Shown here: positions 1-64,000 of the stretch, one piece after another | How positions within the stretch are numbered: position 1 is the stretch's first letter | Layout: every line of letters starts with the position of its first letter | Origin: a virus | IMG/VR virus record: IMGVR_UViG_3300028299_000132 | Span: 1 to 64,000 of that record | DNA length: 64,000 bases | Strand: one strand, 5' to 3' | Translations under genes and position numbers: made by a program | The notes under the pieces: model-generated | Database searches by the model: none | Seen by the model: only the letters and a program-made list of their open reading frames with translations | What the model was told of the DNA's origin: nothing

Positions 1-1
1 T

Positions 2-227
2 AAGAATATTAGATATGGTGGTGATGAATTTGCTAGTTGGAGAAAGAGTAGTCATTCTGAGTTGAGAAATAATATTGTTAAAAAATTAATAGATGATGGT
101 TGGAAAACTGTCAAAATGACAAAATATTGATGGTCATAAAAGAATCCAACTTACAAATAGAAAATTAATAGATGTAGATTTAATAAATGTTAATGGAAAA
201 TTAAAATATATTGATTTCCACTGGTAA
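2..227 (+). pseudogene. 3' end of an unrecognised gene, apparently frameshifted
   Basis: A reading frame enters from the left edge and runs to a TGA at 128-130. Its last residues are protein-like (IRYGGDEFASWRKSS...). The neighbouring frame then carries another protein-like stretch (DGHKRIQLTNRKLIDVDL...) ending in TAA at 225-227, just before the epimerase gene. The simplest reading is one gene whose C-terminus is broken by a frameshift near 115-130, in an A-rich tract. A sequencing error is possible. The position, at the head of a glycan cluster, suggests a sugar-related protein, but I recognise no family. Confidence 0.4.
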
Positions 228-243
228 AAAATAATTATTATGA

Positions 244-1242
244 ATGATATTGATATCTTATGGAACACGACCAGAATATATAAAATTAAAACCATTAATA
301 AAAAAATTTGATGGTGTTATACCAATAAAAACAGTTTTCACTGGTCAACAAATGGATATTGTTGATAAGAATACTGATTATATATTGAATATAAGAGAGG
401 GTGATAATAGATTAGATTCTATTGTTCAGTCAATATTAAATAATGATTATTTATTTGAAGACATAGATTATGTGTTGGTACATGGTGATACAACTAGTGC
501 GATGGCGGTAGCGATAGCGGCATTTCATCGAAAAATAAAAATTATTCATTTAGAAGCTGGTCTTAGAACTTATGATATTCAAAATCCTTATCCAGAGGAG
601 TTTAATAGACAAATGATAGATAAACTATCTAGTATATTATTGTGTCCAACTGAAAATAATAAAAATAATCTAATTGATGAAAAATGTAATGGTGATATAT
701 ATGTTGTTGGTAATACTATTATAGATAATTTAACAGGATATAATAATAAATGTGGATATAATAATAAAGTACTCATCACACTTCATAGAAGAGAAAATCA
801 TAATGATATGGATAAATGGTTTTCTGAGATTTCTAAAATAGCTCTAGAGAATAAAGATTTAGAATTTATTATACCAATTCACCCAAATCCAAATGTATAT
901 AAACATAAAAATTTATTGAAAGGTATTAATGTTATTAAACCACTTAAATATGATGAAATGTTAAAAGAAATATCAGAGTGTTGTTTAGTCATATCTGATA
1001 GTGGTGGAATTCAGGAAGAAGTTTCATATTTTAACAAGAAGGTTATAGTGTGTAGAAAAGTAACAGAAAGGCCAGAAACTCTAGGGTCAAATAGTATTTT
1101 GTGTAAAACATATGATGAATTATATGATATATTTAATAGTATTAAAAATAATTTTGAAATTGATGCTGAAACACCATATGGTGATGGAAAAACATCAGAT
1201 AGAATATTAAAAATAATGAAAGAAGATTGTGGTTATAATTAA
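244..1242 (+). CDS. wecB: UDP-N-acetylglucosamine 2-epimerase (WecB-like)
   Basis: Converts UDP-GlcNAc to UDP-ManNAc, a precursor for surface polysaccharides, in the cytoplasm. The 332-residue product shows the family landmarks in order: GTRPEYIKLKPL at the N-terminus, HGDTTSA (about residues 80-86), HLEAGLRT followed by PYPEEFNRQ, VGNTIIDNL, TLHRRENH, and near the C-terminus DSGGIQEE with a TERPE motif. It is slightly shorter than the usual 350-380 residues but has all core blocks. It heads a tightly packed plus-strand glycan cluster and overlaps the next gene by 14 bases. There is no Shine-Dalgarno sequence before the ATG. Confidence 0.93.
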   Translation: MILISYGTRPEYIKLKPLIKKFDGVIPIKTVFTGQQMDIVDKNTDYILNIREGDNRLDSIVQSILNNDYLFEDIDYVLVHGDTTSAMAVAIAAFHRKIKIIHLEAGLRTYDIQNPYPEEFNRQMIDKLSSILLCPTENNKNNLIDEKCNGDIYVVGNTIIDNLTGYNNKCGYNNKVLITLHRRENHNDMDKWFSEISKIALENKDLEFIIPIHPNPNVYKHKNLLKGINVIKPLKYDEMLKEISECCLVISDSGGIQEEVSYFNKKVIVCRKVTERPETLGSNSILCKTYDELYDIFNSIKNNFEIDAETPYGDGKTSDRILKIMKEDCGYN

Positions 1243-1993
1243 TTCATATGTTGGTAGATTTGGAAATAATATTTTACAATATTATAACCTAATTCAACTA
1301 TCAAAGTTTCTAGATGTTAACCCATCTTCTGTTTATTGGAATGATAGTGAAAATTTTAATGATATTATTGGGGAAACAAAATCAAATAGAAATTCCGTAA
1401 CATATCAGAAAAATATGAGTAAGAATTATTTAAAAGATATAATAAAAGAAAATAATCTTATTATAAATGGTGTTATGGGTGATTTATTTTTTGAATTTGA
1501 TGATATATCAACATTTGATGTTTTTAATTTAAAAATAAAACCAAATATAGAATATGAAAATTCCAAAACAGCGGTTCATTTCAGAGGTGGTGATTTCAGA
1601 CATTGGGCTAATGGAAATGGTATTTTACCTCTAGACTATTATATAAACTCCGTATCAATGGTATTAGAAGATGATAATGATACTAAATTTTATTTATATA
1701 CGGATGATAAAACTCTGAATAATTTCAATGGGTTAGTTGGTTATATGAGAGCAAATAATATAAATCACGAAATAAGTAATAATGATTATATACAAGATTT
1801 CTCTAATATATCAGATTGTGATTATATAATATCAAATCCATCAACATTTACTATATGTGCGTCATTTATTGGTAAACGAAACAAAAAGATAATACATTCA
1901 AACAAGTGGTTTGAATATGCTAAGAATGATATGTTTTGGAATAGATTAAACAATGGTGGAAATGGTGATTATAAATTATGGAAAAAAATATAA
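1229..1993 (+). CDS. GT11-like (alpha-1,2-fucosyltransferase-type) glycosyltransferase
   Basis: Probable glycosyltransferase of 254 residues with landmarks of the GT11 fucosyltransferase fold: GRFGNNILQY at the N-terminus, HFRGGDF (the HxRxGD-type nucleotide-sugar loop) near residue 115, and SDCDYIISNPSTFTICASFIG near the C-terminus, matching the family's serine/threonine-rich acceptor block. The start is GTG at 1229, inside the end of the epimerase gene, which implies translational coupling. The window also encodes both enzymes for GDP-L-fucose (5048 and 58830), so a fucosyl donor is plausible. Donor specificity is inferred, not shown. Confidence 0.72.
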   Translation: MVIINSYVGRFGNNILQYYNLIQLSKFLDVNPSSVYWNDSENFNDIIGETKSNRNSVTYQKNMSKNYLKDIIKENNLIINGVMGDLFFEFDDISTFDVFNLKIKPNIEYENSKTAVHFRGGDFRHWANGNGILPLDYYINSVSMVLEDDNDTKFYLYTDDKTLNNFNGLVGYMRANNINHEISNNDYIQDFSNISDCDYIISNPSTFTICASFIGKRNKKIIHSNKWFEYAKNDMFWNRLNNGGNGDYKLWKKI

Positions 1994-1997
1994 AATT

Positions 1998-2789
1998 ATG
2001 AAAATATTAAAAGTATACTTTTACACTGAACTAGAGATAAAATATTTGATATTGAATCTATTAGAATCATATGATTATATAGATAAACTCTTAATATTAG
2101 AATATAATACAACACATACTGGTGATAAAAAGGACTATATATGGGAGGATTATAAACATTTATTTCCAGAAGATAAAATGGATAAAGTTGAATATCACAC
2201 GATTGATTTATCTCATATAATAAAAAAGACTGATAATGAGGATATTATACACAAAGTAAATGAAAGATATATGAGAGGGTATTTTACAAAACTTATTGAT
2301 TTAAAAGATGATGATATAGTCGTATCGGTTGACGCGGATGAAATTATATACGGTGAAATGTATCCAAAATTATTTGATTATGTTGAAAAAAATGGTTTTT
2401 GTACTCTTAAAATGCATCAATTTTTTTATAGATATGATTATTTATGGTATGATAGTGAATGGATAGCACCAATAATTTCAAAATACAAATATCATAAGAA
2501 TGATTTTCCATCCAACTGGAGATATGGTGGAAATGTCACTGAAGACTTTGTTGGATGTCATTTTTCTTGGTGTATGAATGTTGATGATATGATTTATAAA
2601 TTAAATCACTATAGTCACTCACCAACTTATAAAAGATTCGCTGATAAAGAATTATTAGAAAACGCGATAAAAAATAAGATATATCCATTTGATTTGAAGA
2701 AAAAATTTAATATAAAAGTTTTGAATGATGAAGAAAAAGTAAAATATCTTCCTAAAAATTTTGAAAAAATAAATTTATTTAATGATTAA
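1998..2789 (+). CDS. GT17-like glycosyltransferase
   Basis: About 263 residues from the ATG at 1998 (MKILKVYFYTELEIKYL). An upstream in-frame ATG at 1953 would overlap the previous gene and adds unlikely residues. The sequence matches the GT17 family (beta-1,4-N-acetylglucosaminyltransferase type): an N-terminal LLILEYNTTHTG segment, a conserved VVSVDADEI acidic block that would bind metal and nucleotide sugar, and the RYGGNVTEDFVGCHFSWC block. It probably adds a sugar to a glycan built by the neighbouring genes. Acceptor unknown. It overlaps the next gene by 8 bases. Confidence 0.75.
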   Translation: MKILKVYFYTELEIKYLILNLLESYDYIDKLLILEYNTTHTGDKKDYIWEDYKHLFPEDKMDKVEYHTIDLSHIIKKTDNEDIIHKVNERYMRGYFTKLIDLKDDDIVVSVDADEIIYGEMYPKLFDYVEKNGFCTLKMHQFFYRYDYLWYDSEWIAPIISKYKYHKNDFPSNWRYGGNVTEDFVGCHFSWCMNVDDMIYKLNHYSHSPTYKRFADKELLENAIKNKIYPFDLKKKFNIKVLNDEEKVKYLPKNFEKINLFND

Positions 2790-4152
2790 ATTAATAGTTT
2801 TTGACTTAGATGGCGTCCTAGTAACAACAAAAGAATTACATTATCATTCTTTGAATAAATCAATAGAATCAATTGATAGTAAGTATATTATAACTCTAAA
2901 TGAACATCATGAAAAATATGATGGATTACCAACTAGTAGAAAACTTCAAATGTTGACTGTTGAAAAAGGTTTACCAGAAAAATATCATAATCAAATATAT
3001 AGAGATAAACAGAAATATACATTTGATTTAATAAGAGAACAAATAAAAAGAGATGACAGACTAATATCTATTCTTAAACAGTTAAAAGATGATGGATATA
3101 TGGTTTATGTCGCTAGTAACGCGATTCGGGAGACCGTGAAACTTCTTTTATATCATAGTGGACTAATGGAATATGTTGACTATTTTATATCAAATGAGGA
3201 TGTAAAAAATTCTAAACCGAATTCCGAGATTTATCTACGATGTATGACACATTCTGGTGTAAATCCTGATGAAACACTAATCATAGAAGACTCTCCTCGT
3301 GGTATAGAAGCAGCAAGAAACTCTAAGGCACATTTACTTATGGTAAAGAACCCAAATGACGTATCATATGAAAAAATAATTAATTCTATGAAGATTAAAA
3401 ACAAAAATAAATTTAAAATTAATAATTTAAATATTCTTATTCCGATGGCGGGTTTGGGTAGCAGATTTGAAGAAGCCAATTATACGTTTCCTAAACCATT
3501 GATAGATATTTATGGCAAACCAATGATTCAACTAGTTATAGAAAATCTTGGAATAGAAGCAAATTATATTTATGTTGTTCGAAAGGAACATTGTGAAAGA
3601 TTTAATTTAAAAACTTTATTAAATATTATGACTCCTGATTGCAAAATTGTAGAAGTGAACGAAGTAACATCTGGAAGTGCTTGCACGACTTTAATGTCAG
3701 AAAAATTCATAAATAATGATGATATGCTTATGATAGCGAATTCAGATCAATTCATTCAATGGGATCCAATAAATTTTTATTATAAGATGATAGAAACAAA
3801 AGCTGACGGGGGGATACTAACATTTGAATCCATCCACCCAAAATGGTCGTATGCCAAGTTAAATGAAAATGGAATAGTTGAATGTGTTGCTGAAAAAAAT
3901 CCAATATCAAATCATGCAACAGTTGGAATTTATTGGTATTCTAGAGGATCTGATTATGTAAAATATGCTAAACAAATGATAGAAAAAAATATCAGAGTTA
4001 ATGGTGAATTTTATGTTTGTCCCATTTTTAATGAATATATTTTAGATAATAAAAAAATAATTACTTATGATGTTGATAAAATGATGGGATTGGGTGATCC
4101 GGAATCTTTGGAATTTTTTTTAAAAGAATATAAAAACTATGAAAAAGTTTAA
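2782..4152 (+). CDS. HAD phosphatase - nucleotidyltransferase fusion
   Basis: A 456-residue two-domain enzyme. Residues 1-205 form a HAD/beta-phosphoglucomutase-like hydrolase with nucleophile D8 and D10 (FDLDGVL), an SNA motif and IIEDSPRGIEAA. Residues about 212-456 form a sugar-phosphate nucleotidyltransferase with IPMAGLGSRF, the FPKPLIDIYGKPM motif and a metal-binding NSDQ block. The fusion suggests dephosphorylation of a sugar bisphosphate followed by activation to an NDP-sugar, as known for heptose and capsule pathways. It overlaps the GT17-like gene by 8 bases and the cupin gene by 14. Substrate unknown. Confidence 0.85.
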   Translation: MIKLIVFDLDGVLVTTKELHYHSLNKSIESIDSKYIITLNEHHEKYDGLPTSRKLQMLTVEKGLPEKYHNQIYRDKQKYTFDLIREQIKRDDRLISILKQLKDDGYMVYVASNAIRETVKLLLYHSGLMEYVDYFISNEDVKNSKPNSEIYLRCMTHSGVNPDETLIIEDSPRGIEAARNSKAHLLMVKNPNDVSYEKIINSMKIKNKNKFKINNLNILIPMAGLGSRFEEANYTFPKPLIDIYGKPMIQLVIENLGIEANYIYVVRKEHCERFNLKTLLNIMTPDCKIVEVNEVTSGSACTTLMSEKFINNDDMLMIANSDQFIQWDPINFYYKMIETKADGGILTFESIHPKWSYAKLNENGIVECVAEKNPISNHATVGIYWYSRGSDYVKYAKQMIEKNIRVNGEFYVCPIFNEYILDNKKIITYDVDKMMGLGDPESLEFFLKEYKNYEKV

Positions 4153-4459
4153 TTTAAATGATTTTATTAAAGGTTGGTTCGTTGGCTGCTTTGAACCAAC
4201 GATATCTAAAACACCACATTTTGAGGTCGCGATTAAAAGGTATAACAAGGGAGAATATGAAAGTTCACATATTCATAAGATTTCTCAGGAAATTACAGTT
4301 ATAATAGAAGGTGAAGTTGAAATGAATGGTGAGAAATATAAAAAAAATGATATACTACTTATAAGTCCAAATGAAAGTACGGATTTTAAGTGTTTAACAG
4401 ATGTTATAACATGTGTTGTAAAAATACCATCTATAAAAAATGATAAATATGTATTATGA
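4139..4459 (+). CDS. Small cupin-fold protein
   Basis: 106 residues with a single cupin barrel: motif 1 around KRYNKGEYESSHIHK, with two metal-type histidines and a following glutamate, and motif 2 around GEVEMNGEKYKKNDILLISPNE. Overlap by 14 bases with the nucleotidyltransferase fusion suggests the two act together, perhaps with the cupin as an isomerase or a sugar-binding partner. The N-terminus MKKFNLNDFIKG loosely resembles the capsid-tag motif described in the findings but lacks the [LI]-x-E site, so I do not count it. Confidence 0.75.
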   Translation: MKKFNLNDFIKGWFVGCFEPTISKTPHFEVAIKRYNKGEYESSHIHKISQEITVIIEGEVEMNGEKYKKNDILLISPNESTDFKCLTDVITCVVKIPSIKNDKYVL

Positions 4460-4551
4460 TAAAAGTATATTATAACATTATATCATTTTATATGATTTTA
4501 TTTAACTATGAAAATGGATTTTTCCACTTTCATCAAAAAATATTAAAATAA

Positions 4552-5022
4552 ATGATTAACATATCACATAGAGGAAACTTAGATGGTAAAAATGAAAAAA
4601 GAGAAAATCATCCAGATTATATTTTAGAAGCTATAAATAAAGGTTATCAAGTAGAAGTTGATATATGGTATGTTGATGGTATATGGTATCTAGGACATGA
4701 TTTACCAATTTATAGAATAGATTTTGATTTTATAGACCAATATAGCATATCAGAACATTTATGGTTACACACTAAGAATTTTGAAGCGTTAAAAGAATTA
4801 TCAAAAATGAAAAATGATTTGTATATGTCTTGGTTTAGATATTTTTGGCACCAAACGGATGATTTTACATTGACATCAAATGGATATATATGGACTTATC
4901 CAGGTAAAGATTTAAATGAGAATTCCATATGTGTTTTACCAGAACAAAACAATTATTCATTAGAAGATATAGAAATTTGTTATGGTGTATGTAGTGATTA
5001 CATATTGAAATATGAAGAATAA
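4552..5022 (+). CDS. GDPD-like (glycerophosphodiesterase-fold) protein
   Basis: 156 residues resembling a shortened glycerophosphodiester phosphodiesterase/PLC-like TIM barrel: N-terminal ISHRGN (catalytic histidine block), then VEVDIWYVDGIWYLGHD, which holds the metal-binding E-x-D and the second histidine. Complete GDPD enzymes are about 240 residues or more, so this is a minimal form. It follows a 92-base gap after the cupin gene that holds only a weak A/T-rich hairpin around 4507-4530. A role in lipid-linked or teichoic-type glycans is only suggested by context. Confidence 0.6.
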   Translation: MINISHRGNLDGKNEKRENHPDYILEAINKGYQVEVDIWYVDGIWYLGHDLPIYRIDFDFIDQYSISEHLWLHTKNFEALKELSKMKNDLYMSWFRYFWHQTDDFTLTSNGYIWTYPGKDLNENSICVLPEQNNYSLEDIEICYGVCSDYILKYEE

Positions 5023-5028
5023 TATATA
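5018..5028 (+). promoter_or_regulatory. Candidate phage promoter before gmd
   Basis: ATAATATATAA lies 19 bases before the ATG at 5048. It is one of many close variants of a TTAATATATA element found upstream of gene starts on both strands. No Shine-Dalgarno sequence follows it. Confidence 0.35.
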
Positions 5029-5047
5029 AAAAATAATAAATACAATT

Positions 5048-7225
5048 ATGAAGACAGCGTTGATAACAGGTGTGAGTGGCCAAGATGGGTCATACTTATC
5101 AGAATTTTTATTAGATAAGGGATATAAAGTATATGGGATTGTTCGTAGATCATCAGTTCCTGAAAACCAATCATATAGAGTTAATCATCTTTACGATAAT
5201 CCAAATTTTAAATTAGAATATGGTGATTTAGAGGATATTCCATCGTTAGTTCATGTTATTCAAAGAGTAAAGCCACAAGAAATATATAACCTAGCAGCTC
5301 AATCACATGTTAGAATTTCATTTGATGAACCAATATATACCTGTACCGCGAACGCGATTGGGACATTAAATTTATTGGAATCAATTAGAATGACAGATAC
5401 AACGATTCGTATGTATCAAGCGTCTAGTAGTGAGATGTTTGGAAATAATATAGATAGTGATGGATATCAAAGAGAAACAACACCTATGAATCCAGTTAGT
5501 CCATATGGATGTTCTAAAGTATTTTGTTACAATATAACTAGAAATTATAGAAATTCTTATGGATTATTTTTAACCAACGGTATACTTTTTAACCATGAGA
5601 CGATAGCAGGTTTTATGCCAATGATTTATAAAGAAAAAATAGATGGTGAGATTGATATAAAACCAATATCAGAAATTGTAAAATATCACATATCTGATAA
5701 AATGTTATTTGATGAAAATAATAAGAAATATCAAGGATTTAATGTTGATAAAGATTTATTTGTATGGGATAATAATAACTGGACAAAAGTAAAATACGCA
5801 TCATGTTATATACATGATATTGAAAATGATAATAAAAAACCAAAATTCATAGTGTCAAAAAATGCCGCGTATATGGCGAGTGAAAATCATGTGTGTATAA
5901 TGAATAATGGTGAGAAAGAATTTAAAGATATAGAAATAGGTGATCGTGTAAATATTATAAATTATCCAATTAATGATAACTTGAATTATGTGTTATCCGA
6001 AGAAGAATCTGAACTTATTGGATTTATTGTTGGTGATGGATATTTAAATAAAAATAAGAAATTGAGGTTAATATCTAAAGATCCAAATGATTTAGAAAAG
6101 TATTCTAAGTTATGGATAGAAATGGGTGGTACTGTTCATAAATATCAAGGTGTATCAGGATTCAATAAGAATGAAAAAATATGGTATTTTAATTTAAATG
6201 GTAATAAGGAATGGATTGATAAATATCTTTCGGATATTTATGATGAATATCATAAAAAAAGAATACCAAAAATTATATTAAATTCACCTAAAAACATACA
6301 ATTGAGTTTTTTGAATGGATATAATGATGCAGATGGTTTGAAATCAAATCCCTCTAAGTATAAATTTAGAAATTTTAAAACAAATTCAGCGACATTAGCA
6401 TCTGGTTTAATCTATTTATTAAAAAATACAACTAATCAAGAATATAATATAAATGTAGAATATATTTTTAAATATGGTGAAAATAGAATTTATTATTCAA
6501 TAAATATTTTAAGTGATTCTAATAAAGGCCAAAATCATAGAAATAATATTTTAAAATATGAAAAAGTGATTGAACTTTTAAATAAAGGATATTCACAGAG
6601 AAAAATAGAAAGAGATTATAAAATTAATAGAGGATTTATTAGGAAAATACAAAATGGATATATTCCAAATAATGGACATCATCTATCTATTGAAAATGAT
6701 AAAGTAAAAAAAATAATAGAAATGCATGATTATGATGGGTGGTTTTTTGATTTAGAAACGGAGAGTGGCACATTTCATTGTGGAATAGGACAAGGACATG
6801 TTCATAATAGCCCAAGAAGAGGTATTAATTTTGTTACAAATAAAGTATGTAAGATCGCGGTAGAAATAAAAAATGGTATATCAAATGAGTTGAAACTAGG
6901 CAACCTAGATGCTACTAGGGATTGGGGGCACGCGAAAGATTATGTTCGTGCTATGTGGATGATACTTCAACAGGAAAAACCAGATGATTTTGTTTGTGCG
7001 ACAGGAAAATCACATTCTGTTAAAGATTTAGTAAAATATGTTTTTGGAAAATTAGATTTAGACTGGGAGAAATATGTAACAGTTGATGAAAAATATCTAA
7101 GGCCAGAAGAATTAAAAGATTTAAAAGGTGATTCAACAAAATTAAGAAAACAATTGGATTGGGAACCAACATATACATTTGAAACTATGTTAGATGAAAT
7201 GATAGATTATTGGTTAAAAAAATAA
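5048..7225 (+). CDS. gmd: GDP-mannose 4,6-dehydratase interrupted by an intein
   Basis: Makes GDP-4-keto-6-deoxy-mannose from GDP-mannose, the first step to GDP-L-fucose. N-extein residues 1-184 hold the Rossmann motif GVSGQDGSYL, the QASSSEMFG block and the catalytic Y-x3-K (SPYGCSK). The C-extein resumes at residue 588 with SPRRGINFVTNKV, followed by LGNLDATRDWGHAKDYV, giving a 322-residue spliced enzyme. Residues 185-587 are an intein with a LAGLIDADG endonuclease. The insertion falls exactly between the conserved NHE and SPRRG, a strongly conserved active-site-proximal segment. The partner GDP-L-fucose synthase lies at 58830. Confidence 0.93.
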   Translation: MKTALITGVSGQDGSYLSEFLLDKGYKVYGIVRRSSVPENQSYRVNHLYDNPNFKLEYGDLEDIPSLVHVIQRVKPQEIYNLAAQSHVRISFDEPIYTCTANAIGTLNLLESIRMTDTTIRMYQASSSEMFGNNIDSDGYQRETTPMNPVSPYGCSKVFCYNITRNYRNSYGLFLTNGILFNHETIAGFMPMIYKEKIDGEIDIKPISEIVKYHISDKMLFDENNKKYQGFNVDKDLFVWDNNNWTKVKYASCYIHDIENDNKKPKFIVSKNAAYMASENHVCIMNNGEKEFKDIEIGDRVNIINYPINDNLNYVLSEEESELIGFIVGDGYLNKNKKLRLISKDPNDLEKYSKLWIEMGGTVHKYQGVSGFNKNEKIWYFNLNGNKEWIDKYLSDIYDEYHKKRIPKIILNSPKNIQLSFLNGYNDADGLKSNPSKYKFRNFKTNSATLASGLIYLLKNTTNQEYNINVEYIFKYGENRIYYSINILSDSNKGQNHRNNILKYEKVIELLNKGYSQRKIERDYKINRGFIRKIQNGYIPNNGHHLSIENDKVKKIIEMHDYDGWFFDLETESGTFHCGIGQGHVHNSPRRGINFVTNKVCKIAVEIKNGISNELKLGNLDATRDWGHAKDYVRAMWMILQQEKPDDFVCATGKSHSVKDLVKYVFGKLDLDWEKYVTVDEKYLRPEELKDLKGDSTKLRKQLDWEPTYTFETMLDEMIDYWLKK
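5600..6808 (+). other. LAGLIDADG intein in gmd, with Thr at position 1
   Basis: A 403-residue intein. The C-terminal splice block (FFDLETESGTF... ending HVHN before Ser) and a block-B-like ASENH motif are clear. The two endonuclease motifs are ELIGFIVGDGYL and LSFLNGYNDADGL. The C-extein begins with Ser588, a normal +1 nucleophile. The first intein residue is Thr (ACG at 5600-5602) where Cys or Ser is expected. The block F position that is Cys in class 3 inteins is Asp here, so class 3 does not explain it. Confidence 0.88.
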
Positions 7226-7232
7226 AACAAAA

Positions 7233-9146
7233 ATGATAAAAATATTATTATCAGATGATAAGGAATATATTTTAGAAACATTAGAAATGATTATAGAAGA
7301 ATATATCCCAAATTGTATAATATATAAATCAACTTCTGGAAATCAATGTATTGAATTAGCTAAAAAGTATAAACCAGACTTGATAATAATAGATTATTTT
7401 ATGCCAAAATTGAATGGATGTGAAATTTGTAAGATAATAAAGAATGATTACGAAATAAAATACATACCAATAATATTTATAACTGGTGAAAAAATTTCAT
7501 TAGAAGAAAGAATTGATGGACTAAATATAGGAGCGGACGCGTTCGTTTTTAAACCAATAGAAGATGTTGGTGAATTTATAGCTCAAATAAATGTTATGTT
7601 ACGCATAAAAAACATGGAAGACAAACTGAGAGAAAATCAAGAATTGTTATCATCAAAATATTCAAAATTATTTGAAAATATGATGGATGGATTCGCTTTA
7701 CACGAGATGGTTTTAGATGATAATGGAAATCCCATAGATTATATCTATATGGAGATTAATGAGTCATTCAAAAAACAGGTTGGTATAGAAAAGATTGTTG
7801 GAAAGAGTGTATTGGAATTATTTCCAGGTATGGATAGAGATTGGATTGATATTTATGGAAAAGTAGCGTTAAATGGTGAAGAAATTAGATTTGAAAGATA
7901 TTTTAAACCACTAAATAAATGGTTTTCCATAACAACATTTTCACCAATAAAGAATTTTTTTGTTACAATAAGTTCTGATATAACAGAAAAGAAGGAATCA
8001 TCAGAACAACTAAGAATATTAGTATCAAAATTAAATGAAGAAAAAAACAGAGCGGAAAAATCAGATAGATTAAAATCCTCGTTTCTCGCGAATATTAGTC
8101 ATGAAATTCGAACACCTTTAAATTCAATAGTTGGATTCTCTAGATTATTACTTATGGTTGGAAGGGGTGAAAGAAGAAAGTATGTAAATATAATAGAAAA
8201 AAATTCAGAAATGTTATTAAATTTAATAGATGATATAATAGATTTATCAAAAATAGAATCTAGACAGATAAAGTTAAGGAATGATAGATGTAATTTATTA
8301 GGAATAATAAATGAGGTTCATATGTCAAATACTAGTAAAGATGATGTTAAATTTTATGTAGATGAAGGTCTGACTAACACGGTTATATATACGGATGAAT
8401 TCAGATTAAAACAAATTTTAAATAACCTTATCACAAATTCTATAAAATTTACAGATGATGGACATGTTAAAATAGGATATAAGTTAGAACCAAAAAATAT
8501 ACTATTTTATGTTGAAGATACTGGAATGGGTATTTCAGAGAAAGATAAAGATTATGTTTTTGAAAGATTTACTCAGTTAAACGAAAAAGATAATAGAGAA
8601 TATGGTGGAACTGGTCTTGGATTATCCATTTGTAAAAAAATAGTTGACATTTTAGGTGGTAAAATTTGGTTTGAGTCTGAGGTTGGTAAGGGAACAACAT
8701 TTTATTTTACAATACCATCAGATTATGTTCAAAAGATAAATAATGAGTATGATAGAATTAAAAAGCAACAAAAGAAAAAATATAATTGGAAGGGTAGAAA
8801 AATTCTAATTATAGACGATGATGATTATAGTTCAATGTTAATATCAAGAATATTAGAAAAAACCAATGTTCAAATTAGTTCCGTGGAATCTGCGATTGAG
8901 GCGTTGGTTATGATAGATAAAGAAAAATTTGATGCTATATTATCAGATATAAAATTATCAGATATGAATGGATTTGAGTTAGTTAAGAGAATAAAAATAA
9001 AAACAAATATACCCGTTATCGCTCAAACCGCATACGCGATGATGGATAAACGATCCGAAGCGATAGAAAGTGGGTTTGATGATTATTTAATAAAACCTAT
9101 AGATACATATAAGTTAATAAATACATTAAGTAAATATTTTGATTAA
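7233..9146 (+). CDS. Hybrid sensor histidine kinase (REC-PAS-HisKA-HATPase-REC)
   Basis: 637 residues, soluble, no membrane segment. In order: an N-terminal receiver (acidic pair in LLSDD, phospho-acceptor D54, FITG and FKP), a PAS-like domain (about 145-255), a HisKA domain with His290 in SHEIRTP, a HATPase with intact N, G1, F and G2 boxes (NLITNSIKF, EDTGMGIS, GGTGLGLS), and a C-terminal receiver with D572. All catalytic residues are present, so it should be active. Starts 8 bases after gmd. A close paralogue without the first two domains lies at 37363-38595. Histidine kinases are very unusual in phages; the output partner is unknown. Confidence 0.92.
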   Translation: MIKILLSDDKEYILETLEMIIEEYIPNCIIYKSTSGNQCIELAKKYKPDLIIIDYFMPKLNGCEICKIIKNDYEIKYIPIIFITGEKISLEERIDGLNIGADAFVFKPIEDVGEFIAQINVMLRIKNMEDKLRENQELLSSKYSKLFENMMDGFALHEMVLDDNGNPIDYIYMEINESFKKQVGIEKIVGKSVLELFPGMDRDWIDIYGKVALNGEEIRFERYFKPLNKWFSITTFSPIKNFFVTISSDITEKKESSEQLRILVSKLNEEKNRAEKSDRLKSSFLANISHEIRTPLNSIVGFSRLLLMVGRGERRKYVNIIEKNSEMLLNLIDDIIDLSKIESRQIKLRNDRCNLLGIINEVHMSNTSKDDVKFYVDEGLTNTVIYTDEFRLKQILNNLITNSIKFTDDGHVKIGYKLEPKNILFYVEDTGMGISEKDKDYVFERFTQLNEKDNREYGGTGLGLSICKKIVDILGGKIWFESEVGKGTTFYFTIPSDYVQKINNEYDRIKKQQKKKYNWKGRKILIIDDDDYSSMLISRILEKTNVQISSVESAIEALVMIDKEKFDAILSDIKLSDMNGFELVKRIKIKTNIPVIAQTAYAMMDKRSEAIESGFDDYLIKPIDTYKLINTLSKYFD

Positions 9147-9153
9147 AATAGGA

Positions 9154-9504
9154 TTATTCTATTTCATTTTTTAATTCAGTAAAACTTGTTGAATCTATAT
9201 CAACATCATCTAATGTATCTATTATATCATTGATAGTTTCTATTATTCCATTTTTAAATATTAGAAATTCATCAGATTTCAAATAAAGAATTTTTAATTT
9301 ATTATTTATCCATTCAAATGGATTTTTATTCCCACATATTCTATTATATTTATCAATGTTGTTTATATAAATATCAGATATTCTATAAATAACATTTTTA
9401 TAAAATTCTAAAGAATCTAAAGCCTTACTCTCTTGATTTTTTTTTAAAAATTCTAATATAACTTGTGTATTTAAATCTAAAATATTAAATATTGAACTTT
9501 TCAT
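9154..9504 (-). CDS. Hypothetical protein, 116 aa
   Basis: Mostly helical, acidic at the C-terminus (DTLDDVDIDS). I recognise no family. Although it sits beside a histidine kinase it has no HPt-like phospho-histidine motif. It is the last gene of a minus-strand run and converges on the kinase gene with a 7-base gap and no terminator hairpin. Confidence 0.7.
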   Translation of the reverse strand: MKSSIFNILDLNTQVILEFLKKNQESKALDSLEFYKNVIYRISDIYINNIDKYNRICGNKNPFEWINNKLKILYLKSDEFLIFKNGIIETINDIIDTLDDVDIDSTSFTELKNEIE

Positions 9505-9566
9505 AGATATTTTATTCTTTTATTATTAAATATACATTATTTTATAATTATTAAAAAATATTTTGA

Positions 9567-10070
9567 TTAATTTATTCCTTTATTAGACCAGATATTAAAT
9601 CCGTCTTTTTCTCCCTCATATTTATAATTGGATGATTGTGATAAGATTCTTATTATTTCTTGACGAGTAAACATATTTTCAAAAGTATAATTTAAATCTT
9701 CTTTGTTTATAAAAGATATTGGTTTTATATCTATGCCATAAATATTTAACATATTTGGTAAGTTTGAATATAATTCTTGCATTGATAATAATACAAGATT
9801 CTCTTTTATTTTTTCATTCATCTGATTTTCTTCTAGTACCATAACATTAAACGCGACACGATTGTTGTTTAGAATATCACCTGTTAAATCATTAACTTTA
9901 AATATATGATTTTTAGAGTCTTCCAAATCAATATAATCCTCATATGTGTTAAAGAAACTAGCTATAATGTTTTTATATGAATCATCCGCTGGTTCTATTT
10001 CAGTGAGAAATTCGCTGACTTTTATCCCAGGTATTACTATGCTTTCAAAATATTGTTCCCAATTTTTCAT
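9567..10070 (-). CDS. Hypothetical protein with capsid-tag-like N-terminus, 167 aa
   Basis: Begins MKNWEQYFESIVIPGIK, a variant of the shared tag (MK-x3-x-Y-FE). The body has no recognised domain; it looks globular with an acidic N-terminal half. Its ATG overlaps the stop of the upstream 122-residue gene at 10070, so the two are probably translationally coupled. Confidence 0.72.
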   Translation of the reverse strand: MKNWEQYFESIVIPGIKVSEFLTEIEPADDSYKNIIASFFNTYEDYIDLEDSKNHIFKVNDLTGDILNNNRVAFNVMVLEENQMNEKIKENLVLLSMQELYSNLPNMLNIYGIDIKPISFINKEDLNYTFENMFTRQEIIRILSQSSNYKYEGEKDGFNIWSNKGIN

Positions 10071-10438
10071 TATATCATCCCTTTTTCTTTTAGATATTCC
10101 GTTACTTTTCTAACAATAAACTTTGGATACATTTCTCTTTCTTTCATTGGTATTACATAAAGTATTTTATATCTATATTCTTCAAAATCAAATTTTTCAC
10201 CTACTGTTAATATACCTAATGATATCATTATTCCCTCCATAAATCCTAACATTCTCCAACCACTAATTGAGTTGTCAATAACATTTCCAGATGGACCAGG
10301 TTTTGATATATCATCTTTATAAAACCAATATTTCTTTGATAATCCTTGTTTGTATTTATTTAATGTATTTAATAAGATAGTATCCAATTCATCATCAGAT
10401 AGTGCTTCGTTTATAAAGAAATTTTCAAATTTTTTCAT
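10070..10438 (-). CDS. Hypothetical tagged protein, 122 aa
   Basis: Begins MKKFENFFINEALSDDE. The INE followed by Ala matches the T4 gp21 prohead protease cleavage rule ([LI]-x-E then a small residue), so this is one of the better tag examples. The rest is unrecognised: a helical first half and a basic C-terminus (KFIVRKVTEYLKEKG). Confidence 0.75.
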   Translation of the reverse strand: MKKFENFFINEALSDDELDTILLNTLNKYKQGLSKKYWFYKDDISKPGPSGNVIDNSISGWRMLGFMEGIMISLGILTVGEKFDFEEYRYKILYVIPMKEREMYPKFIVRKVTEYLKEKGMI

Positions 10439-10441
10439 TGT

Positions 10442-10639
10442 TTAAAATATTTTTTTAATGTAATATTTATTATCAATATCAATATCCATTTCTTTGTGAA
10501 TATTCACATCAACTTCTATACCATTTAATTTTAATTCTGTTTCTAGTTTAGCCAAATAATTAACAAGTCTAGACAAGTTATCATCTCTAGAATCGTAATC
10601 GGAATATTCGTTTAGACTAAAAAATTTATCCTCTTTCAT
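10442..10639 (-). CDS. Small hypothetical protein with tag-like N-terminus, 65 aa
   Basis: Begins MKEDKFFSLNEYSDYD, which contains LNE, so it may carry a divergent form of the shared N-terminal peptide. No domain is recognised. It overlaps the start of the preceding gene in the run by one base at 10639, typical of this phage's coupled genes. Confidence 0.65.
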   Translation of the reverse strand: MKEDKFFSLNEYSDYDSRDDNLSRLVNYLAKLETELKLNGIEVDVNIHKEMDIDIDNKYYIKKIF

Positions 10640-10869
10640 TATACAATCTCGCCCTCCAACATATTATAAACTGAATTAATCATTTCAGGACTAGCGTCTG
10701 AAAGATTATTAATAATATATGCTAATTTACCTTCTACTGATGTTTTATGATGTTCTTTAAGAATATCACCACCAATTTCGGTTCTCTTTGTTGGTTTTTT
10801 TAAATCACAACATGATAATTTATCATATTCATTAAAATCTAATAAATTATTTAATTTACTTTTTATCAT
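10639..10869 (-). CDS. Hypothetical protein, 76 aa
   Basis: First gene of a short coupled run (10869 down to 9567). Unrecognised; contains a CC pair at residues 19-20 and a helical C-terminal half. The N-terminus MIKSKLNNLLDFNEYDK only loosely resembles the shared tag. A TTAATATATA element sits 20 bases upstream of its ATG. Confidence 0.68.
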   Translation of the reverse strand: MIKSKLNNLLDFNEYDKLSCCDLKKPTKRTEIGGDILKEHHKTSVEGKLAYIINNLSDASPEMINSVYNMLEGEIV

Positions 10870-10889
10870 AATTATATTTTATTTTTTAT

Positions 10890-10899
10890 TATATATTAA
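10890..10899 (-). promoter_or_regulatory. Candidate phage promoter TTAATATATA
   Basis: An exact copy of the recurrent element on the minus strand, between the 218-residue gene (stop at 10903) and the gene starting at 10869. It would drive the 10869 to 9567 run. Confidence 0.5.
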
Positions 10900-10902
10900 A
10901 AA

Positions 10903-11559
10903 TTAATTTTCATTTTTATCTTCAAATACTTTAAATGATTTGATATATTTCATATTCTCATCTAATGTATCATCCTGAGAACTAGTATACCATTCATCGT
11001 CAGGTTTATCAACTCTTTCTAGTAACACTCTGTAAAATAGAACATCATAAACTAGATTTTCAAATTTCATATGAGCGTGTGTATTTTGATTATATACCGC
11101 TTCTAAATCATGAAAAACATGTAATATTTTATTAAAATTCTTTTTATCTAAGAAATGCATTCTTATCTCAACATTAGTCATACCTCTTTTTTTATAATTA
11201 TCAACTATTTTATTCAATCTTTGTTCTAGTTCATAACCAAATGACCCGTGGCCAGTAGCGAAAACAACCGCTTCATTCACTTTATCCATATATGAATATC
11301 TCCTGTCTTTTATTGTATCGTTTATTAATTTTCTAACTAGTTTTTTAAAATCTTTACTATCTTTATCCTTGTTTCTATTTAAATAAATAATTTCTAATTC
11401 TGATAATTCATCTATTATTGTTGATATATTTCTTCCAGTTAGATATTTTTTAACATCATTTAATGAAACTTCTAACTTCTCATATCTATCTATTATTATA
11501 TTGATTTGTTTTTCTATTCTCTTTTCAATATTCTCCATATATTTTAATTTTTTATCCAT
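10903..11559 (-). CDS. Hypothetical helical protein with a tag-like C-terminus, 218 aa
   Basis: Highly charged and helical, unrecognised. A central block VFATGHGSFGYELEQRL is the most domain-like part. The last 16 residues read MKYIKSFKVFEDKNEN, which looks like the shared N-terminal tag but is at the C-terminus and in the same frame. Overlaps the upstream gene by 8 bases. Confidence 0.7.
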   Translation of the reverse strand: MDKKLKYMENIEKRIEKQINIIIDRYEKLEVSLNDVKKYLTGRNISTIIDELSELEIIYLNRNKDKDSKDFKKLVRKLINDTIKDRRYSYMDKVNEAVVFATGHGSFGYELEQRLNKIVDNYKKRGMTNVEIRMHFLDKKNFNKILHVFHDLEAVYNQNTHAHMKFENLVYDVLFYRVLLERVDKPDDEWYTSSQDDTLDENMKYIKSFKVFEDKNEN

Positions 11560-12088
11560 AATACCAATCTAATGGTTTTGTTCTTATATCATCCAAATCA
11601 ATAATCAAACCCTCTTTATCTTTCATCTTCTTTATTGATTCCTTTTCCCTATCCATTATTCTATTTAGCACATCTGTGGCGTTATTAGAATAAAGTTCAT
11701 ATATTTCATTAACCAAGTCTATTATTTCTTGTTCTGTCATTTCGGTCGCTTTTATTAGAAATCTCCTGTATTTTAATATCGTATTCCACCTTTCTGGTAT
11801 GGAATTAACAATAGCTTTTTTTGTTATATCCTTTAGAGTCACTCTTCTATCAAGAACCACTAAGTTTATCCATTTATAAACTGTTGATTTGTCAAATGTA
11901 ACTTGATATAAATCAGATTTATAATCAGATTTCTCTTTACTTTTTATAATAACTTTTTCAACAAGTAATTTTTGAAATTGGTTTTCACCATATCCCATAG
12001 AAATCATATAATAAACATCATCATCATCTAAATAAAATTCATCATCTTCCCAATCAAAATCAGCTTCAAATAATTTTAAATATTTCAT
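11552..12088 (-). CDS. Hypothetical tagged protein, 178 aa
   Basis: Begins MKYLKLFEADFDWEDDEF: the canonical tag of this phage, with LFE followed by Ala as in T4 gp21 cleavage sites, then an acidic spacer (WEDDEFYLDDDDV). The body is unrecognised and helical. Upstream, GAAAATATAAATAAAA holds an exact TATAAATA, the T4 late-promoter consensus, about 20 bases before the ATG. Confidence 0.78.
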   Translation of the reverse strand: MKYLKLFEADFDWEDDEFYLDDDDVYYMISMGYGENQFQKLLVEKVIIKSKEKSDYKSDLYQVTFDKSTVYKWINLVVLDRRVTLKDITKKAIVNSIPERWNTILKYRRFLIKATEMTEQEIIDLVNEIYELYSNNATDVLNRIMDREKESIKKMKDKEGLIIDLDDIRTKPLDWYYG

Positions 12089-12123
12089 TACAAACTATTT
12101 TTTTTTATTTATATTTTCATTTT

Positions 12124-12492
12124 TTAATATAAATCTTTATCTACCTCAAATTGTGGATATTTTTCAATTAGTTTAGAATATGAACGAATTTTCCACCCCA
12201 GGCATCCATCCCGGCCTGATACATAAATTAAAACATGATTATTAGCTGTAACTAATTTGTTAATTTCATCTCTTGTTAATTTTATAAAAGCTCCTGGTGA
12301 TTCCTCTACTCCATTACATCTATAATTATCAAATAATATTTTTGGAGAACTATTTGTCATAATATAAACATAATTACAATTATCATCATCATAATATTTA
12401 ACAAATACAAAATCTTGTGAATTTTCTTCATCCATCCATTCAAAATCATCAAAGTCAATGTCTATTTCTTCAAATAATTTTATGTATTTCAT
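12124..12492 (-). CDS. Hypothetical tagged protein, 122 aa
   Basis: Begins MKYIKLFEEIDIDFDDFEW: canonical tag with LFE, followed by an acidic Asp/Glu-rich spacer. The rest is small and beta-rich (FVFVKYYDDDNCNYVYIMT), of unknown function. The candidate promoter at 12498-12507 lies only 5 bases before the ATG, implying an almost leaderless message. Confidence 0.78.
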   Translation of the reverse strand: MKYIKLFEEIDIDFDDFEWMDEENSQDFVFVKYYDDDNCNYVYIMTNSSPKILFDNYRCNGVEESPGAFIKLTRDEINKLVTANNHVLIYVSGRDGCLGWKIRSYSKLIEKYPQFEVDKDLY

Positions 12493-12497
12493 ATTTT

Positions 12498-12507
12498 TAT
12501 ATATTAA
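12498..12507 (-). promoter_or_regulatory. Candidate phage promoter TTAATATATA, adjacent to the ATG
   Basis: Exact minus-strand copy ending 5 bases from the ATG at 12492. It overlaps the 3' end of the endonuclease gene (12504). Confidence 0.5.
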
Positions 12508-14090
12508 TTTTTCATTTCAAATTTTAAATTACCAGAATTATATACTCTTAGATATTTTAATTCATCCATTATTTCACATTCTGTCTTATTTTTATCATAT
12601 CCTTCCCTAACTAATTTGTCCTTACGAAAATTGAATCTACTATTTCTATTTAGAGTTCTATCAAAATAATAATAGTTTGGTTGTGTTTTTCCTTTATATT
12701 GAAATCCTAATTTTTTATATAAATCACCTACACTCCACGAACGGTCTGCGTATGTTGTAATTATTTTTGGTGAATAATTTTCAATAAAATATTTAAACAA
12801 TTTTTGTGCACCACCAATAACATTGGTATTCAATTTTGAACAAAATCTTAATAATTCATATTCACCCTCTTCTGTACTCTTTTTCCCAATTGAAACTCTT
12901 CTTTTTCCAAACGTCATTAAACTCACTAACTCTTCGTCATAAAAAAGACCAATTTTCACACTTGAGCCAATAAATCCCTGAATATGATTTTTTTCTAAAA
13001 ATTCACGAATTAATTTATTATCATCAATTCCATGAATTTCACATTTTCTTCCATATATTTTATTTCTAGTTTTTCCTAATTTATTTAATATCATTGATTT
13101 AACAATCTTTTCTTTATTGAACCACTCATCTTCATAGATATGAATTAACTGAATTCCTTTTTCTTCACATAATTCTGTTTTTTCTAGATGATAATTTCTA
13201 TCCTTATATAAATCAGAATGCCAGTATATTCCATTAAATTCAAATGCTAATTTTAAATTAGGGATATAAATATCCAACTCTTTCTTTATTAATGACTGAT
13301 TATTTTCCTCTATATCACCATTATAATTATCTTTAATAAAATTTAATATATTTATTTCTTGTCCAGATTGTTTTATTCCTATTAATGGATTACAAATAGT
13401 ACAATATATTAATTTATTTCTATTTCTTTGGTACAAATTTTTAGCTGTTATATTAAAATAGTGACCATTATCACATCTTATATCTATTGTACGATCATTT
13501 TTAAGAATGAAGTTTTTTATATTATATTTTTCTAATTTTTCTAAAGCGTCTTTCTCCCATCGTTTATAAGTTTTTTTATAAAAATCTATAGTTTTACTAT
13601 AGTGTTCAACACCATATCTTTCCATATTAGTATTCTTTCTTCTATCAATTACTTTTTTATTTTCTAATGGAAATTCAACACCATATCTTTCCAAATTAGT
13701 TTTCTTTATTTTGTTTTTTACATCATCTGATAATAATGAACACTCAAATCCATACTTTTTTAAATTTGTTTTCTTAACTTTTTCTTGTATTTCTTTTACT
13801 TTCATAGGATTATCAACACCATATTTATTTAAATAGGATTGTTTTTTTGAACAGTTATGACATAAAAATCTTCCATATTTAAATAAATTTTTATTGTACT
13901 TATAATATGTAATTACTCTTTCTTTTCCACAATCAGAACATATAGATGTTATTCTTACTACTGAACCATTAGATAAATTTTCTGGTTTTATTTTAATAAT
14001 ATCATTTATTTTAACATCAAATCCATTATTTATATAATGTTTTATGTTTCTTTCTTTTACTATTATTTTTAATTCTTTTTCTTTTATCAT
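12504..14090 (-). CDS. Free-standing homing endonuclease, Hef/Vsr-like
   Basis: 528 residues. N-terminal zinc-ribbon-like Cys pairs (CSDCGK; CHNCSK), then four KYGV-type repeats (KYGVDNPM, KYGFECS, RYGVEFP, RYGVEHY) presumably used for DNA binding. The C-terminal nuclease core has the PD-(D/E)XK/Vsr-like signature ELDIYIPNLKLAFEFNGIYW and then LIHIYEDEW. A close relative of this C-terminal half lies at 34450-36270. It has a GGAG Shine-Dalgarno 4 bases before the ATG, unlike most genes here. Transcribed away from the polymerase fragment that starts at 14194, so it may have caused the break in gene 43. Confidence 0.85.
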   Translation of the reverse strand: MIKEKELKIIVKERNIKHYINNGFDVKINDIIKIKPENLSNGSVVRITSICSDCGKERVITYYKYNKNLFKYGRFLCHNCSKKQSYLNKYGVDNPMKVKEIQEKVKKTNLKKYGFECSLLSDDVKNKIKKTNLERYGVEFPLENKKVIDRRKNTNMERYGVEHYSKTIDFYKKTYKRWEKDALEKLEKYNIKNFILKNDRTIDIRCDNGHYFNITAKNLYQRNRNKLIYCTICNPLIGIKQSGQEINILNFIKDNYNGDIEENNQSLIKKELDIYIPNLKLAFEFNGIYWHSDLYKDRNYHLEKTELCEEKGIQLIHIYEDEWFNKEKIVKSMILNKLGKTRNKIYGRKCEIHGIDDNKLIREFLEKNHIQGFIGSSVKIGLFYDEELVSLMTFGKRRVSIGKKSTEEGEYELLRFCSKLNTNVIGGAQKLFKYFIENYSPKIITTYADRSWSVGDLYKKLGFQYKGKTQPNYYYFDRTLNRNSRFNFRKDKLVREGYDKNKTECEIMDELKYLRVYNSGNLKFEMKN

Positions 14091-14193
14091 AAAACTCCAT
14101 AGGTATTATTTCTTATTTGTATATAGTAATTTTTGCATACCAAAATAAACATTATCAGAAATTAATGATATATAAAATAAAAAATATTTATTT

Positions 14194-15309
14194 ATGTTAG
14201 TTCAGGATAATGAAAAATTTAACAGATTGATTATCGGTGGAAGAGAATTACTGATAAAAAAGAAATTTCAAGACTCGTATAAAAATTATAAAACCGCGTT
14301 AGATATAAGTCCTGATAATGAATATGTTAAAGAACAAATAAAAAAAATAGAAAAGTATTTTTATCTAGAAAAAAAATATACAGAGAAAAAAGCGGAGTAT
14401 GATTATAACAAAGCGATGCAACTCGCTCTCAAATTAGTTCTAAACGGAACATATGGAGCGTTCGCGAATAAATACTTTGTCCTGTCTAATGCGAAAATCG
14501 CGAACGCGATTACTTCAATGGGTCGTAATGTTATTCAATATATGTTAGAAAATATAGAAAATTATTTTTATAATGAATGGCATAAAGATGTAGAATCACA
14601 TAAATTACTTGGATTGGAATATTTAGTACAAAATAAAAATGATAATAATTATTATTTTCTTAATAGAAATTACGAATCAATTGACAGACCATTCTCACAA
14701 TTCAATACTGGTGATATGCACAATGATATTCTAAAATCTAGAAATATTCCAATAAGTAGATTAAAGAAAGTTGAAGAATATGAAGTTGGTGATTGGAAAA
14801 TTTTATATGAATATCATATTTTTGATTTTAGTAATGTAAAACCATTAGATAATAATCCAGGTTGGGAAATGATAGATGAAAAAAGAATATCAAATCCAGA
14901 TGAGATATTTAAATCGTATACAGGTGAGAATCATTTATTAATTTATGGTGATACAGATTCAATTTTTTCTGATACACAGATAGATACAGATAAAGGAATA
15001 TATACTATCGAAGAATTATATAATAATAATATTAAAAATGGTTCCGCTGGAGTTACATTAAAAGGTCATGAATCTGTTAATTGTAAAGAAAAGGTTTTAA
15101 ACTGGGATAATGATTTATATTATGCACAAGTTAAAAGGATTATAAGACATAAAGTATCAAAACCAAAATGGAAGTTAAAAACAAAAACAGGTAAAGAAAT
15201 AATAGCAACTAATGATCACTCAATGATTGTTTTTAGGTCTGGTAAAAAACTAGAAGTCAAACCATCTAATATTTTAAGAACTGATAAAATATTGGTTGTA
15301 AAAAAATGA
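14194..15309 (+). CDS. 43: DNA polymerase gp43 middle fragment fused to the N-terminal half of a split intein
   Basis: 371 residues. It contains polymerase B motif B (LALKLVLNGTYGAFANKYF, the K-x3-N-x-x-YG of the fingers) and runs into motif C (YGDTD at 14947-14958), where the intein starts. The exonuclease domain and motif A are absent, so gene 43 must have at least one more piece elsewhere. The first 60 residues instead look like a TPR-type helical hairpin (YKNYKTALDISPDN). From Ser256 the chain is the N-intein and ends in a stop. Trans-splicing with the product of 16429-17409 would restore YGDTDSLYIS. Confidence 0.88.
   Translation: MLVQDNEKFNRLIIGGRELLIKKKFQDSYKNYKTALDISPDNEYVKEQIKKIEKYFYLEKKYTEKKAEYDYNKAMQLALKLVLNGTYGAFANKYFVLSNAKIANAITSMGRNVIQYMLENIENYFYNEWHKDVESHKLLGLEYLVQNKNDNNYYFLNRNYESIDRPFSQFNTGDMHNDILKSRNIPISRLKKVEEYEVGDWKILYEYHIFDFSNVKPLDNNPGWEMIDEKRISNPDEIFKSYTGENHLLIYGDTDSIFSDTQIDTDKGIYTIEELYNNNIKNGSAGVTLKGHESVNCKEKVLNWDNDLYYAQVKRIIRHKVSKPKWKLKTKTGKEIIATNDHSMIVFRSGKKLEVKPSNILRTDKILVVKK
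14959..15306 (+). other. N-terminal half of split intein (116 aa) at the pol motif C site
   Basis: Starts with Ser (SIFSDTQI, block A) directly after YGDTD, contains block B (ATNDHS), and ends KILVVKK before the stop. The length is like that of known natural split-intein N-halves. Confidence 0.9.
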
Positions 15310-15350
15310 TATTTTTAATTTTATATATAGTTTAGGAAGGTGTTGTAATT

Positions 15351-16445
15351 ATGCTCAATAATATTACATTTATAGAAAAATCAAAAAAAATTCATGGAGA
15401 CAAATATGATTATTCTTCAGTTGAATATGAAAAATCAAATATAAAAGTTAAAATAATTTGTAAAAAACATGGTGTATTTTTTCAAACACCTTCTGCTCAT
15501 TTACAAGGAAGGGGGTGTGTTATTTGTGGGGGGAGTAAAAAATATACAAATGATTTATTTATTAAAAAATCAAAAAAAATTCACGGAGACAAATATGATT
15601 ATTCTTTAGTTGATTACAAATCAATGAAAAGTAAAGTAAAAATTATTTGCAGAAAACATAAGATTTTTGAACAAAAACCAGAAAGTCATCTAAATGGTCA
15701 TATCTGTAAAAGGTGTTATAATGAGAATAGAACAATGACAGATGTGAAATTCATAAAAAAATCAAAAGATCTTCACGGAGATAAGTACGATTACTCATTA
15801 GTCGATTATAAAAATTCTAAAACTAAAGTAAAGATAATCTGTAAAGAACATGGTGTTTTCGAACAGGTTCCATCCGCTCATTTAAGTGGACAAGGATGTA
15901 AATATTGTGCAGATATCACTAAAAGATTAACTATAATGGATTTCATAAAAAAATCAAAAGAGATTCACGGAGATAAGTACGATTATTGTAATGTAAAATA
16001 TGTTAATAATTATACAAAAGTTGAAATAATATGTGATAAACATGGTAGTTTTTTCCAATCACCTAATTATCATATGCTAGGGCAGGGGTGCCCAAATTGT
16101 CAAATAAGTCTATTGGAGAATAATATTAAAAAATTATTAGATAAAAATAATATAAATTATGAACAACAAAAAACTTTTGAGGATTGTAAAAATATTAATA
16201 AGTTACCGTTTGATTTTTACTTAATAGATTTTAAAATATGTATAGAATGTAATGGGAAACAACATTATAAACCAGTAAAATATTTTGGTGGAGACAAAAC
16301 ACTAAGTTATATACAAAAAAATGATAAAATTAAAAAAACATTTTGTATAGAAAATAATATAAAATATATTGAAATTAGTTATTTAATGTTAGAAAATGAA
16401 ATAGAAAAAATTATAGATGATGTAAAAGATGGAATATTATTTTGA
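15351..16445 (+). CDS. Free-standing homing endonuclease between the split-intein halves
   Basis: 364 residues. Four tandem repeats of about 65 residues, each with an F-x-x-K-S-K-x-[IL]-H-G-D-K-Y-D-Y motif followed by two Cys pairs that look zinc-binding, then a C-terminal nuclease-like domain (LPFDFYLIDFKICIECNGKQH) of the PD-(D/E)XK/Vsr type. It lies exactly where an intein endonuclease domain would sit but is an independent gene with its own strong Shine-Dalgarno (AGGAAGG at about 15335), which is rare in this window. Its end overlaps the C-intein ORF by 17 bases. Probably spreads the split-intein locus. Confidence 0.87.
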   Translation: MLNNITFIEKSKKIHGDKYDYSSVEYEKSNIKVKIICKKHGVFFQTPSAHLQGRGCVICGGSKKYTNDLFIKKSKKIHGDKYDYSLVDYKSMKSKVKIICRKHKIFEQKPESHLNGHICKRCYNENRTMTDVKFIKKSKDLHGDKYDYSLVDYKNSKTKVKIICKEHGVFEQVPSAHLSGQGCKYCADITKRLTIMDFIKKSKEIHGDKYDYCNVKYVNNYTKVEIICDKHGSFFQSPNYHMLGQGCPNCQISLLENNIKKLLDKNNINYEQQKTFEDCKNINKLPFDFYLIDFKICIECNGKQHYKPVKYFGGDKTLSYIQKNDKIKKTFCIENNIKYIEISYLMLENEIEKIIDDVKDGILF

Positions 16446-16557
16446 TGAAGTAGAAAGTTGTGAATTGATAGGCGGATTTGAAGAAGAATATGTATATGAT
16501 ATAGAGGTGAATGACGATACTCACACATTTATTGCAAATGATATTTTGGTACACAAT
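16429..16557 (+). other. C-terminal half of split intein (43 aa)
   Basis: Blocks F and G are intact: VYDIEV, THTFIAN, VHN, followed by Ser as the +1 residue at 16558-16560. The size fits natural split-intein C-halves. Confidence 0.9.
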
Positions 16558-17409
16558 AGTCTGTATATCAGTTATTTACCAATTATTAAATCCGTTGGAT
16601 TTACTGGAAACGAACTAGAGTTTATATTACATGTTGATAAAGTTTTTGTAAAGAAACTATTTAAAAAGTTTTTGGATGAGTACGCGGAACCATATGATGT
16701 TGAGAATGAACACGATTTTGAATTAGAGACAATCAATAAGTCTGCGATACACTTAGAGAAAAAACATTATATCAATAACGTTGTATGGGAAGATGGTATA
16801 TTTTATGATAGTTTATCATATTTCTTCCCAAAAGGAATTGAGATCGTTCGTTCATCTACACCATCTTTTGTTAGAGGAAAAAATCAACAAGGTGGAATTT
16901 GGGATTTCATAAGATATTTATTTTCCAATCCAGATAATTTAGATATAAGAAATGTTTTGAGATTAGTAAAGGAACAGAGAAAAGCGTTTGAAATGGATGA
17001 TATAGAAAACATCAGTATGAATACATCATGTACGAATTATGATGATAAGGTTGTTAATGATGTAACTAGCATAGAAGTAACAAAAGGTTCACATTTTTCT
17101 ATTAAAGCGGCCGCTTTTCATAATTATTTGTTGAATAAAAATTCTGAATATAAGACAAAATATGATATGATAAAATCTGGTAAGATAAAATATTATTATT
17201 GTAATAGTTCATTAAATAATGTTTTCGCTTATATGAGGAGTTTTCATCCATATGAAATAACTGAAAAAGAAGGAGTTATAATTGATTATGAGGTTCAATT
17301 TGAAAAATGTTATTTAACATTGGTGAATAAATTTATAGAACCACTAGGACTACCTATGATAAACAAAAGATTATCAGTATTAAATTCACTGTTTGATTTC
17401 AAAAAGTAA
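16429..17409 (+). CDS. 43: C-terminal split-intein half fused to the DNA polymerase gp43 C-terminal fragment
   Basis: 326 residues. Residues 1-43 are the C-intein (VYDIEVNDDTHTFIANDILV then HN). The C-extein starts SLYISYLP, completing polymerase motif C, and continues through the KKHY block (as KKRY in T4), RSSTPSFV (as QSSTPKAV in T4) and the thumb domain. It ends LNSLFDFKK, similar to the C-terminal clamp-binding peptide of T4 gp43. No polymerase activity is expected unless this is trans-spliced to the 14194-15309 product and assembled with a missing N-terminal part. Confidence 0.9.
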   Translation: MEYYFDEVESCELIGGFEEEYVYDIEVNDDTHTFIANDILVHNSLYISYLPIIKSVGFTGNELEFILHVDKVFVKKLFKKFLDEYAEPYDVENEHDFELETINKSAIHLEKKHYINNVVWEDGIFYDSLSYFFPKGIEIVRSSTPSFVRGKNQQGGIWDFIRYLFSNPDNLDIRNVLRLVKEQRKAFEMDDIENISMNTSCTNYDDKVVNDVTSIEVTKGSHFSIKAAAFHNYLLNKNSEYKTKYDMIKSGKIKYYYCNSSLNNVFAYMRSFHPYEITEKEGVIIDYEVQFEKCYLTLVNKFIEPLGLPMINKRLSVLNSLFDFKK

Positions 17410-17411
17410 AG

Positions 17412-18227
17412 TTATATTCTTTCTATAATTAGTTTTGTGTGTGTTGTATTTTTTATCACTATTCCAAACGCTTTAATAATTCTTTTCTGTATTGGTTCAA
17501 ATATGAAATTATTTTTGTAAATCATCTTATAATTTCTTGGTATTTTTTTATATAATGTTTCTAGGGTTATTGGTAAATAATTTTCTTTAACCTCCCGTTC
17601 CCAATTATCTATGTAAGAAAATTTCAATAACCAATGTAAAAATGTTCTATAATCATTATCTATTAGACCCCAGATGTTTTCAAAAGAGTTGAGATATTTT
17701 TTATCCGATAGTTTATTAACTTTTTTAACATCTTCTAAAAATTCTTCTTTACTAATACTCGCTGATGGTATCATATCACGGATAACAATATATTTAAAAC
17801 AACCACCAAAAACTTTTTCTTCCCAAAACTTTTTAATTTCTTTTGTATCAGAATAAGAATATACTTCGTGTATAACACTAGATAATAACAATACTGAATT
17901 TTTATAATTTTTAGCTATATTTATAACATCATTCCAATTATTGGTAAATTTAGCGGATGGGACATTTGATTTAGCTAGATTTAACATATCTGTAGAAACA
18001 TCATATCCAACTAATTGTATTGAAGAATCTGTTTTATTTATATTTTTTAATATTTTTCCGTCAGCACATCCAAAATCAACTATTAAATCAGTATCTATTT
18101 TTTCCATAAAAAATAACTTATCTACTACTGATTTCTCTAATCCTTTATTGTAACTACTAATATTTTCTATAGGTGATTCCTTTACCTTTTCTAATAATCT
18201 AAATATTTTATATGAATATAGTCTCAT
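17412..18227 (-). CDS. SAM-dependent methyltransferase
   Basis: 271 residues with a class I methyltransferase core: motif I DFGCADGKIL (about residue 55), an acidic loop VGYDVSTDML, and LLLSSVIHEVYSY in the motif IV region. Substrate unknown. The C-terminal 130 residues are a family-specific cap. It converges with the polymerase gene, stop to stop with a 2-base gap. A TTAATATATA element ends 6 bases before its ATG. Confidence 0.78.
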   Translation of the reverse strand: MRLYSYKIFRLLEKVKESPIENISSYNKGLEKSVVDKLFFMEKIDTDLIVDFGCADGKILKNINKTDSSIQLVGYDVSTDMLNLAKSNVPSAKFTNNWNDVINIAKNYKNSVLLLSSVIHEVYSYSDTKEIKKFWEEKVFGGCFKYIVIRDMIPSASISKEEFLEDVKKVNKLSDKKYLNSFENIWGLIDNDYRTFLHWLLKFSYIDNWEREVKENYLPITLETLYKKIPRNYKMIYKNNFIFEPIQKRIIKAFGIVIKNTTHTKLIIERI

Positions 18228-18233
18228 AAAAGA

Positions 18234-18243
18234 TATATATTAA
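18234..18243 (-). promoter_or_regulatory. Candidate phage promoter TTAATATATA
   Basis: Exact minus-strand copy 6 bases from the ATG at 18227, so the transcript would be close to leaderless. Confidence 0.5.
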
Positions 18244-18253
18244 AATATTCTTA

Positions 18254-19744
18254 TCATTTAGTTGATTCTGGTCTTCTCGCAGCGGAACGATGAGAATATC
18301 TACCTGGTATCGTCACTGAAGTTTGTGTAGGTTGTTCAATTACATTTTTTTTTTCTAATTTTTCATTTATAACTCTCAGTTTGTAATCAAATTCAGCTTT
18401 CATATCTCGTATTATATCTTCTACATTGTCCTTATTATCAATATTTTGAAGTCTTTCACCCATATTTTCTATATATTCTTTGAAATCGTCTTTAAGATTT
18501 TCTGTATAGTCATTTATCAAATTTTTTATTTTGTCATCAGTATAATCTTTCTTCAAATTACCAATTTGATATTTTATATTATCTAATTCTGTCTTAATAT
18601 CATCATAATCTGATGTATTTGATATCAATTCAGTTATTTCTTTTTCTTCAAAAATAGATGTGTCAACAGAATTGTCAAGAGTTTTTTTTTCACTCTCAGT
18701 TGTATCTTCCTGACTTACAATATCTTCCGTTTCTTCTTGTTTTTCACTGATAATCTCTGATTCTAATTCATCAGTAACCACTTCGGGTTCTAGATTCTCG
18801 ATTTTTTCTTTTTTCTTGAAAACTTTTTTGAAACTATTAAGAATGTCAATTTTCTTTTTCTTCTTAGGGTCCTCAACAACAATTATCCGATTATCGTCTA
18901 ATTCACCAATTTTAACCATTGAAAGTCTATTAGCGACGATTATAAGTAATATCGCGAATGGGTCAAACACGAATATGATTAAAGATATCAAAAATCCAAC
19001 AACATCATCCATAGGTTTTCCTGATAAATCAGCGAGATATTTTAATGGCCCAATTTCTACCGAGATATCAGAACTTTCTAATTCTAATATTTCCCTATCA
19101 TATTTACTTATTGAATCGTTTAAAGAGTTTATTTTTGCGTATAATTGTGTATTTTGTTCTCTTAAATCATTTATCTGAGTATCAACTTCTTTTATATTAT
19201 TTTGTGTTTCTCTCGCTCTGTTTCTAAATACAGAACTTTGATTATTAGTTAATGTAGTATCAGTACTCTTGTTATAAAGATTTGATACAACATTTTCTTG
19301 TGTAGTTCTATTTCCTATATAAGTATTTATTTGATTATTTTTACTATCAATTTCTTTTTGATATCTATCAATTTCTAATTGAAATGTAGATTTTCGTTGG
19401 TCTGCGATTTTGGTTTCTTTTTGTATAGTTGTATATTTATTTGAAGTCGCATCGTACGCGTTTTTTAAAAACCCATATATACCAAGTGATGTTAAAGACA
19501 TTATACCAACAATCATACAGATGGATATAAATTTTATAATATTAGAGAAAATTTTCCAAAATCTGTATATAACACTAACATATACTAATTTTCCAAATTC
19601 TAAAGCCCCAAACAATATTAATGCTGATATTCCCGCACCAGCGAACAGTTTAGAGAGACCAAAAACACTAAAATACGCTGCGGTTCCAGCGATAACAATA
19701 GCTGTGAATGATAACAAAAGTACAAACAACCATGTTTTTTTCAT
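18254..19744 (-). CDS. Membrane protein with long coiled coil, 496 aa
   Basis: Three hydrophobic segments near the N-terminus (about 5-25, 34-55, 68-92), a long Gln/Asn-rich coiled coil (about 100-235), a fourth hydrophobic segment (FLISLIIFVFDPFAILLIIV, about 247-268), then a Lys-rich stretch and an acidic coiled-coil cytoplasmic tail (about 310-470). The layout resembles DUF4407-type membrane proteins seen in Bacteroidetes and their phages. It could anchor to the host inner membrane. Function not known. Confidence 0.75.
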   Translation of the reverse strand: MKKTWLFVLLLSFTAIVIAGTAAYFSVFGLSKLFAGAGISALILFGALEFGKLVYVSVIYRFWKIFSNIIKFISICMIVGIMSLTSLGIYGFLKNAYDATSNKYTTIQKETKIADQRKSTFQLEIDRYQKEIDSKNNQINTYIGNRTTQENVVSNLYNKSTDTTLTNNQSSVFRNRARETQNNIKEVDTQINDLREQNTQLYAKINSLNDSISKYDREILELESSDISVEIGPLKYLADLSGKPMDDVVGFLISLIIFVFDPFAILLIIVANRLSMVKIGELDDNRIIVVEDPKKKKKIDILNSFKKVFKKKEKIENLEPEVVTDELESEIISEKQEETEDIVSQEDTTESEKKTLDNSVDTSIFEEKEITELISNTSDYDDIKTELDNIKYQIGNLKKDYTDDKIKNLINDYTENLKDDFKEYIENMGERLQNIDNKDNVEDIIRDMKAEFDYKLRVINEKLEKKNVIEQPTQTSVTIPGRYSHRSAARRPESTK

Positions 19745-20034
19745 AATTTTTCTTATTTTTTGTATCCTGTATATATTTTTAAAAAAATATCATTAAAAGT
19801 TGTATTTTTCTAGTAATATTTTTTACTATATACGACTTACATACATATATAGAAGTTTTTATATCTAGTTAAAAATCAGATAGATATAAAAATAAAAATA
19901 AACAAATATAAGTTTATTTATTGGTTCATAACATTTTATCTAGAATAAAAATAGAAGATAACCTTGTCTTTTTTGGGTTTTTTTACAAAAAATGTGCGAG
20001 TATGGTTATAAAATCACAAAAATAAAAAAATATA
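19745..20034 (+). other. Divergent intergenic region, 290 bp
   Basis: Separates a minus-strand membrane protein gene from a plus-strand lysozyme-like gene, so it should hold promoters for both. AAATATATAC lies about 30 bases upstream of the minus gene. I see only A/T-rich tracts, a TTTTTTGGGTTTTTTT run near 19970-19986, and no RNA gene or clear hairpin. Confidence 0.5.
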
Positions 20035-20679
20035 ATGAAAAATGAAATCACATTTAAAAAACTACTATACCCAATCTTAATAACACTATATTTTTTATCA
20101 ATGGTATGTTATATTGCGTACCTAGATACTGAAAAAACAAATTTGAAAAACGACAACAAAATCTTAGCTGATTCATTGATGATAGCTAGAGATTCAGCGA
20201 ATACTCTTATTATGACATCTGATTCTTTAATCGAGGAGTTAAAAAGAACAAAAGATTTCTATAATTTCCTTTATGATATCGCTGATAGAGAAAGTGGGAT
20301 AAATCAATATTCTACGAATAAATATGGGATGATGGGATTATTTCAATTTAGTCCAAAGACACTCAGGTTCCTAGGGTTGGAAGTTAATAGGAGAACTTAT
20401 CTATCAGATGTGGATTTACAGGTAAATTCAATGATTTCTTATATGAAATTCAATAAAGTAAGATTATCTAGATATATAAAAAAATATGATGGTAAAAAAT
20501 ACAGAGGAGTTCATATAACAGAGAGTGGGTTACTCGCTGGAGCACATTTAGTGGGTGCAGGTGGTGTTATTGAATTTTTTGATAGACAGGGTAAGTATAA
20601 TATGTGTGACGCAAACAATGTACATGTATCAACATATATAAGGGATTTTTCAGGACACAATATGGCACTCCTGAATTAA
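20035..20679 (+). CDS. Membrane-anchored lytic-transglycosylase-like protein
   Basis: 214 residues: an N-terminal membrane segment (about 9-29), a short coiled stalk, then a lysozyme-like domain with the likely catalytic Glu in FLYDIADRESG and the GLFQF block, and conserved ITESGLLAGAHLVG. The second copy of this domain is at 23984-24691. It should act on peptidoglycan from the periplasmic side, either as the lysis enzyme or in DNA entry. It converges on its neighbour, with both stop codons sharing one TTAA at 20676-20679. Confidence 0.75.
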   Translation: MKNEITFKKLLYPILITLYFLSMVCYIAYLDTEKTNLKNDNKILADSLMIARDSANTLIMTSDSLIEELKRTKDFYNFLYDIADRESGINQYSTNKYGMMGLFQFSPKTLRFLGLEVNRRTYLSDVDLQVNSMISYMKFNKVRLSRYIKKYDGKKYRGVHITESGLLAGAHLVGAGGVIEFFDRQGKYNMCDANNVHVSTYIRDFSGHNMALLN

Positions 20680-21098
20680 AATGTTATATTACCCAAATCA
20701 AATGAAAATGAATTACTTTTGAGTTTTGGTGGTTTTTTTGATAGGGGATATTTTTTGAATTTATTATTTATTGAATTGTTACAAGATTTTTTTAAACTAA
20801 CTAACAGTTTTGATAATTTTGTATAACCAAAATAAGATAATCTGTTACTTGGATATATTTCTAATATCTCTTGTCTTATTTTTGTCTTATTATTATAATA
20901 GTAAATAATAATACTATTAAATTCTTTTCTTTCATTATGTATGTGTAAATCAATATTAAGATATTTATTGTCTGTTATTTTATGGTTTGCTGAAAATATA
21001 TAAAATTTACTAGTTATGTTATATGAATATGACCAATCCAATTTATTGGTTTTAGTAAAATTTATAATATTATTTATGATTTTAGAATCTTTATCCAT
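20676..21098 (-). CDS. Hypothetical basic protein, 140 aa
   Basis: Unrecognised. Tyr/Asn/Lys-rich, probably a small beta-sheet domain followed by a basic Pro-containing tail (KKYPLSKKPPKLKS). Last gene of a minus-strand run of four that starts at 22381; its start touches the stop of the gene upstream. Confidence 0.68.
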   Translation of the reverse strand: MDKDSKIINNIINFTKTNKLDWSYSYNITSKFYIFSANHKITDNKYLNIDLHIHNERKEFNSIIIYYYNNKTKIRQEILEIYPSNRLSYFGYTKLSKLLVSLKKSCNNSINNKFKKYPLSKKPPKLKSNSFSFDLGNITF

Positions 21099-21694
21099 TA
21101 TGATTTATTTCTAATAGCCTTTATTACGGTTTCTTTACTTATTTTATTATGTTTTAAAAAATCTTTAAGACTATTGTGAGTAAGAACTTGCATTAAAGTA
21201 AAATTATCACCCAACATACAAGTATAATATCCTGTTACTTTTTCTTCATCTGTTAAATTTTCCCATTCATCCAAATGTTCAATAGAATTATCACTTACCG
21301 CTGTTGGACACATACCAATGGGTTCTTCTTGTAAATTTTCCCAAGGTCTATCCATCTTGGTGTTTAAATTAGAAAATTCTACATATCCATCTGAAACAGG
21401 TTTGTCTATTTCATTATGTTTTGAATCCATAAATTTTACATTAAAACTAACTAAACTCTTCATATTTTCGGATTTCGTTAGGTTATATAATTTATCTATA
21501 TCAAATTTAATATTTTTTATTCTAAATATCAAATTATTTTCATCATTTTTAAAATTTCTTAAAAACATCATAAGATCCTGAATAAAGGGTCCGAATTCAC
21601 TAGATCCTTTCCTAAATTCACCAAATTCAGAAAATTTTATGATTCTATCATCGGTTGGTACTAATAAATCTTCAAATTTTTTATAATTCTTCAT
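21098..21694 (-). CDS. Hypothetical tagged protein, 198 aa
   Basis: Start chosen at 21694 (MKNYKKFEDLLVPTDD) rather than 21715, because it matches the shared tag and is preceded by AGGAAGAAG, a possible ribosome-binding site. This tag lacks a perfect [LI]-x-E site. The body is unrecognised; a segment GEFRKGSSEFGPFIQDLMMFL and a later TGYYTCMLGDNFTLMQVL stand out as domain-like. Overlaps the upstream gene by 14 bases. Confidence 0.7.
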   Translation of the reverse strand: MKNYKKFEDLLVPTDDRIIKFSEFGEFRKGSSEFGPFIQDLMMFLRNFKNDENNLIFRIKNIKFDIDKLYNLTKSENMKSLVSFNVKFMDSKHNEIDKPVSDGYVEFSNLNTKMDRPWENLQEEPIGMCPTAVSDNSIEHLDEWENLTDEEKVTGYYTCMLGDNFTLMQVLTHNSLKDFLKHNKISKETVIKAIRNKS

Positions 21695-22001
21695 CTTCTT
21701 CCTCATCAAAGACATTTTTTATTTCATAATCTTTCATTTCTGAACTAACCTTCTCTCTTATCTCTTCAACTGGTTTATGTAACATTTTCTTATCAATTGG
21801 TATTTCAATTTCATCATCAAAATCATCATCAACACTATTTTCTAGTTCTTCAATACTTTCATTATTAAAGTTAATTTCATCTTCCCATACATCCGATGGT
21901 GTATTTTTAATATTTTTCAGTGTATCATCTTCTTCTATATCAATTTGATTATCCAATTTACTTTCTTTAATAAATTTACTGAAATTTTTTAAATATTCCA
22001 T
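21681..22001 (-). CDS. Hypothetical acidic tagged protein, 106 aa
   Basis: Begins MEYLKNFSKFIKESKLD, a tag with IKE, followed by a very acidic low-complexity chain (runs of Glu and Asp to the end, DEEEDEEL). T4 internal proteins and scaffold-associated proteins are also highly charged, so a head-internal protein is a fair guess. No enzyme domain. Confidence 0.7.
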   Translation of the reverse strand: MEYLKNFSKFIKESKLDNQIDIEEDDTLKNIKNTPSDVWEDEINFNNESIEELENSVDDDFDDEIEIPIDKKMLHKPVEEIREKVSSEMKDYEIKNVFDEEEDEEL

Positions 22002-22018
22002 TTTAATATTTTATTTTT

Positions 22019-22381
22019 TTAAATTAAAGTAACCATATCAACCTCTGGGTATTCCTCTAATTTATGTAGTTCTCCATTATTTTTTATATAAATAATACCA
22101 GTAAAAGCCCATTTATGAAGTATTTCAAATCCATCATCTTTTAATTTTTCAATAAAAATATTGATATCACCATCTGGATAGTAAAATCTAGTCTTTAATG
22201 AAACACGATAATCTTTCACTGGGGTGGCTGCCATAGGAGCGGCATCAATACTACTAATATTATCTGATTTTCCAAAGACATTAATTCCTAGATTTTTTTT
22301 TATATTATCTAGTATAGGCCAATTACTTTTATTTATTTCATTTATTTCTGAAAATTCTTCAAAATATTTTATAGTATTCAT
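22019..22381 (-). CDS. Hypothetical tagged protein, 120 aa
   Basis: Begins MNTIKYFEEFSEINEINKS, with INE as a possible prohead-protease site. The C-terminal half (VSLKTRFYYPDGDINIFIEKLKDDGFEI) looks like a small alpha/beta domain. Unrecognised. First gene of the run to 20676. Confidence 0.72.
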   Translation of the reverse strand: MNTIKYFEEFSEINEINKSNWPILDNIKKNLGINVFGKSDNISSIDAAPMAATPVKDYRVSLKTRFYYPDGDINIFIEKLKDDGFEILHKWAFTGIIYIKNNGELHKLEEYPEVDMVTLI

Positions 22382-22398
22382 AATATTTTATTTTTTTA

Positions 22399-22430
22399 CA
22401 ACAATTATGTTGTGTATCTTTATATATTAA
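22399..22430 (-). promoter_or_regulatory. Candidate promoter plus small leader hairpin
   Basis: TTAATATATA on the minus strand at 22421-22430. Between it and the ATG at 22381, ACAACATAATTGTTGT forms a 6-bp hairpin near 22399-22414 in the leader. It would drive the 22381 to 20676 run. Confidence 0.45.
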
Positions 22431-22501
22431 AAAAAAATGTTAAAAAATATATTTCATAATATCATTTAACTTTATTATATTTAAGAAAAAATTTACAACA
22501 T

Positions 22502-23905
22502 ATGAGTAAAATAGTTGACACTTTATTTGATGGTATATTAGTATATGATGACTCTAATCATATACAGAAAGAGGAAGTTGTTGAAGAAACTAAATCAAAG
22601 ACAGATTACAAGAAATACACATCAAAATTTTTCTTTCCAAAAAAGAAAGAAGAAGAAATAAATGAGGATGATGATACTCCGAGATATAAATGTGATACAA
22701 TGTCAACTATGAGTGTATCTGGTTTTATTGATTTATTGGAAGATAATGGATATAAAAGTGGTGTAAAGAAATGGAATGTTTTTATACCAAATGGATATAA
22801 TGATATTGATGAAAAATTAAAAAAAGTAAAAATATCCAATGATGAACAATTTATATTCGCTATTCCAGGGTGTGATAATCTAGTTAGTAAATATAATGTT
22901 TGGAAGAGTTTAGTGGATAAATACGGCCGTGAAACCGCGTCAACCATCGTTCCAGAATCATTTTTACTAGATAATAAAGAAGATGTTGAATTATTAAAAA
23001 AATTTGATAATCAGAAGTTTATCCTAAAGAAAAAGAAACAACGAAAACTTGGATTAAAATTAGTTGATAAAATTGAAGATATTTCAAAACTAAAAAAAGA
23101 AGAATACACAATAGCACAAAAATACTTAAAACCATTTCTAGTTAATGACAGGAAAGTAAATCTTAGAATATACTTACTTATTACATTGAAAAACAATGAA
23201 ATAACTATTTATGTTTCAAAATTTGGTTCCTGCATTTATACAAAACACGAATATGATCATAGTTCGTGTGATTTTGAAAAAAATATCACATCATATAATA
23301 TGGATTTATCAATCTATGAAGAGAATCCATTGACACTAGAACAATTAAAAACTTATCTGAAAAATAATGGGTTCGACCACATTGATATTTTTTCTAAAAT
23401 AGAGAATAAGATAAAATTGTTTATTTGTGCGATAAAAGATCAATTGGGTGATGAAAAATTTAATAAAAATATGTGTTTTCAGGTTTTTGGTATGGATTTT
23501 ATCCTAGATGAGAATTTAGACCCATTTCTATTAGAATGTAATAAAGGTCCAGAGATGAAACCAAAGGTAACACAAATAGAAGATCCAGATGATATTACAG
23601 AGGATATGATAAATCAAATTAATATTCTTAAAGAAACATTAAATAATGGTGATGATGGCATTGACAAAATCAAAAAGATTAAATCTTGTTACATAAAAAT
23701 TTATAAAGGATTTCCAAAAAATGTTTCAAGAACTGTTATAATGGAAAGAATTGAAAAATTCTATAAAGAAGAAAAAGAACTTGATTCATATCCAAATGGT
23801 TATATAACAGGAAATGGAATTAAAGTTCAAAAAGATACATTACATATAATGAATCTCATAGAGAATAATGAAAATAATGGATTTATAAAAGTTGATGTTA
23901 AATGA
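22502..23905 (+). CDS. Tubulin-tyrosine-ligase-like ATP-grasp protein
   Basis: 467 residues. The ATP-grasp part (about 120-370) follows the TTL family: KFILKKKKQRKLGLKLV (ATP lysine region), IAQKYLKPFLVNDRKVNLRIYLLIT (the QKYI..PLL..KFDLR-type block), and the metal-binding block FGMDFILDENLDPFLLECNKGP at about 329-350, with Glu346 and Asn348. TTL-family enzymes ligate an amino acid to a protein C-terminus or side chain using ATP. The N-terminal 110 residues and last 90 are unrelated to TTL that I can see. Ends at a strong bidirectional terminator. No tubulin-like gene is in this window. Confidence 0.8.
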   Translation: MSKIVDTLFDGILVYDDSNHIQKEEVVEETKSKTDYKKYTSKFFFPKKKEEEINEDDDTPRYKCDTMSTMSVSGFIDLLEDNGYKSGVKKWNVFIPNGYNDIDEKLKKVKISNDEQFIFAIPGCDNLVSKYNVWKSLVDKYGRETASTIVPESFLLDNKEDVELLKKFDNQKFILKKKKQRKLGLKLVDKIEDISKLKKEEYTIAQKYLKPFLVNDRKVNLRIYLLITLKNNEITIYVSKFGSCIYTKHEYDHSSCDFEKNITSYNMDLSIYEENPLTLEQLKTYLKNNGFDHIDIFSKIENKIKLFICAIKDQLGDEKFNKNMCFQVFGMDFILDENLDPFLLECNKGPEMKPKVTQIEDPDDITEDMINQINILKETLNNGDDGIDKIKKIKSCYIKIYKGFPKNVSRTVIMERIEKFYKEEKELDSYPNGYITGNGIKVQKDTLHIMNLIENNENNGFIKVDVK

Positions 23906-23954
23906 ACTACTTTTAGCACGCCTAAAACAGTTGTTTTCTTTGATGGTAAAATGT

Positions 23955-23986
23955 AAAAAAAGGACTTCATTTGAAGTCCTTTTTTA
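23955..23986. terminator. Bidirectional rho-independent terminator
   Basis: AGGACTTCA (23961-23969) pairs with TGAAGTCCT (23972-23980), flanked by A-run and T-run. It serves the convergent TTL-like gene and the lysozyme-like gene at 23984-24691. Confidence 0.85.
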
Positions 23987-24691
23987 TGGTAATCCAGCTA
24001 TATTTCCTTGTTTATTTTTTATCTTATAATCATAAAATAATATAAGATATTCCTCTAATGATGTATTCAATCCATCGGTTCCGATTATTTTACCATTAGT
24101 TCTTAGATATGTTTTAACAGTATTAAAACCAACCAAATGTGATGCTGCAACAATCCCAGTTCTTGTTATAGGAATATTGTTAATTTTTTTATTTTTGTAT
24201 TTTTTTATATAATCTTTCATATAAACATTTTCAATCAACCATAGGTATCTTTCAACAACTACCAATTGATCAGCGGGTGGAAATATAAAAGGATTTTTCT
24301 TAAAGTCTTGTGTTTTAATGTGTGAATATCCGACATCCGTTCTCGCTCTATGACCAATCTGCCATAATCCAATATGACCACTAGTTGTATCTCTCCAATT
24401 TCCATCGGATTCTCTTACCGCTAAATCATAAAGAAAATGTTCATAATTTTTATTTTTAGCGTTTGGTAGTATTCTTTTTAATAATTTTTTATTATCTTCT
24501 GGTATATTTTTACCTAATTTTATTGATTTTAGTTTTCTAATGTAAATACTATCAACTATTCTATATTCTTTTTTAATAATTTCAATTGGTTTATAAATAG
24601 TTATTATTGATAATTCTTTACCAGTTGATGATGTTATATCATATGGCATAAGTAAAAATAAAAGAGAAAGTATTGATATAATAATTTTCAT
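23984..24691 (-). CDS. Secreted lytic-transglycosylase-like protein
   Basis: 235 residues with an N-terminal hydrophobic signal peptide (about 1-20). The lysozyme-like domain has the probable catalytic Glu in FLYDLAVRESDGNW, then GLWQIGHRA, and ITRTGIVAASHLVG, aligning with the paralogue at 20035-20679 through the same blocks. One copy is anchored and the other secreted, so they may serve different steps (entry and lysis). Specific bond cleaved is not shown. Confidence 0.74.
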   Translation of the reverse strand: MKIIISILSLLFLLMPYDITSSTGKELSIITIYKPIEIIKKEYRIVDSIYIRKLKSIKLGKNIPEDNKKLLKRILPNAKNKNYEHFLYDLAVRESDGNWRDTTSGHIGLWQIGHRARTDVGYSHIKTQDFKKNPFIFPPADQLVVVERYLWLIENVYMKDYIKKYKNKKINNIPITRTGIVAASHLVGFNTVKTYLRTNGKIIGTDGLNTSLEEYLILFYDYKIKNKQGNIAGLP

Positions 24692-24770
24692 TTATAAATT
24701 TTTTTAATGAATTCAAATATAAATAAAAAAATTAAATAAAAAAATTATTTTATATTTATGATTTTATTTT

Positions 24771-24780
24771 TTAATATATA
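24771..24780 (+). promoter_or_regulatory. Candidate phage promoter TTAATATATA
   Basis: Exact plus-strand copy 17 bases upstream of the ATG at 24798; CTATAAAGG immediately before the ATG may supply a weak ribosome site. Confidence 0.5.
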
Positions 24781-24797
24781 CAAAAAAACTATAAAGG

Positions 24798-26081
24798 ATG
24801 AAATTAAAACAATATAAAGATTTCATTTATGAAGCGGAGGAATTTGATATCTTAGACGAATTAGATGATGAATTTGATAGCATAACATTATCAGATAGAT
24901 TGAAAAATAGATTATTAACATTAAAAAAAGGTCAGTCATCTAAGATATCAGTTGGTGATGTGATTGTAAAAAATGATAAAGGTGATGGAAAACTCCCAAA
25001 ACATGCCATTGATTTTTTAAATAAAAAGAAGAGATTCAAAGTACTAAGAATGAACGATAAGGGTAAATTAGATTTAGGATGTAGTGAAGTATATAGAAGA
25101 GAATCTGATAATAAGAAAATAAGAAAAGTTTTTTATTTTTCTCCAAATAGATTTATGAAAACAGATAACTTAGATCCAGTATCACAATTTATTCTATCAC
25201 TAGAAGATATAGAAAAGAAAAATCTTATTGACACACCACTAGATTTCTTAGATGTTGATATGAAGGGTAATTTCACCTTTTTGTCTAGAAGATTTGTTGA
25301 ACCAGGAACGGATTCGTTTAAATCAGCGAAAAGGCAGCCAGCGGGGTTGAATAAAATATTAAATAGAATAGTAACAAAAGAATATTATGACACTAATTTA
25401 AAATCAAGAGATATAGAATTGTTCCTTAATCAATGGAGAGCGTTATTTGATACATCCTTAAATGCAAGAGTTTTAGAAGGTAATGATATTTTAGATGTAT
25501 ATAATCGTGAATTAATGAGTGATGGATGGAAACATTCTTCATGTGCAGCTTTCAATAGTTTAAAATCCGCGGATGTTAATAAATTTAAAGTATTTACAGA
25601 AAATCCACAAGTAAAAGCTCTCGCGATATACTCTAAGGGTAAAATACAGGGTAGGAGATTAATGTTTGATGGAATACAGAGTGAGACACATGGTAAATAT
25701 AAAAAAGGAGACCATGTTAAAATATTAAACAATTTCTATGGTGAAGGTGGTTCTGGTTCCAAAGTTGATCAGGTTATGTTAGAATGGGCGAAAGATAATG
25801 GTGTTGGTCATGTTGGTGGTGGTTATGGTGGAGGTATGGGCAGAGGATCTGGTGGTGTGAAAGATATATTTAGAATAAAATTAGATAACACTAGATTTCC
25901 TTCTTTTCCACCCATAGATATTTTCTATGTTAATTTCAAAACAAATGAAGTATCTTATCCAAATCCAGGTGGTGCTGGATGGCAGCAGATGTATGGTGCT
26001 CGTTGTCCAAAAGATTTGTTAGTTAAATCAAAAGTTTCATCCATATTCAAAAAAGATAAAGAAGAACCAACTGAAGATTAA
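24798..26081 (+). CDS. Tagged phage protein, 427 aa
   Basis: Begins MKLKQYKDFIYEAEEFD, the closest match in the window to the T4 capsid-targeting peptide (MKTYQEFIAEA), with IYE followed by Ala as the predicted gp21-type cut. The C-terminal half (HSSCAAFNS, VKALAIYSKGKIQGRRLMFDG, WAKDNG) resembles a domain common in phage hypothetical proteins, where the pattern is SC-M, enzyme-like GRAL-W and DRIYT. A glycine-rich loop (GGGYGGGMGRGSGG) sits near residue 345. Likely packaged in the head; activity unknown. Confidence 0.75.
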   Translation: MKLKQYKDFIYEAEEFDILDELDDEFDSITLSDRLKNRLLTLKKGQSSKISVGDVIVKNDKGDGKLPKHAIDFLNKKKRFKVLRMNDKGKLDLGCSEVYRRESDNKKIRKVFYFSPNRFMKTDNLDPVSQFILSLEDIEKKNLIDTPLDFLDVDMKGNFTFLSRRFVEPGTDSFKSAKRQPAGLNKILNRIVTKEYYDTNLKSRDIELFLNQWRALFDTSLNARVLEGNDILDVYNRELMSDGWKHSSCAAFNSLKSADVNKFKVFTENPQVKALAIYSKGKIQGRRLMFDGIQSETHGKYKKGDHVKILNNFYGEGGSGSKVDQVMLEWAKDNGVGHVGGGYGGGMGRGSGGVKDIFRIKLDNTRFPSFPPIDIFYVNFKTNEVSYPNPGGAGWQQMYGARCPKDLLVKSKVSSIFKKDKEEPTED

Positions 26082-28201
26082 GAAGCAGCTGGACCTGTTA
26101 CCTCAGGAACAACTAGTTTTGGTGGTGTAATATTTTCACCTGGTGGTTTAGGAGCTGTTGGTGGAATAACTGGACCCCATCCAAGATTTAATTTTAGTTG
26201 AATAACATTACTAACATTAGAAATATCAGTTAGATTCTTTATTTTACTAATATGTACTCTTTCAATAACATATGTATTATCATAATTATAATATATTGAT
26301 AATCCAAGTTTGAGTATCTGATTTCTTATATTATTTTTCTCGTTTGTTGATAATCCATCTTTCATATAAATTATAACATTTCTATAATAGTCTATATCAG
26401 ATTGATCCTTTATTGGTCTAAGAGGAAGATTTTCTTCCTTAAATGGACTTCTACTGTTTTTTTTATCATCAACTAGATATTTTTTAACTTCTTTTTGAGT
26501 TTTTACAGAAGAATCTAATTTTGGATCTTCTTCAACCTCCGTTATTATTTCTTCACTATCATCCAAGAAATCAACATCTTCAAATATTCTGAATTTTCCA
26601 GAATATAATAAAGTTCTTGTATCATTTCCAACAACGGTTAGATAAAAATTATCAAAATCATTATCATATATTTTTTTTATTAATCTAACATCACTTTCTT
26701 GTATTTTATATACAACTGTTCCTAATTTTATATTATTTTGATCACTTTCATAGAATATTTGTTTTTCTATCATTTCTGTATCAGACTTAAATATTAATGT
26801 TAGTTTAGCGTTACTTAAAACATCTGTTAAATCATATGGTTCTGGAACACTATCTTTAGTTATTTGTCTACTTATTTTAAATTTTATAACATTATCAAAC
26901 GGTGTAAGTAATATTGTTAATTTTCCAATAGCTTTGTATTCACTAGATCCACTACTACTTCTAGTACTATTTATAAGAACTTTGTAGTTACTTATTAATA
27001 ATGGATATGGAACTTTTGTTATTCCATATGTATTTGAATATTTTAAATTAGGATTTTCAACATATTTATCAGATCTATAATTATAAATCTTTGGTTTTGT
27101 TATAGTATCTATTTGTAATCTAGATAGTTTCTTACCATATTTGAATAAATTAGAAGTTAAACCAATTGACGATCTCCTAATAATACTACTATTATCAACC
27201 AAATCTTTTATATGCATTTCAACATCTATCGCAGCGGTTGTGTTTGAGTATTTAAATATAGGTCTATATTCAACTTTTTGAGCGAAATTCTCAGTTACTA
27301 AAAATTTAACAGGAAATCCACTTTGAACATTCTCTTCATATAATGTAATAATATATTCTATGTTTATTTTTCTTCCTCTTTCTTCTAACTCTCTAACGAA
27401 GTTATCTAAATTCTCATTGGAATCATTATAAAACCCATATATTTCAAAGAAATCCCAAGTATCAGATTCTTGTATTGTTACACCTAATGATTGATATTCC
27501 GCAGTCTTTGATAAACTAGTTTTGAATGTATCACCAATATAGAAATAATTAGTACCAAGTACATTCTCTTTACTTATAATAAATGAAAAATCTATAAATA
27601 TAGGAGTGTTTAAATTAAGACCACCTAATGTTATATTTGAATTTATAGAATTATCTATTGGTCTATTGTTATCAGAATTTACTAATCTCTGATTAGATAC
27701 TATATCAATAGATGGTATTGATAATTCTATATATTTTCCCCATTCTTTTTCACCATATTTAAAAGGAGAACCTATCTGCATTATTTTCTCTATGTTTGGA
27801 TCACTTTTGTCATAATAATAATTTGAGAACCAACATAATTTCTTTGTTTCATAATCGTAACAATATACTTTAAATAAAAATCCTACATAATCATCAAAAT
27901 TATAATTGAATGGAAAATTAATATTTATTTTATCATATTGTATAGGTGCTGAAAAATAATCTTGAATCTTTAGAAAATTAAATTTACTAGAATCATATTT
28001 AGCGTATTTTTTTAAAACTGGGTCAACATTAAACAATGTATAATCAATAATATTGTTATTAGATGAAACAGATACGAAATTTCTAGTCTGTGTTTTTAAG
28101 TTTGACCACACTGAGTAATTTTCAGATATGCTACCATTTGAATATATCCATTCTATTAATACATCCTCTTGTATATTTATGAATTTTTTATTTTCACTCA
28201 T
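26078..28201 (-). CDS. Putative virion structural protein, 707 aa
   Basis: A long beta-rich, Asn/Tyr/Ser-rich protein without signal peptide or enzyme motif, ending in a proline-rich tail (VIPPTAPKPPGENITPPK). Composition and size fit a tail, baseplate or fibre component. Its neighbours are lipoprotein and sheath genes. Its stop shares a TTAA with the convergent tagged gene at 26078-26081. No family recognised. Confidence 0.6.
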   Translation of the reverse strand: MSENKKFINIQEDVLIEWIYSNGSISENYSVWSNLKTQTRNFVSVSSNNNIIDYTLFNVDPVLKKYAKYDSSKFNFLKIQDYFSAPIQYDKININFPFNYNFDDYVGFLFKVYCYDYETKKLCWFSNYYYDKSDPNIEKIMQIGSPFKYGEKEWGKYIELSIPSIDIVSNQRLVNSDNNRPIDNSINSNITLGGLNLNTPIFIDFSFIISKENVLGTNYFYIGDTFKTSLSKTAEYQSLGVTIQESDTWDFFEIYGFYNDSNENLDNFVRELEERGRKINIEYIITLYEENVQSGFPVKFLVTENFAQKVEYRPIFKYSNTTAAIDVEMHIKDLVDNSSIIRRSSIGLTSNLFKYGKKLSRLQIDTITKPKIYNYRSDKYVENPNLKYSNTYGITKVPYPLLISNYKVLINSTRSSSGSSEYKAIGKLTILLTPFDNVIKFKISRQITKDSVPEPYDLTDVLSNAKLTLIFKSDTEMIEKQIFYESDQNNIKLGTVVYKIQESDVRLIKKIYDNDFDNFYLTVVGNDTRTLLYSGKFRIFEDVDFLDDSEEIITEVEEDPKLDSSVKTQKEVKKYLVDDKKNSRSPFKEENLPLRPIKDQSDIDYYRNVIIYMKDGLSTNEKNNIRNQILKLGLSIYYNYDNTYVIERVHISKIKNLTDISNVSNVIQLKLNLGWGPVIPPTAPKPPGENITPPKLVVPEVTGPAAS

Positions 28202-28222
28202 TATAATTAAATGATTTTAGAC

Positions 28223-28232
28223 TATATATTAA
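28223..28232 (-). promoter_or_regulatory. Candidate phage promoter TTAATATATA
   Basis: Exact minus-strand copy 21 bases upstream of the ATG at 28201. Confidence 0.48.
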
Positions 28233-28250
28233 ATAATGTATATTCAAAAT

Positions 28251-28287
28251 AAAAAAAAGGTCTGTTCAATGAACAGACCTTTTTTTT
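28251..28287 (-). terminator. Rho-independent terminator
   Basis: GGTCTGTTCA (28259-28268) pairs with TGAACAGACC (28270-28279) with A- and T-runs on both sides. It begins at the stop of the 67-residue gene and would end its transcript just before the promoter of the 707-residue gene. Confidence 0.88.
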
Positions 28288-28489
28288 AATTCATAAGTTT
28301 GAAAGGTTTTAACTTATTTTTTAATTCATCGTTACTAACTAAATCTGCATATCCATCCGCTTTTTCATAAGCATCTGATTCAGTTAAAGCTTTAACATAA
28401 AATTGAAGGATTTCACCACTCGTAAGTGTGATATCCACAAACCAATATCTAATTGGTTGTTCCTGGTTTTCGTGTTTTTTGTTTTCCAT
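28286..28489 (-). CDS. Hypothetical protein, 67 aa
   Basis: Small protein with a beta-rich core (RYWFVDITLTSGEILQFYVKAL) followed by a helix. Unrecognised. Its start codon is inside a perfect inverted repeat (28487-28519) and its stop abuts a strong terminator, so it is a monocistronic unit with an unusual 5' leader. Confidence 0.7.
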   Translation of the reverse strand: MENKKHENQEQPIRYWFVDITLTSGEILQFYVKALTESDAYEKADGYADLVSNDELKNKLKPFKLMN

Positions 28490-28519
28490 AATTTTTCAGA
28501 TTAAATCTGAAAAATTATG
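28487..28519 (-). promoter_or_regulatory. Perfect 33-bp inverted repeat covering the start codon
   Basis: CATAATTTTTCAGATT and its exact reverse complement are separated by one base. In the mRNA this is a hairpin that includes the ATG and where the ribosome would bind; as DNA it could be an operator. Confidence 0.6.
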
Positions 28520-28545
28520 ATGAATCTAGTTTTTTCATATTATTG

Positions 28546-28555
28546 TATATATTAA
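28546..28555 (-). promoter_or_regulatory. Candidate phage promoter TTAATATATA
   Basis: Exact minus-strand copy 57 bases upstream of the ATG at 28489; the inverted repeat lies between it and the gene. Confidence 0.45.
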
Positions 28556-28569
28556 TAATAAATAAAAGT

Positions 28570-29412
28570 TTATTTTCTACCCCCAGATTTATTCAGAACC
28601 GATTTACTTGGTGCAGAATAAGAATTTGATTTAGTTGGGGAATAGTTACTTTTAGTTGGCTGGGTTCTTTGGTACTGAGATGGTTGAGTTCTAGTAGGTT
28701 GAGTTTGTTTGTAAGTGGGTGTAGTTATAGTTGGGTGTGTAGTTTTTATTGGAGTTGGTCTAGTATATTTTGGTATTGTAGTTGGTCTAGTATATTCATT
28801 ATTACTTTTTGGTTGTCTATAAGTAGGTGATGTATAATTTTGTATTTTGTTTTGGGGTTTCTGTCTTTGATTTTGAATAACTGGTTTTTGTTGGATAGTT
28901 TTTTGATTTTGTGGATTTTGATTTCCACCACCATATCTTCTACCATAATAAGAATTAGTGTAACCATTATTCCAATTGTTATGATGATTCCAATAATATC
29001 TGTAAGGATAATAATATGGATAGTAACCATAATAATATGGATAATACCCATAAGGATAATAATTATAATAGTATGGGTAATATGGATAATTGTACCAATA
29101 TGTGTAATATGGTGACCAATAGTAATAATTTGGAGTTAAATTAAAACTTATGTAAATATTATAATTTGGTTCTGTTTCATATTGTTGATATCCAGATTGA
29201 TACGAATCAGATTGTGATGATTTATCTTCTGTGTAATCATCATAATAAGTTTTATTTTCATCAACATACTGTGCTGTATCATTTTTCTGTGATTGATATG
29301 ACATCATTCTGATTTCTTCTCTAGTTTTATAAGTTGGTTGAACAACTTTTTGTGAACAACTCATCGTAATGAATGAAGATAGAATTACGATGATGAAATA
29401 TATTTTTTTCAT
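28570..29412 (-). CDS. Tyr-rich putative lipoprotein, 280 aa
   Basis: An N-terminal signal peptide (MKKIYFIIVILSSFITMSC) ends in a lipobox-like Cys19, suggesting export and lipidation by the host. A Tyr-rich low-complexity zone follows (about 85-145, repeated YYPYYY), and then a Gln/Pro/Thr-rich tail with many TxPT units. No enzyme domain. Phage lipoproteins can act in superinfection exclusion or lysis; which applies here is unknown. ATAATATATA lies about 15 bases upstream. Confidence 0.7.
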   Translation of the reverse strand: MKKIYFIIVILSSFITMSCSQKVVQPTYKTREEIRMMSYQSQKNDTAQYVDENKTYYDDYTEDKSSQSDSYQSGYQQYETEPNYNIYISFNLTPNYYYWSPYYTYWYNYPYYPYYYNYYPYGYYPYYYGYYPYYYPYRYYWNHHNNWNNGYTNSYYGRRYGGGNQNPQNQKTIQQKPVIQNQRQKPQNKIQNYTSPTYRQPKSNNEYTRPTTIPKYTRPTPIKTTHPTITTPTYKQTQPTRTQPSQYQRTQPTKSNYSPTKSNSYSAPSKSVLNKSGGRK

Positions 29413-29456
29413 ATTCTTTTGTTTTTTATATATTATACAACAATTATCATACCAAA

Positions 29457-30401
29457 TTATGTGAATTTTATTTTATTTATAACAAAATCAATTAATTCAT
29501 CACTATCTAAATCAATAATATCATTCTCCCATATGGTTATAAGTTTATATCCTTTAGATTCAGCGTATTTCTTTTTTATTCTATCTTTATTCCATATTGT
29601 TACAGCTCTAACTTTTTTGAATGGAAATTCCATAACATCACTTTTTGAATACTTTTTTGGATTCGCGTGCCAAAAATCATCGTTCACTTCTATTAAAATA
29701 TATGTATTATCTAATTTTAAATCAAATTTTTTTATACCTATTTTAAAGTTTTTAGTATATGTTAGGTTCAATTTATCTAGACATGATGAGACTTTTGATT
29801 CAATTGGTTTGTGATTATTCATTATTTCATTTTTTTCCTCATCTATTAGATTATTCCAATGGGTGTAATATACCCCAATCAATTTTCTGAATTCACTTTC
29901 TAATACATCATCATTTTTTAATAAATTCATATCAATATTTTTATTGAAGAATAATTCATTTTTAATCCATTCATAATGTTCTTTATTATCTGATAAATTG
30001 TTTTCAACACCTTTTTTATGAGAGTATTCTTTTTTTCTTTTTATTGATTCTAATTTTGATATGTTATCAACTCCATATTTATCTAAACATGTTTTTTTGT
30101 ATTTTTTTGATGATATTAATTTAGAACTTTTTTTCAAGTCTCTTTTTTTTATCTCAAAATGATCTAATAAGAATAATATATTTCTATAACTTATCCCGTA
30201 TTCTTTTCTTATGTCTGGGAGACTATTCAACTTTATAATATATTCATTATATAAATTATTCTTGTTACTCAAAATAGGAAAATTATAACTTATATAAACC
30301 AATTTTGTATTATAATCATCATTGAGGTTATTTCTATCACATCTATAGATATGATGACCATCATATCTATTTATTTTCTTCTTACAAAAGGGACATCTCA
30401 T
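29457..30401 (-). CDS. Free-standing homing endonuclease, Vsr-like, 314 aa
   Basis: Start chosen at 30401 (MRCPFCKKKINRYDGHHIY), which opens a Cys/His zinc motif and has AATATATAAT just upstream; an in-frame ATG at 30464 is less likely. One KYGVDNIS-type repeat, then a Vsr-like nuclease core (KKFDLKLDNTYILIEVNDDFWH ... KLITIWENDI) with the acidic residues expected of PD-(D/E)XK enzymes. Lies divergently upstream of the tail sheath gene, typical of endonucleases that sit beside conserved phage genes. Confidence 0.8.
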   Translation of the reverse strand: MRCPFCKKKINRYDGHHIYRCDRNNLNDDYNTKLVYISYNFPILSNKNNLYNEYIIKLNSLPDIRKEYGISYRNILFLLDHFEIKKRDLKKSSKLISSKKYKKTCLDKYGVDNISKLESIKRKKEYSHKKGVENNLSDNKEHYEWIKNELFFNKNIDMNLLKNDDVLESEFRKLIGVYYTHWNNLIDEEKNEIMNNHKPIESKVSSCLDKLNLTYTKNFKIGIKKFDLKLDNTYILIEVNDDFWHANPKKYSKSDVMEFPFKKVRAVTIWNKDRIKKKYAESKGYKLITIWENDIIDLDSDELIDFVINKIKFT

Positions 30402-30480
30402 AAAATTATATATTTTACAGAAAAGATGGATTTTTTCTAATTTATCAGTATGAAAATCAGACAAAAAATGAAAAAAAATA

Positions 30481-30490
30481 TTAATATATA
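30481..30490 (+). promoter_or_regulatory. Candidate phage promoter for the tail sheath gene
   Basis: Exact TTAATATATA on the plus strand, 53 bases upstream of the ATG at 30544, in a non-coding A-rich leader. Confidence 0.48.
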
Positions 30491-30543
30491 AGAAAAAAAG
30501 TAAATTATATTCTAGAAATATAATAAAAAAAAATCTTAATTAT

Positions 30544-33500
30544 ATGCCAATTAGTGATAGAAATTTAGGAAAATACAAAGTTCCTGGGATCTATATTGAA
30601 GAAGTTGATGAGTCAGTGATACAATTACCGATTCAAGAAGTTCTAATAAACTTAGTTCCAGGATTTTCAAAAAAGGGACCATTTAATAAACCTGTTAAGG
30701 TTAACACAAAACAGGATTTTGAAAAAATATTTGGAACCATTGATAAAGGCCTTGAAACAAAAGGATCATTCTTCCATAGAACAGTAAATACTATGTTGGA
30801 ACAAGGTCCAGTATGGGCACTTAATTTATTAAGTACAGATCCAACAAGGGATAAATTAAAATGGAAATCAATTTCCGCGTCATCCCAATATGATAATGGT
30901 TCACTTGTTTCTTCACCATACGAAAATTTCTTTAATAGACAGGATTTCTGGGAAAGAGATCCAGATTCTTTTAATGACATCGTTGTCGCGAACAATAGTG
31001 GTAGTGAAGATACGGAAAGATTGTTACATATAACAAATATGTCAGATAGAACTATAACAACATTTTTATTTAAATCTAGTGCAAAAGGATTTGATGTTAC
31101 CGCTGAACAATGGTATGGTGGTAGAGATAAAGTTCCATTATTTATGTTTCCAAAAGATTGGATTTCTGATTATATGATTAGTGTTTTAGTTGTCTATGGT
31201 GACTGGACAAATTATGATGATTTGAGTTCCGATTCAATATGGAGTACATATTTTAATTCAACTGGTTTAATAAAATCAAAAGTTGAGACTTTCGCTAATC
31301 ATAATCTAGTTACAACATTAGCGTTTTATGATGTATCATTGATTCCAGGATTTAAAGATCTGAATAACAGAAATATGTATATTAAAGATGTTATAAACAA
31401 CGACACTGACAAGACAGGTTTATTCTGTACTTATAATGAAGATGAATTATTAAATTCAGATTATTATAAAGGTAAACTAGATTTACTTGGTCAAACTTTA
31501 GTTGGGAATGAAACAAAAAAGGTTATAGATTTCCTATCTTACAATGAATCTATAAGTGAATATTTAACATTTACTGAGAAAAATTTGAATTCTGTTGGTA
31601 ATACATTCGCGAATTATGGTACAGTGCCAATTGATTTTGACACAGCGTGGCTTTCTGGTAGAACTGGTAGTTGGACGAATTGGTATACTGGTGGTATAAC
31701 AGCGACAACATCATCGTCATTAACAACAAATATGGTAACTTGTGATGGAACTAATATTACTTTAGCAGCTACTACGAATTTGAGTGTCAACGATGTTATT
31801 TATTTTGATAAAAATTTTTCAATTATTGAAAGAACAAAAGCGTATTATGTAAAAACCATTGGTGGTAGTGTTATAACAGTATCAACAGAAAGAGGCGGAC
31901 CAGCGGTAACAAATATTGTTACTGGTTCAACAACTGATGTTAATTTATATAAAATAGCTTATGGTTTTGATAATAACGGTGGAACTGGTTATTACAATAT
32001 AGGATCTACTAGATATTATTTAACTGGTGTAACAGATGCGTTCTTAAATCCATTTACTATTTCAACCTCATCATCTACTTATAGTAGAATTGATGTATTA
32101 TATCTAAATAGTGATAATACATCAGTAAAAACACTACAAGGGACTCAGGTTATTGGAACCGCTCCATCGTTACCAAATTATATTTTAAATAATACCAATT
32201 CTATAATTTTAGGATCATTGAAAACTACATATACTGATGGTGTTTGGAGTTTCACATATAGTGGTGTAACAGTTGATAATAATGGGTATATTCCACTAGG
32301 AACAAGTTATATTACAACAAATAGTGGTACAACAACCGCCGGAGTTAACTATTTAGATTTGATATTTACCGGTACATATGGTTCATCTAGTGATTGGACA
32401 AATTACACAAAATTAAGAAATCTCAAAATATATAACGAATTATCCACAAAATTGGCTTCTGGAAAGGGTGTTATGATTAAAACAAATGGTTATAAATTTG
32501 AAATCTCATCACCGTCCTCATATGACGCTACGGTATCAGACAACGCTAGATTAAGAATCTATTTTGATGATACCGAATCACCATATGATTATTTTGATAC
32601 ATCAACAAATAGTTTCATATTGTATTACATAAATGATGAATTTATGGTAGGTGATGGTAGTGTATCTACATTTACAACATCAATGAAACCACAGGTAGAA
32701 TCAACAGAGGGTATCATCTCTACATATTCATCATTATATACATCTTATTATGATGGGTTAATTAATAATGGTGATTATTTCTTTATCAATAACGATAGTG
32801 GCAGTACTGGAACCGATAATAGAATATATATGAAGATGTATTTCGCTCCATTATTAACAGTAAATTTTTATGATGACGCGGAAATGACATCATCATATTC
32901 AATTTCTGGATTTGATACAAATTATGGTAGTGAACTAATAGTTTATTCTGATAAATCTAATTGGAAACAGACAATTGAAATTGAAAAACCATCAACTATA
33001 ATAGATACAACAAATACTACAGTAATTTATGTTAATAAGACTAGATATTCAGAAATAACAAAGGGTAGTTTCTTGGAAGCGTATTATGATACTTCATATT
33101 ATGATTCTCCAGGTACTGGGTATCTAAATGGTGAAGTTCCTAAAAAGTTTACAAGAATTGTTAATGTTCTTAACGATACAGTTGATACAACATTGAAAAT
33201 TCTTTATACTGACGCTCCAATTAAGATAAACTATATAGTAACAACTGGTTCTACAAATGACTATTATACAACCGCTTATTCTTCAATTGATAATTATGTG
33301 ACAGATTATAAGGGAGTCGCGATAACACCATTTATTATTCATTCGGATTCTATTCCAAACGCCACAGAAGCTAGACAAACATCAATTCTAAATGTTATCG
33401 CTAGTGGAACTAGATTAGCGAAAGGATTAACTAACAAGAATAGAATCTCATGGAGATATCTAGTTGATTCATTTGGAATGGGGTTGATCGCGAATTCTAA

Positions 33501-34350
33501 ACAACAACTAGTGGATCTTTGTGGTAAAAAAATAAATTCATTAGGATTCTTGAATATGCCAAGTGCGAAATTGTTTAAGAAATCTTCTAATCCAAGTTTC
33601 GTAAATTCTGATAATTCTTTAAATATGGAGTATATCAAAGAAGGTGCAGACACGAGTAAAAATCCAGATTTCTATTACTCATTTGGTGAAGGAGTTGGAC
33701 AATCTTGTGTATCTTATTGGTTCCCATATATTAAAACAGATCAAGAATCTACAAAATTTATTCCACCATCTGGTGAAATAGCTAAAACATTTATGGGTAA
33801 ATTTACAACCATAAACGCTAGTATTAAACCTTGGACTATTCTTGGTGGTGTTATAAGAGGTAAACTATTAAATGTTAGAGAAACCGAAATCAGATTCACA
33901 TACGATGATTTAGAATCATTGAATGAAATGAACTCAAATCCAATTGATTATGTTGAAAACTATGGATATATAATCAATAGTGATAATACCGCTCAAGTTT
34001 ATCCATATTCTTCTTTAAGTCTAATTCACTCAAGAGAAGTCCTAATTGAACTTGAAAATAGATTATATGATATGTTACTTAACTATCACTGGAGATTTAA
34101 CACCCCAGAAATTCGCTCTGAAATCAAATACAGAGCAGATCAGATTTGTAAAGAATTGAGAGAATCTGACGCGTTGTATGCTTACAGAAATGTATGTGAT
34201 AAGACAAACAATACAGATTATATAATTGGCTTACAAATGGGGATACTTGACACGTACTGCGAAGTAATCAAGGGTATGGGTATTATTGTAAATCAAATTA
34301 CCATTCTCAAGAAAGGTACTATAGAATCTTCGGGGTTCTTAACACCATAA
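30544..34350 (+). CDS. 18: Contractile tail sheath protein (gp18-like), enlarged
   Basis: 1268 residues. N-terminal YKVPGIYIEEVDES and LVPGFSKKGPFN and a C-terminal domain (SLSLIHSREVLIELENRLYDML, YRADQICKELRESDALYAY, TYCEVIKGMGIIVNQITILKKG) match the two conserved ends of T4-type sheath proteins. Known sheaths are around 400-700 residues; the extra mass is a Ser/Thr/Asn-rich central region (roughly residues 370-900) that looks like inserted beta domains exposed on the sheath surface. Polymerises around the tail tube and contracts. Followed by a strong terminator. Confidence 0.9.
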   Translation: MPISDRNLGKYKVPGIYIEEVDESVIQLPIQEVLINLVPGFSKKGPFNKPVKVNTKQDFEKIFGTIDKGLETKGSFFHRTVNTMLEQGPVWALNLLSTDPTRDKLKWKSISASSQYDNGSLVSSPYENFFNRQDFWERDPDSFNDIVVANNSGSEDTERLLHITNMSDRTITTFLFKSSAKGFDVTAEQWYGGRDKVPLFMFPKDWISDYMISVLVVYGDWTNYDDLSSDSIWSTYFNSTGLIKSKVETFANHNLVTTLAFYDVSLIPGFKDLNNRNMYIKDVINNDTDKTGLFCTYNEDELLNSDYYKGKLDLLGQTLVGNETKKVIDFLSYNESISEYLTFTEKNLNSVGNTFANYGTVPIDFDTAWLSGRTGSWTNWYTGGITATTSSSLTTNMVTCDGTNITLAATTNLSVNDVIYFDKNFSIIERTKAYYVKTIGGSVITVSTERGGPAVTNIVTGSTTDVNLYKIAYGFDNNGGTGYYNIGSTRYYLTGVTDAFLNPFTISTSSSTYSRIDVLYLNSDNTSVKTLQGTQVIGTAPSLPNYILNNTNSIILGSLKTTYTDGVWSFTYSGVTVDNNGYIPLGTSYITTNSGTTTAGVNYLDLIFTGTYGSSSDWTNYTKLRNLKIYNELSTKLASGKGVMIKTNGYKFEISSPSSYDATVSDNARLRIYFDDTESPYDYFDTSTNSFILYYINDEFMVGDGSVSTFTTSMKPQVESTEGIISTYSSLYTSYYDGLINNGDYFFINNDSGSTGTDNRIYMKMYFAPLLTVNFYDDAEMTSSYSISGFDTNYGSELIVYSDKSNWKQTIEIEKPSTIIDTTNTTVIYVNKTRYSEITKGSFLEAYYDTSYYDSPGTGYLNGEVPKKFTRIVNVLNDTVDTTLKILYTDAPIKINYIVTTGSTNDYYTTAYSSIDNYVTDYKGVAITPFIIHSDSIPNATEARQTSILNVIASGTRLAKGLTNKNRISWRYLVDSFGMGLIANSKQQLVDLCGKKINSLGFLNMPSAKLFKKSSNPSFVNSDNSLNMEYIKEGADTSKNPDFYYSFGEGVGQSCVSYWFPYIKTDQESTKFIPPSGEIAKTFMGKFTTINASIKPWTILGGVIRGKLLNVRETEIRFTYDDLESLNEMNSNPIDYVENYGYIINSDNTAQVYPYSSLSLIHSREVLIELENRLYDMLLNYHWRFNTPEIRSEIKYRADQICKELRESDALYAYRNVCDKTNNTDYIIGLQMGILDTYCEVIKGMGIIVNQITILKKGTIESSGFLTP

Positions 34351-34370
34351 CCTATCTAATTAATTTTACT

Positions 34371-34402
34371 AAAAAAGGGAACAGAAATGTTCCCTTTTTT
34401 TA
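34371..34402 (+). terminator. Rho-independent terminator after the sheath gene
   Basis: GGGAACA (34377-34383), a GAAA tetraloop, TGTTCCC (34388-34394), then a T-run. It lies 20 bases after the stop. Confidence 0.9.
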
Positions 34403-34430
34403 TTTTTAGACCTGTTCATTTTTATATATA

Positions 34431-34447
34431 GGAGTAAAAGATACTCC
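34431..34447 (+). promoter_or_regulatory. Hairpin sequestering the Shine-Dalgarno of the endonuclease gene
   Basis: GGAGTA (34431-34436) and TACTCC (34442-34447) pair around a 5-base loop, so the GGAG ribosome site is in a stem that ends two bases before the ATG at 34450. TATATATA precedes it. In T4, some late and intron-encoded genes are silenced in early transcripts by such a hairpin. Confidence 0.55.
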
Positions 34448-34449
34448 AT

Positions 34450-36270
34450 ATGAATGCTATAGAATTAATAAAAGAAAAGAATAATCGTGGTGGAATAATG
34501 TACAATGAAAGATATCTTATGAAAAATTATCTAGATATCTATGAGTTAATAATAAGTTTTTGTAATAAAAATAATTTAGATGATATTTCATTTAATAGAA
34601 AAGTTTATCATTTTGTTAATGACATAAAAGAGAAAAATATAAAGTGTTCTAATCCTTTTTGTGATAATTATGTAGAATTTAAAAATTCTAATATTGGTTA
34701 CAGACGATATTGTTCAAATAAATGCGTTGGTAGTGATCCAAAAATTATAAAAATAAAAGAGAAAAAATCTTTAGAAAAATTTGGAACTCGCACACCAGCT
34801 GAATCAGATATAATTAAGGAAAAAATTATAAAAACTAATTTGGAAAAATATGGAAGGAAAGTTCCGATACCAATAAATGAAATAAATAAAAAGTTACAAG
34901 AAAAATATAATGTTGAAAATATCTCACAAATAGATTATATAAAAAATAAAGTAAAAGAAACAAAATTATTAAAATATGGTGATTCTGGATATAATAATTA
35001 TGAACAAATAAAAAAGACCAATAAAGAAAGATATGGATATGAGTGTTCTTTTCAGAATGAATTAGTTAAAGAAAAAATAAAGAAAAAATTTCTTATAAAG
35101 TATGGTTATGAACATCCTTCTAAGAATGATATAATAAAACAAAAAACGAAGGAGACAATGTTGAAATTATATAATTGTGAAAATCCTTCACAATCAGATT
35201 ATATTCAAAAAATAAAAAGGATTAATAAAATAAATAAAACTTTAAAAAGATATGATTATTTAAATATCATTGATGTTGATTATGATAATAAAATATTTAA
35301 ATTTGAATGTGTTAAAGGACATAAATATGAAATTTCTTTTGAATTGTTTCAAAATAGAAAAAGAATAGATACGGAATTATGTATTAAATGTAATCCAATA
35401 AAGTCAAATAGTGGGCAAGAAATTCAGTTACAAGATTATATAAAGTCTAATTATGATGGAAAAATAAGTTTAAATGATAGAAATATTGTTGGTAAAGAAT
35501 TAGATATTTACATTCCTGGACTTAAACTAGCGTTTGAATTTAATGGTATTTATTGGCATAATGAATTATATAAATCCCCTAATTATCATTTAAAAAAGAC
35601 AGATCTGTGTGAAGAAAAAGGAATACAACTAATACATATATATCAAGATGATTGGATTTATAAAAACGATATTGTTAAATCAATGATATTAAATAAGTTA
35701 GGAAAAACCGAAAATAAAATTTATGCCCGTAAAACAGAAATTCGTGAAATAACTGATAATAAATTAATCAGAGAGTTTTTAGAAAAAAATCATATTCAAG
35801 GATTTATTGGAAGTAAAATAAAATTAGGATTATTTTATAATGAAGAATTAGTTAGTTTAATGATTTTTGGTAATTTAAGAAAAAATTTAGGAACAATTAA
35901 AAATGAGAACCATTATGAATTATTGAGATTTTGTTCCAAATTAAATACAAATGTTGTTGGTGGGGCTAATAAATTATTTAAGTATTTTATTAATGAATAT
36001 AAACCAGAATCTGTAATAAGTTACGCGAATCGTTCATGGACTAAAACTGATGATAATCTATATCTAAATTTAGGATTTAATTTTGTTCATAAAACACAAT
36101 CAAATTATCATTATGTAGTTGATGGAGTCAGAAGAAACAGATTTTTATATAGAAAGGATGTTTTGATTAAAGAAGGATATTCTCCAGATAAAACAGAAAG
36201 AGATATTATGTTTGAGAGAGAAATTTATAGAATTTATGATAGTGGGTGTTTGAAATTTGAATTTATTTAA
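34450..36270 (+). CDS. Free-standing homing endonuclease, Hef/Vsr-like, 606 aa
   Basis: N-terminal Cys motifs (CSNPFC; YCSNKC), then about six KYG repeats (EKFGTRTP, EKYGRKVP, EKYNVENIS, RYGYECS, KYGYEHPS and similar), then a Vsr-like core (ELDIYIPGLKLAFEFNGIYW, LIHIYQDDW) and a C-terminal SYANRSW block. The last 300 residues closely follow the protein at 12504-14090, including LEKNHIQGFIGS. It sits just after the sheath terminator. Expected to cut a phage-lacking allele near gene 18. Confidence 0.85.
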   Translation: MNAIELIKEKNNRGGIMYNERYLMKNYLDIYELIISFCNKNNLDDISFNRKVYHFVNDIKEKNIKCSNPFCDNYVEFKNSNIGYRRYCSNKCVGSDPKIIKIKEKKSLEKFGTRTPAESDIIKEKIIKTNLEKYGRKVPIPINEINKKLQEKYNVENISQIDYIKNKVKETKLLKYGDSGYNNYEQIKKTNKERYGYECSFQNELVKEKIKKKFLIKYGYEHPSKNDIIKQKTKETMLKLYNCENPSQSDYIQKIKRINKINKTLKRYDYLNIIDVDYDNKIFKFECVKGHKYEISFELFQNRKRIDTELCIKCNPIKSNSGQEIQLQDYIKSNYDGKISLNDRNIVGKELDIYIPGLKLAFEFNGIYWHNELYKSPNYHLKKTDLCEEKGIQLIHIYQDDWIYKNDIVKSMILNKLGKTENKIYARKTEIREITDNKLIREFLEKNHIQGFIGSKIKLGLFYNEELVSLMIFGNLRKNLGTIKNENHYELLRFCSKLNTNVVGGANKLFKYFINEYKPESVISYANRSWTKTDDNLYLNLGFNFVHKTQSNYHYVVDGVRRNRFLYRKDVLIKEGYSPDKTERDIMFEREIYRIYDSGCLKFEFI

Positions 36271-37366
36271 TTATTTCATTTTTAAACTCATTTTTTAATT
36301 TCAAAAATATTTTAAATATTTTTATTTCCGAATCATTTAATTTTGTGTCTGTCCAATATCCAGGGTGTTTTTGAATTGTTGAATCATCTAGTTTCTTTTT
36401 GAAATCTATAAGCGTATGTACATTATTTTCACCAGTATTTCGGTCACTAGTCAAAATTATATCATTATAATCAATCATAAGAAATGTATACCCATCTTGT
36501 ATTTGTTTAAATTCAGCTATATATGAATTATTTTTTATTTTTTTATTTAAAATAACAACCCAGAAATACCCATCTATGATATGTTGGTTGTATATTTTCT
36601 CAGATATAGTACACCAGTATGGGTATTTTATTATATTCATTGATTCATAAGTGAATGGTTGATAAATCAACCATTCATCATCTTCATAATATATTTTTAT
36701 ATCATTTGATTTTTTTAATTTTGATATATTATCTGCACTTATTAATGATTCAGTGCCTCTAACATATTTTATCCATTCTTTAGGAGTCTCAAACATAGAT
36801 ATTTTACCTCTCAATAGACCAATATCTATATTATCAATAAATCTTTTTTTATCAAATCGTCCAGGATTAAATAGAACATTTCTAAGATTAAAAAAATTAT
36901 CTTTCTTCCTATCCTTTAATTCTTTTTTTAAAAATCCAGGAGCCCATTTATCTATAAATTTATTTGTATCTATATCTTTTTTAATGTTGTTTATATCTAT
37001 TATAAGAGAAGAATGATAATTATCTATCTGTTTAATATATTTATCTATGTCTATTTTAATATTGTGATTAACAATTAAATCAATACACCTCATTATGTTA
37101 TCTAATATAGATTTCTTATCTCTTCCATTACGATTATATAATTCTAGATATAATAATCTAGTGAACAAATATAAATATCCAAGTTTACCTAAAGATTTTA
37201 AATTATTTTTTATTATTGAGTATATTTCTAAAAAATTCTTCCATTCCTCATCTGTTTGTAAATACCTACCCTCCATCCCACCGTGTTTTGATGTCCCTTT
37301 AGGTCTATTATTTACAAATTTTTCAGCTTGCTGTAAATTTTCAAATATTTTATAATCTTTTATCAT
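36263..37366 (-). CDS. Tagged phage protein, 367 aa
   Basis: Begins MIKDYKIFENLQQAEKF, with IFE fitting the gp21-type site. The C-terminal part (YYEDDEWLIYQPFTYESM ... YPYWCTISEKIYN ... GYFWVVILNKK) resembles a domain recurring in T4-like phage hypothetical proteins, where the pattern is W-L-V-x-P ... K-W-C-T. Function unknown. Its ATG overlaps the stop of the histidine kinase gene (ATGA at 37363-37366), so the two are coupled. Confidence 0.75.
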   Translation of the reverse strand: MIKDYKIFENLQQAEKFVNNRPKGTSKHGGMEGRYLQTDEEWKNFLEIYSIIKNNLKSLGKLGYLYLFTRLLYLELYNRNGRDKKSILDNIMRCIDLIVNHNIKIDIDKYIKQIDNYHSSLIIDINNIKKDIDTNKFIDKWAPGFLKKELKDRKKDNFFNLRNVLFNPGRFDKKRFIDNIDIGLLRGKISMFETPKEWIKYVRGTESLISADNISKLKKSNDIKIYYEDDEWLIYQPFTYESMNIIKYPYWCTISEKIYNQHIIDGYFWVVILNKKIKNNSYIAEFKQIQDGYTFLMIDYNDIILTSDRNTGENNVHTLIDFKKKLDDSTIQKHPGYWTDTKLNDSEIKIFKIFLKLKNEFKNEIIK

Positions 37367-38595
37367 AGATATTTAGACATTAATTTTAATAGTTCTCCTC
37401 TATTTATTGGTTTTGATATGTACTCATTACATCCTAATTTCATCATACGGTCTTTATCATCCATGTACGCGAACGCGGATTGAACTATGATTGGTATATT
37501 ATTTTTATTACCCCTTATTATTTCTATGATTTTATCACCATCAATATCTGGTAATCTTATATCTAACAATAATAAATCATATTTTTTATTTTTTACCATT
37601 TCTAAACATTCCTTTCCTGTTTTAGCCCAATCTAAATTACATAATGTTGAATGTAATATTTCTCGTATTAGATTAAAATTATCTTTTATATCCTCAGTAA
37701 TAAGTATTTCTTTATGGATAAAATCATAATCAATTAACTTTTCAGATTTTTCTATTTTTTCCTCACTTACTTCAACTGGTAAAATAAAATAAAATTCTGT
37801 TCCTTTATTTAGTTCTGATTTTACATAAATTTTTCCACCAAGTAATTCTATTATTCCTTTTGATATTGATAATCCAAGTCCAGTTCCTTTTAAATATTCT
37901 TTTCTATTAACTTGGTAAAATCTATTAAAAATTTCTTCTTGATCTTCTTCACTTATACCAATCCCAGTGTCTTTAACATAGAATTTTATATTATTATTTT
38001 CTACAATTTCACATCCATATTCAATAAATCCTTTATCCGTGAATTTTATTGAATTACTTATTAGATTATCAATCACTTGTTTTAATCTAGTTCTATCTGA
38101 AATAATATTACAATCATCTAAATCTTCTGGTAAATAATATAATAATTTTATTTTTTTATTTAGTAATTTTTGATTTATTGAAAACGATTCATATATTTCT
38201 TCAATTAAATTATATAAAGAAAATGATATTTTTTCTAATCTTAACTCACCGACTTCTATTTTAGAAAAATCAATTATATCATTTATTAATGACATTAATT
38301 GACTCCCATTTTTATTTATAACATCTAGATATTTTTTTATTTGTTGTTCATTGAATCCATTTGTTGTTAATAATTCAGAAAATCCTATTATACTATTCAT
38401 AGGAGTTCTTATTTCATGACTCATATTCGCTAAGAACATTGATTTGAGTCTATCGGATTTTTCAGCTTTTTCTTTTTCTTCTTTTAATCTTTCGTTTTTC
38501 TCTGTTAACTCCTTAATAATTTCTCTTAACTCTAATTCTAATTCTCTAATCTCATTTTCTTTCTTATGTTCAAGAAATTCTTTACCATTAGCCAT
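37363..38595 (-). CDS. Hybrid histidine kinase (HisKA-HATPase-REC)
   Basis: 410 residues, no sensor or membrane segment: a short coiled coil (about 15-47), HisKA with His60 in SHEIRTP, a complete HATPase (NLISNSIKF, KDTGIGIS, KGTGLGLSIS), and a receiver with YDLLLLDIRLPDIDG and a KPI lysine. HisKA is nearly identical in pattern to the kinase at 7233 (KSDRL...FLAN[IM]SHEIRTP), so the two are paralogues. It is embedded in a minus-strand run of tagged, possibly packaged proteins. Partner unknown. Confidence 0.9.
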   Translation of the reverse strand: MANGKEFLEHKKENEIRELELELREIIKELTEKNERLKEEKEKAEKSDRLKSMFLANMSHEIRTPMNSIIGFSELLTTNGFNEQQIKKYLDVINKNGSQLMSLINDIIDFSKIEVGELRLEKISFSLYNLIEEIYESFSINQKLLNKKIKLLYYLPEDLDDCNIISDRTRLKQVIDNLISNSIKFTDKGFIEYGCEIVENNNIKFYVKDTGIGISEEDQEEIFNRFYQVNRKEYLKGTGLGLSISKGIIELLGGKIYVKSELNKGTEFYFILPVEVSEEKIEKSEKLIDYDFIHKEILITEDIKDNFNLIREILHSTLCNLDWAKTGKECLEMVKNKKYDLLLLDIRLPDIDGDKIIEIIRGNKNNIPIIVQSAFAYMDDKDRMMKLGCNEYISKPINRGELLKLMSKYL

Positions 38596-38609
38596 TTTAA
38601 TAATTTTTT

Positions 38610-38864
38610 TTATCTAATATTCCAATTTTGAGGTAATATTTCTAATTTTCCCATTTCTTTAGCTCTTTTTACAATCCATCTTTTAGTTTTGTCTGGATCT
38701 TTCGCTCTACCCCAAGATTTAATCGCGTTTTTCAAATCTTGGACTGTTACAATAGGAAAACTTCCATCTTTCATCGCTTTTCCTTTATCAGCTAAGTCTC
38801 CACGTTTTTCTGATGAGAATTTTCTTTCCAATAAATATTCTCCAAATAATTTTAAATGATTCAT
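38610..38864 (-). CDS. Small tagged protein, 84 aa
   Basis: Begins MNHLKLFGEYLLERKFS, with LLE as a possible cleavage site. The body (DGSFPIVTVQDLKNAIKSW, GRAKDPDKTKRWIVKRAKEMG) matches a small module common in phage head or prohead-protease polyproteins: a SFPI segment, a helix, then GRA and a basic RAK helix. That supports a head location. DNA or capsid binding is possible. Confidence 0.72.
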   Translation of the reverse strand: MNHLKLFGEYLLERKFSSEKRGDLADKGKAMKDGSFPIVTVQDLKNAIKSWGRAKDPDKTKRWIVKRAKEMGKLEILPQNWNIR

Positions 38865-38873
38865 TTTAATTTA

Positions 38874-39041
38874 TTATTTTTTAATAAATTCAACAGATAT
38901 ATTACCTGTATCGTAATCAATGTCAGTTATAACCGCGTCTAGGAGAGTATCACCTTCCTTATATTTTATTTCTTGATCAATTTCGTAATCATCCACGACA
39001 TAATCATCTGGATCTAGAATTTTTACATTCATATATTTCAT
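38874..39041 (-). CDS. Small acidic protein, 55 aa
   Basis: Short gene: MKYMNVKILDPDDYVVDD at the start and ending ISVEFIKK. Acidic and beta-rich, probably an OB/SH3-like fold, unrecognised. Its ATG overlaps the TAA of the upstream gene by one base, which supports it being translated. Confidence 0.6.
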   Translation of the reverse strand: MKYMNVKILDPDDYVVDDYEIDQEIKYKEGDTLLDAVITDIDYDTGNISVEFIKK

Positions 39042-39394
39042 TAACCTCTAATGTTTTTTAATAATCCATTCATTGAACTTCCAAAAAACGCTGCTGGATC
39101 AACTTGTTCAATTGGTTCATTTGTAGCTCTAACTGGTTTATGAGAGTTCATAGAATAAGGACTTGTTTTGAAATCTCCATAATAATCATATTTACTAGTT
39201 TTTTGACCATTTCTCATTATTTCAATATTATGAGAAAAATGTTGTTCCATCAAACTTGTATCATCCTGTATAACAGTTGGTTGTGTTGGTTCAACATTTT
39301 GAAAACTATTTACCTGATTATCAAAATATTGACTTAACGCTTCGTGTTCACTATTTCGTCTAGTTATCTTAAAATTTCCCATTATTCTCTCCAT
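39041..39394 (-). CDS. Hypothetical protein, 117 aa
   Basis: Gln/Asn/Ser-rich and probably disordered. The start may be the second Met (MGNFKITRRNSEHEAL), because GGAGAG precedes it. It lies between coupled genes in the run of tagged proteins. No domain recognised. Confidence 0.65.
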   Translation of the reverse strand: MERIMGNFKITRRNSEHEALSQYFDNQVNSFQNVEPTQPTVIQDDTSLMEQHFSHNIEIMRNGQKTSKYDYYGDFKTSPYSMNSHKPVRATNEPIEQVDPAAFFGSSMNGLLKNIRG

Positions 39395-39395
39395 A

Positions 39396-39872
39396 TTATC
39401 CTCTTGTATTTTGTATAATAAGTTTTATCATATCTAGTCTAATATCATCTGTACACCAGTATCCTAACTCTTCATTATAGTCCAATTCTATAAAGTATGA
39501 GGTAATCATATCATATTCCTGAAATGTGATTTTTATTATCTCTCCACTAGGAATAAACAACAAATCTATAAAATCATCATTTTTCATTTTCTTTTTCATA
39601 TTTTTACCATTACGATAAATTGACTCAAATATACTATTATTTTCCCTATATTTCAATTCTTTTGTGAATATTTCTATGAGATTTTTCCCACGATTCTTAC
39701 CATATACTTTAATATGTTTTTGAACATACGGAATGAGATTATTTAACTGACTATTTGTTATATTTTTTAATTTTATTCTTCTACCTTCTTTGGTTGACCA
39801 AACAAAATCATTTCTCAATTTAAGGAATTTATCATCAAAATCTATATCTTCAAATAATTTTAAATATTTCAT
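39396..39872 (-). CDS. Tagged protein with PSGE motif, 158 aa
   Basis: Begins MKYLKLFEDIDFDDKFL (canonical tag with LFE). The C-terminal half contains LLFIPSGEIIKITFQEYDMI followed by a Tyr/acidic segment and a last helix, the pattern shared by the small PSGE proteins at 41514-42914. It therefore joins the two unusual features of this region in one protein. Function unknown. Confidence 0.76.
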   Translation of the reverse strand: MKYLKLFEDIDFDDKFLKLRNDFVWSTKEGRRIKLKNITNSQLNNLIPYVQKHIKVYGKNRGKNLIEIFTKELKYRENNSIFESIYRNGKNMKKKMKNDDFIDLLFIPSGEIIKITFQEYDMITSYFIELDYNEELGYWCTDDIRLDMIKLIIQNTRG

Positions 39873-39876
39873 ATTC

Positions 39877-40842
39877 TTATTTTACAATTTTTAAAAATAG
39901 ATCAAATTTTATTTCCTTTCTACCATCTTTAGTATAACTTCCCGAACTTGGTGAATAGTATCCACCAATAGTATAATTATAATTAATATCCCAATTCCCC
40001 CATTTTATTGATTGTAATACCCTCTTATTTTTTTCTGTTACTTTAATACACCAATTTTGTGGTACTTTTGGTTTTGGTTCTTCTTCTTCATATTCCCAAT
40101 CATTTTCATCAAAATCTATACTTTCCTTTATATTACCAATTACTGTAATTCTATCATCTCCTATTAATGATATATTATCCCCACTATTGACAACTTTACA
40201 GAATTCTATTCTAGGATAATCGTAGTTATTGTATTCTGGTACTAATGATGGCACCTTAAATTCTTTGACAGAAATCTTTCTCCATGATTTATATATCTTC
40301 TCCTCTTTTTTATATTCATATACATGTATTTTTTTACCACTTATATTATCATTTAACCAGTTTATAAATTTGTGAATATCTTTACCTACGTGTTCATATA
40401 ATTCATATAATATAAATTCCTCTTTATCAAATGGTTCCTCATCTTCATAATCCCAATCATCAAAGTCAATTGATTCAGTTATTACTTTTTGAAAATAATC
40501 ATCCATTTTTTCATCATCTTCAACAAAAAATTTCCATCCAGAGTGAGGTAGTTCTATTTTTCCCCTAAAAAAATACACTGTAACCTTCTGATGTGGATGA
40601 TTCTTCCTAGTTCTATTAGAAGTATAGGCATCAGTATAGACACCAGTTTTATCTTTTCTTATTCTTTCAATCTTTAATTCTTCACCAACATCAAATTCTG
40701 ACGCGAATCTAAATACGGGGTGTTCATAAGACTTTATACATCTGACTATATCACCAGCTTTAAACTTATCTCCAATTGTTTCTGGTTCATTTTCCCAATC
40801 AAAATCAAAATCTATTTCTTCGTATAATTTAATATATTTCAT
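39877..40842 (-). CDS. Tagged hypothetical protein, 321 aa
   Basis: Begins MKYIKLYEEIDFDFDWE (LYE site). Two further ESIDFD-type acidic segments occur internally (near residues 127 and 240), as if tag-like peptides or linkers were repeated. The first domain (GDKFKAGDIVRCIKSYEH ... GEELKIERIRKDKTG) looks SH3-like. Stops 4 bases before the downstream tagged gene. Unrecognised family. Confidence 0.73.
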   Translation of the reverse strand: MKYIKLYEEIDFDFDWENEPETIGDKFKAGDIVRCIKSYEHPVFRFASEFDVGEELKIERIRKDKTGVYTDAYTSNRTRKNHPHQKVTVYFFRGKIELPHSGWKFFVEDDEKMDDYFQKVITESIDFDDWDYEDEEPFDKEEFILYELYEHVGKDIHKFINWLNDNISGKKIHVYEYKKEEKIYKSWRKISVKEFKVPSLVPEYNNYDYPRIEFCKVVNSGDNISLIGDDRITVIGNIKESIDFDENDWEYEEEEPKPKVPQNWCIKVTEKNKRVLQSIKWGNWDINYNYTIGGYYSPSSGSYTKDGRKEIKFDLFLKIVK

Positions 40843-40907
40843 AGTACAGTTATATATTTAATTTTAATCTCCGTTTTTTAATATATATCAAAAAACAATA
40901 TGTATTT
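40843..40907. promoter_or_regulatory. Divergent promoter region with two TATATA-type elements
   Basis: TTAATATATA at 40878-40887 faces the plus-strand gene at 40908. TTAAATATATA-like sequence (about 40851-40861) faces the minus-strand gene starting at 40842. Both are within 9-20 bases of the ATG. Confidence 0.5.
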
Positions 40908-41528
40908 ATGAATGACGATGAATTAAAGAAAATTAAACTAACAACAAATATTGAAAATCTAAAACAGACAATTAAAGACTTAAAGGATGAGAGTTCAATG
41001 AATATTAATGATTTGATACCAAATAACATATTACCTGGATTAAATATAGAGATATATGATTATGATAAAGATATTGAGTTAATAAAAGAGGAGTCAGAGG
41101 AGACTTTAGAATGTATATCTAGTTTATATTTAAATGATGAAACAATGATGAATAAGAATATAAATCGACTGATAAAAAATGATGCAGATGAAATAGGTGA
41201 TATAAAATTTTCATTGTCTTGTGCGAAACGAGGTTTAATAAATTGTATGACACAACTAGACTCTGGTTCGAATGACCCTGAAATGCATAACGCTGTTAAT
41301 TCATACCAAAAAGAAATCAGAGAGTCAAATAAAACAATTCATGATTTATTAAATAAAATGAAGATATTTTATAAAGATTTAAGGGATGAATTAAAAACCG
41401 ATAATAATATAAATGTTGGTAAAGAACTTTTGGATTATGATGGTGATGATTTAAAAATTGTTGATAAATCAGAGATGAATAGATTAATAGAACAATATAA
41501 AAAAGATCCAACTCTACTTAAAGAATAA
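40908..41528 (+). CDS. Hypothetical helical protein, 206 aa
   Basis: Almost entirely helical and acidic, no membrane segment, no recognised domain. It is the only plus-strand gene in a minus-strand run between 36263 and 49431, with its own candidate promoter. It ends overlapping the convergent PSGE gene by 15 bases. Confidence 0.72.
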   Translation: MNDDELKKIKLTTNIENLKQTIKDLKDESSMNINDLIPNNILPGLNIEIYDYDKDIELIKEESEETLECISSLYLNDETMMNKNINRLIKNDADEIGDIKFSLSCAKRGLINCMTQLDSGSNDPEMHNAVNSYQKEIRESNKTIHDLLNKMKIFYKDLRDELKTDNNINVGKELLDYDGDDLKIVDKSEMNRLIEQYKKDPTLLKE

Positions 41529-41744
41529 TTCCGTTAATATATTCATTATTTTTTCTCTGTCTTTATCTTCATAAAAATATGAATATATTGGAATATATTT
41601 AATATTCATATAATCTTCCGAGAACGCTACAAAATAAACTAATTTTTCTTGTTTTAGATTATATAATTCAAAATCAGTGATTTCTAATATTTCTCCACTA
41701 GGATATCCAACTAAATCTAATATTTTTTTATTTGATTTCTTCAT
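41514..41744 (-). CDS. PSGE-motif small protein, 76 aa
   Basis: LDLVGYPSGEILEITDFELYNL followed by a YFVAFSEDYMNI strand and a C-terminal helix (REKIMNILTELF). One of six proteins sharing this layout. Last member of a run in which each ATG overlaps the preceding stop. No known family. Confidence 0.74.
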   Translation of the reverse strand: MKKSNKKILDLVGYPSGEILEITDFELYNLKQEKLVYFVAFSEDYMNIKYIPIYSYFYEDKDREKIMNILTELFFK

Positions 41745-42150
41745 TTACATCCCTAACCTTTTCTATATCATCTTTTATATATACACCATCAGTACCTCTG
41801 AATTTAACCATATATAATATATCACTAGGACTATATATCTTACTTAAATTTCTTCCATTAATTAACTGTCCATCATATTCAATAATATCAACTACCTCTC
41901 CAACTTTTCCTATTTTCTTGATTCTTACAACAGTACCTTTTTTAATTTCATATAATATTTCTATTATTTCATCATAATCTTCATCATTAAATTCCCAATA
42001 TTCCCCCTCCATACCTACATCGTAATTGATGTTAATATATGGTAATAATATATAAGCTTCATCATTTGTTATTGTTATTATTTGACCACTTGGTAGTCCA
42101 ACCAAGATATCATCTTCAAATCTATCATATCTATTTGGATCATAATGCAT
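41728..42150 (-). CDS. PSGE-motif protein with extra C-terminal domain, 140 aa
   Basis: ILVGLPSGQIITITNDEAY is the PSG motif (Gln in place of Glu), followed by a Tyr/acidic segment and helix, then a second beta-rich part (GTVVRIKKIGKVGEVVDIIE) that looks like an SH3/KOW-type barrel. Translationally coupled both upstream and downstream. Confidence 0.74.
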   Translation of the reverse strand: MHYDPNRYDRFEDDILVGLPSGQIITITNDEAYILLPYININYDVGMEGEYWEFNDEDYDEIIEILYEIKKGTVVRIKKIGKVGEVVDIIEYDGQLINGRNLSKIYSPSDILYMVKFRGTDGVYIKDDIEKVRDVNEEIK

Positions 42151-42544
42151 CTTGCACTAAAAATATTTTTTGATTATTTAAGTTCCCTTTCAATAGATTT
42201 TCTAGATTGACATAAATCTGTAATTCGAATTCTATACGATTATCACCAAATGTTACAGCGTAACCATCTTTTCCTAACGAACTCGCTATCACTCCAGTTA
42301 TTCTACCATATCCATGTAATTGATGAAAGATTTTATCTCCTATTTTAATATTGTAAAAAATCATACTCTTTATATCCTCCCTCAAATCATCTCTAAATAC
42401 ATAAGAATCTATTTTTACACCATTAAAATATTCTAAATATTTAACAAATTTTACAAGTACTAAATCATATAAAGACGATTCTCTACATTTCAAAACCTCT
42501 CCACTAGGAATTCCAACGATATCAGTAATTGGCCCTCTTTTCAT
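42140..42544 (-). CDS. PSGE-motif protein with extra C-terminal domain, 134 aa
   Basis: ITDIVGIPSGEVLKCRESSLY then the usual strand and helix, then a barrel-like part (IKIGDKIFHQLHGYGRITGVI) similar to that in the next gene. Starts with an ATGA overlap on the 53-residue gene at 42541-42702. Confidence 0.74.
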   Translation of the reverse strand: MKRGPITDIVGIPSGEVLKCRESSLYDLVLVKFVKYLEYFNGVKIDSYVFRDDLREDIKSMIFYNIKIGDKIFHQLHGYGRITGVIASSLGKDGYAVTFGDNRIEFELQIYVNLENLLKGNLNNQKIFLVQDAL

Positions 42545-42702
42545 AAACTAACTTGTCGTATTATATTTTTATTTGTGTCTTTATAAATAAAACATTCAAA
42601 TTCAAAACTCCAATATACTAATTTTCTTTTTAATAAAAAATCTGCACTAGCTTTTTCTTTTTTCATAACCTCACCACTTGGGTATCCATATATTTCAATC
42701 AT
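42541..42702 (-). CDS. PSGE-motif small protein, 53 aa
   Basis: A short gene: MIEIYGYPSGEVMKKEKASA, then a KLVYWSFEFECFIYKD strand. It lacks the C-terminal helix of its relatives. Both ends are ATGA overlaps, with 42699 upstream and 42544 downstream, so it is very likely translated. Confidence 0.68.
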   Translation of the reverse strand: MIEIYGYPSGEVMKKEKASADFLLKRKLVYWSFEFECFIYKDTNKNIIRQVSL

Positions 42703-42914
42703 ATTTCATCAATATAAAAAATCTTATACTTATATTCATCTTTTGATATGTACCCGTGAACATCTTTCATATCACCATCAATATCAACAAATCTTTTGTA
42801 TGTTATAAATTTAGTACTAATTAATTTATTTAAATTTCTTCTATTAACTGTAATAACCTCACCACTAGGTAATAATAAAATTTCAAATGTTTTTTCATCA
42901 AATCTTAAAACCAT
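42699..42914 (-). CDS. PSGE-motif small protein, 71 aa
   Basis: FEILLLPSGEVITVNRRNLNKL, then a FITYKRFVDIDGDMKD strand and KYKIFYIDEI. First member of the coupled run 42914 to 41514. A long A/T hairpin (T-run, ATA, A-run) at about 42928-42951 precedes it and might terminate the upstream gene. Confidence 0.74.
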   Translation of the reverse strand: MVLRFDEKTFEILLLPSGEVITVNRRNLNKLISTKFITYKRFVDIDGDMKDVHGYISKDEYKYKIFYIDEI

Positions 42915-42950
42915 AGTACAAAATTAATGATTTTTTTTTATAAAAAAAAA

Positions 42951-44315
42951 TCAAAGAGTTCTTATTTGATGAACCATCAAAACTTTTTCATTCATAACTC
43001 TTTGAATTTTTTTTGGTTCTACTGGTCTATCCCACATCATTGATATACGCCATCTGACACCAGATAAATCATCTATTATTTTATTTTTGAATAAATCTAT
43101 CCATTTTAAACCATTTAAATTACCTGATCCTTCAAAAACTCCCATTATATTTGAAAGATTTCCGATACCTGGATGACCACCAACTTTCGTAAATATTTTT
43201 CTGTAATGAAATTCTTGTCTAAAGAAATCTAAAACATGATGTGTATAATCACCAAGATCTTCAACAATATAACCATCTTTCAATCTAGGTAATTCTTCTC
43301 TTTGGATATTAGCTATCCCATTTGTATCCGCTACTTGTAAAGATGGTCCAAATTGTAACATAATAAAATCAACTCTGTGCCCTCTTAAACCTTCTGTGTT
43401 TCTTAAATCTTGATTAATTATCGCTCTCGCTCTTAACGCATTTGCCCAAGTACCAGCTGGTACATATGCCATTCTACCAATTATTTGATATCCATCTTTT
43501 TTAATAACTCCACCACCCCACCATTTATCGTAAAATTCTTTTTGATCATTATATACAACTTTTTGTTCCTTTCCTCTAGTTCTTTCTGACATTATTCTAA
43601 TTCTTTCTCTACCATCTGTTATAAAATCTTTTTCTACACCTCTTCTGTCAACATTATTCTCAGGATATAACATTTTGAAATTAAGGAATATATTTATTAT
43701 AGATAATGATGCGTTGTGAGCTACCTCTATTAGAGTTCTATAATCACCTCTTTTTATTAATTGATTAAACGCGCCCGCGAAAAATAGTTTTGGTTTATCA
43801 AATTGTCTTATATCATTTAAATTAAAATTCAAAATAGTTTCTATATCAACATCATACATTTGATATTTCGCACCATCTACCATATCAATAACATCCAATA
43901 TTACAGAATCAGTTGGTAATCCTAATTGTAAACATATTCCTTCGTACGCACTGCTTGTTTTTGTTTTTATTGAATTTAGACTCTGTTTTTCTATATCTCC
44001 ACCCTTTTCAACAAAAGACCCATGATGGTCAATATAAACATCAACTTCATCATTATCTTCTGCATAATCAAGAGCTATGTTTATATAACGATCATCTAAT
44101 TGTATGTTACGCCACCCTTCCTGGTAATTTACCACACCATATCCAACAATTTCGAATCCATGATTTCGTAGATAATCTCTCATAACAATTGCACTCATAA
44201 TTCCATCTAGGTCATCGTGCATGAATATCATACATTGTTTCCCTACTTTACCTTTTTCTATCCAATATTCTTCTGAATTTGTTATTGTAGGAGCTCCTTC
44301 AAATAGTTTTCTCAT
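42951..44315 (-). CDS. DHH-family phosphoesterase with tag-like N-terminus
   Basis: 454 residues. HDDLDG (33-38) and YIDHHGS (94-100) are motifs I and III of the DHH family (RecJ/NrnA-like manganese phosphoesterases); the intact metal ligands suggest an active nuclease or phosphodiesterase, of which oligonucleotide or cyclic-dinucleotide hydrolysis are known members. The C-terminal region (VGGHPGIGNLSNIMG) may be the DHHA1-like part. The start MRKLFEGAPT has LFE followed by Gly, as a short version of the tag. The homing endonuclease gene overlaps its first codons. Confidence 0.83.
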   Translation of the reverse strand: MRKLFEGAPTITNSEEYWIEKGKVGKQCMIFMHDDLDGIMSAIVMRDYLRNHGFEIVGYGVVNYQEGWRNIQLDDRYINIALDYAEDNDEVDVYIDHHGSFVEKGGDIEKQSLNSIKTKTSSAYEGICLQLGLPTDSVILDVIDMVDGAKYQMYDVDIETILNFNLNDIRQFDKPKLFFAGAFNQLIKRGDYRTLIEVAHNASLSIINIFLNFKMLYPENNVDRRGVEKDFITDGRERIRIMSERTRGKEQKVVYNDQKEFYDKWWGGGVIKKDGYQIIGRMAYVPAGTWANALRARAIINQDLRNTEGLRGHRVDFIMLQFGPSLQVADTNGIANIQREELPRLKDGYIVEDLGDYTHHVLDFFRQEFHYRKIFTKVGGHPGIGNLSNIMGVFEGSGNLNGLKWIDLFKNKIIDDLSGVRWRISMMWDRPVEPKKIQRVMNEKVLMVHQIRTL

Positions 44316-45129
44316 TTATATTTATTTTATTTTTTAATTCATTTTCAAAATATTTATCATCTTTTATATATTTACTACAATTTAAATGTCTTCTCGTGAT
44401 ACATAAATTATTAATGTTTCCAATTGTTATAACGTCTATATTATCCATATATCCTTGATATATGGATGTTTTATGATCTATAGTTGGATAATTTTTATCA
44501 AATTTGGTATTATTTTTAATATATTTGTTGTCATAATAATCAAACCCATCCCATTTTTCAAATAATTCTTTTTTGTTTTTTCTTGTTTCTCTATTTACAA
44601 GTCTTTTATATATTTCAAATTCTTTTAATTCATCATCTGGTATTTGATTTCCATTTTTTATTCTACTTATTCTTGATTTTTCTACTATTCTCTCAGATTT
44701 TCTAGGGTATTCAACCCCATGATTTTTGATCATTGTTTTTTTACACATATCTTTTATTTTTTCGGATTGGAATACATTCTCAACCCCCCAGTTTTTAATA
44801 TTAGTTTTTATTTTTTTATCCTTTACATATTCTAACTGAGATATGTTCTCAACACCAAATTCTTTAATAAGTTTTTTCTTCATGTATTTTTTAGTACATA
44901 TCGGACACAAGTATCCATCAATAATTCTTTGATTATAGTGGTCATATCTAATAAATCGTGTATAGTCACATTTATCACATTTTACCTTTATATCAATATG
45001 TGAACCTTTTGTTAAATGATCAATTGGGATTTTAATGATATCATTATATTTGATGTTATATCCCAATTCTCTATAATGATTAATATTATGATTTATTATT
45101 TTAGCATATACTTCCTTTGTAATTATCAT
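44299..45129 (-). CDS. HNH-type homing endonuclease, 276 aa
   Basis: A zinc ribbon (KCDKCDY ... LCPICTKK), then three KxxGVEN-type repeats (FGVENIS, WGVENVF, HGVEYPR) and a C-terminal HNH-like nuclease (YPTIDHKTSIYQGY, with GNINNLCITRRHLN). It shares the repeat architecture of the Vsr-like proteins but has a different catalytic domain. The stop overlaps the DHH gene start by 17 bases, as if it had inserted immediately upstream. GATAAATAGGAAA upstream may hold its promoter or ribosome site. Confidence 0.82.
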   Translation of the reverse strand: MIITKEVYAKIINHNINHYRELGYNIKYNDIIKIPIDHLTKGSHIDIKVKCDKCDYTRFIRYDHYNQRIIDGYLCPICTKKYMKKKLIKEFGVENISQLEYVKDKKIKTNIKNWGVENVFQSEKIKDMCKKTMIKNHGVEYPRKSERIVEKSRISRIKNGNQIPDDELKEFEIYKRLVNRETRKNKKELFEKWDGFDYYDNKYIKNNTKFDKNYPTIDHKTSIYQGYMDNIDVITIGNINNLCITRRHLNCSKYIKDDKYFENELKNKININEKTI

Positions 45130-45151
45130 TCTTTAATTTTCCTATTTATCT

Positions 45152-45161
45152 TATATATTAA
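45152..45161 (-). promoter_or_regulatory. Candidate phage promoter TTAATATATA
   Basis: Exact minus-strand copy 22 bases upstream of the ATG at 45129, followed by GATAAATA. Confidence 0.48.
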
Positions 45162-45183
45162 AAAAATTAAATAAGAAAATTAA

Positions 45184-45786
45184 TCATTTAAGAATATTTT
45201 TCAATGCTAATTTTATTAAACTTTTAAATTTAATTGGTGGGTTGGATATAATAACAAAACTACTATTTCCTTTAACTTTCATATTTGATATGTTTTCAGA
45301 TATCATTTTTTTCTTTATGAAATGATTTATAAGATTTTCAACAAATGGTTTCATATCAAATCCATCTTTAATCTTAACTATATGAAGTTCATTATTTTTT
45401 TCAACAATAAAATATTTAGATTCCTTATAATGTGGTAGTATGGAGTTTATATCCTTTTGTTTCATTTCATCTGGAAAGAAAACAACTGATTTGTTTTTAT
45501 TACCATAATTAGGATCTTTTCTAAAATCTGAATAAATAGATGGTGTTATAATTTTATCTTCATCTATTTTTAAGTTATTTTGTAATTTTACATTCACTGG
45601 GTAATGTTCTAATATCTGATCAAATAGATACGCTTTTGTTTTTGAAGAACTACCAATAACAGTATTTACAATATAATTTTCATTATAAATATTAACAATA
45701 GAGCCTTTGATTTCAAAACCATCATTTTCAACAACAACAGTGTCACCTATTTTTATACCATTTAATTCTGTAATATTCTTACCCAT
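45184..45786 (-). CDS. Hypothetical protein, 200 aa
   Basis: The N-terminal 60 residues (IKIGDTVVVENDGFEIKGSI) look like an SH3/KOW-type barrel, as in two PSGE proteins. The remainder is alpha/beta (PDEMKQKDINSILPHY) and basic at the end. Unrecognised. A terminator separates it from the upstream gene. Confidence 0.7.
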   Translation of the reverse strand: MGKNITELNGIKIGDTVVVENDGFEIKGSIVNIYNENYIVNTVIGSSSKTKAYLFDQILEHYPVNVKLQNNLKIDEDKIITPSIYSDFRKDPNYGNKNKSVVFFPDEMKQKDINSILPHYKESKYFIVEKNNELHIVKIKDGFDMKPFVENLINHFIKKKMISENISNMKVKGNSSFVIISNPPIKFKSLIKLALKNILK

Positions 45787-45812
45787 TATTTATGTTAATT
45801 TGTATTATATAT

Positions 45813-45856
45813 AAAAAGAAGAAAGTCAATTTTTGTAAATTGCCTCTCTTCTTTTT
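45813..45856 (-). terminator. Rho-independent terminator (imperfect long hairpin)
   Basis: AAAAAGAAGA and TCTTCTTTTT form the outer stem and CAATTT with AAATTG the inner stem. Ends the transcript of the gene at 45874-46467. Confidence 0.7.
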
Positions 45857-45873
45857 ATAAATATGAATTATAA

Positions 45874-46467
45874 TTATATTTGTTCTCTTGGTTGAATTTG
45901 TTGTGCTGTTCTTTGTGTTTGTGATTGTTGGCTAAATTGTGGTTTTTGTCCTTGACCTTGTAATCTTTGTGGTTTTTGACCCTGTAGTTGTGGTTGTCCC
46001 TGTAGTTGACCCAATTGTCCTTGTAGTTGTGGTTGTCCTTGTAGTTGTGGTTGTCCCTGTAGTTGACCCAATTGTCCTTGACCTAAATCAAAATCTTCAT
46101 CACCTAAATCTAAATCTTGGATTTGTTGGCCACCTAATTGAACTTGTCCTTGACCTTGTACTCCACCTTGTATTAACCCTTGTTTTTCTGGCATCAATAC
46201 ATCACCTGGAATATTTTCAATATTCAAATATGATGTTGATACATATTTTGCGATTTCTTCCGCGATTTCCATATCTGAATATAATCTCTTAATATCCTGT
46301 CCACTTTCATCTTTAATTTTTTTAACATACGAGCTAACCAATGAAAAAGGTATGTCAATATTTACTCTTACCTTATAATGGTCATCAAATGCTATAACTG
46401 TTTCGTTTAGCTTGCCACCACGCTTTTTGCCTTGAAATTCACCAAATCTAAATACGCTCTTATTCAT
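45874..46467 (-). CDS. Protein with Gln/Gly/Leu repeat tail, 197 aa
   Basis: Residues 1-90 form a globular domain (VRFGEFQ-like start, YKVRVNIDIPFSLVSSYVKKIK). From about residue 100 to the end the chain is low complexity, with tandem QLQGQP and GQL units. It could be a flexible or self-associating tail such as those seen in virion or condensate-forming proteins. No function assigned. Confidence 0.68.
   Translation of the reverse strand: MNKSVFRFGEFQGKKRGGKLNETVIAFDDHYKVRVNIDIPFSLVSSYVKKIKDESGQDIKRLYSDMEIAEEIAKYVSTSYLNIENIPGDVLMPEKQGLIQGGVQGQGQVQLGGQQIQDLDLGDEDFDLGQGQLGQLQGQPQLQGQPQLQGQLGQLQGQPQLQGQKPQRLQGQGQKPQFSQQSQTQRTAQQIQPREQI
45979..46083 (-). repeat. Tandem repeat encoding QLQGQP units
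   Basis: The 37-base block at 45984-46020 recurs exactly at 46041-46077, with shorter partial copies between. Lies within the coding sequence. Confidence 0.8.
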
Positions 46468-46553
46468 AATATTCTTTTATTTTTTAATTATATATAAAAA
46501 TATAATTATCATTTTTTTCAATAGTATATAGTAATATTTTTATTCAATTTTTT

Positions 46554-47375
46554 TTATTTTTTACCCCATCTCCAACTCCATATGTTATAATGAACAGATA
46601 CACCCATACTCCATCCAAATCTTGGATTGGCTAAATTATAATCTGTGTTTAATCCAAATCCAACATAAGGGCCAAATGAGAAATTCTTAGGTTTCAATGG
46701 TGTTTTCTCTGGAGCTTTATCTAATATAAATACACCATCCAAATTATTTATTTGGATTTTTGGTGATGGTGATATCGCGTAAACCTCATATTTATCATTC
46801 AAATTTCTAAATCCATATGTTATATTTATTTTTGTTAGATTTGTTTCAAAAATGGTTGTATCTGGTTTTAATACCCATTTTTTATTTATAAAATCTGGAT
46901 AAGCATAAAATCTACTAAAACCAGTTAAATATTGCTCAAATCCTTTATCTTTAAATTTACTTTCAAATTTTAAAGCGTAATTATTTGTATTACTATCAAT
47001 TATAACCAATTCATTGCCAGCGGTTAATCCACCTAAATCACCAGATACTTTTGTATCAATCGCCGCTATCACATCACCTTTTAGATTTTTTAGTTGATTA
47101 TATAAATCTTGATTGTATTTTTTTAAATCTTTGATTTCATTTATAACATAATTATCTTTTGATGTTATAAAAGCGTTAAGCTTTCTATTAAATTCTTCAA
47201 AAAGACTATCTTTTGAAGCGTTCCAATTTTGAGTGTTTTGTTTTTGTTGAAATTCCCATTGTGCTCTCTCTGTTTTTAATGTAGAACATGTCTGAAATAA
47301 AAATACAGACACTATTACTAATGCTATAAAAAATATTATAGGATAGTATTTTTTTATGATAGTTAAAAAGTTCAT
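46554..47375 (-). CDS. Membrane-anchored envelope-spanning protein, 273 aa (DUF6808-like)
   Basis: One N-terminal membrane segment (about 11-29), a coiled coil (about 33-100), then a beta-rich domain that ends in alternating aromatic strands (FSFGPYVGFGLNTDYN ... GWSMGVSVHYNIWSW), typical of an outer-membrane-like C-terminus. The layout resembles DUF6808 proteins of Bacteroidetes phages and could bridge inner and outer membranes as a spanin-type lysis protein. That role is inferred. CATTATATATAAATA, with a TATAAATA core, lies upstream. Confidence 0.62.
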   Translation of the reverse strand: MNFLTIIKKYYPIIFFIALVIVSVFLFQTCSTLKTERAQWEFQQKQNTQNWNASKDSLFEEFNRKLNAFITSKDNYVINEIKDLKKYNQDLYNQLKNLKGDVIAAIDTKVSGDLGGLTAGNELVIIDSNTNNYALKFESKFKDKGFEQYLTGFSRFYAYPDFINKKWVLKPDTTIFETNLTKINITYGFRNLNDKYEVYAISPSPKIQINNLDGVFILDKAPEKTPLKPKNFSFGPYVGFGLNTDYNLANPRFGWSMGVSVHYNIWSWRWGKK

Positions 47376-47418
47376 AATATTTTTTTTTATTTATATATAA
47401 TGAATTAATGGTTCATTT

Positions 47419-49431
47419 TTATTTGTTTGTTGGGGGATTATATGGAAACCATTGTTTATTTTTACCACCACTAGGTGGTGTTCCATTCTTATACCAATTC
47501 GCTGGTGGTGATATAAAATTTCCAGATACCCAATCACCATCAAAGAAATCACCATAAAAATTTCCATTGTAGAAAGTTCCCCCACTCCATCCACCATACG
47601 CTGTATAATTTCCACCAACTGTTGTTCCAGAGTTAAAGAATGATCCATTATAAAACTTACCATCTAACCAATTCATATATAATTTAGCTGTAGAATTTTT
47701 TATTTTTTCCAATGGTGTACCAAATGACCCATTATTCCAAGTACCACCACTCCAATTTACAATAAATGATGTGGTTATTGTTGAATTGTATCTTGGCCCC
47801 ATATGAATTCCATTAAATACACCGTTCATCCATTTAACCTTTCTAATTATAGAATTATTAACAATTCCATTATTAAATGTTCCATTTTCCCAATAATTAT
47901 TATTAAGATATCCACCATTAAATGTACCATTCTCCCATTTATATAGTGCATTCGTGGTATAATATGTCAAACCAGATAATCTATTGTCAAATATACCATC
48001 ATTAAATGTTCCATTTTTCCAATATATTTCAGACAAATATCCACCATTAATTGTGCCACACCACCATGTTGATTTATTTATGGAACCATTATAAATAGTC
48101 ATGCCACTAAGATCACATCCAGTAAAATCACCATTGTTAATTGTTCCACTATAAAAAATTGTATCAAATGTTGGTACAAGTGATACAAACACAGAACTCG
48201 TTATTGATCTACCAACAACTTTTCCATTATTAAATATACCATTGTACCAGGTAGACGATAAAAAATCTCCATTATTAAATATTCCAGTATACCATGTGGA
48301 ATTTTGAAACATTCCACCATTAAATGTTCCACCACTCCATTCACCATTAAATGTTCCGTCATTGAATGTTCCACCACTCCAATATGATCTTATGAAATTT
48401 CCATTATTAAATATTCCATTTTCCCATGTTGATCCAGAAAAAGTTCCATTATTAAATATTCCAGTATACCAATACTTATTTATAAATGATCCAGAATTCC
48501 ATATTCCATTATTCCAAGATGGTAATCCAAAAAACCCATCATCCCATATCCCATAAATCCATATTACTGAATTATTTATAGAAGATCCACTGAAATATCC
48601 ATTATTTATTGTTCCACCAGTAAATATACAATCTGTGAATAGTCCACCATTTATTGTACACGCGGATAACACGCAATCTGTAAAATATCCATTGTCTATA
48701 GTAGATCCAGATATAAGTTGATTTTTTACATATGTATAACCATATTCATTATTGTTAAAACTGTAATAAAGAGAATAGGATGAATCATTTTTTGTATTTA
48801 TAGTTCTATAAAAAGAATCATATTTGTCTGATATATTTATCATTTTAGTTGTTCCACTCAATATAATTGCTTGATAAATGGTTATATCATCCGCGGTAGA
48901 TCCAGTTTGTTCATTTAATAGAACATGTTTAAAAACAGCACAATCAATATCACCTTTCAAAAATTCTTGATTATTAACATATATTTTTGTAACATAGTGA
49001 TTATAAATTGATTTATTTCTAAATTTTTCATCAAAATTTCTATTAATTACAAATTGATTTTTATTATTGTTTATATCAATTACTTTATATCCCTTTACAT
49101 ATGGATGATAATACCAATTTGTACACCCACTTACTTCTATGAGGTTATCTAAAACATATGTTAAATCAGTATAATTCACATTTGTATCACCCGAAACAGC
49201 ACAAAAATAAACAATATCACCTATTATTAAATTTGAGTTTACTCTTGTTGTTAATCTCATTTTACCATTATCTTCACCTATAAATGGTAACAATTCAACC
49301 GCGTTAGCACTTAATAGATATTCAGTTTTTCTATTTTTATTTAATTGAGTATCTATTCTTGATGTTTTATTATTGACACTTTCAGTTGAAGTGGAATAAG
49401 ACCCAAAACTTTCTGCGGATGATATAGTCAT
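47419..49431 (-). CDS. Repeat protein with WxxGxFNNG units, 670 aa
   Basis: An N-terminal globular part (about 1-230), then roughly 35 short units with the pattern [WY]-x-x-G-x-F-N-[ND]-G-x-F, for example WYTGIFNNGDF and WENGTFNGGYL. Such regular 10-11 residue units should stack as a beta-helix, as in tail fibres or adhesins. No enzymatic motif. It could bind a host surface polymer. Downstream of it lie the putative envelope-spanning protein and other structural genes. TTTTATATATAC lies upstream of the ATG. Confidence 0.68.
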   Translation of the reverse strand: MTISSAESFGSYSTSTESVNNKTSRIDTQLNKNRKTEYLLSANAVELLPFIGEDNGKMRLTTRVNSNLIIGDIVYFCAVSGDTNVNYTDLTYVLDNLIEVSGCTNWYYHPYVKGYKVIDINNNKNQFVINRNFDEKFRNKSIYNHYVTKIYVNNQEFLKGDIDCAVFKHVLLNEQTGSTADDITIYQAIILSGTTKMINISDKYDSFYRTINTKNDSSYSLYYSFNNNEYGYTYVKNQLISGSTIDNGYFTDCVLSACTINGGLFTDCIFTGGTINNGYFSGSSINNSVIWIYGIWDDGFFGLPSWNNGIWNSGSFINKYWYTGIFNNGTFSGSTWENGIFNNGNFIRSYWSGGTFNDGTFNGEWSGGTFNGGMFQNSTWYTGIFNNGDFLSSTWYNGIFNNGKVVGRSITSSVFVSLVPTFDTIFYSGTINNGDFTGCDLSGMTIYNGSINKSTWWCGTINGGYLSEIYWKNGTFNDGIFDNRLSGLTYYTTNALYKWENGTFNGGYLNNNYWENGTFNNGIVNNSIIRKVKWMNGVFNGIHMGPRYNSTITTSFIVNWSGGTWNNGSFGTPLEKIKNSTAKLYMNWLDGKFYNGSFFNSGTTVGGNYTAYGGWSGGTFYNGNFYGDFFDGDWVSGNFISPPANWYKNGTPPSGGKNKQWFPYNPPTNK

Positions 49432-49506
49432 TAAACTTTTATTTTTTTAGTATATATAAAAACAAAAACATCTATATATGATATATTAAAAAAATAAAAG
49501 ATAATA

Positions 49507-49827
49507 ATGAACGATAAGAAGAAACAAGTTATGGAATTATTAAATTTAGCGTTTGTTGACAACTATGAATTTTTTAGAGATACAATTGATAAGATAAATC
49601 TTTTGTTTAAAAAATATAAAATAGATTACAAATATGATTATAATTCTTTTTGTAGAGAATATATTCAAAAATGTATGATTGTTATTGATGAGAATCCAGA
49701 TATAGATATATCTGATAATAAATATTTTTTAGTATATGGTGCGATTGCCGCGAGTATGGTCTATGATAAAGAACAGGAAGACAAAGAAAAAAATAATAAA
49801 AAGAATGAATCTACTGATACCGAGTGA
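49507..49827 (+). CDS. Hypothetical protein, 106 aa
   Basis: Helical. Contains YKYDYNSFCREYIQKCMIVIDEN and an acidic/lysine-rich end. Similar in size and layout to the protein at 50929-51261 (YNSFC versus YNDFC), suggesting two diverged copies flanking the DruA-like gene. Overlaps that gene by 23 bases. Confidence 0.7.
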   Translation: MNDKKKQVMELLNLAFVDNYEFFRDTIDKINLLFKKYKIDYKYDYNSFCREYIQKCMIVIDENPDIDISDNKYFLVYGAIAASMVYDKEQEDKEKNNKKNESTDTE

Positions 49828-50932
49828 AAAAGTTAATGAAATTTTAGAAAAACTAATGAATTTCTATTCTAAAGTTCCAACTATACAAGACTATTTTCTA
49901 GAGAGAAAAAGAGAAAAAGTAAAAGATATTGATTATGAGAAATTTACAGTTGATTTCTTTAATGATAATACGATTCGACCAAAAGATATGGATATATCAG
50001 TTGATTTAATTAATTCTACTATATTTAATAATTCTGTTCAAATAATAACATCTCTTCCACTAGAATCACAAATAGGTAGACAGATGACGATAGGTGTTAA
50101 AGAAAACAACACAAATAAATATCTTGGTTTTATAAGATTATCATCACCTGTTCTGACAGTTAAACCTAGAAATGAATTTTTCGGCCAGACTGTTACACCA
50201 AAAATGGTTAATCGTTATATGATAAACGGAGCGGTTATTGTACCTGTACAACCTTTTGGTTATAATTATCTTGGTGGAAAATTGTTAGCGTTGGTATGTT
50301 GTTCTCGTGATATTATTAATATGTTTAATAAAAAATATGATATGGATCTATGTTTTATGGAAACAACATCATTATATGGTGATATCAAGGGAGTCTCTCA
50401 ATATGATGGATTAAAACCATATATAAGATATCATGGTATGACAGAATCTAAATTATTTTTATTTCCAAATGAGGATGTTTATTATGAAATAAGAGATTAT
50501 ATGAGAAAATTATATGGTGAAGAAAAATGGAATGGTAGTCTAGTGGATCCAAAACCATCTGGTCCTAAAATGAGAGAATATACTAAAGTTATTCAAATAT
50601 TAAAATTTCATTTGAAAGAATATAATAAAGATAAATTGGATGAGTTTAATAAGTTTATAGAAAATTCAATGAGATCAAAAACCAAAAAACGATATTATTA
50701 TTCAATGTTTGGATATGATAATGTTAAAGAATACGTTCTATCTGATGGAAAAATAGATTTAATAAAAAGAGAAAATTTTGATAATTATGAGTTAGATAAT
50801 TTAATAAAATGGTGGAAAAATAAATCTCAAAATAGATGGGAAAAATTAAATGAAGAAGGAAAAATCAAAAATGAATTAGAAATATATACTACTGAAAATA
50901 TTGATACAAAAAATCATAATATAATAAGATGA
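49805..50932 (+). CDS. DruA-like (DUF4338-type) protein, 375 aa
   Basis: Start taken at 49805 (MNLLIPSEKVNEILEKL); an earlier in-frame ATG would give an improbable Arg/Lys-rich head. The core has the DUF4338/DruA pattern: YLGFIRLSSPVLTVKPRNEFFG, then VPVQPFGYNYLGGKLLALVC, then CFMETTSLYGD and YHGMTESK. DruA-type proteins occur in Druantia defence systems and in phages and transposons; the activity is not established. In a phage it may be a core phage function or a counter-defence protein. Confidence 0.6.
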   Translation: MNLLIPSEKVNEILEKLMNFYSKVPTIQDYFLERKREKVKDIDYEKFTVDFFNDNTIRPKDMDISVDLINSTIFNNSVQIITSLPLESQIGRQMTIGVKENNTNKYLGFIRLSSPVLTVKPRNEFFGQTVTPKMVNRYMINGAVIVPVQPFGYNYLGGKLLALVCCSRDIINMFNKKYDMDLCFMETTSLYGDIKGVSQYDGLKPYIRYHGMTESKLFLFPNEDVYYEIRDYMRKLYGEEKWNGSLVDPKPSGPKMREYTKVIQILKFHLKEYNKDKLDEFNKFIENSMRSKTKKRYYYSMFGYDNVKEYVLSDGKIDLIKRENFDNYELDNLIKWWKNKSQNRWEKLNEEGKIKNELEIYTTENIDTKNHNIIR

Positions 50933-51261
50933 GATGTCTAATAGACGAGATGGATCAACACTTTGTTGAAGAATATGAAGATATCATAAAATATAAATTT
51001 AATATAGAGAAAATATTGGATCAAATGGGATTTGATTCGTTCATCTCATACAATGATTTCTGTATAAGAATAAGAAAAAATATTATAGAAAAAATAGATA
51101 AGGAAAATATAAATAAACTAGACAGTACGATTTTTTCTGGAGTTTTAAACAAAGTTTTAAGAGATAAAATGAGGGAAGATAAAGAATATGAGAAAAAACT
51201 TGTATCATATTTTAATGATTTTGACCTAATAAATACTATAAATAACATAGATAAGAGTTAG
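50929..51261 (+). CDS. Hypothetical protein, 110 aa
   Basis: Helical, with YNDFCIRIRKNIIEKIDKEN and an acidic-basic tail, possibly a paralogue of the protein at 49507. Start overlaps the DruA-like stop (ATGA). It ends in TAG, which shows that TAG is a true stop in this genome. Confidence 0.68.
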   Translation: MRCLIDEMDQHFVEEYEDIIKYKFNIEKILDQMGFDSFISYNDFCIRIRKNIIEKIDKENINKLDSTIFSGVLNKVLRDKMREDKEYEKKLVSYFNDFDLINTINNIDKS

Positions 51262-51334
51262 AAAAATTACTATATATTTTTGTGATTATTTTAAAACTTT
51301 TTTATTTTTTAATAATACAATAACAAGTCAATTC

Positions 51335-51376
51335 TAAGCTTAAATAGATTTGAATTAATGAAAGCTTACCTTTCAT
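51335..51376 (+). promoter_or_regulatory. Candidate pseudoknot in the gp32 leader
   Basis: ATGAAAG (51358-51364) and CTTTCAT (51370-51376) form a stem with loop CTTAC. The loop CTTA (51365-51368) can pair with TAAG (51335-51338), giving an H-type pseudoknot 21 bases before the gp32 ATG. In T4 the gene 32 mRNA has a leader pseudoknot used for autogenous repression. Confidence 0.45.
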
Positions 51377-51397
51377 CAAAAAACAATTAAAGTCCTT

Positions 51398-52363
51398 ATG
51401 GAAAAAAATTATTTAGACGACAGCTTTTTGTTTGAAACAACAGAAGAGTCACAACAACAAGAACTTTCTTTTTTAGATAAAGAAAGAAGAAATCAAGATG
51501 GTATTTATCGTCCAACGTTAGATCAAGCGAAAGACGCTAAAGAGGGTTACAAATCCACAATCAGATTTATCAGAAACATCTCAAGAGATGGTAGAATCGG
51601 CCCAGCGGCTATTGAAAAACATATTCATTATGTTGATCTTCCAAATCACGCTGATGTTAGAGGTTACTATGAATGTGGTAAAAATTTATCACCAAAATGT
51701 GATCTTTGCACATTTTACTGGAAGCTCGCGAAATCTAACAACCAAGCGGATGTTGAAAAAGCAGATCTTATTGGCAGAACAACCAAATATTACAGTTATG
51801 TAATGATTTTAGAAGACGAACAACAACTAGAATTAGTTGGAAAAATTATGATTTTTTCTTATGGATATCAAATCAAAGAAAAAATTGAAGCGGAAAGAAA
51901 AGGTGAAGTAGAAGAAAAATGTAACATTTTTGATTTTGTCACTGGTAAAGATTTCAGACTTATTATTAAAGAAAAGACAAGAAGAAATAATAAGGCTGTA
52001 CCAACTTACGAATTTAGTCAATTTAGATCAGAATCACCTATTAAAATCTACAACGAAAAAACACAGAAATTTGTTGAAGCGAAAGTAGATGACGAAGGTA
52101 AAATTTCTGATGTTAAATGGCAACAAAAAATCAAGGAAACTATTCTTGGTAGAGACGAAAACGTTAATATTGAAGATCATGAACCACAACCTTGGGATGA
52201 TGAAACTCAAAATAAAGTAGAAAAAGTTATTTCTATTTTATCGGGTGAAGATATTGACTTCGCGGAAGAATCTATCCGTGTAGCTGAAAAATCACCATCC
52301 ACATTTGATGAAGATAGTGGTGACGATACAGTTGATGATTTCTTTGATTTTGATGATAATTAA
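51398..52363 (+). CDS. 32: Single-stranded DNA-binding protein (gp32-like)
   Basis: 321 residues. A zinc motif C93-x7-C101-x2-C104 with upstream His residues (H75, H77, H84) matches the T4 gp32 Zn site (His-Cys3), and the Tyr/Phe/Lys-rich body (KKYYSYVMILEDEQQ, FRLIIKEKTRRNN) fits its OB fold. The C-terminus is highly acidic (DEDSGDDTVDDFFDFDDN), as in SSB tails that recruit replication proteins. It coats ssDNA at the replication fork. A monocistronic unit with a leader pseudoknot candidate and a terminator. No Shine-Dalgarno sequence. Confidence 0.92.
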   Translation: MEKNYLDDSFLFETTEESQQQELSFLDKERRNQDGIYRPTLDQAKDAKEGYKSTIRFIRNISRDGRIGPAAIEKHIHYVDLPNHADVRGYYECGKNLSPKCDLCTFYWKLAKSNNQADVEKADLIGRTTKYYSYVMILEDEQQLELVGKIMIFSYGYQIKEKIEAERKGEVEEKCNIFDFVTGKDFRLIIKEKTRRNNKAVPTYEFSQFRSESPIKIYNEKTQKFVEAKVDDEGKISDVKWQQKIKETILGRDENVNIEDHEPQPWDDETQNKVEKVISILSGEDIDFAEESIRVAEKSPSTFDEDSGDDTVDDFFDFDDN

Positions 52364-52415
52364 TTGATATTCAATAGATTATCAAATGTTTCATAATCTT
52401 TGTTAATGATAAACA

Positions 52416-52455
52416 AAAAGAAAAATCCACTAGAAATGGTGGATTTTTCTTTTAT
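52416..52455 (+). terminator. Rho-independent terminator after gp32
   Basis: AAAAATCCAC (52421-52430) pairs with GTGGATTTTT with a short loop, then a T-rich run. Lies 57 bases after the gp32 stop and ahead of the convergent rhomboid gene. Confidence 0.85.
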
Positions 52456-52468
52456 TAGATTTAAAATA

Positions 52469-53296
52469 TTAACTCTTATTTCTTTTCAGATAATCTATTT
52501 CTCGTTTTGTTAAGGATTTCATTCCAGAATCATTTATTTTGTCTAGAATATCATCCATTGATAATGGTTTTTCAATTTTAACACCATTTCTATGGTGTGT
52601 TTGTTTTACAACTTTTTTCTTCCTTTTAATAAACCCAGCAAAGAAATCAACTATTTTATCCATAAATGAATTGATATAAACTCCTTTTCTGTAGTATAAT
52701 CCAAAGATTAATCCATATAAAATACCACACAAATGACATATCGCTGATCCATCAAGTGTTAAAATTTGAATTAAAATAAAAAATAGTACAATCCATTTTA
52801 ATTTTATTGGTATAAAGAAATATAAACGAATTTCCATATTTGGTTTAATAATACCGATAGCGGTTAAAAGAGCGAATATAACCGCTGACGCACCGACACC
52901 ATACAATCCCATTGGGAAAATGTTCATAAATATGACAATTAAAATACCAGCGAATATAGAACTAGTTAGATAAAATGATAGTAATTTTCTATCATCCTCA
53001 ATTATGTTACAAAACATCATACTAGTAAAAAAGAAGAATATCATATTCATTATGAAGTGCATAAATCCAGCGTGTAGAAAACTATAGGTTATTAAACTCC
53101 ATGGTGTTATTAACATCATCATTATATCTCTTTTTAGATAGAATAAATCTTTGAATATATTTGTTGATTCAATGACATTACAACTAGATGACGCGGTTCC
53201 AATAATCGCCATTACAATAGCGGTTATAACAAATCCAATAAGATTAGTTATTAGAATACCATTTAAGTACTTATTATTAAGCATATTGTTAAACAT
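52469..53296 (-). CDS. Rhomboid-family intramembrane serine protease
   Basis: 275 residues with six hydrophobic segments. The catalytic Ser137 is in GVGASAV and His188 in ICHLCG, and FLHAGFMHFIMNM is the conserved loop. It should cleave membrane-spanning segments in the host inner membrane. The cytoplasmic tail (MDDILDKINDSGMKSLTKREIDYL) resembles that of Bacteroidetes rhomboids, suggesting acquisition from a host. No phage substrate is obvious; the putative lipoprotein and membrane proteins are candidates only by location. Confidence 0.85.
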   Translation of the reverse strand: MFNNMLNNKYLNGILITNLIGFVITAIVMAIIGTASSSCNVIESTNIFKDLFYLKRDIMMMLITPWSLITYSFLHAGFMHFIMNMIFFFFTSMMFCNIIEDDRKLLSFYLTSSIFAGILIVIFMNIFPMGLYGVGASAVIFALLTAIGIIKPNMEIRLYFFIPIKLKWIVLFFILIQILTLDGSAICHLCGILYGLIFGLYYRKGVYINSFMDKIVDFFAGFIKRKKKVVKQTHHRNGVKIEKPLSMDDILDKINDSGMKSLTKREIDYLKRNKS

Positions 53297-53426
53297 TTCT
53301 TGTTGTTTTTTATGATGATATTAAATAAATCTTTTTATTTATTAATTTCGTTTTCTCAAATATAAGAATAAAAACAAAAACTAAAAAATAAAAATGGAAT
53401 TTTTCATTACATTTATTATATGAACT

Positions 53427-53451
53427 ACTACAACACTAAAGATGTTGTAGT
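53427..53451 (-). ncRNA. Predicted right-end hairpin / omegaRNA 3' region
   Basis: ACTACAACA and TGTTGTAGT pair around a 7-base loop, 9 bases from the TnpB stop. TnpB guide RNAs (omegaRNA) end at this position in known elements and read into flanking DNA. The full RNA extent is not determined. Confidence 0.5.
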
Positions 53452-53460
53452 TTCTAGAAC

Positions 53461-54651
53461 TTAAACAAGTTCCTTCTCTTTCAACGCTTCAACGCCTGTG
53501 CCATCAAATGATGGTCTTATTTTGGCTCTGCGTTTGTAATCGGATGTTCCACCCGATATATTTTTTCTACATCCTTCATTGAGAATGTTGATTGCTGCAT
53601 TTATATCTCTATCAAGAATTTCGCCACACTCTTTACAAGTCCAAGTTCTATCTTTTAATGTTAAAGAACTATTGATATAACCACATTTAGAACAGGTTTT
53701 ACTTGAAGGAAAAAACCTATCTATATGTACGATTTCTTTATCATTCCATTCTGCTTTGTATGTTAAAATATCAATGAATTTACCCCAACTAACATCACCA
53801 ATGGATTTTGCTAATTTATGGTTTTTCATCATTCCTTTTACATTCAAATCTTCAAGATAGATTTTATCAAATTGATTTACAAGGTTTAATGTAGTTTTAT
53901 GAATTAAATCCATTCTTGAATTGGTTATTTTTTCGTGGATTTTTGATACTTTAACTCTTTTCTTTTCATAATGGTTACTACCTTTTATTTTTCTTGATAG
54001 ATGTTTTTGATTTTTGGATAAAAGTCTTTCATAGTGTTTAAGAAATCTATGGTTCTTGATTTTCGTTCCATTAGATAACACTAAAAAATCTTTTATTCCT
54101 AAATCTATTCCTACTGAATTTCCAGTTTTAACTGATGGAGTATATTCCTTTTCAGTTAGAATTGAAACAAAATACTTTCCAGTAGGGGTTTTACTTAATG
54201 TTGCTTTTTTTATTTTTCCTTTAATCTCTCGTTCCATTATCATTTTTATTCCATCATTAAATTTAGGAAAGTATATTTTATTTTCCTCATTTTTAACATG
54301 TTGTGGTACGGTAAATGAATTTCTTGATTTTTTTGACTTAAAACGAGGAAATTGAGTTCTTTTATTAAAGAAATTTTGATATGACATTTCCAAACATTTT
54401 AATGAATACTGGAGTGTTTGTGAATTAATTTCTTTCAACCATTCAGTTTTTTCATTCTTTTTTAATTTAGTTAAATAACCTGATTGTTTATTATAAGTAA
54501 TTGATTTTTTGTTATTTAAGTATTCTTCTTTTCTTTGGTTAAGGAAGTAATTATACACATATCTAACTGAACCAAAATGTTTATTTAAAAGAACTTCTTG
54601 TTCTTTTGTTGGGTTCAATCTAAATTTGTATGTATATTTAATTTCTTTCAT
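53461..54651 (-). CDS. tnpB: TnpB-family RNA-guided nuclease
   Basis: 396 residues from the ATG at 54651; a TTG at 54663 is the alternative. N-terminal HTH/wedge region (KFRLNPTKEQE), RuvC-like catalytic acidic residues Asp183 (VGIDLGIKDF), Glu267 (IYLEDLNVKGM) and Asp349 (LDRDINAA), and a zinc finger CSKCG (320-323) with CKECG (339-342). All are intact, so it should be active. Codon use does not look very different. The nearby 5' end (54664-54760) is A/T-rich. Confidence 0.88.
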   Translation of the reverse strand: MKEIKYTYKFRLNPTKEQEVLLNKHFGSVRYVYNYFLNQRKEEYLNNKKSITYNKQSGYLTKLKKNEKTEWLKEINSQTLQYSLKCLEMSYQNFFNKRTQFPRFKSKKSRNSFTVPQHVKNEENKIYFPKFNDGIKMIMEREIKGKIKKATLSKTPTGKYFVSILTEKEYTPSVKTGNSVGIDLGIKDFLVLSNGTKIKNHRFLKHYERLLSKNQKHLSRKIKGSNHYEKKRVKVSKIHEKITNSRMDLIHKTTLNLVNQFDKIYLEDLNVKGMMKNHKLAKSIGDVSWGKFIDILTYKAEWNDKEIVHIDRFFPSSKTCSKCGYINSSLTLKDRTWTCKECGEILDRDINAAINILNEGCRKNISGGTSDYKRRAKIRPSFDGTGVEALKEKELV

Positions 54652-54762
54652 ATAATTATTCAAAACTAATTTCTTTTGTATAACTATATATAATTAAAAA
54701 ATAATGAATTTTTTCCATCGTGGTTTTATTGGTGTGGTCTTTATAAAAAAAATTAAATAAAA

Positions 54763-54972
54763 ATGATAACACTTTCATCGGGATATAGACCATTATTTAG
54801 AGACTAGATAAATACTTTTTGTTCTAATAATGATATCATAATTACATATAAAAGTAATCTTGGTAATGGTAGATATGATGATTTTTATAATTTTTATGGT
54901 GATGTACATAATATTGACAAATTGGAAAAATATGTTAATCAACTTGAAGAGAAAAGAAAAAAACAAAAATGA
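54763..54972 (+). pseudogene. Small gene broken by an in-frame TAG
   Basis: Open frame of 70 codons from ATG at 54763, with TAG at codon 15 (54805-54807), then 54 further sense codons ending TGA at 54972. The ATG of the next gene overlaps that TGA (ATGA), as for intact coupled genes here. It lies next to the TnpB insertion. Likely a disabled gene, or an ORF that starts downstream. Confidence 0.5.
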
Positions 54973-55259
54973 ATTTAACACCCTTTGACACCGAAAACGA
55001 AACAGTATCTTTTAGTGATTATAATGTAAAAAAACTGAAAGATAAACTAACAAAAGAATTATCAAGTTATCCATTTGAAACAGAAAAATCTATAAAATCA
55101 ATAATATCAGATATATGTTATGATTTTGTTGAAAGTAGGAGAATATACGATTACAGAATTTGTACAAATAGTGGTGATGGAATATTAACGACTGATGTTT
55201 ATGTAAGAGAGAAAAAAACTTCTGAGGTATTAGATATAAAAATAAATATAAAAGAATGA
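54969..55259 (+). CDS. Hypothetical protein, 96 aa
   Basis: Unrecognised, acidic/basic mixed, ending LDIKINIKE. First of a three-gene coupled run (54969 to 55914), each joined by an ATGA or one-base overlap. Confidence 0.68.
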   Translation: MNLTPFDTENETVSFSDYNVKKLKDKLTKELSSYPFETEKSIKSIISDICYDFVESRRIYDYRICTNSGDGILTTDVYVREKKTSEVLDIKINIKE

Positions 55260-55531
55260 AACACATAACAAGAGAAGAAGCTAAAAATAATGTAAAAACA
55301 GTTTTGGGTATAAAAGATAAAAGTAGAACCGAAACATATGATAGAATAATGGATGAAATATATGAGTTGATAGAAAAATCATCACTGAGAGGTTTAGATT
55401 TTTGTAGATATTATTTTGATAATGATGAGGAGAAGGAGATTATTGATGATATTATTTTGACTCTAAAAGATGATGGGTTTGGTTATGGAATTGATTATAA
55501 TCTGAAAAAATTAGATGTACGCTGGAAATAA
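55256..55531 (+). CDS. Hypothetical protein, 91 aa
   Basis: Helical: KTVLGIKDKSRTETYDRIMDE, with a central RGLDFCRYYFD. No known family. Coupled on both sides. Confidence 0.68.
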   Translation: MKHITREEAKNNVKTVLGIKDKSRTETYDRIMDEIYELIEKSSLRGLDFCRYYFDNDEEKEIIDDIILTLKDDGFGYGIDYNLKKLDVRWK

Positions 55532-55914
55532 TGGATTTTAAAGATATAGTAAATAGTATTTTTATAAATAGGAGTAGATATTCTAAGATTTCTGATGAAG
55601 ATAAAGAAAAGAATTTTTTTATTATAAACAGAAAATTTTCAAGAAATTATCCAAAAGTAGCACAATTTTTTAACAATAAATCAATCAATAAGTGTGACGC
55701 GGTGGATCGTTGGTTTATGTTATTTGAAAATGAAAGAAGAATACCTCAATGGTATTGGGGAAATAGAAATAAAAAACAAAAGTCTAATAATTTATCAAAC
55801 AATCAGATATTATTAATGATGGAAAAATTGGAATTACCAGAAAATGATGTTCTATTCTTGAATAAGTACTATAAAGAAGATTTAGATAAAGAGATAAAAA
55901 GATACAAAAATTAA
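55531..55914 (+). CDS. Hypothetical protein, 127 aa; faintly clamp-loader-small-subunit-like
   Basis: FFIINRKFS near the N-terminus and RRIPQWYWGNR later recall the short clamp-loader subunit gp62 of T4-like phages (INR block and a basic W motif). This is weak and a function in replication is only a possibility. It ends in a TTAA shared with the convergent zinc-ribbon gene. Confidence 0.55.
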   Translation: MDFKDIVNSIFINRSRYSKISDEDKEKNFFIINRKFSRNYPKVAQFFNNKSINKCDAVDRWFMLFENERRIPQWYWGNRNKKQKSNNLSNNQILLMMEKLELPENDVLFLNKYYKEDLDKEIKRYKN

Positions 55915-56252
55915 TTTATATTTCTTCTAAGTTTTTTAATTTTTTCTGTTGCCCCTAGATTGATTAAATCAATCATTTTTTCTTCTTTTTCTTTTTTGAT
56001 ATTCATCTCTTCTTCCCATTCTTCATCATCCAATCTAGGTCTTAATAATTTATAATATTTTTCTTTTGGAATTGGTTTAACTTTATTTGAACCACAATAT
56101 TTACAATGGTGTGTTTCTTCATTAAACAGATTATATAACGCGTTACAATCTGGACAATGATAATAGGTTGTTAACACATCTGATGTTGTCATTGGTAGAT
56201 ATTCAGTTCCTTTTGGTTGTTCCGCGTATTCGTTAAATCTTTTTAATTTCAT
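55911..56252 (-). CDS. Tagged zinc-ribbon protein, 113 aa
   Basis: Begins MKLKRFNEYAEQPKGTE, a divergent version of the shared tag. CPDC (about residues 33-36) and CKYC (about 50-53) form a zinc ribbon. The C-terminus is charged and helical. May bind nucleic acid or a partner protein; located downstream of the metallopeptidase-like gene with a 14-base gap. Confidence 0.74.
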   Translation of the reverse strand: MKLKRFNEYAEQPKGTEYLPMTTSDVLTTYYHCPDCNALYNLFNEETHHCKYCGSNKVKPIPKEKYYKLLRPRLDDEEWEEEMNIKKEKEEKMIDLINLGATEKIKKLRRNIN

Positions 56253-56266
56253 ATTTCTTTATTTTT

Positions 56267-57265
56267 TTAATACACATCATCCAACGCCGCCCAAACTTTG
56301 GTTAATTTCTTTTTCAATACTTTTCCAGCGTGTCTTATGTAGTTTTGATATTTTATCATTTCAAATTCTAATTCTTTATCCGATAATAATTCAAATTCCT
56401 TTTGTTTATTTTTATTAACCATTTTTTTAATAAATCCGAATTTTCTTAGTAGTGGTTCATTTTCTGTTATTTCTTTATTGGTTCTTTGTTTTGTTATAAA
56501 TTTTAGATATTTAAATAAATAACTAAGAAATTCTTTATCTTCCTGTGTCATATCTAGAAATAATTTATGCATATCAAAATCTTCCATCATGATTGCAATA
56601 TTATAAATATTCCTAGTTCTAAGAGTTTTAACAAAATAATCTCTTTTCCATTTATCTATTAATCTTTTTTGTTCGTCTGTAAATTCACCTTTTATATTAT
56701 TCTTTTTTCTGAAGTCATTTATATATTTTTCCATTAATCCTTTTATCTGACCATAAAACTGAACAACATTTGAATTTACCTCAGTATCAGACGCTCTATA
56801 AAGAAGATATTGAAACATTTGTATATTTCCTTTTTTGAATTCGGTATCGCTATTTAATAGTCTTTCTGATGATCCAGTTATAACATTTCCTTTCATATCC
56901 ATTCTTTTACCCAATTTTGTAAACTGTAACGCGTGATTAAGTTCGTGATATATTACACTTTTTTTAAGAGTTCCTAACAATAAATATATTTCAGAGTTTC
57001 CAGATTTGAATTTTTTACTTTTACCCGTATGAAGAGCCGCAAGATTTACTCTACCTTCATCCGCTAATTTTTCATCAACATCTACTGGATCATAAACAAT
57101 AGTTATTTTATTTATATTTAAGTTTCCTGGTATTACATCTCTATGAAATTCATATGTACCTTTACCTTTACCTTGTTTATGTATCATATCTGATATAAAA
57201 TCTGATATATCAACAACATCCTGATTTACACCAACTCTTTCATTTAGATAATATAAATATTTCAT
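56267..57265 (-). CDS. Tagged zinc-metallopeptidase-like protein, 332 aa
   Basis: Start set at 57265 (MKYLYYLNERVGVNQD), because TTTATATATAG lies directly before this ATG and the sequence matches the tag with LNE. An in-frame Met 63 bases upstream lies inside a palindrome and is less likely. HELNH at 107-111 is an HExxH zinc-binding motif in SVIYHELNHALQF. The rest is helical. Predicted metalloprotease or related hydrolase; a third zinc ligand is not identified. Confidence 0.7.
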   Translation of the reverse strand: MKYLYYLNERVGVNQDVVDISDFISDMIHKQGKGKGTYEFHRDVIPGNLNINKITIVYDPVDVDEKLADEGRVNLAALHTGKSKKFKSGNSEIYLLLGTLKKSVIYHELNHALQFTKLGKRMDMKGNVITGSSERLLNSDTEFKKGNIQMFQYLLYRASDTEVNSNVVQFYGQIKGLMEKYINDFRKKNNIKGEFTDEQKRLIDKWKRDYFVKTLRTRNIYNIAIMMEDFDMHKLFLDMTQEDKEFLSYLFKYLKFITKQRTNKEITENEPLLRKFGFIKKMVNKNKQKEFELLSDKELEFEMIKYQNYIRHAGKVLKKKLTKVWAALDDVY

Positions 57266-57277
57266 AACTCTATATAT

Positions 57278-57301
57278 AAAAAAATCATATATGATTTTTT
57301 T
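57278..57301. repeat. 24-bp perfect palindrome upstream of the metallopeptidase-like gene
   Basis: A-run then TCATA mirrored by TATGA and T-run. It lies 13 bases upstream of the chosen ATG, overlapping the promoter-like element. Confidence 0.6.
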
Positions 57302-57383
57302 TATTCTAGTTGGAATAAAATCCCCCATTTTTTTAAAACATTATGAATAAATATTCATATAAAAAATAAAAAAATTATACAAA

Positions 57384-57620
57384 ATGGAAATATTAAGACC
57401 TCTAGATGTAGAAAAAGTAATACCCGAGAATATTGAAAAGAAAAAGAAATCGGATGAAAAATCAAAAATTGAAACTATTAAACTTATAGAAATTAGATTA
57501 TCCGAATCTATAAAAAAGAAAATTAAGATACCACTATCTAATATAAATAGGAATGTTGTTAGAAATATTGTTAAAGTGTATAGAAAAAATGGATGGTCTG
57601 TAAAATATAGTGATGAATGA
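57384..57620 (+). CDS. Hypothetical basic protein, 78 aa
   Basis: Lysine-rich; LIEIRLSESIKKKIKIP and VRNIVKVYRKNGW. Could bind nucleic acid. No known family. Followed by two very short ORFs and then the FkbM gene. Confidence 0.68.
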   Translation: MEILRPLDVEKVIPENIEKKKKSDEKSKIETIKLIEIRLSESIKKKIKIPLSNINRNVVRNIVKVYRKNGWSVKYSDE

Positions 57621-57684
57621 TCATTTAGATGGATGCTTACATTTAGAACAAAAAGAGGAATATTTAATATTTTTTAAAAAATAA
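57613..57684 (+). CDS. Possible tiny protein, 23 aa
   Basis: ATG at 57613 overlaps the stop of the previous gene (ATGAATGA); the product MNDHLDGCLHLEQKEE... ends in TAA at 57682-57684. Overlap architecture is its only support. Confidence 0.28.
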   Translation: MNDHLDGCLHLEQKEEYLIFFKK

Positions 57685-57693
57685 AAAAATAAA

Positions 57694-57816
57694 ATGGGAC
57701 AATCAATAAAAAAAAGACAATCAAAAAGATATAGTAAAAATCGTTCTAATAAAGTAAAAAATAGAAAATTAATTGAAAATAATATAGAAGTATTAAAAAA
57801 ATTAGAAATAAAATGA
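57694..57816 (+). CDS. Small basic protein, 40 aa
   Basis: Begins MGQSIKKRQSKRYSKNR and is very Lys/Arg/Asn-rich. Its TGA overlaps the ATG of the FkbM gene (ATGA at 57813-57816), which supports translation. A DNA- or RNA-binding role is plausible. Confidence 0.58.
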   Translation: MGQSIKKRQSKRYSKNRSNKVKNRKLIENNIEVLKKLEIK

Positions 57817-58787
57817 TTAAATGTGAATTGAGTTTTGATATTACGGATGAAATTGAAATAAATATAAAATGTTTTGATGAATCTGATGTGGAAAAATTAT
57901 TTATATTGGAAATATTTGATCTAGATACTAATCTTCGCGTCTTTAATAAGGAGTATTCTATTAAAAAATTTATACATATATGGTGTACATTAGGCCATGG
58001 GATTAAACATTATTATCCATCCTTTCGTGAATTTATTAATGGATACAGAATAAAATTAACCAATTTAGCAACAAATGAAATAGAATTTGATGATGTATTA
58101 TTAACAAAACAATATAGTAGGACGAAGTTTATAGATAAGAACAATTTATTATCCAATAAAGAAGTACAAATGATATATCAAAATTTTATAAATTTTTTTA
58201 AATTATTAAAAAATAACTGTTTAAATATTAAAGATGATGATATTATTGTTGATCTTGGTAGTTCTATTGGATTATTTACAGCGTACGCATTGGAACAGAG
58301 TCCAAATATAAAATCAATAAATGTTGAAATGAATTCAATATTTCATAATATTTGTTCTGATACATTCAAGGATAATAAAAATATAATTCCAATTAATAAA
58401 GCGATTTATAAGAATTCAAATGAAACTATTGATATGTATTCGGATGTAGAGAATTTTTCTAGTTTCTCATCTAATATAGTTAATAATAGCACATTTGTAA
58501 AAAAGATACCAACTATATCTCTAGAAGATATAATAAATAAATACAATTTGGATAGAATATCTTTATTAAAAGTTGATATAGAGGGATATGAATATGAATT
58601 ATTTGAAAATTTAGATGATAACATTTTATCAAAAATAGATAAGATACATCTAGAGTTTCATAAAACAAAAGATAATAATGATAGATTAATTTTAATAAAT
58701 AGATTATTAAAATATGGATTTAAGATAAATAATTCTATTGAATCGGATACACTAGATGATAATAATATGTGGAATTTTAATAGGTAA
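57813..58787 (+). CDS. FkbM-family methyltransferase, 324 aa
   Basis: The C-terminal 200 residues contain IIVDLGSSIGLFTAYAL (SAM motif I), NVEMNSIFHNI, and LLKVDIEGYEYELFENL, the hallmark FkbM block. The N-terminal 120 residues form a beta-rich domain that may bind a glycan. FkbM proteins often O-methylate sugars in polysaccharide clusters, so it probably modifies a glycan made by the same phage. GDP-fucose synthase follows 42 bases later. Confidence 0.85.
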   Translation: MIKCELSFDITDEIEINIKCFDESDVEKLFILEIFDLDTNLRVFNKEYSIKKFIHIWCTLGHGIKHYYPSFREFINGYRIKLTNLATNEIEFDDVLLTKQYSRTKFIDKNNLLSNKEVQMIYQNFINFFKLLKNNCLNIKDDDIIVDLGSSIGLFTAYALEQSPNIKSINVEMNSIFHNICSDTFKDNKNIIPINKAIYKNSNETIDMYSDVENFSSFSSNIVNNSTFVKKIPTISLEDIINKYNLDRISLLKVDIEGYEYELFENLDDNILSKIDKIHLEFHKTKDNNDRLILINRLLKYGFKINNSIESDTLDDNNMWNFNR

Positions 58788-58829
58788 TATGTTCACATTA
58801 TTTTTTGTAAATAAAAAAAATTAAAAAAA

Positions 58830-59774
58830 ATGAATAAAAATAGCATAATATATGTCGCTGGACATAAGGGAATGGTTGGTAATGAAATATATCAAACACT
58901 TGTTAATCAAGGATATACAAATATTGTAACAAAATCATTTGAAGAATTGGATTTACGAAAACAAGATTATGTTGAACATTTTTTTATAAAGGAAAGACTA
59001 GAATATGTATTTATCGCGGCGGCGAAAGTTGGTGGTATAATCGCTAATTCAACATATCCCGCAGAATTTTTGTATGATAATATAATGATTCAGACAAATA
59101 TAATACATTGTGCGTATAAATATGGGGTTAAAAAGTTGGTTTTCCTTGGATCTAGTTGCATTTACCCAAAGATGTGTCCACAACCAATTAAAGAAGAATA
59201 TCTGTTATCAGGATATTTAGAACCAACCAACGACGCGTACGCGATAGCGAAAATTTCTGGTATAATGATGTGTAATAAATATAATAAACAATATGGAACA
59301 AAATTTATCTCATTAATGCCTACTAATCTATATGGTAGTATTAATGATAATTATGATTTGGAAAAATCTCATGTTCTTCCAGCGATGATTCGTAAATTTC
59401 ACGAAGCTAAAAAACAAGATAAACCATTTATGGAATTGTGGGGAACAGGAAGTCCAATGAGAGAGTTTCTTCATGTTCGTGATATGGCGGAATCCGCGGT
59501 ATATTGTATGTTGAATTATGAAGATTACTCTGAACATGTTAATATCGGAACAGGTGTTGATGTAACAATAAAACAAGTCGCTGGAATAGTTAAAGATATA
59601 GTTGGATATGAAGGTGAAATAAGATGGGACACAACAAAACCAGATGGTACACCTAGAAAACTATTAGATGTTTCAAAAATAAATAATATGGGATGGAAAC
59701 ATACAATAGATATAGAAGATGGTATTAAAATGACTTATAAGGAATTGTTGGAAAAACATAAATTATTTAATTAA
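58830..59774 (+). CDS. fcl: GDP-L-fucose synthase
   Basis: 314 residues. Completes GDP-L-fucose synthesis by epimerising and reducing the GMD product. VAGHKGMVG is the NADPH motif, the catalytic Ser is in GSSCIYPK and the Tyr-x3-Lys in DAYAIAKI. VFIAAAKVGGI and MPTNLYG are conserved blocks. The partner dehydratase is at 5048-7225, over 50 kb away, so the pathway is split between two clusters. Confidence 0.95.
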   Translation: MNKNSIIYVAGHKGMVGNEIYQTLVNQGYTNIVTKSFEELDLRKQDYVEHFFIKERLEYVFIAAAKVGGIIANSTYPAEFLYDNIMIQTNIIHCAYKYGVKKLVFLGSSCIYPKMCPQPIKEEYLLSGYLEPTNDAYAIAKISGIMMCNKYNKQYGTKFISLMPTNLYGSINDNYDLEKSHVLPAMIRKFHEAKKQDKPFMELWGTGSPMREFLHVRDMAESAVYCMLNYEDYSEHVNIGTGVDVTIKQVAGIVKDIVGYEGEIRWDTTKPDGTPRKLLDVSKINNMGWKHTIDIEDGIKMTYKELLEKHKLFN

Positions 59775-59831
59775 TAATATTCTATTTTTTCTTTTTTATC
59801 AAGAAGATAAAATTTGTTATTTACTTTGAGT

Positions 59832-60887
59832 TCAAAGTTTTATATTTTTTAGTTGTGGATCATATTCATAACTAAAATTATTATCTGCTTCATATTTTCT
59901 AATCATTCTAATCAATTTTTCTATTTTTGGATAGTTTTTGTATATTATTAAAACTTTATTAAGGTCTTTAGTCTTATTGGGATCAAATCTACCTCCTGTG
60001 GTTATTTCAGAACTATCCATAGTACTTTTTCTATGGAAGTCTATTATGTAATAGAAATCTGGATCTTTTAATATTTTTCTTATAACTTTTCTTCCATCAT
60101 ATGTAGATTCCTCATCTACTATTAAATATCCACAATGTTTTATAAACGATTTAAATACTTTATATCCAAATCCAATATTTTTTATCATACTTGAAAGATG
60201 TATAAATCCTTGCATATGTGCAGTAAATCTAATATGACCAAAATGTGACTTTTCATCTCTTTTACTCAAAAAGAAAAACCATTTATTTTTCTCATTTTCA
60301 ACTCCAACAGACGAGATTAATCCCAATCTTTCTATTTTATTCTCTAGATTTTTATTTTTCAATTTGAGAAAATATCTTTTATCTCCTGGATACCGCGTCC
60401 CTTTTCTTTCTATAAAATAAATATCCTCATCTGATATATTTTTCAGTTTATTAATAACATTATTTATTTCAAATCTTTTTATAAAATTAGGTTTATGGGT
60501 TGATCTTTTAAATATAGCACGATCTTTTATGTTACTTAAGAAAAAATTTGGATTGTCTTTGTACCACTCTTCTGTTATATTTTCTTTAATATATTGTATT
60601 TTTTCTCTTTCATCTAATAGATAGAATCTATTATCAACTTTTAATTCAAATTCTCCAATTTTATTCTTTTTAACATCTTGTAATATACCCTCAACATATT
60701 TTGACCACCAATCTACTTTAAACCTAACTTGTTTACCTATTAGTTGTTTAAGATTCAGATAGTTTTCTTCATGTTTTAATGACGAATTTGTAAAAGGATT
60801 ATCATATTCTAATGTTGTGTATGGTTCATATTCTTCCCAGTCCATATCATCAAAATCAATATCTTCAAATAATTTTATATATCTCAT
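59832..60887 (-). CDS. Tagged hypothetical protein, 351 aa
   Basis: Begins MRYIKLFEDIDFDDMDWEEY, the canonical tag with LFE and an acidic spacer. An SH3-like segment (GKQVRFKVDWWSKYVEGIL) follows, then a basic C-terminal domain of unknown function. The promoter element ends 5 bases from its ATG. Confidence 0.76.
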   Translation of the reverse strand: MRYIKLFEDIDFDDMDWEEYEPYTTLEYDNPFTNSSLKHEENYLNLKQLIGKQVRFKVDWWSKYVEGILQDVKKNKIGEFELKVDNRFYLLDEREKIQYIKENITEEWYKDNPNFFLSNIKDRAIFKRSTHKPNFIKRFEINNVINKLKNISDEDIYFIERKGTRYPGDKRYFLKLKNKNLENKIERLGLISSVGVENEKNKWFFFLSKRDEKSHFGHIRFTAHMQGFIHLSSMIKNIGFGYKVFKSFIKHCGYLIVDEESTYDGRKVIRKILKDPDFYYIIDFHRKSTMDSSEITTGGRFDPNKTKDLNKVLIIYKNYPKIEKLIRMIRKYEADNNFSYEYDPQLKNIKL

Positions 60888-60892
60888 AGAGA

Positions 60893-60902
60893 TATATATT
60901 AA
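60893..60902 (-). promoter_or_regulatory. Candidate phage promoter TTAATATATA
   Basis: Exact minus-strand copy 5 bases from the ATG at 60887, overlapping the stop of the upstream gene. Confidence 0.5.
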
Positions 60903-61411
60903 AAATACATTATGTATTTTTCATCAAAATGTGTTTTATTCTCGTCTAGAACTTTATAGAAATTAGTTGGATTATTTTCTTGTGAATTTTTAATCATCAT
61001 TTCTAATGATTCTTTACTAACATCAATATCACATTTAATTGATTCAAATATATCTTTTATAACATCTATTTTTTCAACAATATTCTCAATTGAATGATTA
61101 TTACCTATATTTATTATGTATTCTGTACTAAAATAATCTTCATATTCATAATAATCATATTTTTCAAGTAAATAATTATATTCATATGGAACTAGATTTT
61201 CATCTTTGGAAAATATTTCTATTATATCACCATTTCTTTTTCCTCTATAGACATAAATACTGTTTAATTCAACTATGTTATCAATATTTTTGTGTTCCCA
61301 TTTATTCCCCCACACTTCTGTTAATCTTTTTTTTAATAATTCAGGAAATTCTCTACTGCTTATAGTATCCGTTTCTGGATAAACACTAATTATTAAATAA
61401 TAACTCTCCAT
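60899..61411 (-). CDS. Hypothetical protein, 170 aa
   Basis: Begins MESYYLIISVYPETDTISSREF; alpha/beta with a helical C-terminus. No tag, no recognised family. Lies between two tagged genes, 5 bases after the HD-domain gene. Confidence 0.7.
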   Translation of the reverse strand: MESYYLIISVYPETDTISSREFPELLKKRLTEVWGNKWEHKNIDNIVELNSIYVYRGKRNGDIIEIFSKDENLVPYEYNYLLEKYDYYEYEDYFSTEYIINIGNNHSIENIVEKIDVIKDIFESIKCDIDVSKESLEMMIKNSQENNPTNFYKVLDENKTHFDEKYIMYF

Positions 61412-61416
61412 TTTAT

Positions 61417-62145
61417 TTAATTAATTTTTGATTTGATATATTCAAATATTTTATTTTTTATATTATCTCGTTTTTCTCCTTCTAGTAACAAGTCAAATAA
61501 TTGATTAAAATATTTATTATCAATTATTTGTTTAAACATAAATTGTGAATTAAAATCAAATGCCCATGATAACATTAATAATGTTAAGTCAGTATCAGAT
61601 TTTATTTCACTATAATTTTTTGTTTGTTCATTCATTATTAATTTATAAAAACCATCATCTATTTCTGTTATTTTGTTGTTGTCAATGTAATATTTTATAT
61701 GTACTCTATAAATATCCAATTTATCAAAATCTCTGATTAATTTACAATAATGTAATGTTTCATCATCACAATCGTTAGTTAAAGAGAATTTGTTATGATT
61801 AAATATAGACGATGATATAATATTTCTTTCTTTTTCAGAAAAATCTTCTAATAAATTTTCATTATTTATAACTTTACACCCTAGATATCCATGATCAACA
61901 GATTTAAAATCATCAAATGTCTGATATATATCTAATTGTGAGAATCTTCCAATATCATGAAATAATGAAATGAATTTTAAAACTTTTTCATTTTCTTTTA
62001 ATTTACTTTCTTTTAAGTATTTTATTGAATTTCCATAAACATAAAATGAGTGTTCCTTTTTTACATCTATATGTTTTTGTCTGTCTTTATCATCATATAT
62101 GAACTTATCTGTGTAGTTCTTAAAAAATTTAATATATTCCTTCAT
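61417..62145 (-). CDS. Tagged HD-domain phosphohydrolase-like protein, 242 aa
   Basis: Start set at 62145 (MKEYIKFFKNYTDKFI), with AGATATATAAAA immediately before it; the Met at 62163 would lie inside that element. The HD motif is His32 with His63-Asp64 (FHDIGRFSQ) and His85 (DHGYLG). HD enzymes of this kind are nucleotide or phosphate hydrolases, for example acting on dNTPs or (p)ppGpp-like substrates. Substrate not determinable here. Confidence 0.75.
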   Translation of the reverse strand: MKEYIKFFKNYTDKFIYDDKDRQKHIDVKKEHSFYVYGNSIKYLKESKLKENEKVLKFISLFHDIGRFSQLDIYQTFDDFKSVDHGYLGCKVINNENLLEDFSEKERNIISSSIFNHNKFSLTNDCDDETLHYCKLIRDFDKLDIYRVHIKYYIDNNKITEIDDGFYKLIMNEQTKNYSEIKSDTDLTLLMLSWAFDFNSQFMFKQIIDNKYFNQLFDLLLEGEKRDNIKNKIFEYIKSKIN

Positions 62146-62202
62146 TTTTATATATCTTTTCAAAAATTATATTCCAAAAACATTAAAATGTTTCCTTATA
62201 TT

Positions 62203-62212
62203 TTAATATATA
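62203..62212 (+). promoter_or_regulatory. Candidate phage promoter TTAATATATA
   Basis: Exact plus-strand copy 14 bases upstream of the GH16 ATG at 62227. Confidence 0.5.
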
Positions 62213-62226
62213 AAATAAAAACAAAT

Positions 62227-63222
62227 ATGAGAAACTTTTTTTATCAAATCAGATTTTATTTTTATTTGATTTTCACAAATAGATTTAAAAAAGAAACAAT
62301 AAATTCAATCAGTAAAGATGGGTGGATATTAATATTCAATGATGAGTTTGAAGGAACCGAGTTAGATAAAACTAAATGGGCAACCGAAGAACCTTGGATA
62401 GTTAAAAATGGAACAGCGTGGATTGATAGTCAAGTATTAGTTAAAGATGGTGAGTGTTTGTTAACATCAGATAATTATTGTGGGACTCTTCCAATTATTG
62501 ATTGTAATGGTGAACATTATGATGTTAAAACATGTAGTGGTCAAATATTTACATACCCATCGTTATATAAAAAATATGGGTATTATGAAACTAGAACCAA
62601 GGTTCTTCCAGGTGGTATAAGATATTGGCCCGCGTTTTGGTTCGCATCTCGTGAATCTTGGCCACCAGAAATTGACCAATACGAATATATGGCGGCTGGT
62701 GACACTCGTAGAATGACAATGACATATCATTGGTTATCTGATAAAGAGAATTGGGATGAGATTTGGAGTTTGATAAATGAATGTCACAAAAAAGGTTTTC
62801 TTCCGACTGTTTTATCAACTATAAACGAAAATATCAAATATATGCAGAATCCTAACGAACCACCACCTTGGAGTTCAGAAAAACAAACATATATAGATAA
62901 ATTAAATTCTTTAAGAATTCATAAAATGCATGTCACTGGGTTGAATAATATGGATTTTGATAAACATTATCATACATATGGAATGAAATGGGAAGAAGGT
63001 AAGAATGGTGAAAAAGATAGAATAACTTGGTATTTTGATAATTTAGCTGTTAAAACATTAAGAGATGGTCAATGGGTGAATTTTGGTAAATATGTACAAT
63101 TACCTGAACATCCAATGTATACTATTATTGGTAATGGATCGACTCCAGGTTATGAATTTTTACCAGGACAACATCCCGCGAGTGTTCGTGTAAGTTATTT
63201 TAGGTGTTATATAGAAAAATGA
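62227..63222 (+). CDS. GH16-type endo-beta-glycanase, 331 aa
   Basis: Start set at 62227, just after the promoter element; an upstream Met at 62050 would lie within the divergent HD gene. The catalytic EIDQYE (Glu148, Asp150, Glu153) and the preceding IRYWPAFWFA block and FNDEFEGTELDKTKW are GH16 hallmarks. The N-terminus is hydrophobic (FFYQIRFYFYLIF) but short, perhaps an anchor or uncleaved signal. Hydrolyses beta-1,3/1,4-linked glucans, galactans or similar. It may cut capsule or exopolysaccharide at infection or release. Confidence 0.88.
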   Translation: MRNFFYQIRFYFYLIFTNRFKKETINSISKDGWILIFNDEFEGTELDKTKWATEEPWIVKNGTAWIDSQVLVKDGECLLTSDNYCGTLPIIDCNGEHYDVKTCSGQIFTYPSLYKKYGYYETRTKVLPGGIRYWPAFWFASRESWPPEIDQYEYMAAGDTRRMTMTYHWLSDKENWDEIWSLINECHKKGFLPTVLSTINENIKYMQNPNEPPPWSSEKQTYIDKLNSLRIHKMHVTGLNNMDFDKHYHTYGMKWEEGKNGEKDRITWYFDNLAVKTLRDGQWVNFGKYVQLPEHPMYTIIGNGSTPGYEFLPGQHPASVRVSYFRCYIEK

Positions 63223-63235
63223 TTATATTTAAATT

Positions 63236-63577
63236 ATGGATATAAATATTAATTGGTTCAAAGATGAATCTTTTACGGAAATGATGCTGATATTAAGTAG
63301 AATTCTTAATAAGTTTATGATAAGAAGAGATAGATTTAAAATAGATAAATATCCTGATTTATTTATGAATTTATTGGAATTTGAATTAAAACAATTAGAT
63401 GATATTTATGATTGTTCTTATGATAGTCGTACAGGAATTATATCATTTTTCTGTAGAACTTACGAAATAACATATTGTGCTGATATAGAGCTATATACAT
63501 CTAGTTTTGATGTTATGAAGGAATATATTGTTGATTCAACAACTGGTGAAATTATAGAAGAGTTTAATTCTTATTAA
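63236..63577 (+). CDS. Hypothetical protein, 113 aa
   Basis: A small alpha/beta protein (MLILSRILNKFMIRRDRFK; YDSRTGIISFFCRTYEIT). Unrecognised. Starts 13 bases after the GH16 stop and shares its TTAA stop with the convergent gene. Confidence 0.65.
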   Translation: MDININWFKDESFTEMMLILSRILNKFMIRRDRFKIDKYPDLFMNLLEFELKQLDDIYDCSYDSRTGIISFFCRTYEITYCADIELYTSSFDVMKEYIVDSTTGEIIEEFNSY

Positions 63578-63912
63578 AGAATTGTTCTTTTCATCATTCT
63601 ATTTTTGATTATTTCTTCAGAATGACTGTCCCATTCAATAAAAAATTCATTCTTTTCAAATTCTTTTACATTTTTAATGAAATTTTCATCTTCATAAAAC
63701 ATTACAAATGAATTAGTTACAGAATTATCTTTTATTTTTTCATATTCATTTAAAATTTTTTTGTACTTTCTAATGGATTCGTTGTATCTATCCAATATGG
63801 TATCATAATCATCATATGATGATGGTGAGTTAAAATCAACCATTTTAACTACTGATGGCTTTGGTGGTGGAACCACTGTTAATCTTTTGTAATATAATAC
63901 ACACTGAAACAT
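63574..63912 (-). CDS. Hypothetical protein, 112 aa
   Basis: Helical C-terminal two-thirds (YNESIRKYKKILNEYEKI) with a PPPKP segment near residue 15. Unrecognised. A TTAATATATA element lies 5 bases from its ATG. 63913-64000 otherwise contains only A/T-rich sequence. Confidence 0.65.
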   Translation of the reverse strand: MFQCVLYYKRLTVVPPPKPSVVKMVDFNSPSSYDDYDTILDRYNESIRKYKKILNEYEKIKDNSVTNSFVMFYEDENFIKNVKEFEKNEFFIEWDSHSEEIIKNRMMKRTIL

Positions 63913-63917
63913 ATATA

Positions 63918-63927
63918 TATATATTAA
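63918..63927 (-). promoter_or_regulatory. Candidate phage promoter TTAATATATA
   Basis: Exact minus-strand copy ending 5 bases from the ATG at 63912. Confidence 0.48.
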
Positions 63928-64000
63928 TTATTTAATTTCTTCTATTACAAAGATACAAAAAATTTAATTATTATACAAAAATGTTATGGGTTTCTAGAAT

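What the first reader, a model, noticed from the sequence alone, without database searches (positions are those of the whole stretch)
14194..17409. DNA polymerase gene fractured at motif C by a split intein with a separate endonuclease gene in between
N-extein ends YGDTD, the N-intein (116 aa) ends in a stop, a free-standing endonuclease gene follows, then a C-intein (43 aa) ends HN before SLYIS. The same kind of fractured gene arrangement, with split inteins and interposed endonucleases, is known from environmental phage sequences for other replication genes. Here it is at the pol-c site, the catalytic Asp motif, so polymerase activity depends on trans-splicing.
Basis: partly seen in the sequence, partly recalled or inferred. 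Interest (0 to 1): 0.8.

Follow-up and report, generated by a model that had tools for sequence, protein, structure and literature searches.

The report
Phage DNA polymerase rejoined by split intein
In this uncultured large phage the DNA polymerase gene is broken at its active site by a two-part self-splicing protein element with a DNA-cutting gene between the halves; the same arrangement is already known in cultured phages, so this is a well-supported new example, not a new kind of system.

Summary
ORF 14194-15309 carries a 255-aa family-B polymerase segment ending YGDTD plus a 116-aa N-intein and a stop. ORF 15351-16445 is a free-standing Vsr-like endonuclease. ORF 16429-17409 is a 43-aa C-intein ending VHN, then SLYIS and 283 aa of polymerase. 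All Ser1-intein catalytic residues are present. More than 20 other records, including cultured phages, have the same break, so the stop is not a sequencing error.

(1) The 'N-extein' is only the middle of the polymerase. Exonuclease and motif A are absent from the 98-kb contig and are a separate gene in related phages: a second, intein-less gp43A/gp43B-like break. (2) The arrangement is known for polB itself: Aeromonas phage Aes123 (gp43A / gp43B1+N-intein / VSR / gp43B2+C-intein; its intein trans-splices, PDB 9HTH), Tenacibaculum PTm1, Pseudomonas MIJ3.

What it adds is comparative: the same site occurs empty, with a continuous intein, split without endonuclease, and split with different endonucleases; in Campylobacter phages three of these states occur at 93-94% DNA identity. 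New member of a known kind; splicing here is inferred.

The parts
14194..14958 (+). Middle polymerase piece (N-extein, 255 aa, ends YGDTD): fingers part, motif B, first half of motif C; TPR-like N-terminal extension about residues 16-43
   Evidence: Pfam DNA_pol_B E 6e-12; TPR weak E 0.02; PHROG polymerase families; 50% identical to the intein-free LR756501 gene
14431..14460 (+). Motif B (KLVLNGTYGA)
   Evidence: Read from the sequence; lies inside the DNA_pol_B match 69-126
14944..14958 (+). Motif C YGDTD; intein inserted between the last D and the following S
   Evidence: Intein-free relatives read DTDS uninterrupted
14959..15306 (+). N-intein, 116 aa: Ser1, NX motif (IIRHKV), N3 motif (TNDH); stop 15307-15309
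   Evidence: Intein_splicing E 7e-9; motifs present in the aligned loci; best PDB match 9HTH, the Aes123 PolB1 split intein, E 8e-15
15320..15340 (+). 21-nt leader TTTATATATAGTTTAGGAAGG ahead of the endonuclease gene, shared with another locus that has the same endonuclease type at this site
   Evidence: One match in the window, 0.02 expected; 19 of its bases exact in only one fetched locus, L020 (aligned by eye)
15351..16445 (+). Free-standing endonuclease gene, 364 aa: four tandem zinc-finger-like modules plus a C-terminal Vsr-like nuclease domain (about residues 254-359)
   Evidence: phrog_559 E 7e-102; DUF4379 E 4e-8; AF2 model pLDDT 93; top Foldseek match 1VSR, probability 1.00 but E 0.048; invariant E256, D288, E299, H305, K328 in 38 aligned proteins
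16429..16557 (+). C-intein, 43 aa, ends ..HTFIANDILVHN; its start codon overlaps the endonuclease gene by 17 nt
   Evidence: Intein_splicing E 9e-6; 74-88% identical to C-inteins of PTm1 and many related contigs
16558..17406 (+). C-terminal polymerase piece (C-extein, 283 aa, starts SLYIS with Ser+1)
   Evidence: PHROG DNA polymerase E 5e-26; 59% identical to LR756501

Best explanation
This is a fractured family-B (gp43-type) DNA polymerase gene of a large tailed phage. The middle piece fused to an N-intein and the C-terminal piece fused to a C-intein are made as two proteins. The intein halves associate, Ser1 and Ser+1 carry out oxyester splicing, and the pieces are joined at motif C (YGDTD/SLYIS). 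The 538-aa product then associates with a separate exonuclease/motif A subunit (gp43A-like) encoded outside this contig. The gene between the halves encodes a Vsr-like homing endonuclease that most likely cuts intein-free polB alleles near motif C and so spreads the intein with itself. Shown here: anatomy, intact catalytic residues, empty sites, mobility pattern. Inferred: splicing, cutting specificity, assembly with the gp43A-like subunit.
For: Coordinates and families. Ser1, TNDH, RH, VHN and Ser+1 all present. Best PDB match is the Aes123 PolB1 split intein, whose native form trans-splices at about 30% efficiency (PMC11923092). Same three-part layout in Aes123 and PTm1; MIJ3 has the split intein and endonuclease with an unbroken N-part. 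Empty sites at 82% DNA identity (L031 vs L015) and 94% (CPt10 vs CC_R7). Intein identity to most relatives is 61-75% where the polymerase pieces are 30-66% identical (exceptions MIJ3 and Lak phages, 37-44%). On the polymerase tree, presence/absence of the intein needs 9 changes, at least 7 forced by well-supported branches. The exonuclease piece is a separate gene in the huge phages tested and PTm1 and is absent from all 98,091 bases here.
Against: No expression, splicing or cleavage data exist for this phage. The endonuclease resembles Vsr only weakly in structure (Foldseek E 0.048) and no solved homing endonuclease matched by sequence. Greater conservation of the intein than of the polymerase could partly reflect selection on splicing. 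The contig is a fragment, so the gp43A-like piece is not seen.
Confidence: 0.85

Rival explanations
1. The intein halves bind but do not splice; the two polymerase pieces work as a non-covalent complex, as gp43A and gp43B do.
For: Phage 25 gp43A/gp43B co-purify and have polymerase activity without splicing (PMC2988022); the upstream break in this enzyme has no intein.
Against: Splicing residues are kept in the split relatives, which would not be needed for mere association; the break lies beside the catalytic Asp; the nearest characterised inteins splice.
Confidence: 0.1
2. The break is a sequencing or assembly artefact, or a decayed polymerase copy.
For: The stop follows a run of seven A, a usual place for indel errors.
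Against: The same break at the same place occurs in many independent contigs and in cultured phages; the 1.1-kb insert holds a full endonuclease gene; all three ORFs are open with conserved motifs.
Confidence: 0.02
3. The endonuclease is a passenger that does not mobilise the intein; the intein persists or moves by ordinary recombination.
For: Different endonuclease types sit in nearly the same intein (L019 vs L020), some split inteins have none (L030, L032, L033, Aes516), and this endonuclease family occurs widely elsewhere in phage contigs.
Against: Endonuclease genes recur exactly between the intein halves in over 20 loci; a stretch of leader is shared by window and L020; the intein is patchily present across polymerase lineages.
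Confidence: 0.25

Closest known systems
Aeromonas phage Aes123/Aes508 gene 43 (GenBank JN377899, JN377894; PolB1 split intein, PDB 9HTH)
   Same: gp43A / gp43B1+N-intein / VSR endonuclease / gp43B2+C-intein in that order; DTD/S site; Ser1/Ser+1; intein halves of similar size
   Different: Aeromonas T4-like phages, distant polymerase (identity not computed); endonuclease of a different sequence type; gp43A adjacent instead of out of sight
Tenacibaculum phage PTm1/PTm5 split DNA polymerase (AP019524, AP019525)
   Same: Separate N-part, P2+N-intein, VSR endonuclease, C-intein+P3; intein 61% identical overall
   Different: Polymerase pieces only 31-33% identical; different endonuclease
Pseudomonas phage MIJ3/PA5oct split PolB intein (PMC6892783)
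   Same: Split intein at the same motif with an endonuclease gene between
   Different: N-part unbroken (804 aa with exonuclease); intein only 37% identical; 560-aa endonuclease
LCGC14 and CP21 PolB split inteins (PMC12707363)
   Same: Ser1/Ser+1 typically split PolB inteins of 115-120 plus 39-42 aa, shown to trans-splice (CP21 partially)
   Different: Other hosts; LCGC14 sequence not compared directly here
Fractured genes of Dassa et al. 2009 (paper not held; from memory and as cited in the MIJ3 paper)
   Same: DNA-synthesis enzyme gene split by an intein with a free-standing, often Vsr-like endonuclease between
   Different: A further locus of that type, from an uncultured large phage

Membership tests
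Split intein, class 1 Ser1/Ser+1 (PolB type) | Ser1, N3 T-x-x-H, NX [R/K]H, C-terminal HN, Ser+1 | tested here: met
   SIFSDT.., IIRHKV, TNDH, ILVHN/SLY; motif NX as defined in PMC10189870
Split intein, class 1 Ser1/Ser+1 (PolB type) | Halves on separate ORFs, break at the homing-endonuclease insertion site (about 100-120 + 35-45 aa) | tested here: met
   116 + 43 aa with stops between; usual sizes from PMC12707363
Split intein, class 1 Ser1/Ser+1 (PolB type) | Protein trans-splicing activity | not testable with these tools
   Shown for Aes123, LCGC14 and CP21 inteins in the literature only
Fractured gene (Dassa 2009) | Conserved enzyme gene broken by a split intein with a free-standing endonuclease gene in between | tested here: met
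   the definition is from memory because the paper is not held
gp43-type family B DNA polymerase | Motif B, motif C and C-terminal part homologous to phage PolB | tested here: met
gp43-type family B DNA polymerase | 3'-5' exonuclease domain and motif A | tested here: inconclusive
   Absent from these ORFs and from the 98-kb record; a separate gene in relatives. The record is a fragment, so this shows absence from the contig, not from the phage
Vsr-like (EDxHD) homing endonuclease | Vsr-type nuclease fold | tested here: inconclusive
   Top Foldseek match 1VSR, probability 1.00, TMt 0.54, but E 0.048; no PDB sequence match
Vsr-like (EDxHD) homing endonuclease | Site-specific cutting of the intein-free allele | not testable with these tools
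   No assay possible

The most novel reading that the evidence does not exclude
At this one polymerase site inteins are repeatedly broken (or re-fused) as endonuclease genes of different types enter and leave, so split inteins arise, and may be reversed, on short time scales; the window is one state of that cycle. Supporting pairs: Campylobacter phages empty (CPt10 and others) / continuous (CC_R7) / split+insert (CP21, F379, CJLB-13) at 93-94% DNA identity; L028 continuous vs L029 split, 78-79%; L019 vs L020 endonuclease swap, 80-83%; Aes516 vs Aes123 endonuclease absent/present, 97%. The direction of each change is not shown.
Probability: 0.45. Interest if true: 0.6.

Novelty: new member of a known kind. 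Interest (0 to 1): 0.36.

Why it matters
The locus itself repeats a published design. Its value is as one of about 25 relatives that show the same insertion site empty, with a continuous intein, with a bare split intein, and with a split intein holding different endonucleases. Where split inteins come from is an open question; closely related phages in different states, some of them cultured, make it testable. Natural Ser1/Ser+1 split inteins that need no essential cysteine are also wanted as protein-ligation tools, and these loci add many candidates.

Tried and rejected
Sequencing error at the stop: rejected, same break in independent contigs and isolates. Missing polymerase N-part inside the record: a PF03104 search of the whole record and tblastn with eight relatives' exonuclease proteins found nothing. 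PDB sequence search for the endonuclease, single sequence and profile: no homologue. A genome-wide control element: the 21-nt leader occurs once in the window; a scan of viral contigs with a 15-mer of it gave 95 hits that I did not analyse. I made no tree of the endonucleases; the labels HEG-A/B/C were assigned by eye and are provisional.

Full report
What is there. The window is bases 1-64000 of a 98,091-base IMG/VR virus record. ORF 14194-15309 (371 aa) carries 255 aa of family-B DNA polymerase ending YGDTD, then 116 aa of intein starting SIFSDT and a TGA stop. ORF 15351-16445 (364 aa) is an endonuclease gene. ORF 16429-17409 (326 aa) starts with 43 aa of intein ending VHN, then SLYIS and 283 aa of polymerase. 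Pfam finds DNA_pol_B (E 6e-12) and Intein_splicing (7e-9, 9e-6); PHROGs find DNA polymerase in the C-part (5e-26) and HNH endonuclease in the middle ORF (7e-102).

The break is real. Intein-free relatives read through the site: LR756501 YGDTDSYYLS, L031 YGDTDSLYIS. In split relatives the N-intein ends at the same point with a stop, and the C-intein starts in any of the three frames. Cultured phages show the same.

The intein. Ser1, the NX motif (IIRHKV), N3 (TNDH), the terminal HN and Ser+1 are present. NX is the histidine described as specific to Ser1 inteins (PMC10189870). The best PDB match of the joined halves is 9HTH, E 8e-15, the Aes123 PolB1 split intein from Aeromonas phages, whose native form splices at about 30% efficiency (PMC11923092). 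LCGC14, and partially CP21, also PolB split inteins, splice in vitro (PMC12707363).

The polymerase has another break. The first piece starts just before motif B and lacks exonuclease and motif A. No PF03104 match exists in the whole record, and eight exonuclease proteins from relatives give no significant tblastn match. In seven huge-phage records and PTm1 the exonuclease piece is a separate ORF of about 480-515 aa, from about 2 kb (PTm1) or 11 kb (LR756500) to about 100 kb or more away. T4-like phages with gp43A/gp43B are known, and phage 25's pair is active (PMC2988022). I infer the same here: one subunit in trans, two pieces spliced.

The endonuclease. The AlphaFold model (mean pLDDT 93, pTM 0.47, so domain placement is uncertain) shows four repeated small modules and a C-terminal domain. 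Foldseek ranks the Vsr endonuclease 1VSR first, probability 1.00, E 0.048. Thirty-eight aligned proteins keep E256, D288, E299, H305, K328. Vsr-like is therefore likely, not proven. A 19-base part of the leader 15320-15340 is exact in L020, which has the same endonuclease type at the same site.

Relatives. Viral-contig and phage searches gave the site in several states: empty (L003, L008-L010, L012, L031, L039-L047), continuous intein (L028, L034, L035, CC_R7), split without endonuclease (L030, L032, L033, Aes516), split with endonuclease (window, L004-L007, L011, L013-L027, L029, L036, Aes123, CP21, VPALA). Some of these contigs are near-identical or the same sequence, so independent loci are fewer than labels. 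Pairwise, L031 (empty) and L015 (split) share 82% DNA on both flanks; L028 (continuous) and L029 (split) 78-79%; L019 and L020 80-83% with different endonucleases; Aes516 and Aes123 97% next to the insert. In Campylobacter phages CC_R7 has a continuous 153-aa intein, F379, CJLB-13 and CP21 are split with an insert of about 1 kb, and CPt10 lacks exactly 459 bases, all 93-94% identical at the site. CP21's polymerase annotation is fragmented and F379's insert is annotated as two short ORFs, so those endonucleases may be decayed.

Mobility. Intein identity to the window is 61-75% in most relatives, where the polymerase pieces are 30-66% identical; MIJ3 and the Lak phages are more distant. On the polymerase tree intein presence needs 9 changes, at least 7 forced by well-supported branches. 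The window groups with empty relatives and L013 (99/97). The intein tree is poorly resolved, only 5 of 22 branches well supported, so no formal incongruence test is claimed.

Known or new. Aes123 (JN377899) has gp43A, gp43B1 with N-intein, a VSR endonuclease, and gp43B2 with C-intein. PTm1 is annotated in GenBank as an intein-containing split DNA polymerase precursor with a VSR endonuclease. MIJ3 was published with a split PolB intein (PMC6892783). The window is a new member of this kind. Trans-splicing, homing and three-piece assembly in this phage remain inferences.

Noticed in passing
window 5048-7225 (+): GDP-mannose 4,6-dehydratase gene interrupted in frame by a LAGLIDADG-type intein of about 403 aa between NGILFNHE and SPRRG; its apparent first residue is Thr. 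tblastn against phages found only weak matches to inteins in helicases.
   Followed up: partly
window 11552-12088, 12124-12492, 39396-39872, 39877-40842, 59832-60887 (all -): At least five different proteins begin with nearly the same tag, MKYIKLFEEIDFDD-like, recalling the capsid-targeting sequences of T4 internal proteins (from memory, untested).
   Followed up: no
window 14239-14322; L003, L013, L039, L040: The middle polymerase piece in the window's clade has a TPR-like N-terminal extension (Pfam E 0.02 in the window) not seen in the other relatives; it might dock the separate exonuclease piece.
   Followed up: no
L128, L129, L310, L311 (Campylobacter phages CP21, CC_R7, CPt10, F379): Empty, continuous-intein and split-intein-plus-insert polB alleles in phages 93-94% identical in DNA at the site.
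   Followed up: partly
window 12504-14090 (-), 29457-30464 (-), 34450-36270 (+), 44299-45129 (-), 53461-54663 (-): Four further homing-endonuclease-like genes, one right beside the start of the polymerase piece, and a TnpB-like gene (the last by eye).
   Followed up: no
window 22502-23905 (+): Tubulin-tyrosine-ligase family protein (Pfam TTL E 4e-25) in a phage.
   Followed up: no
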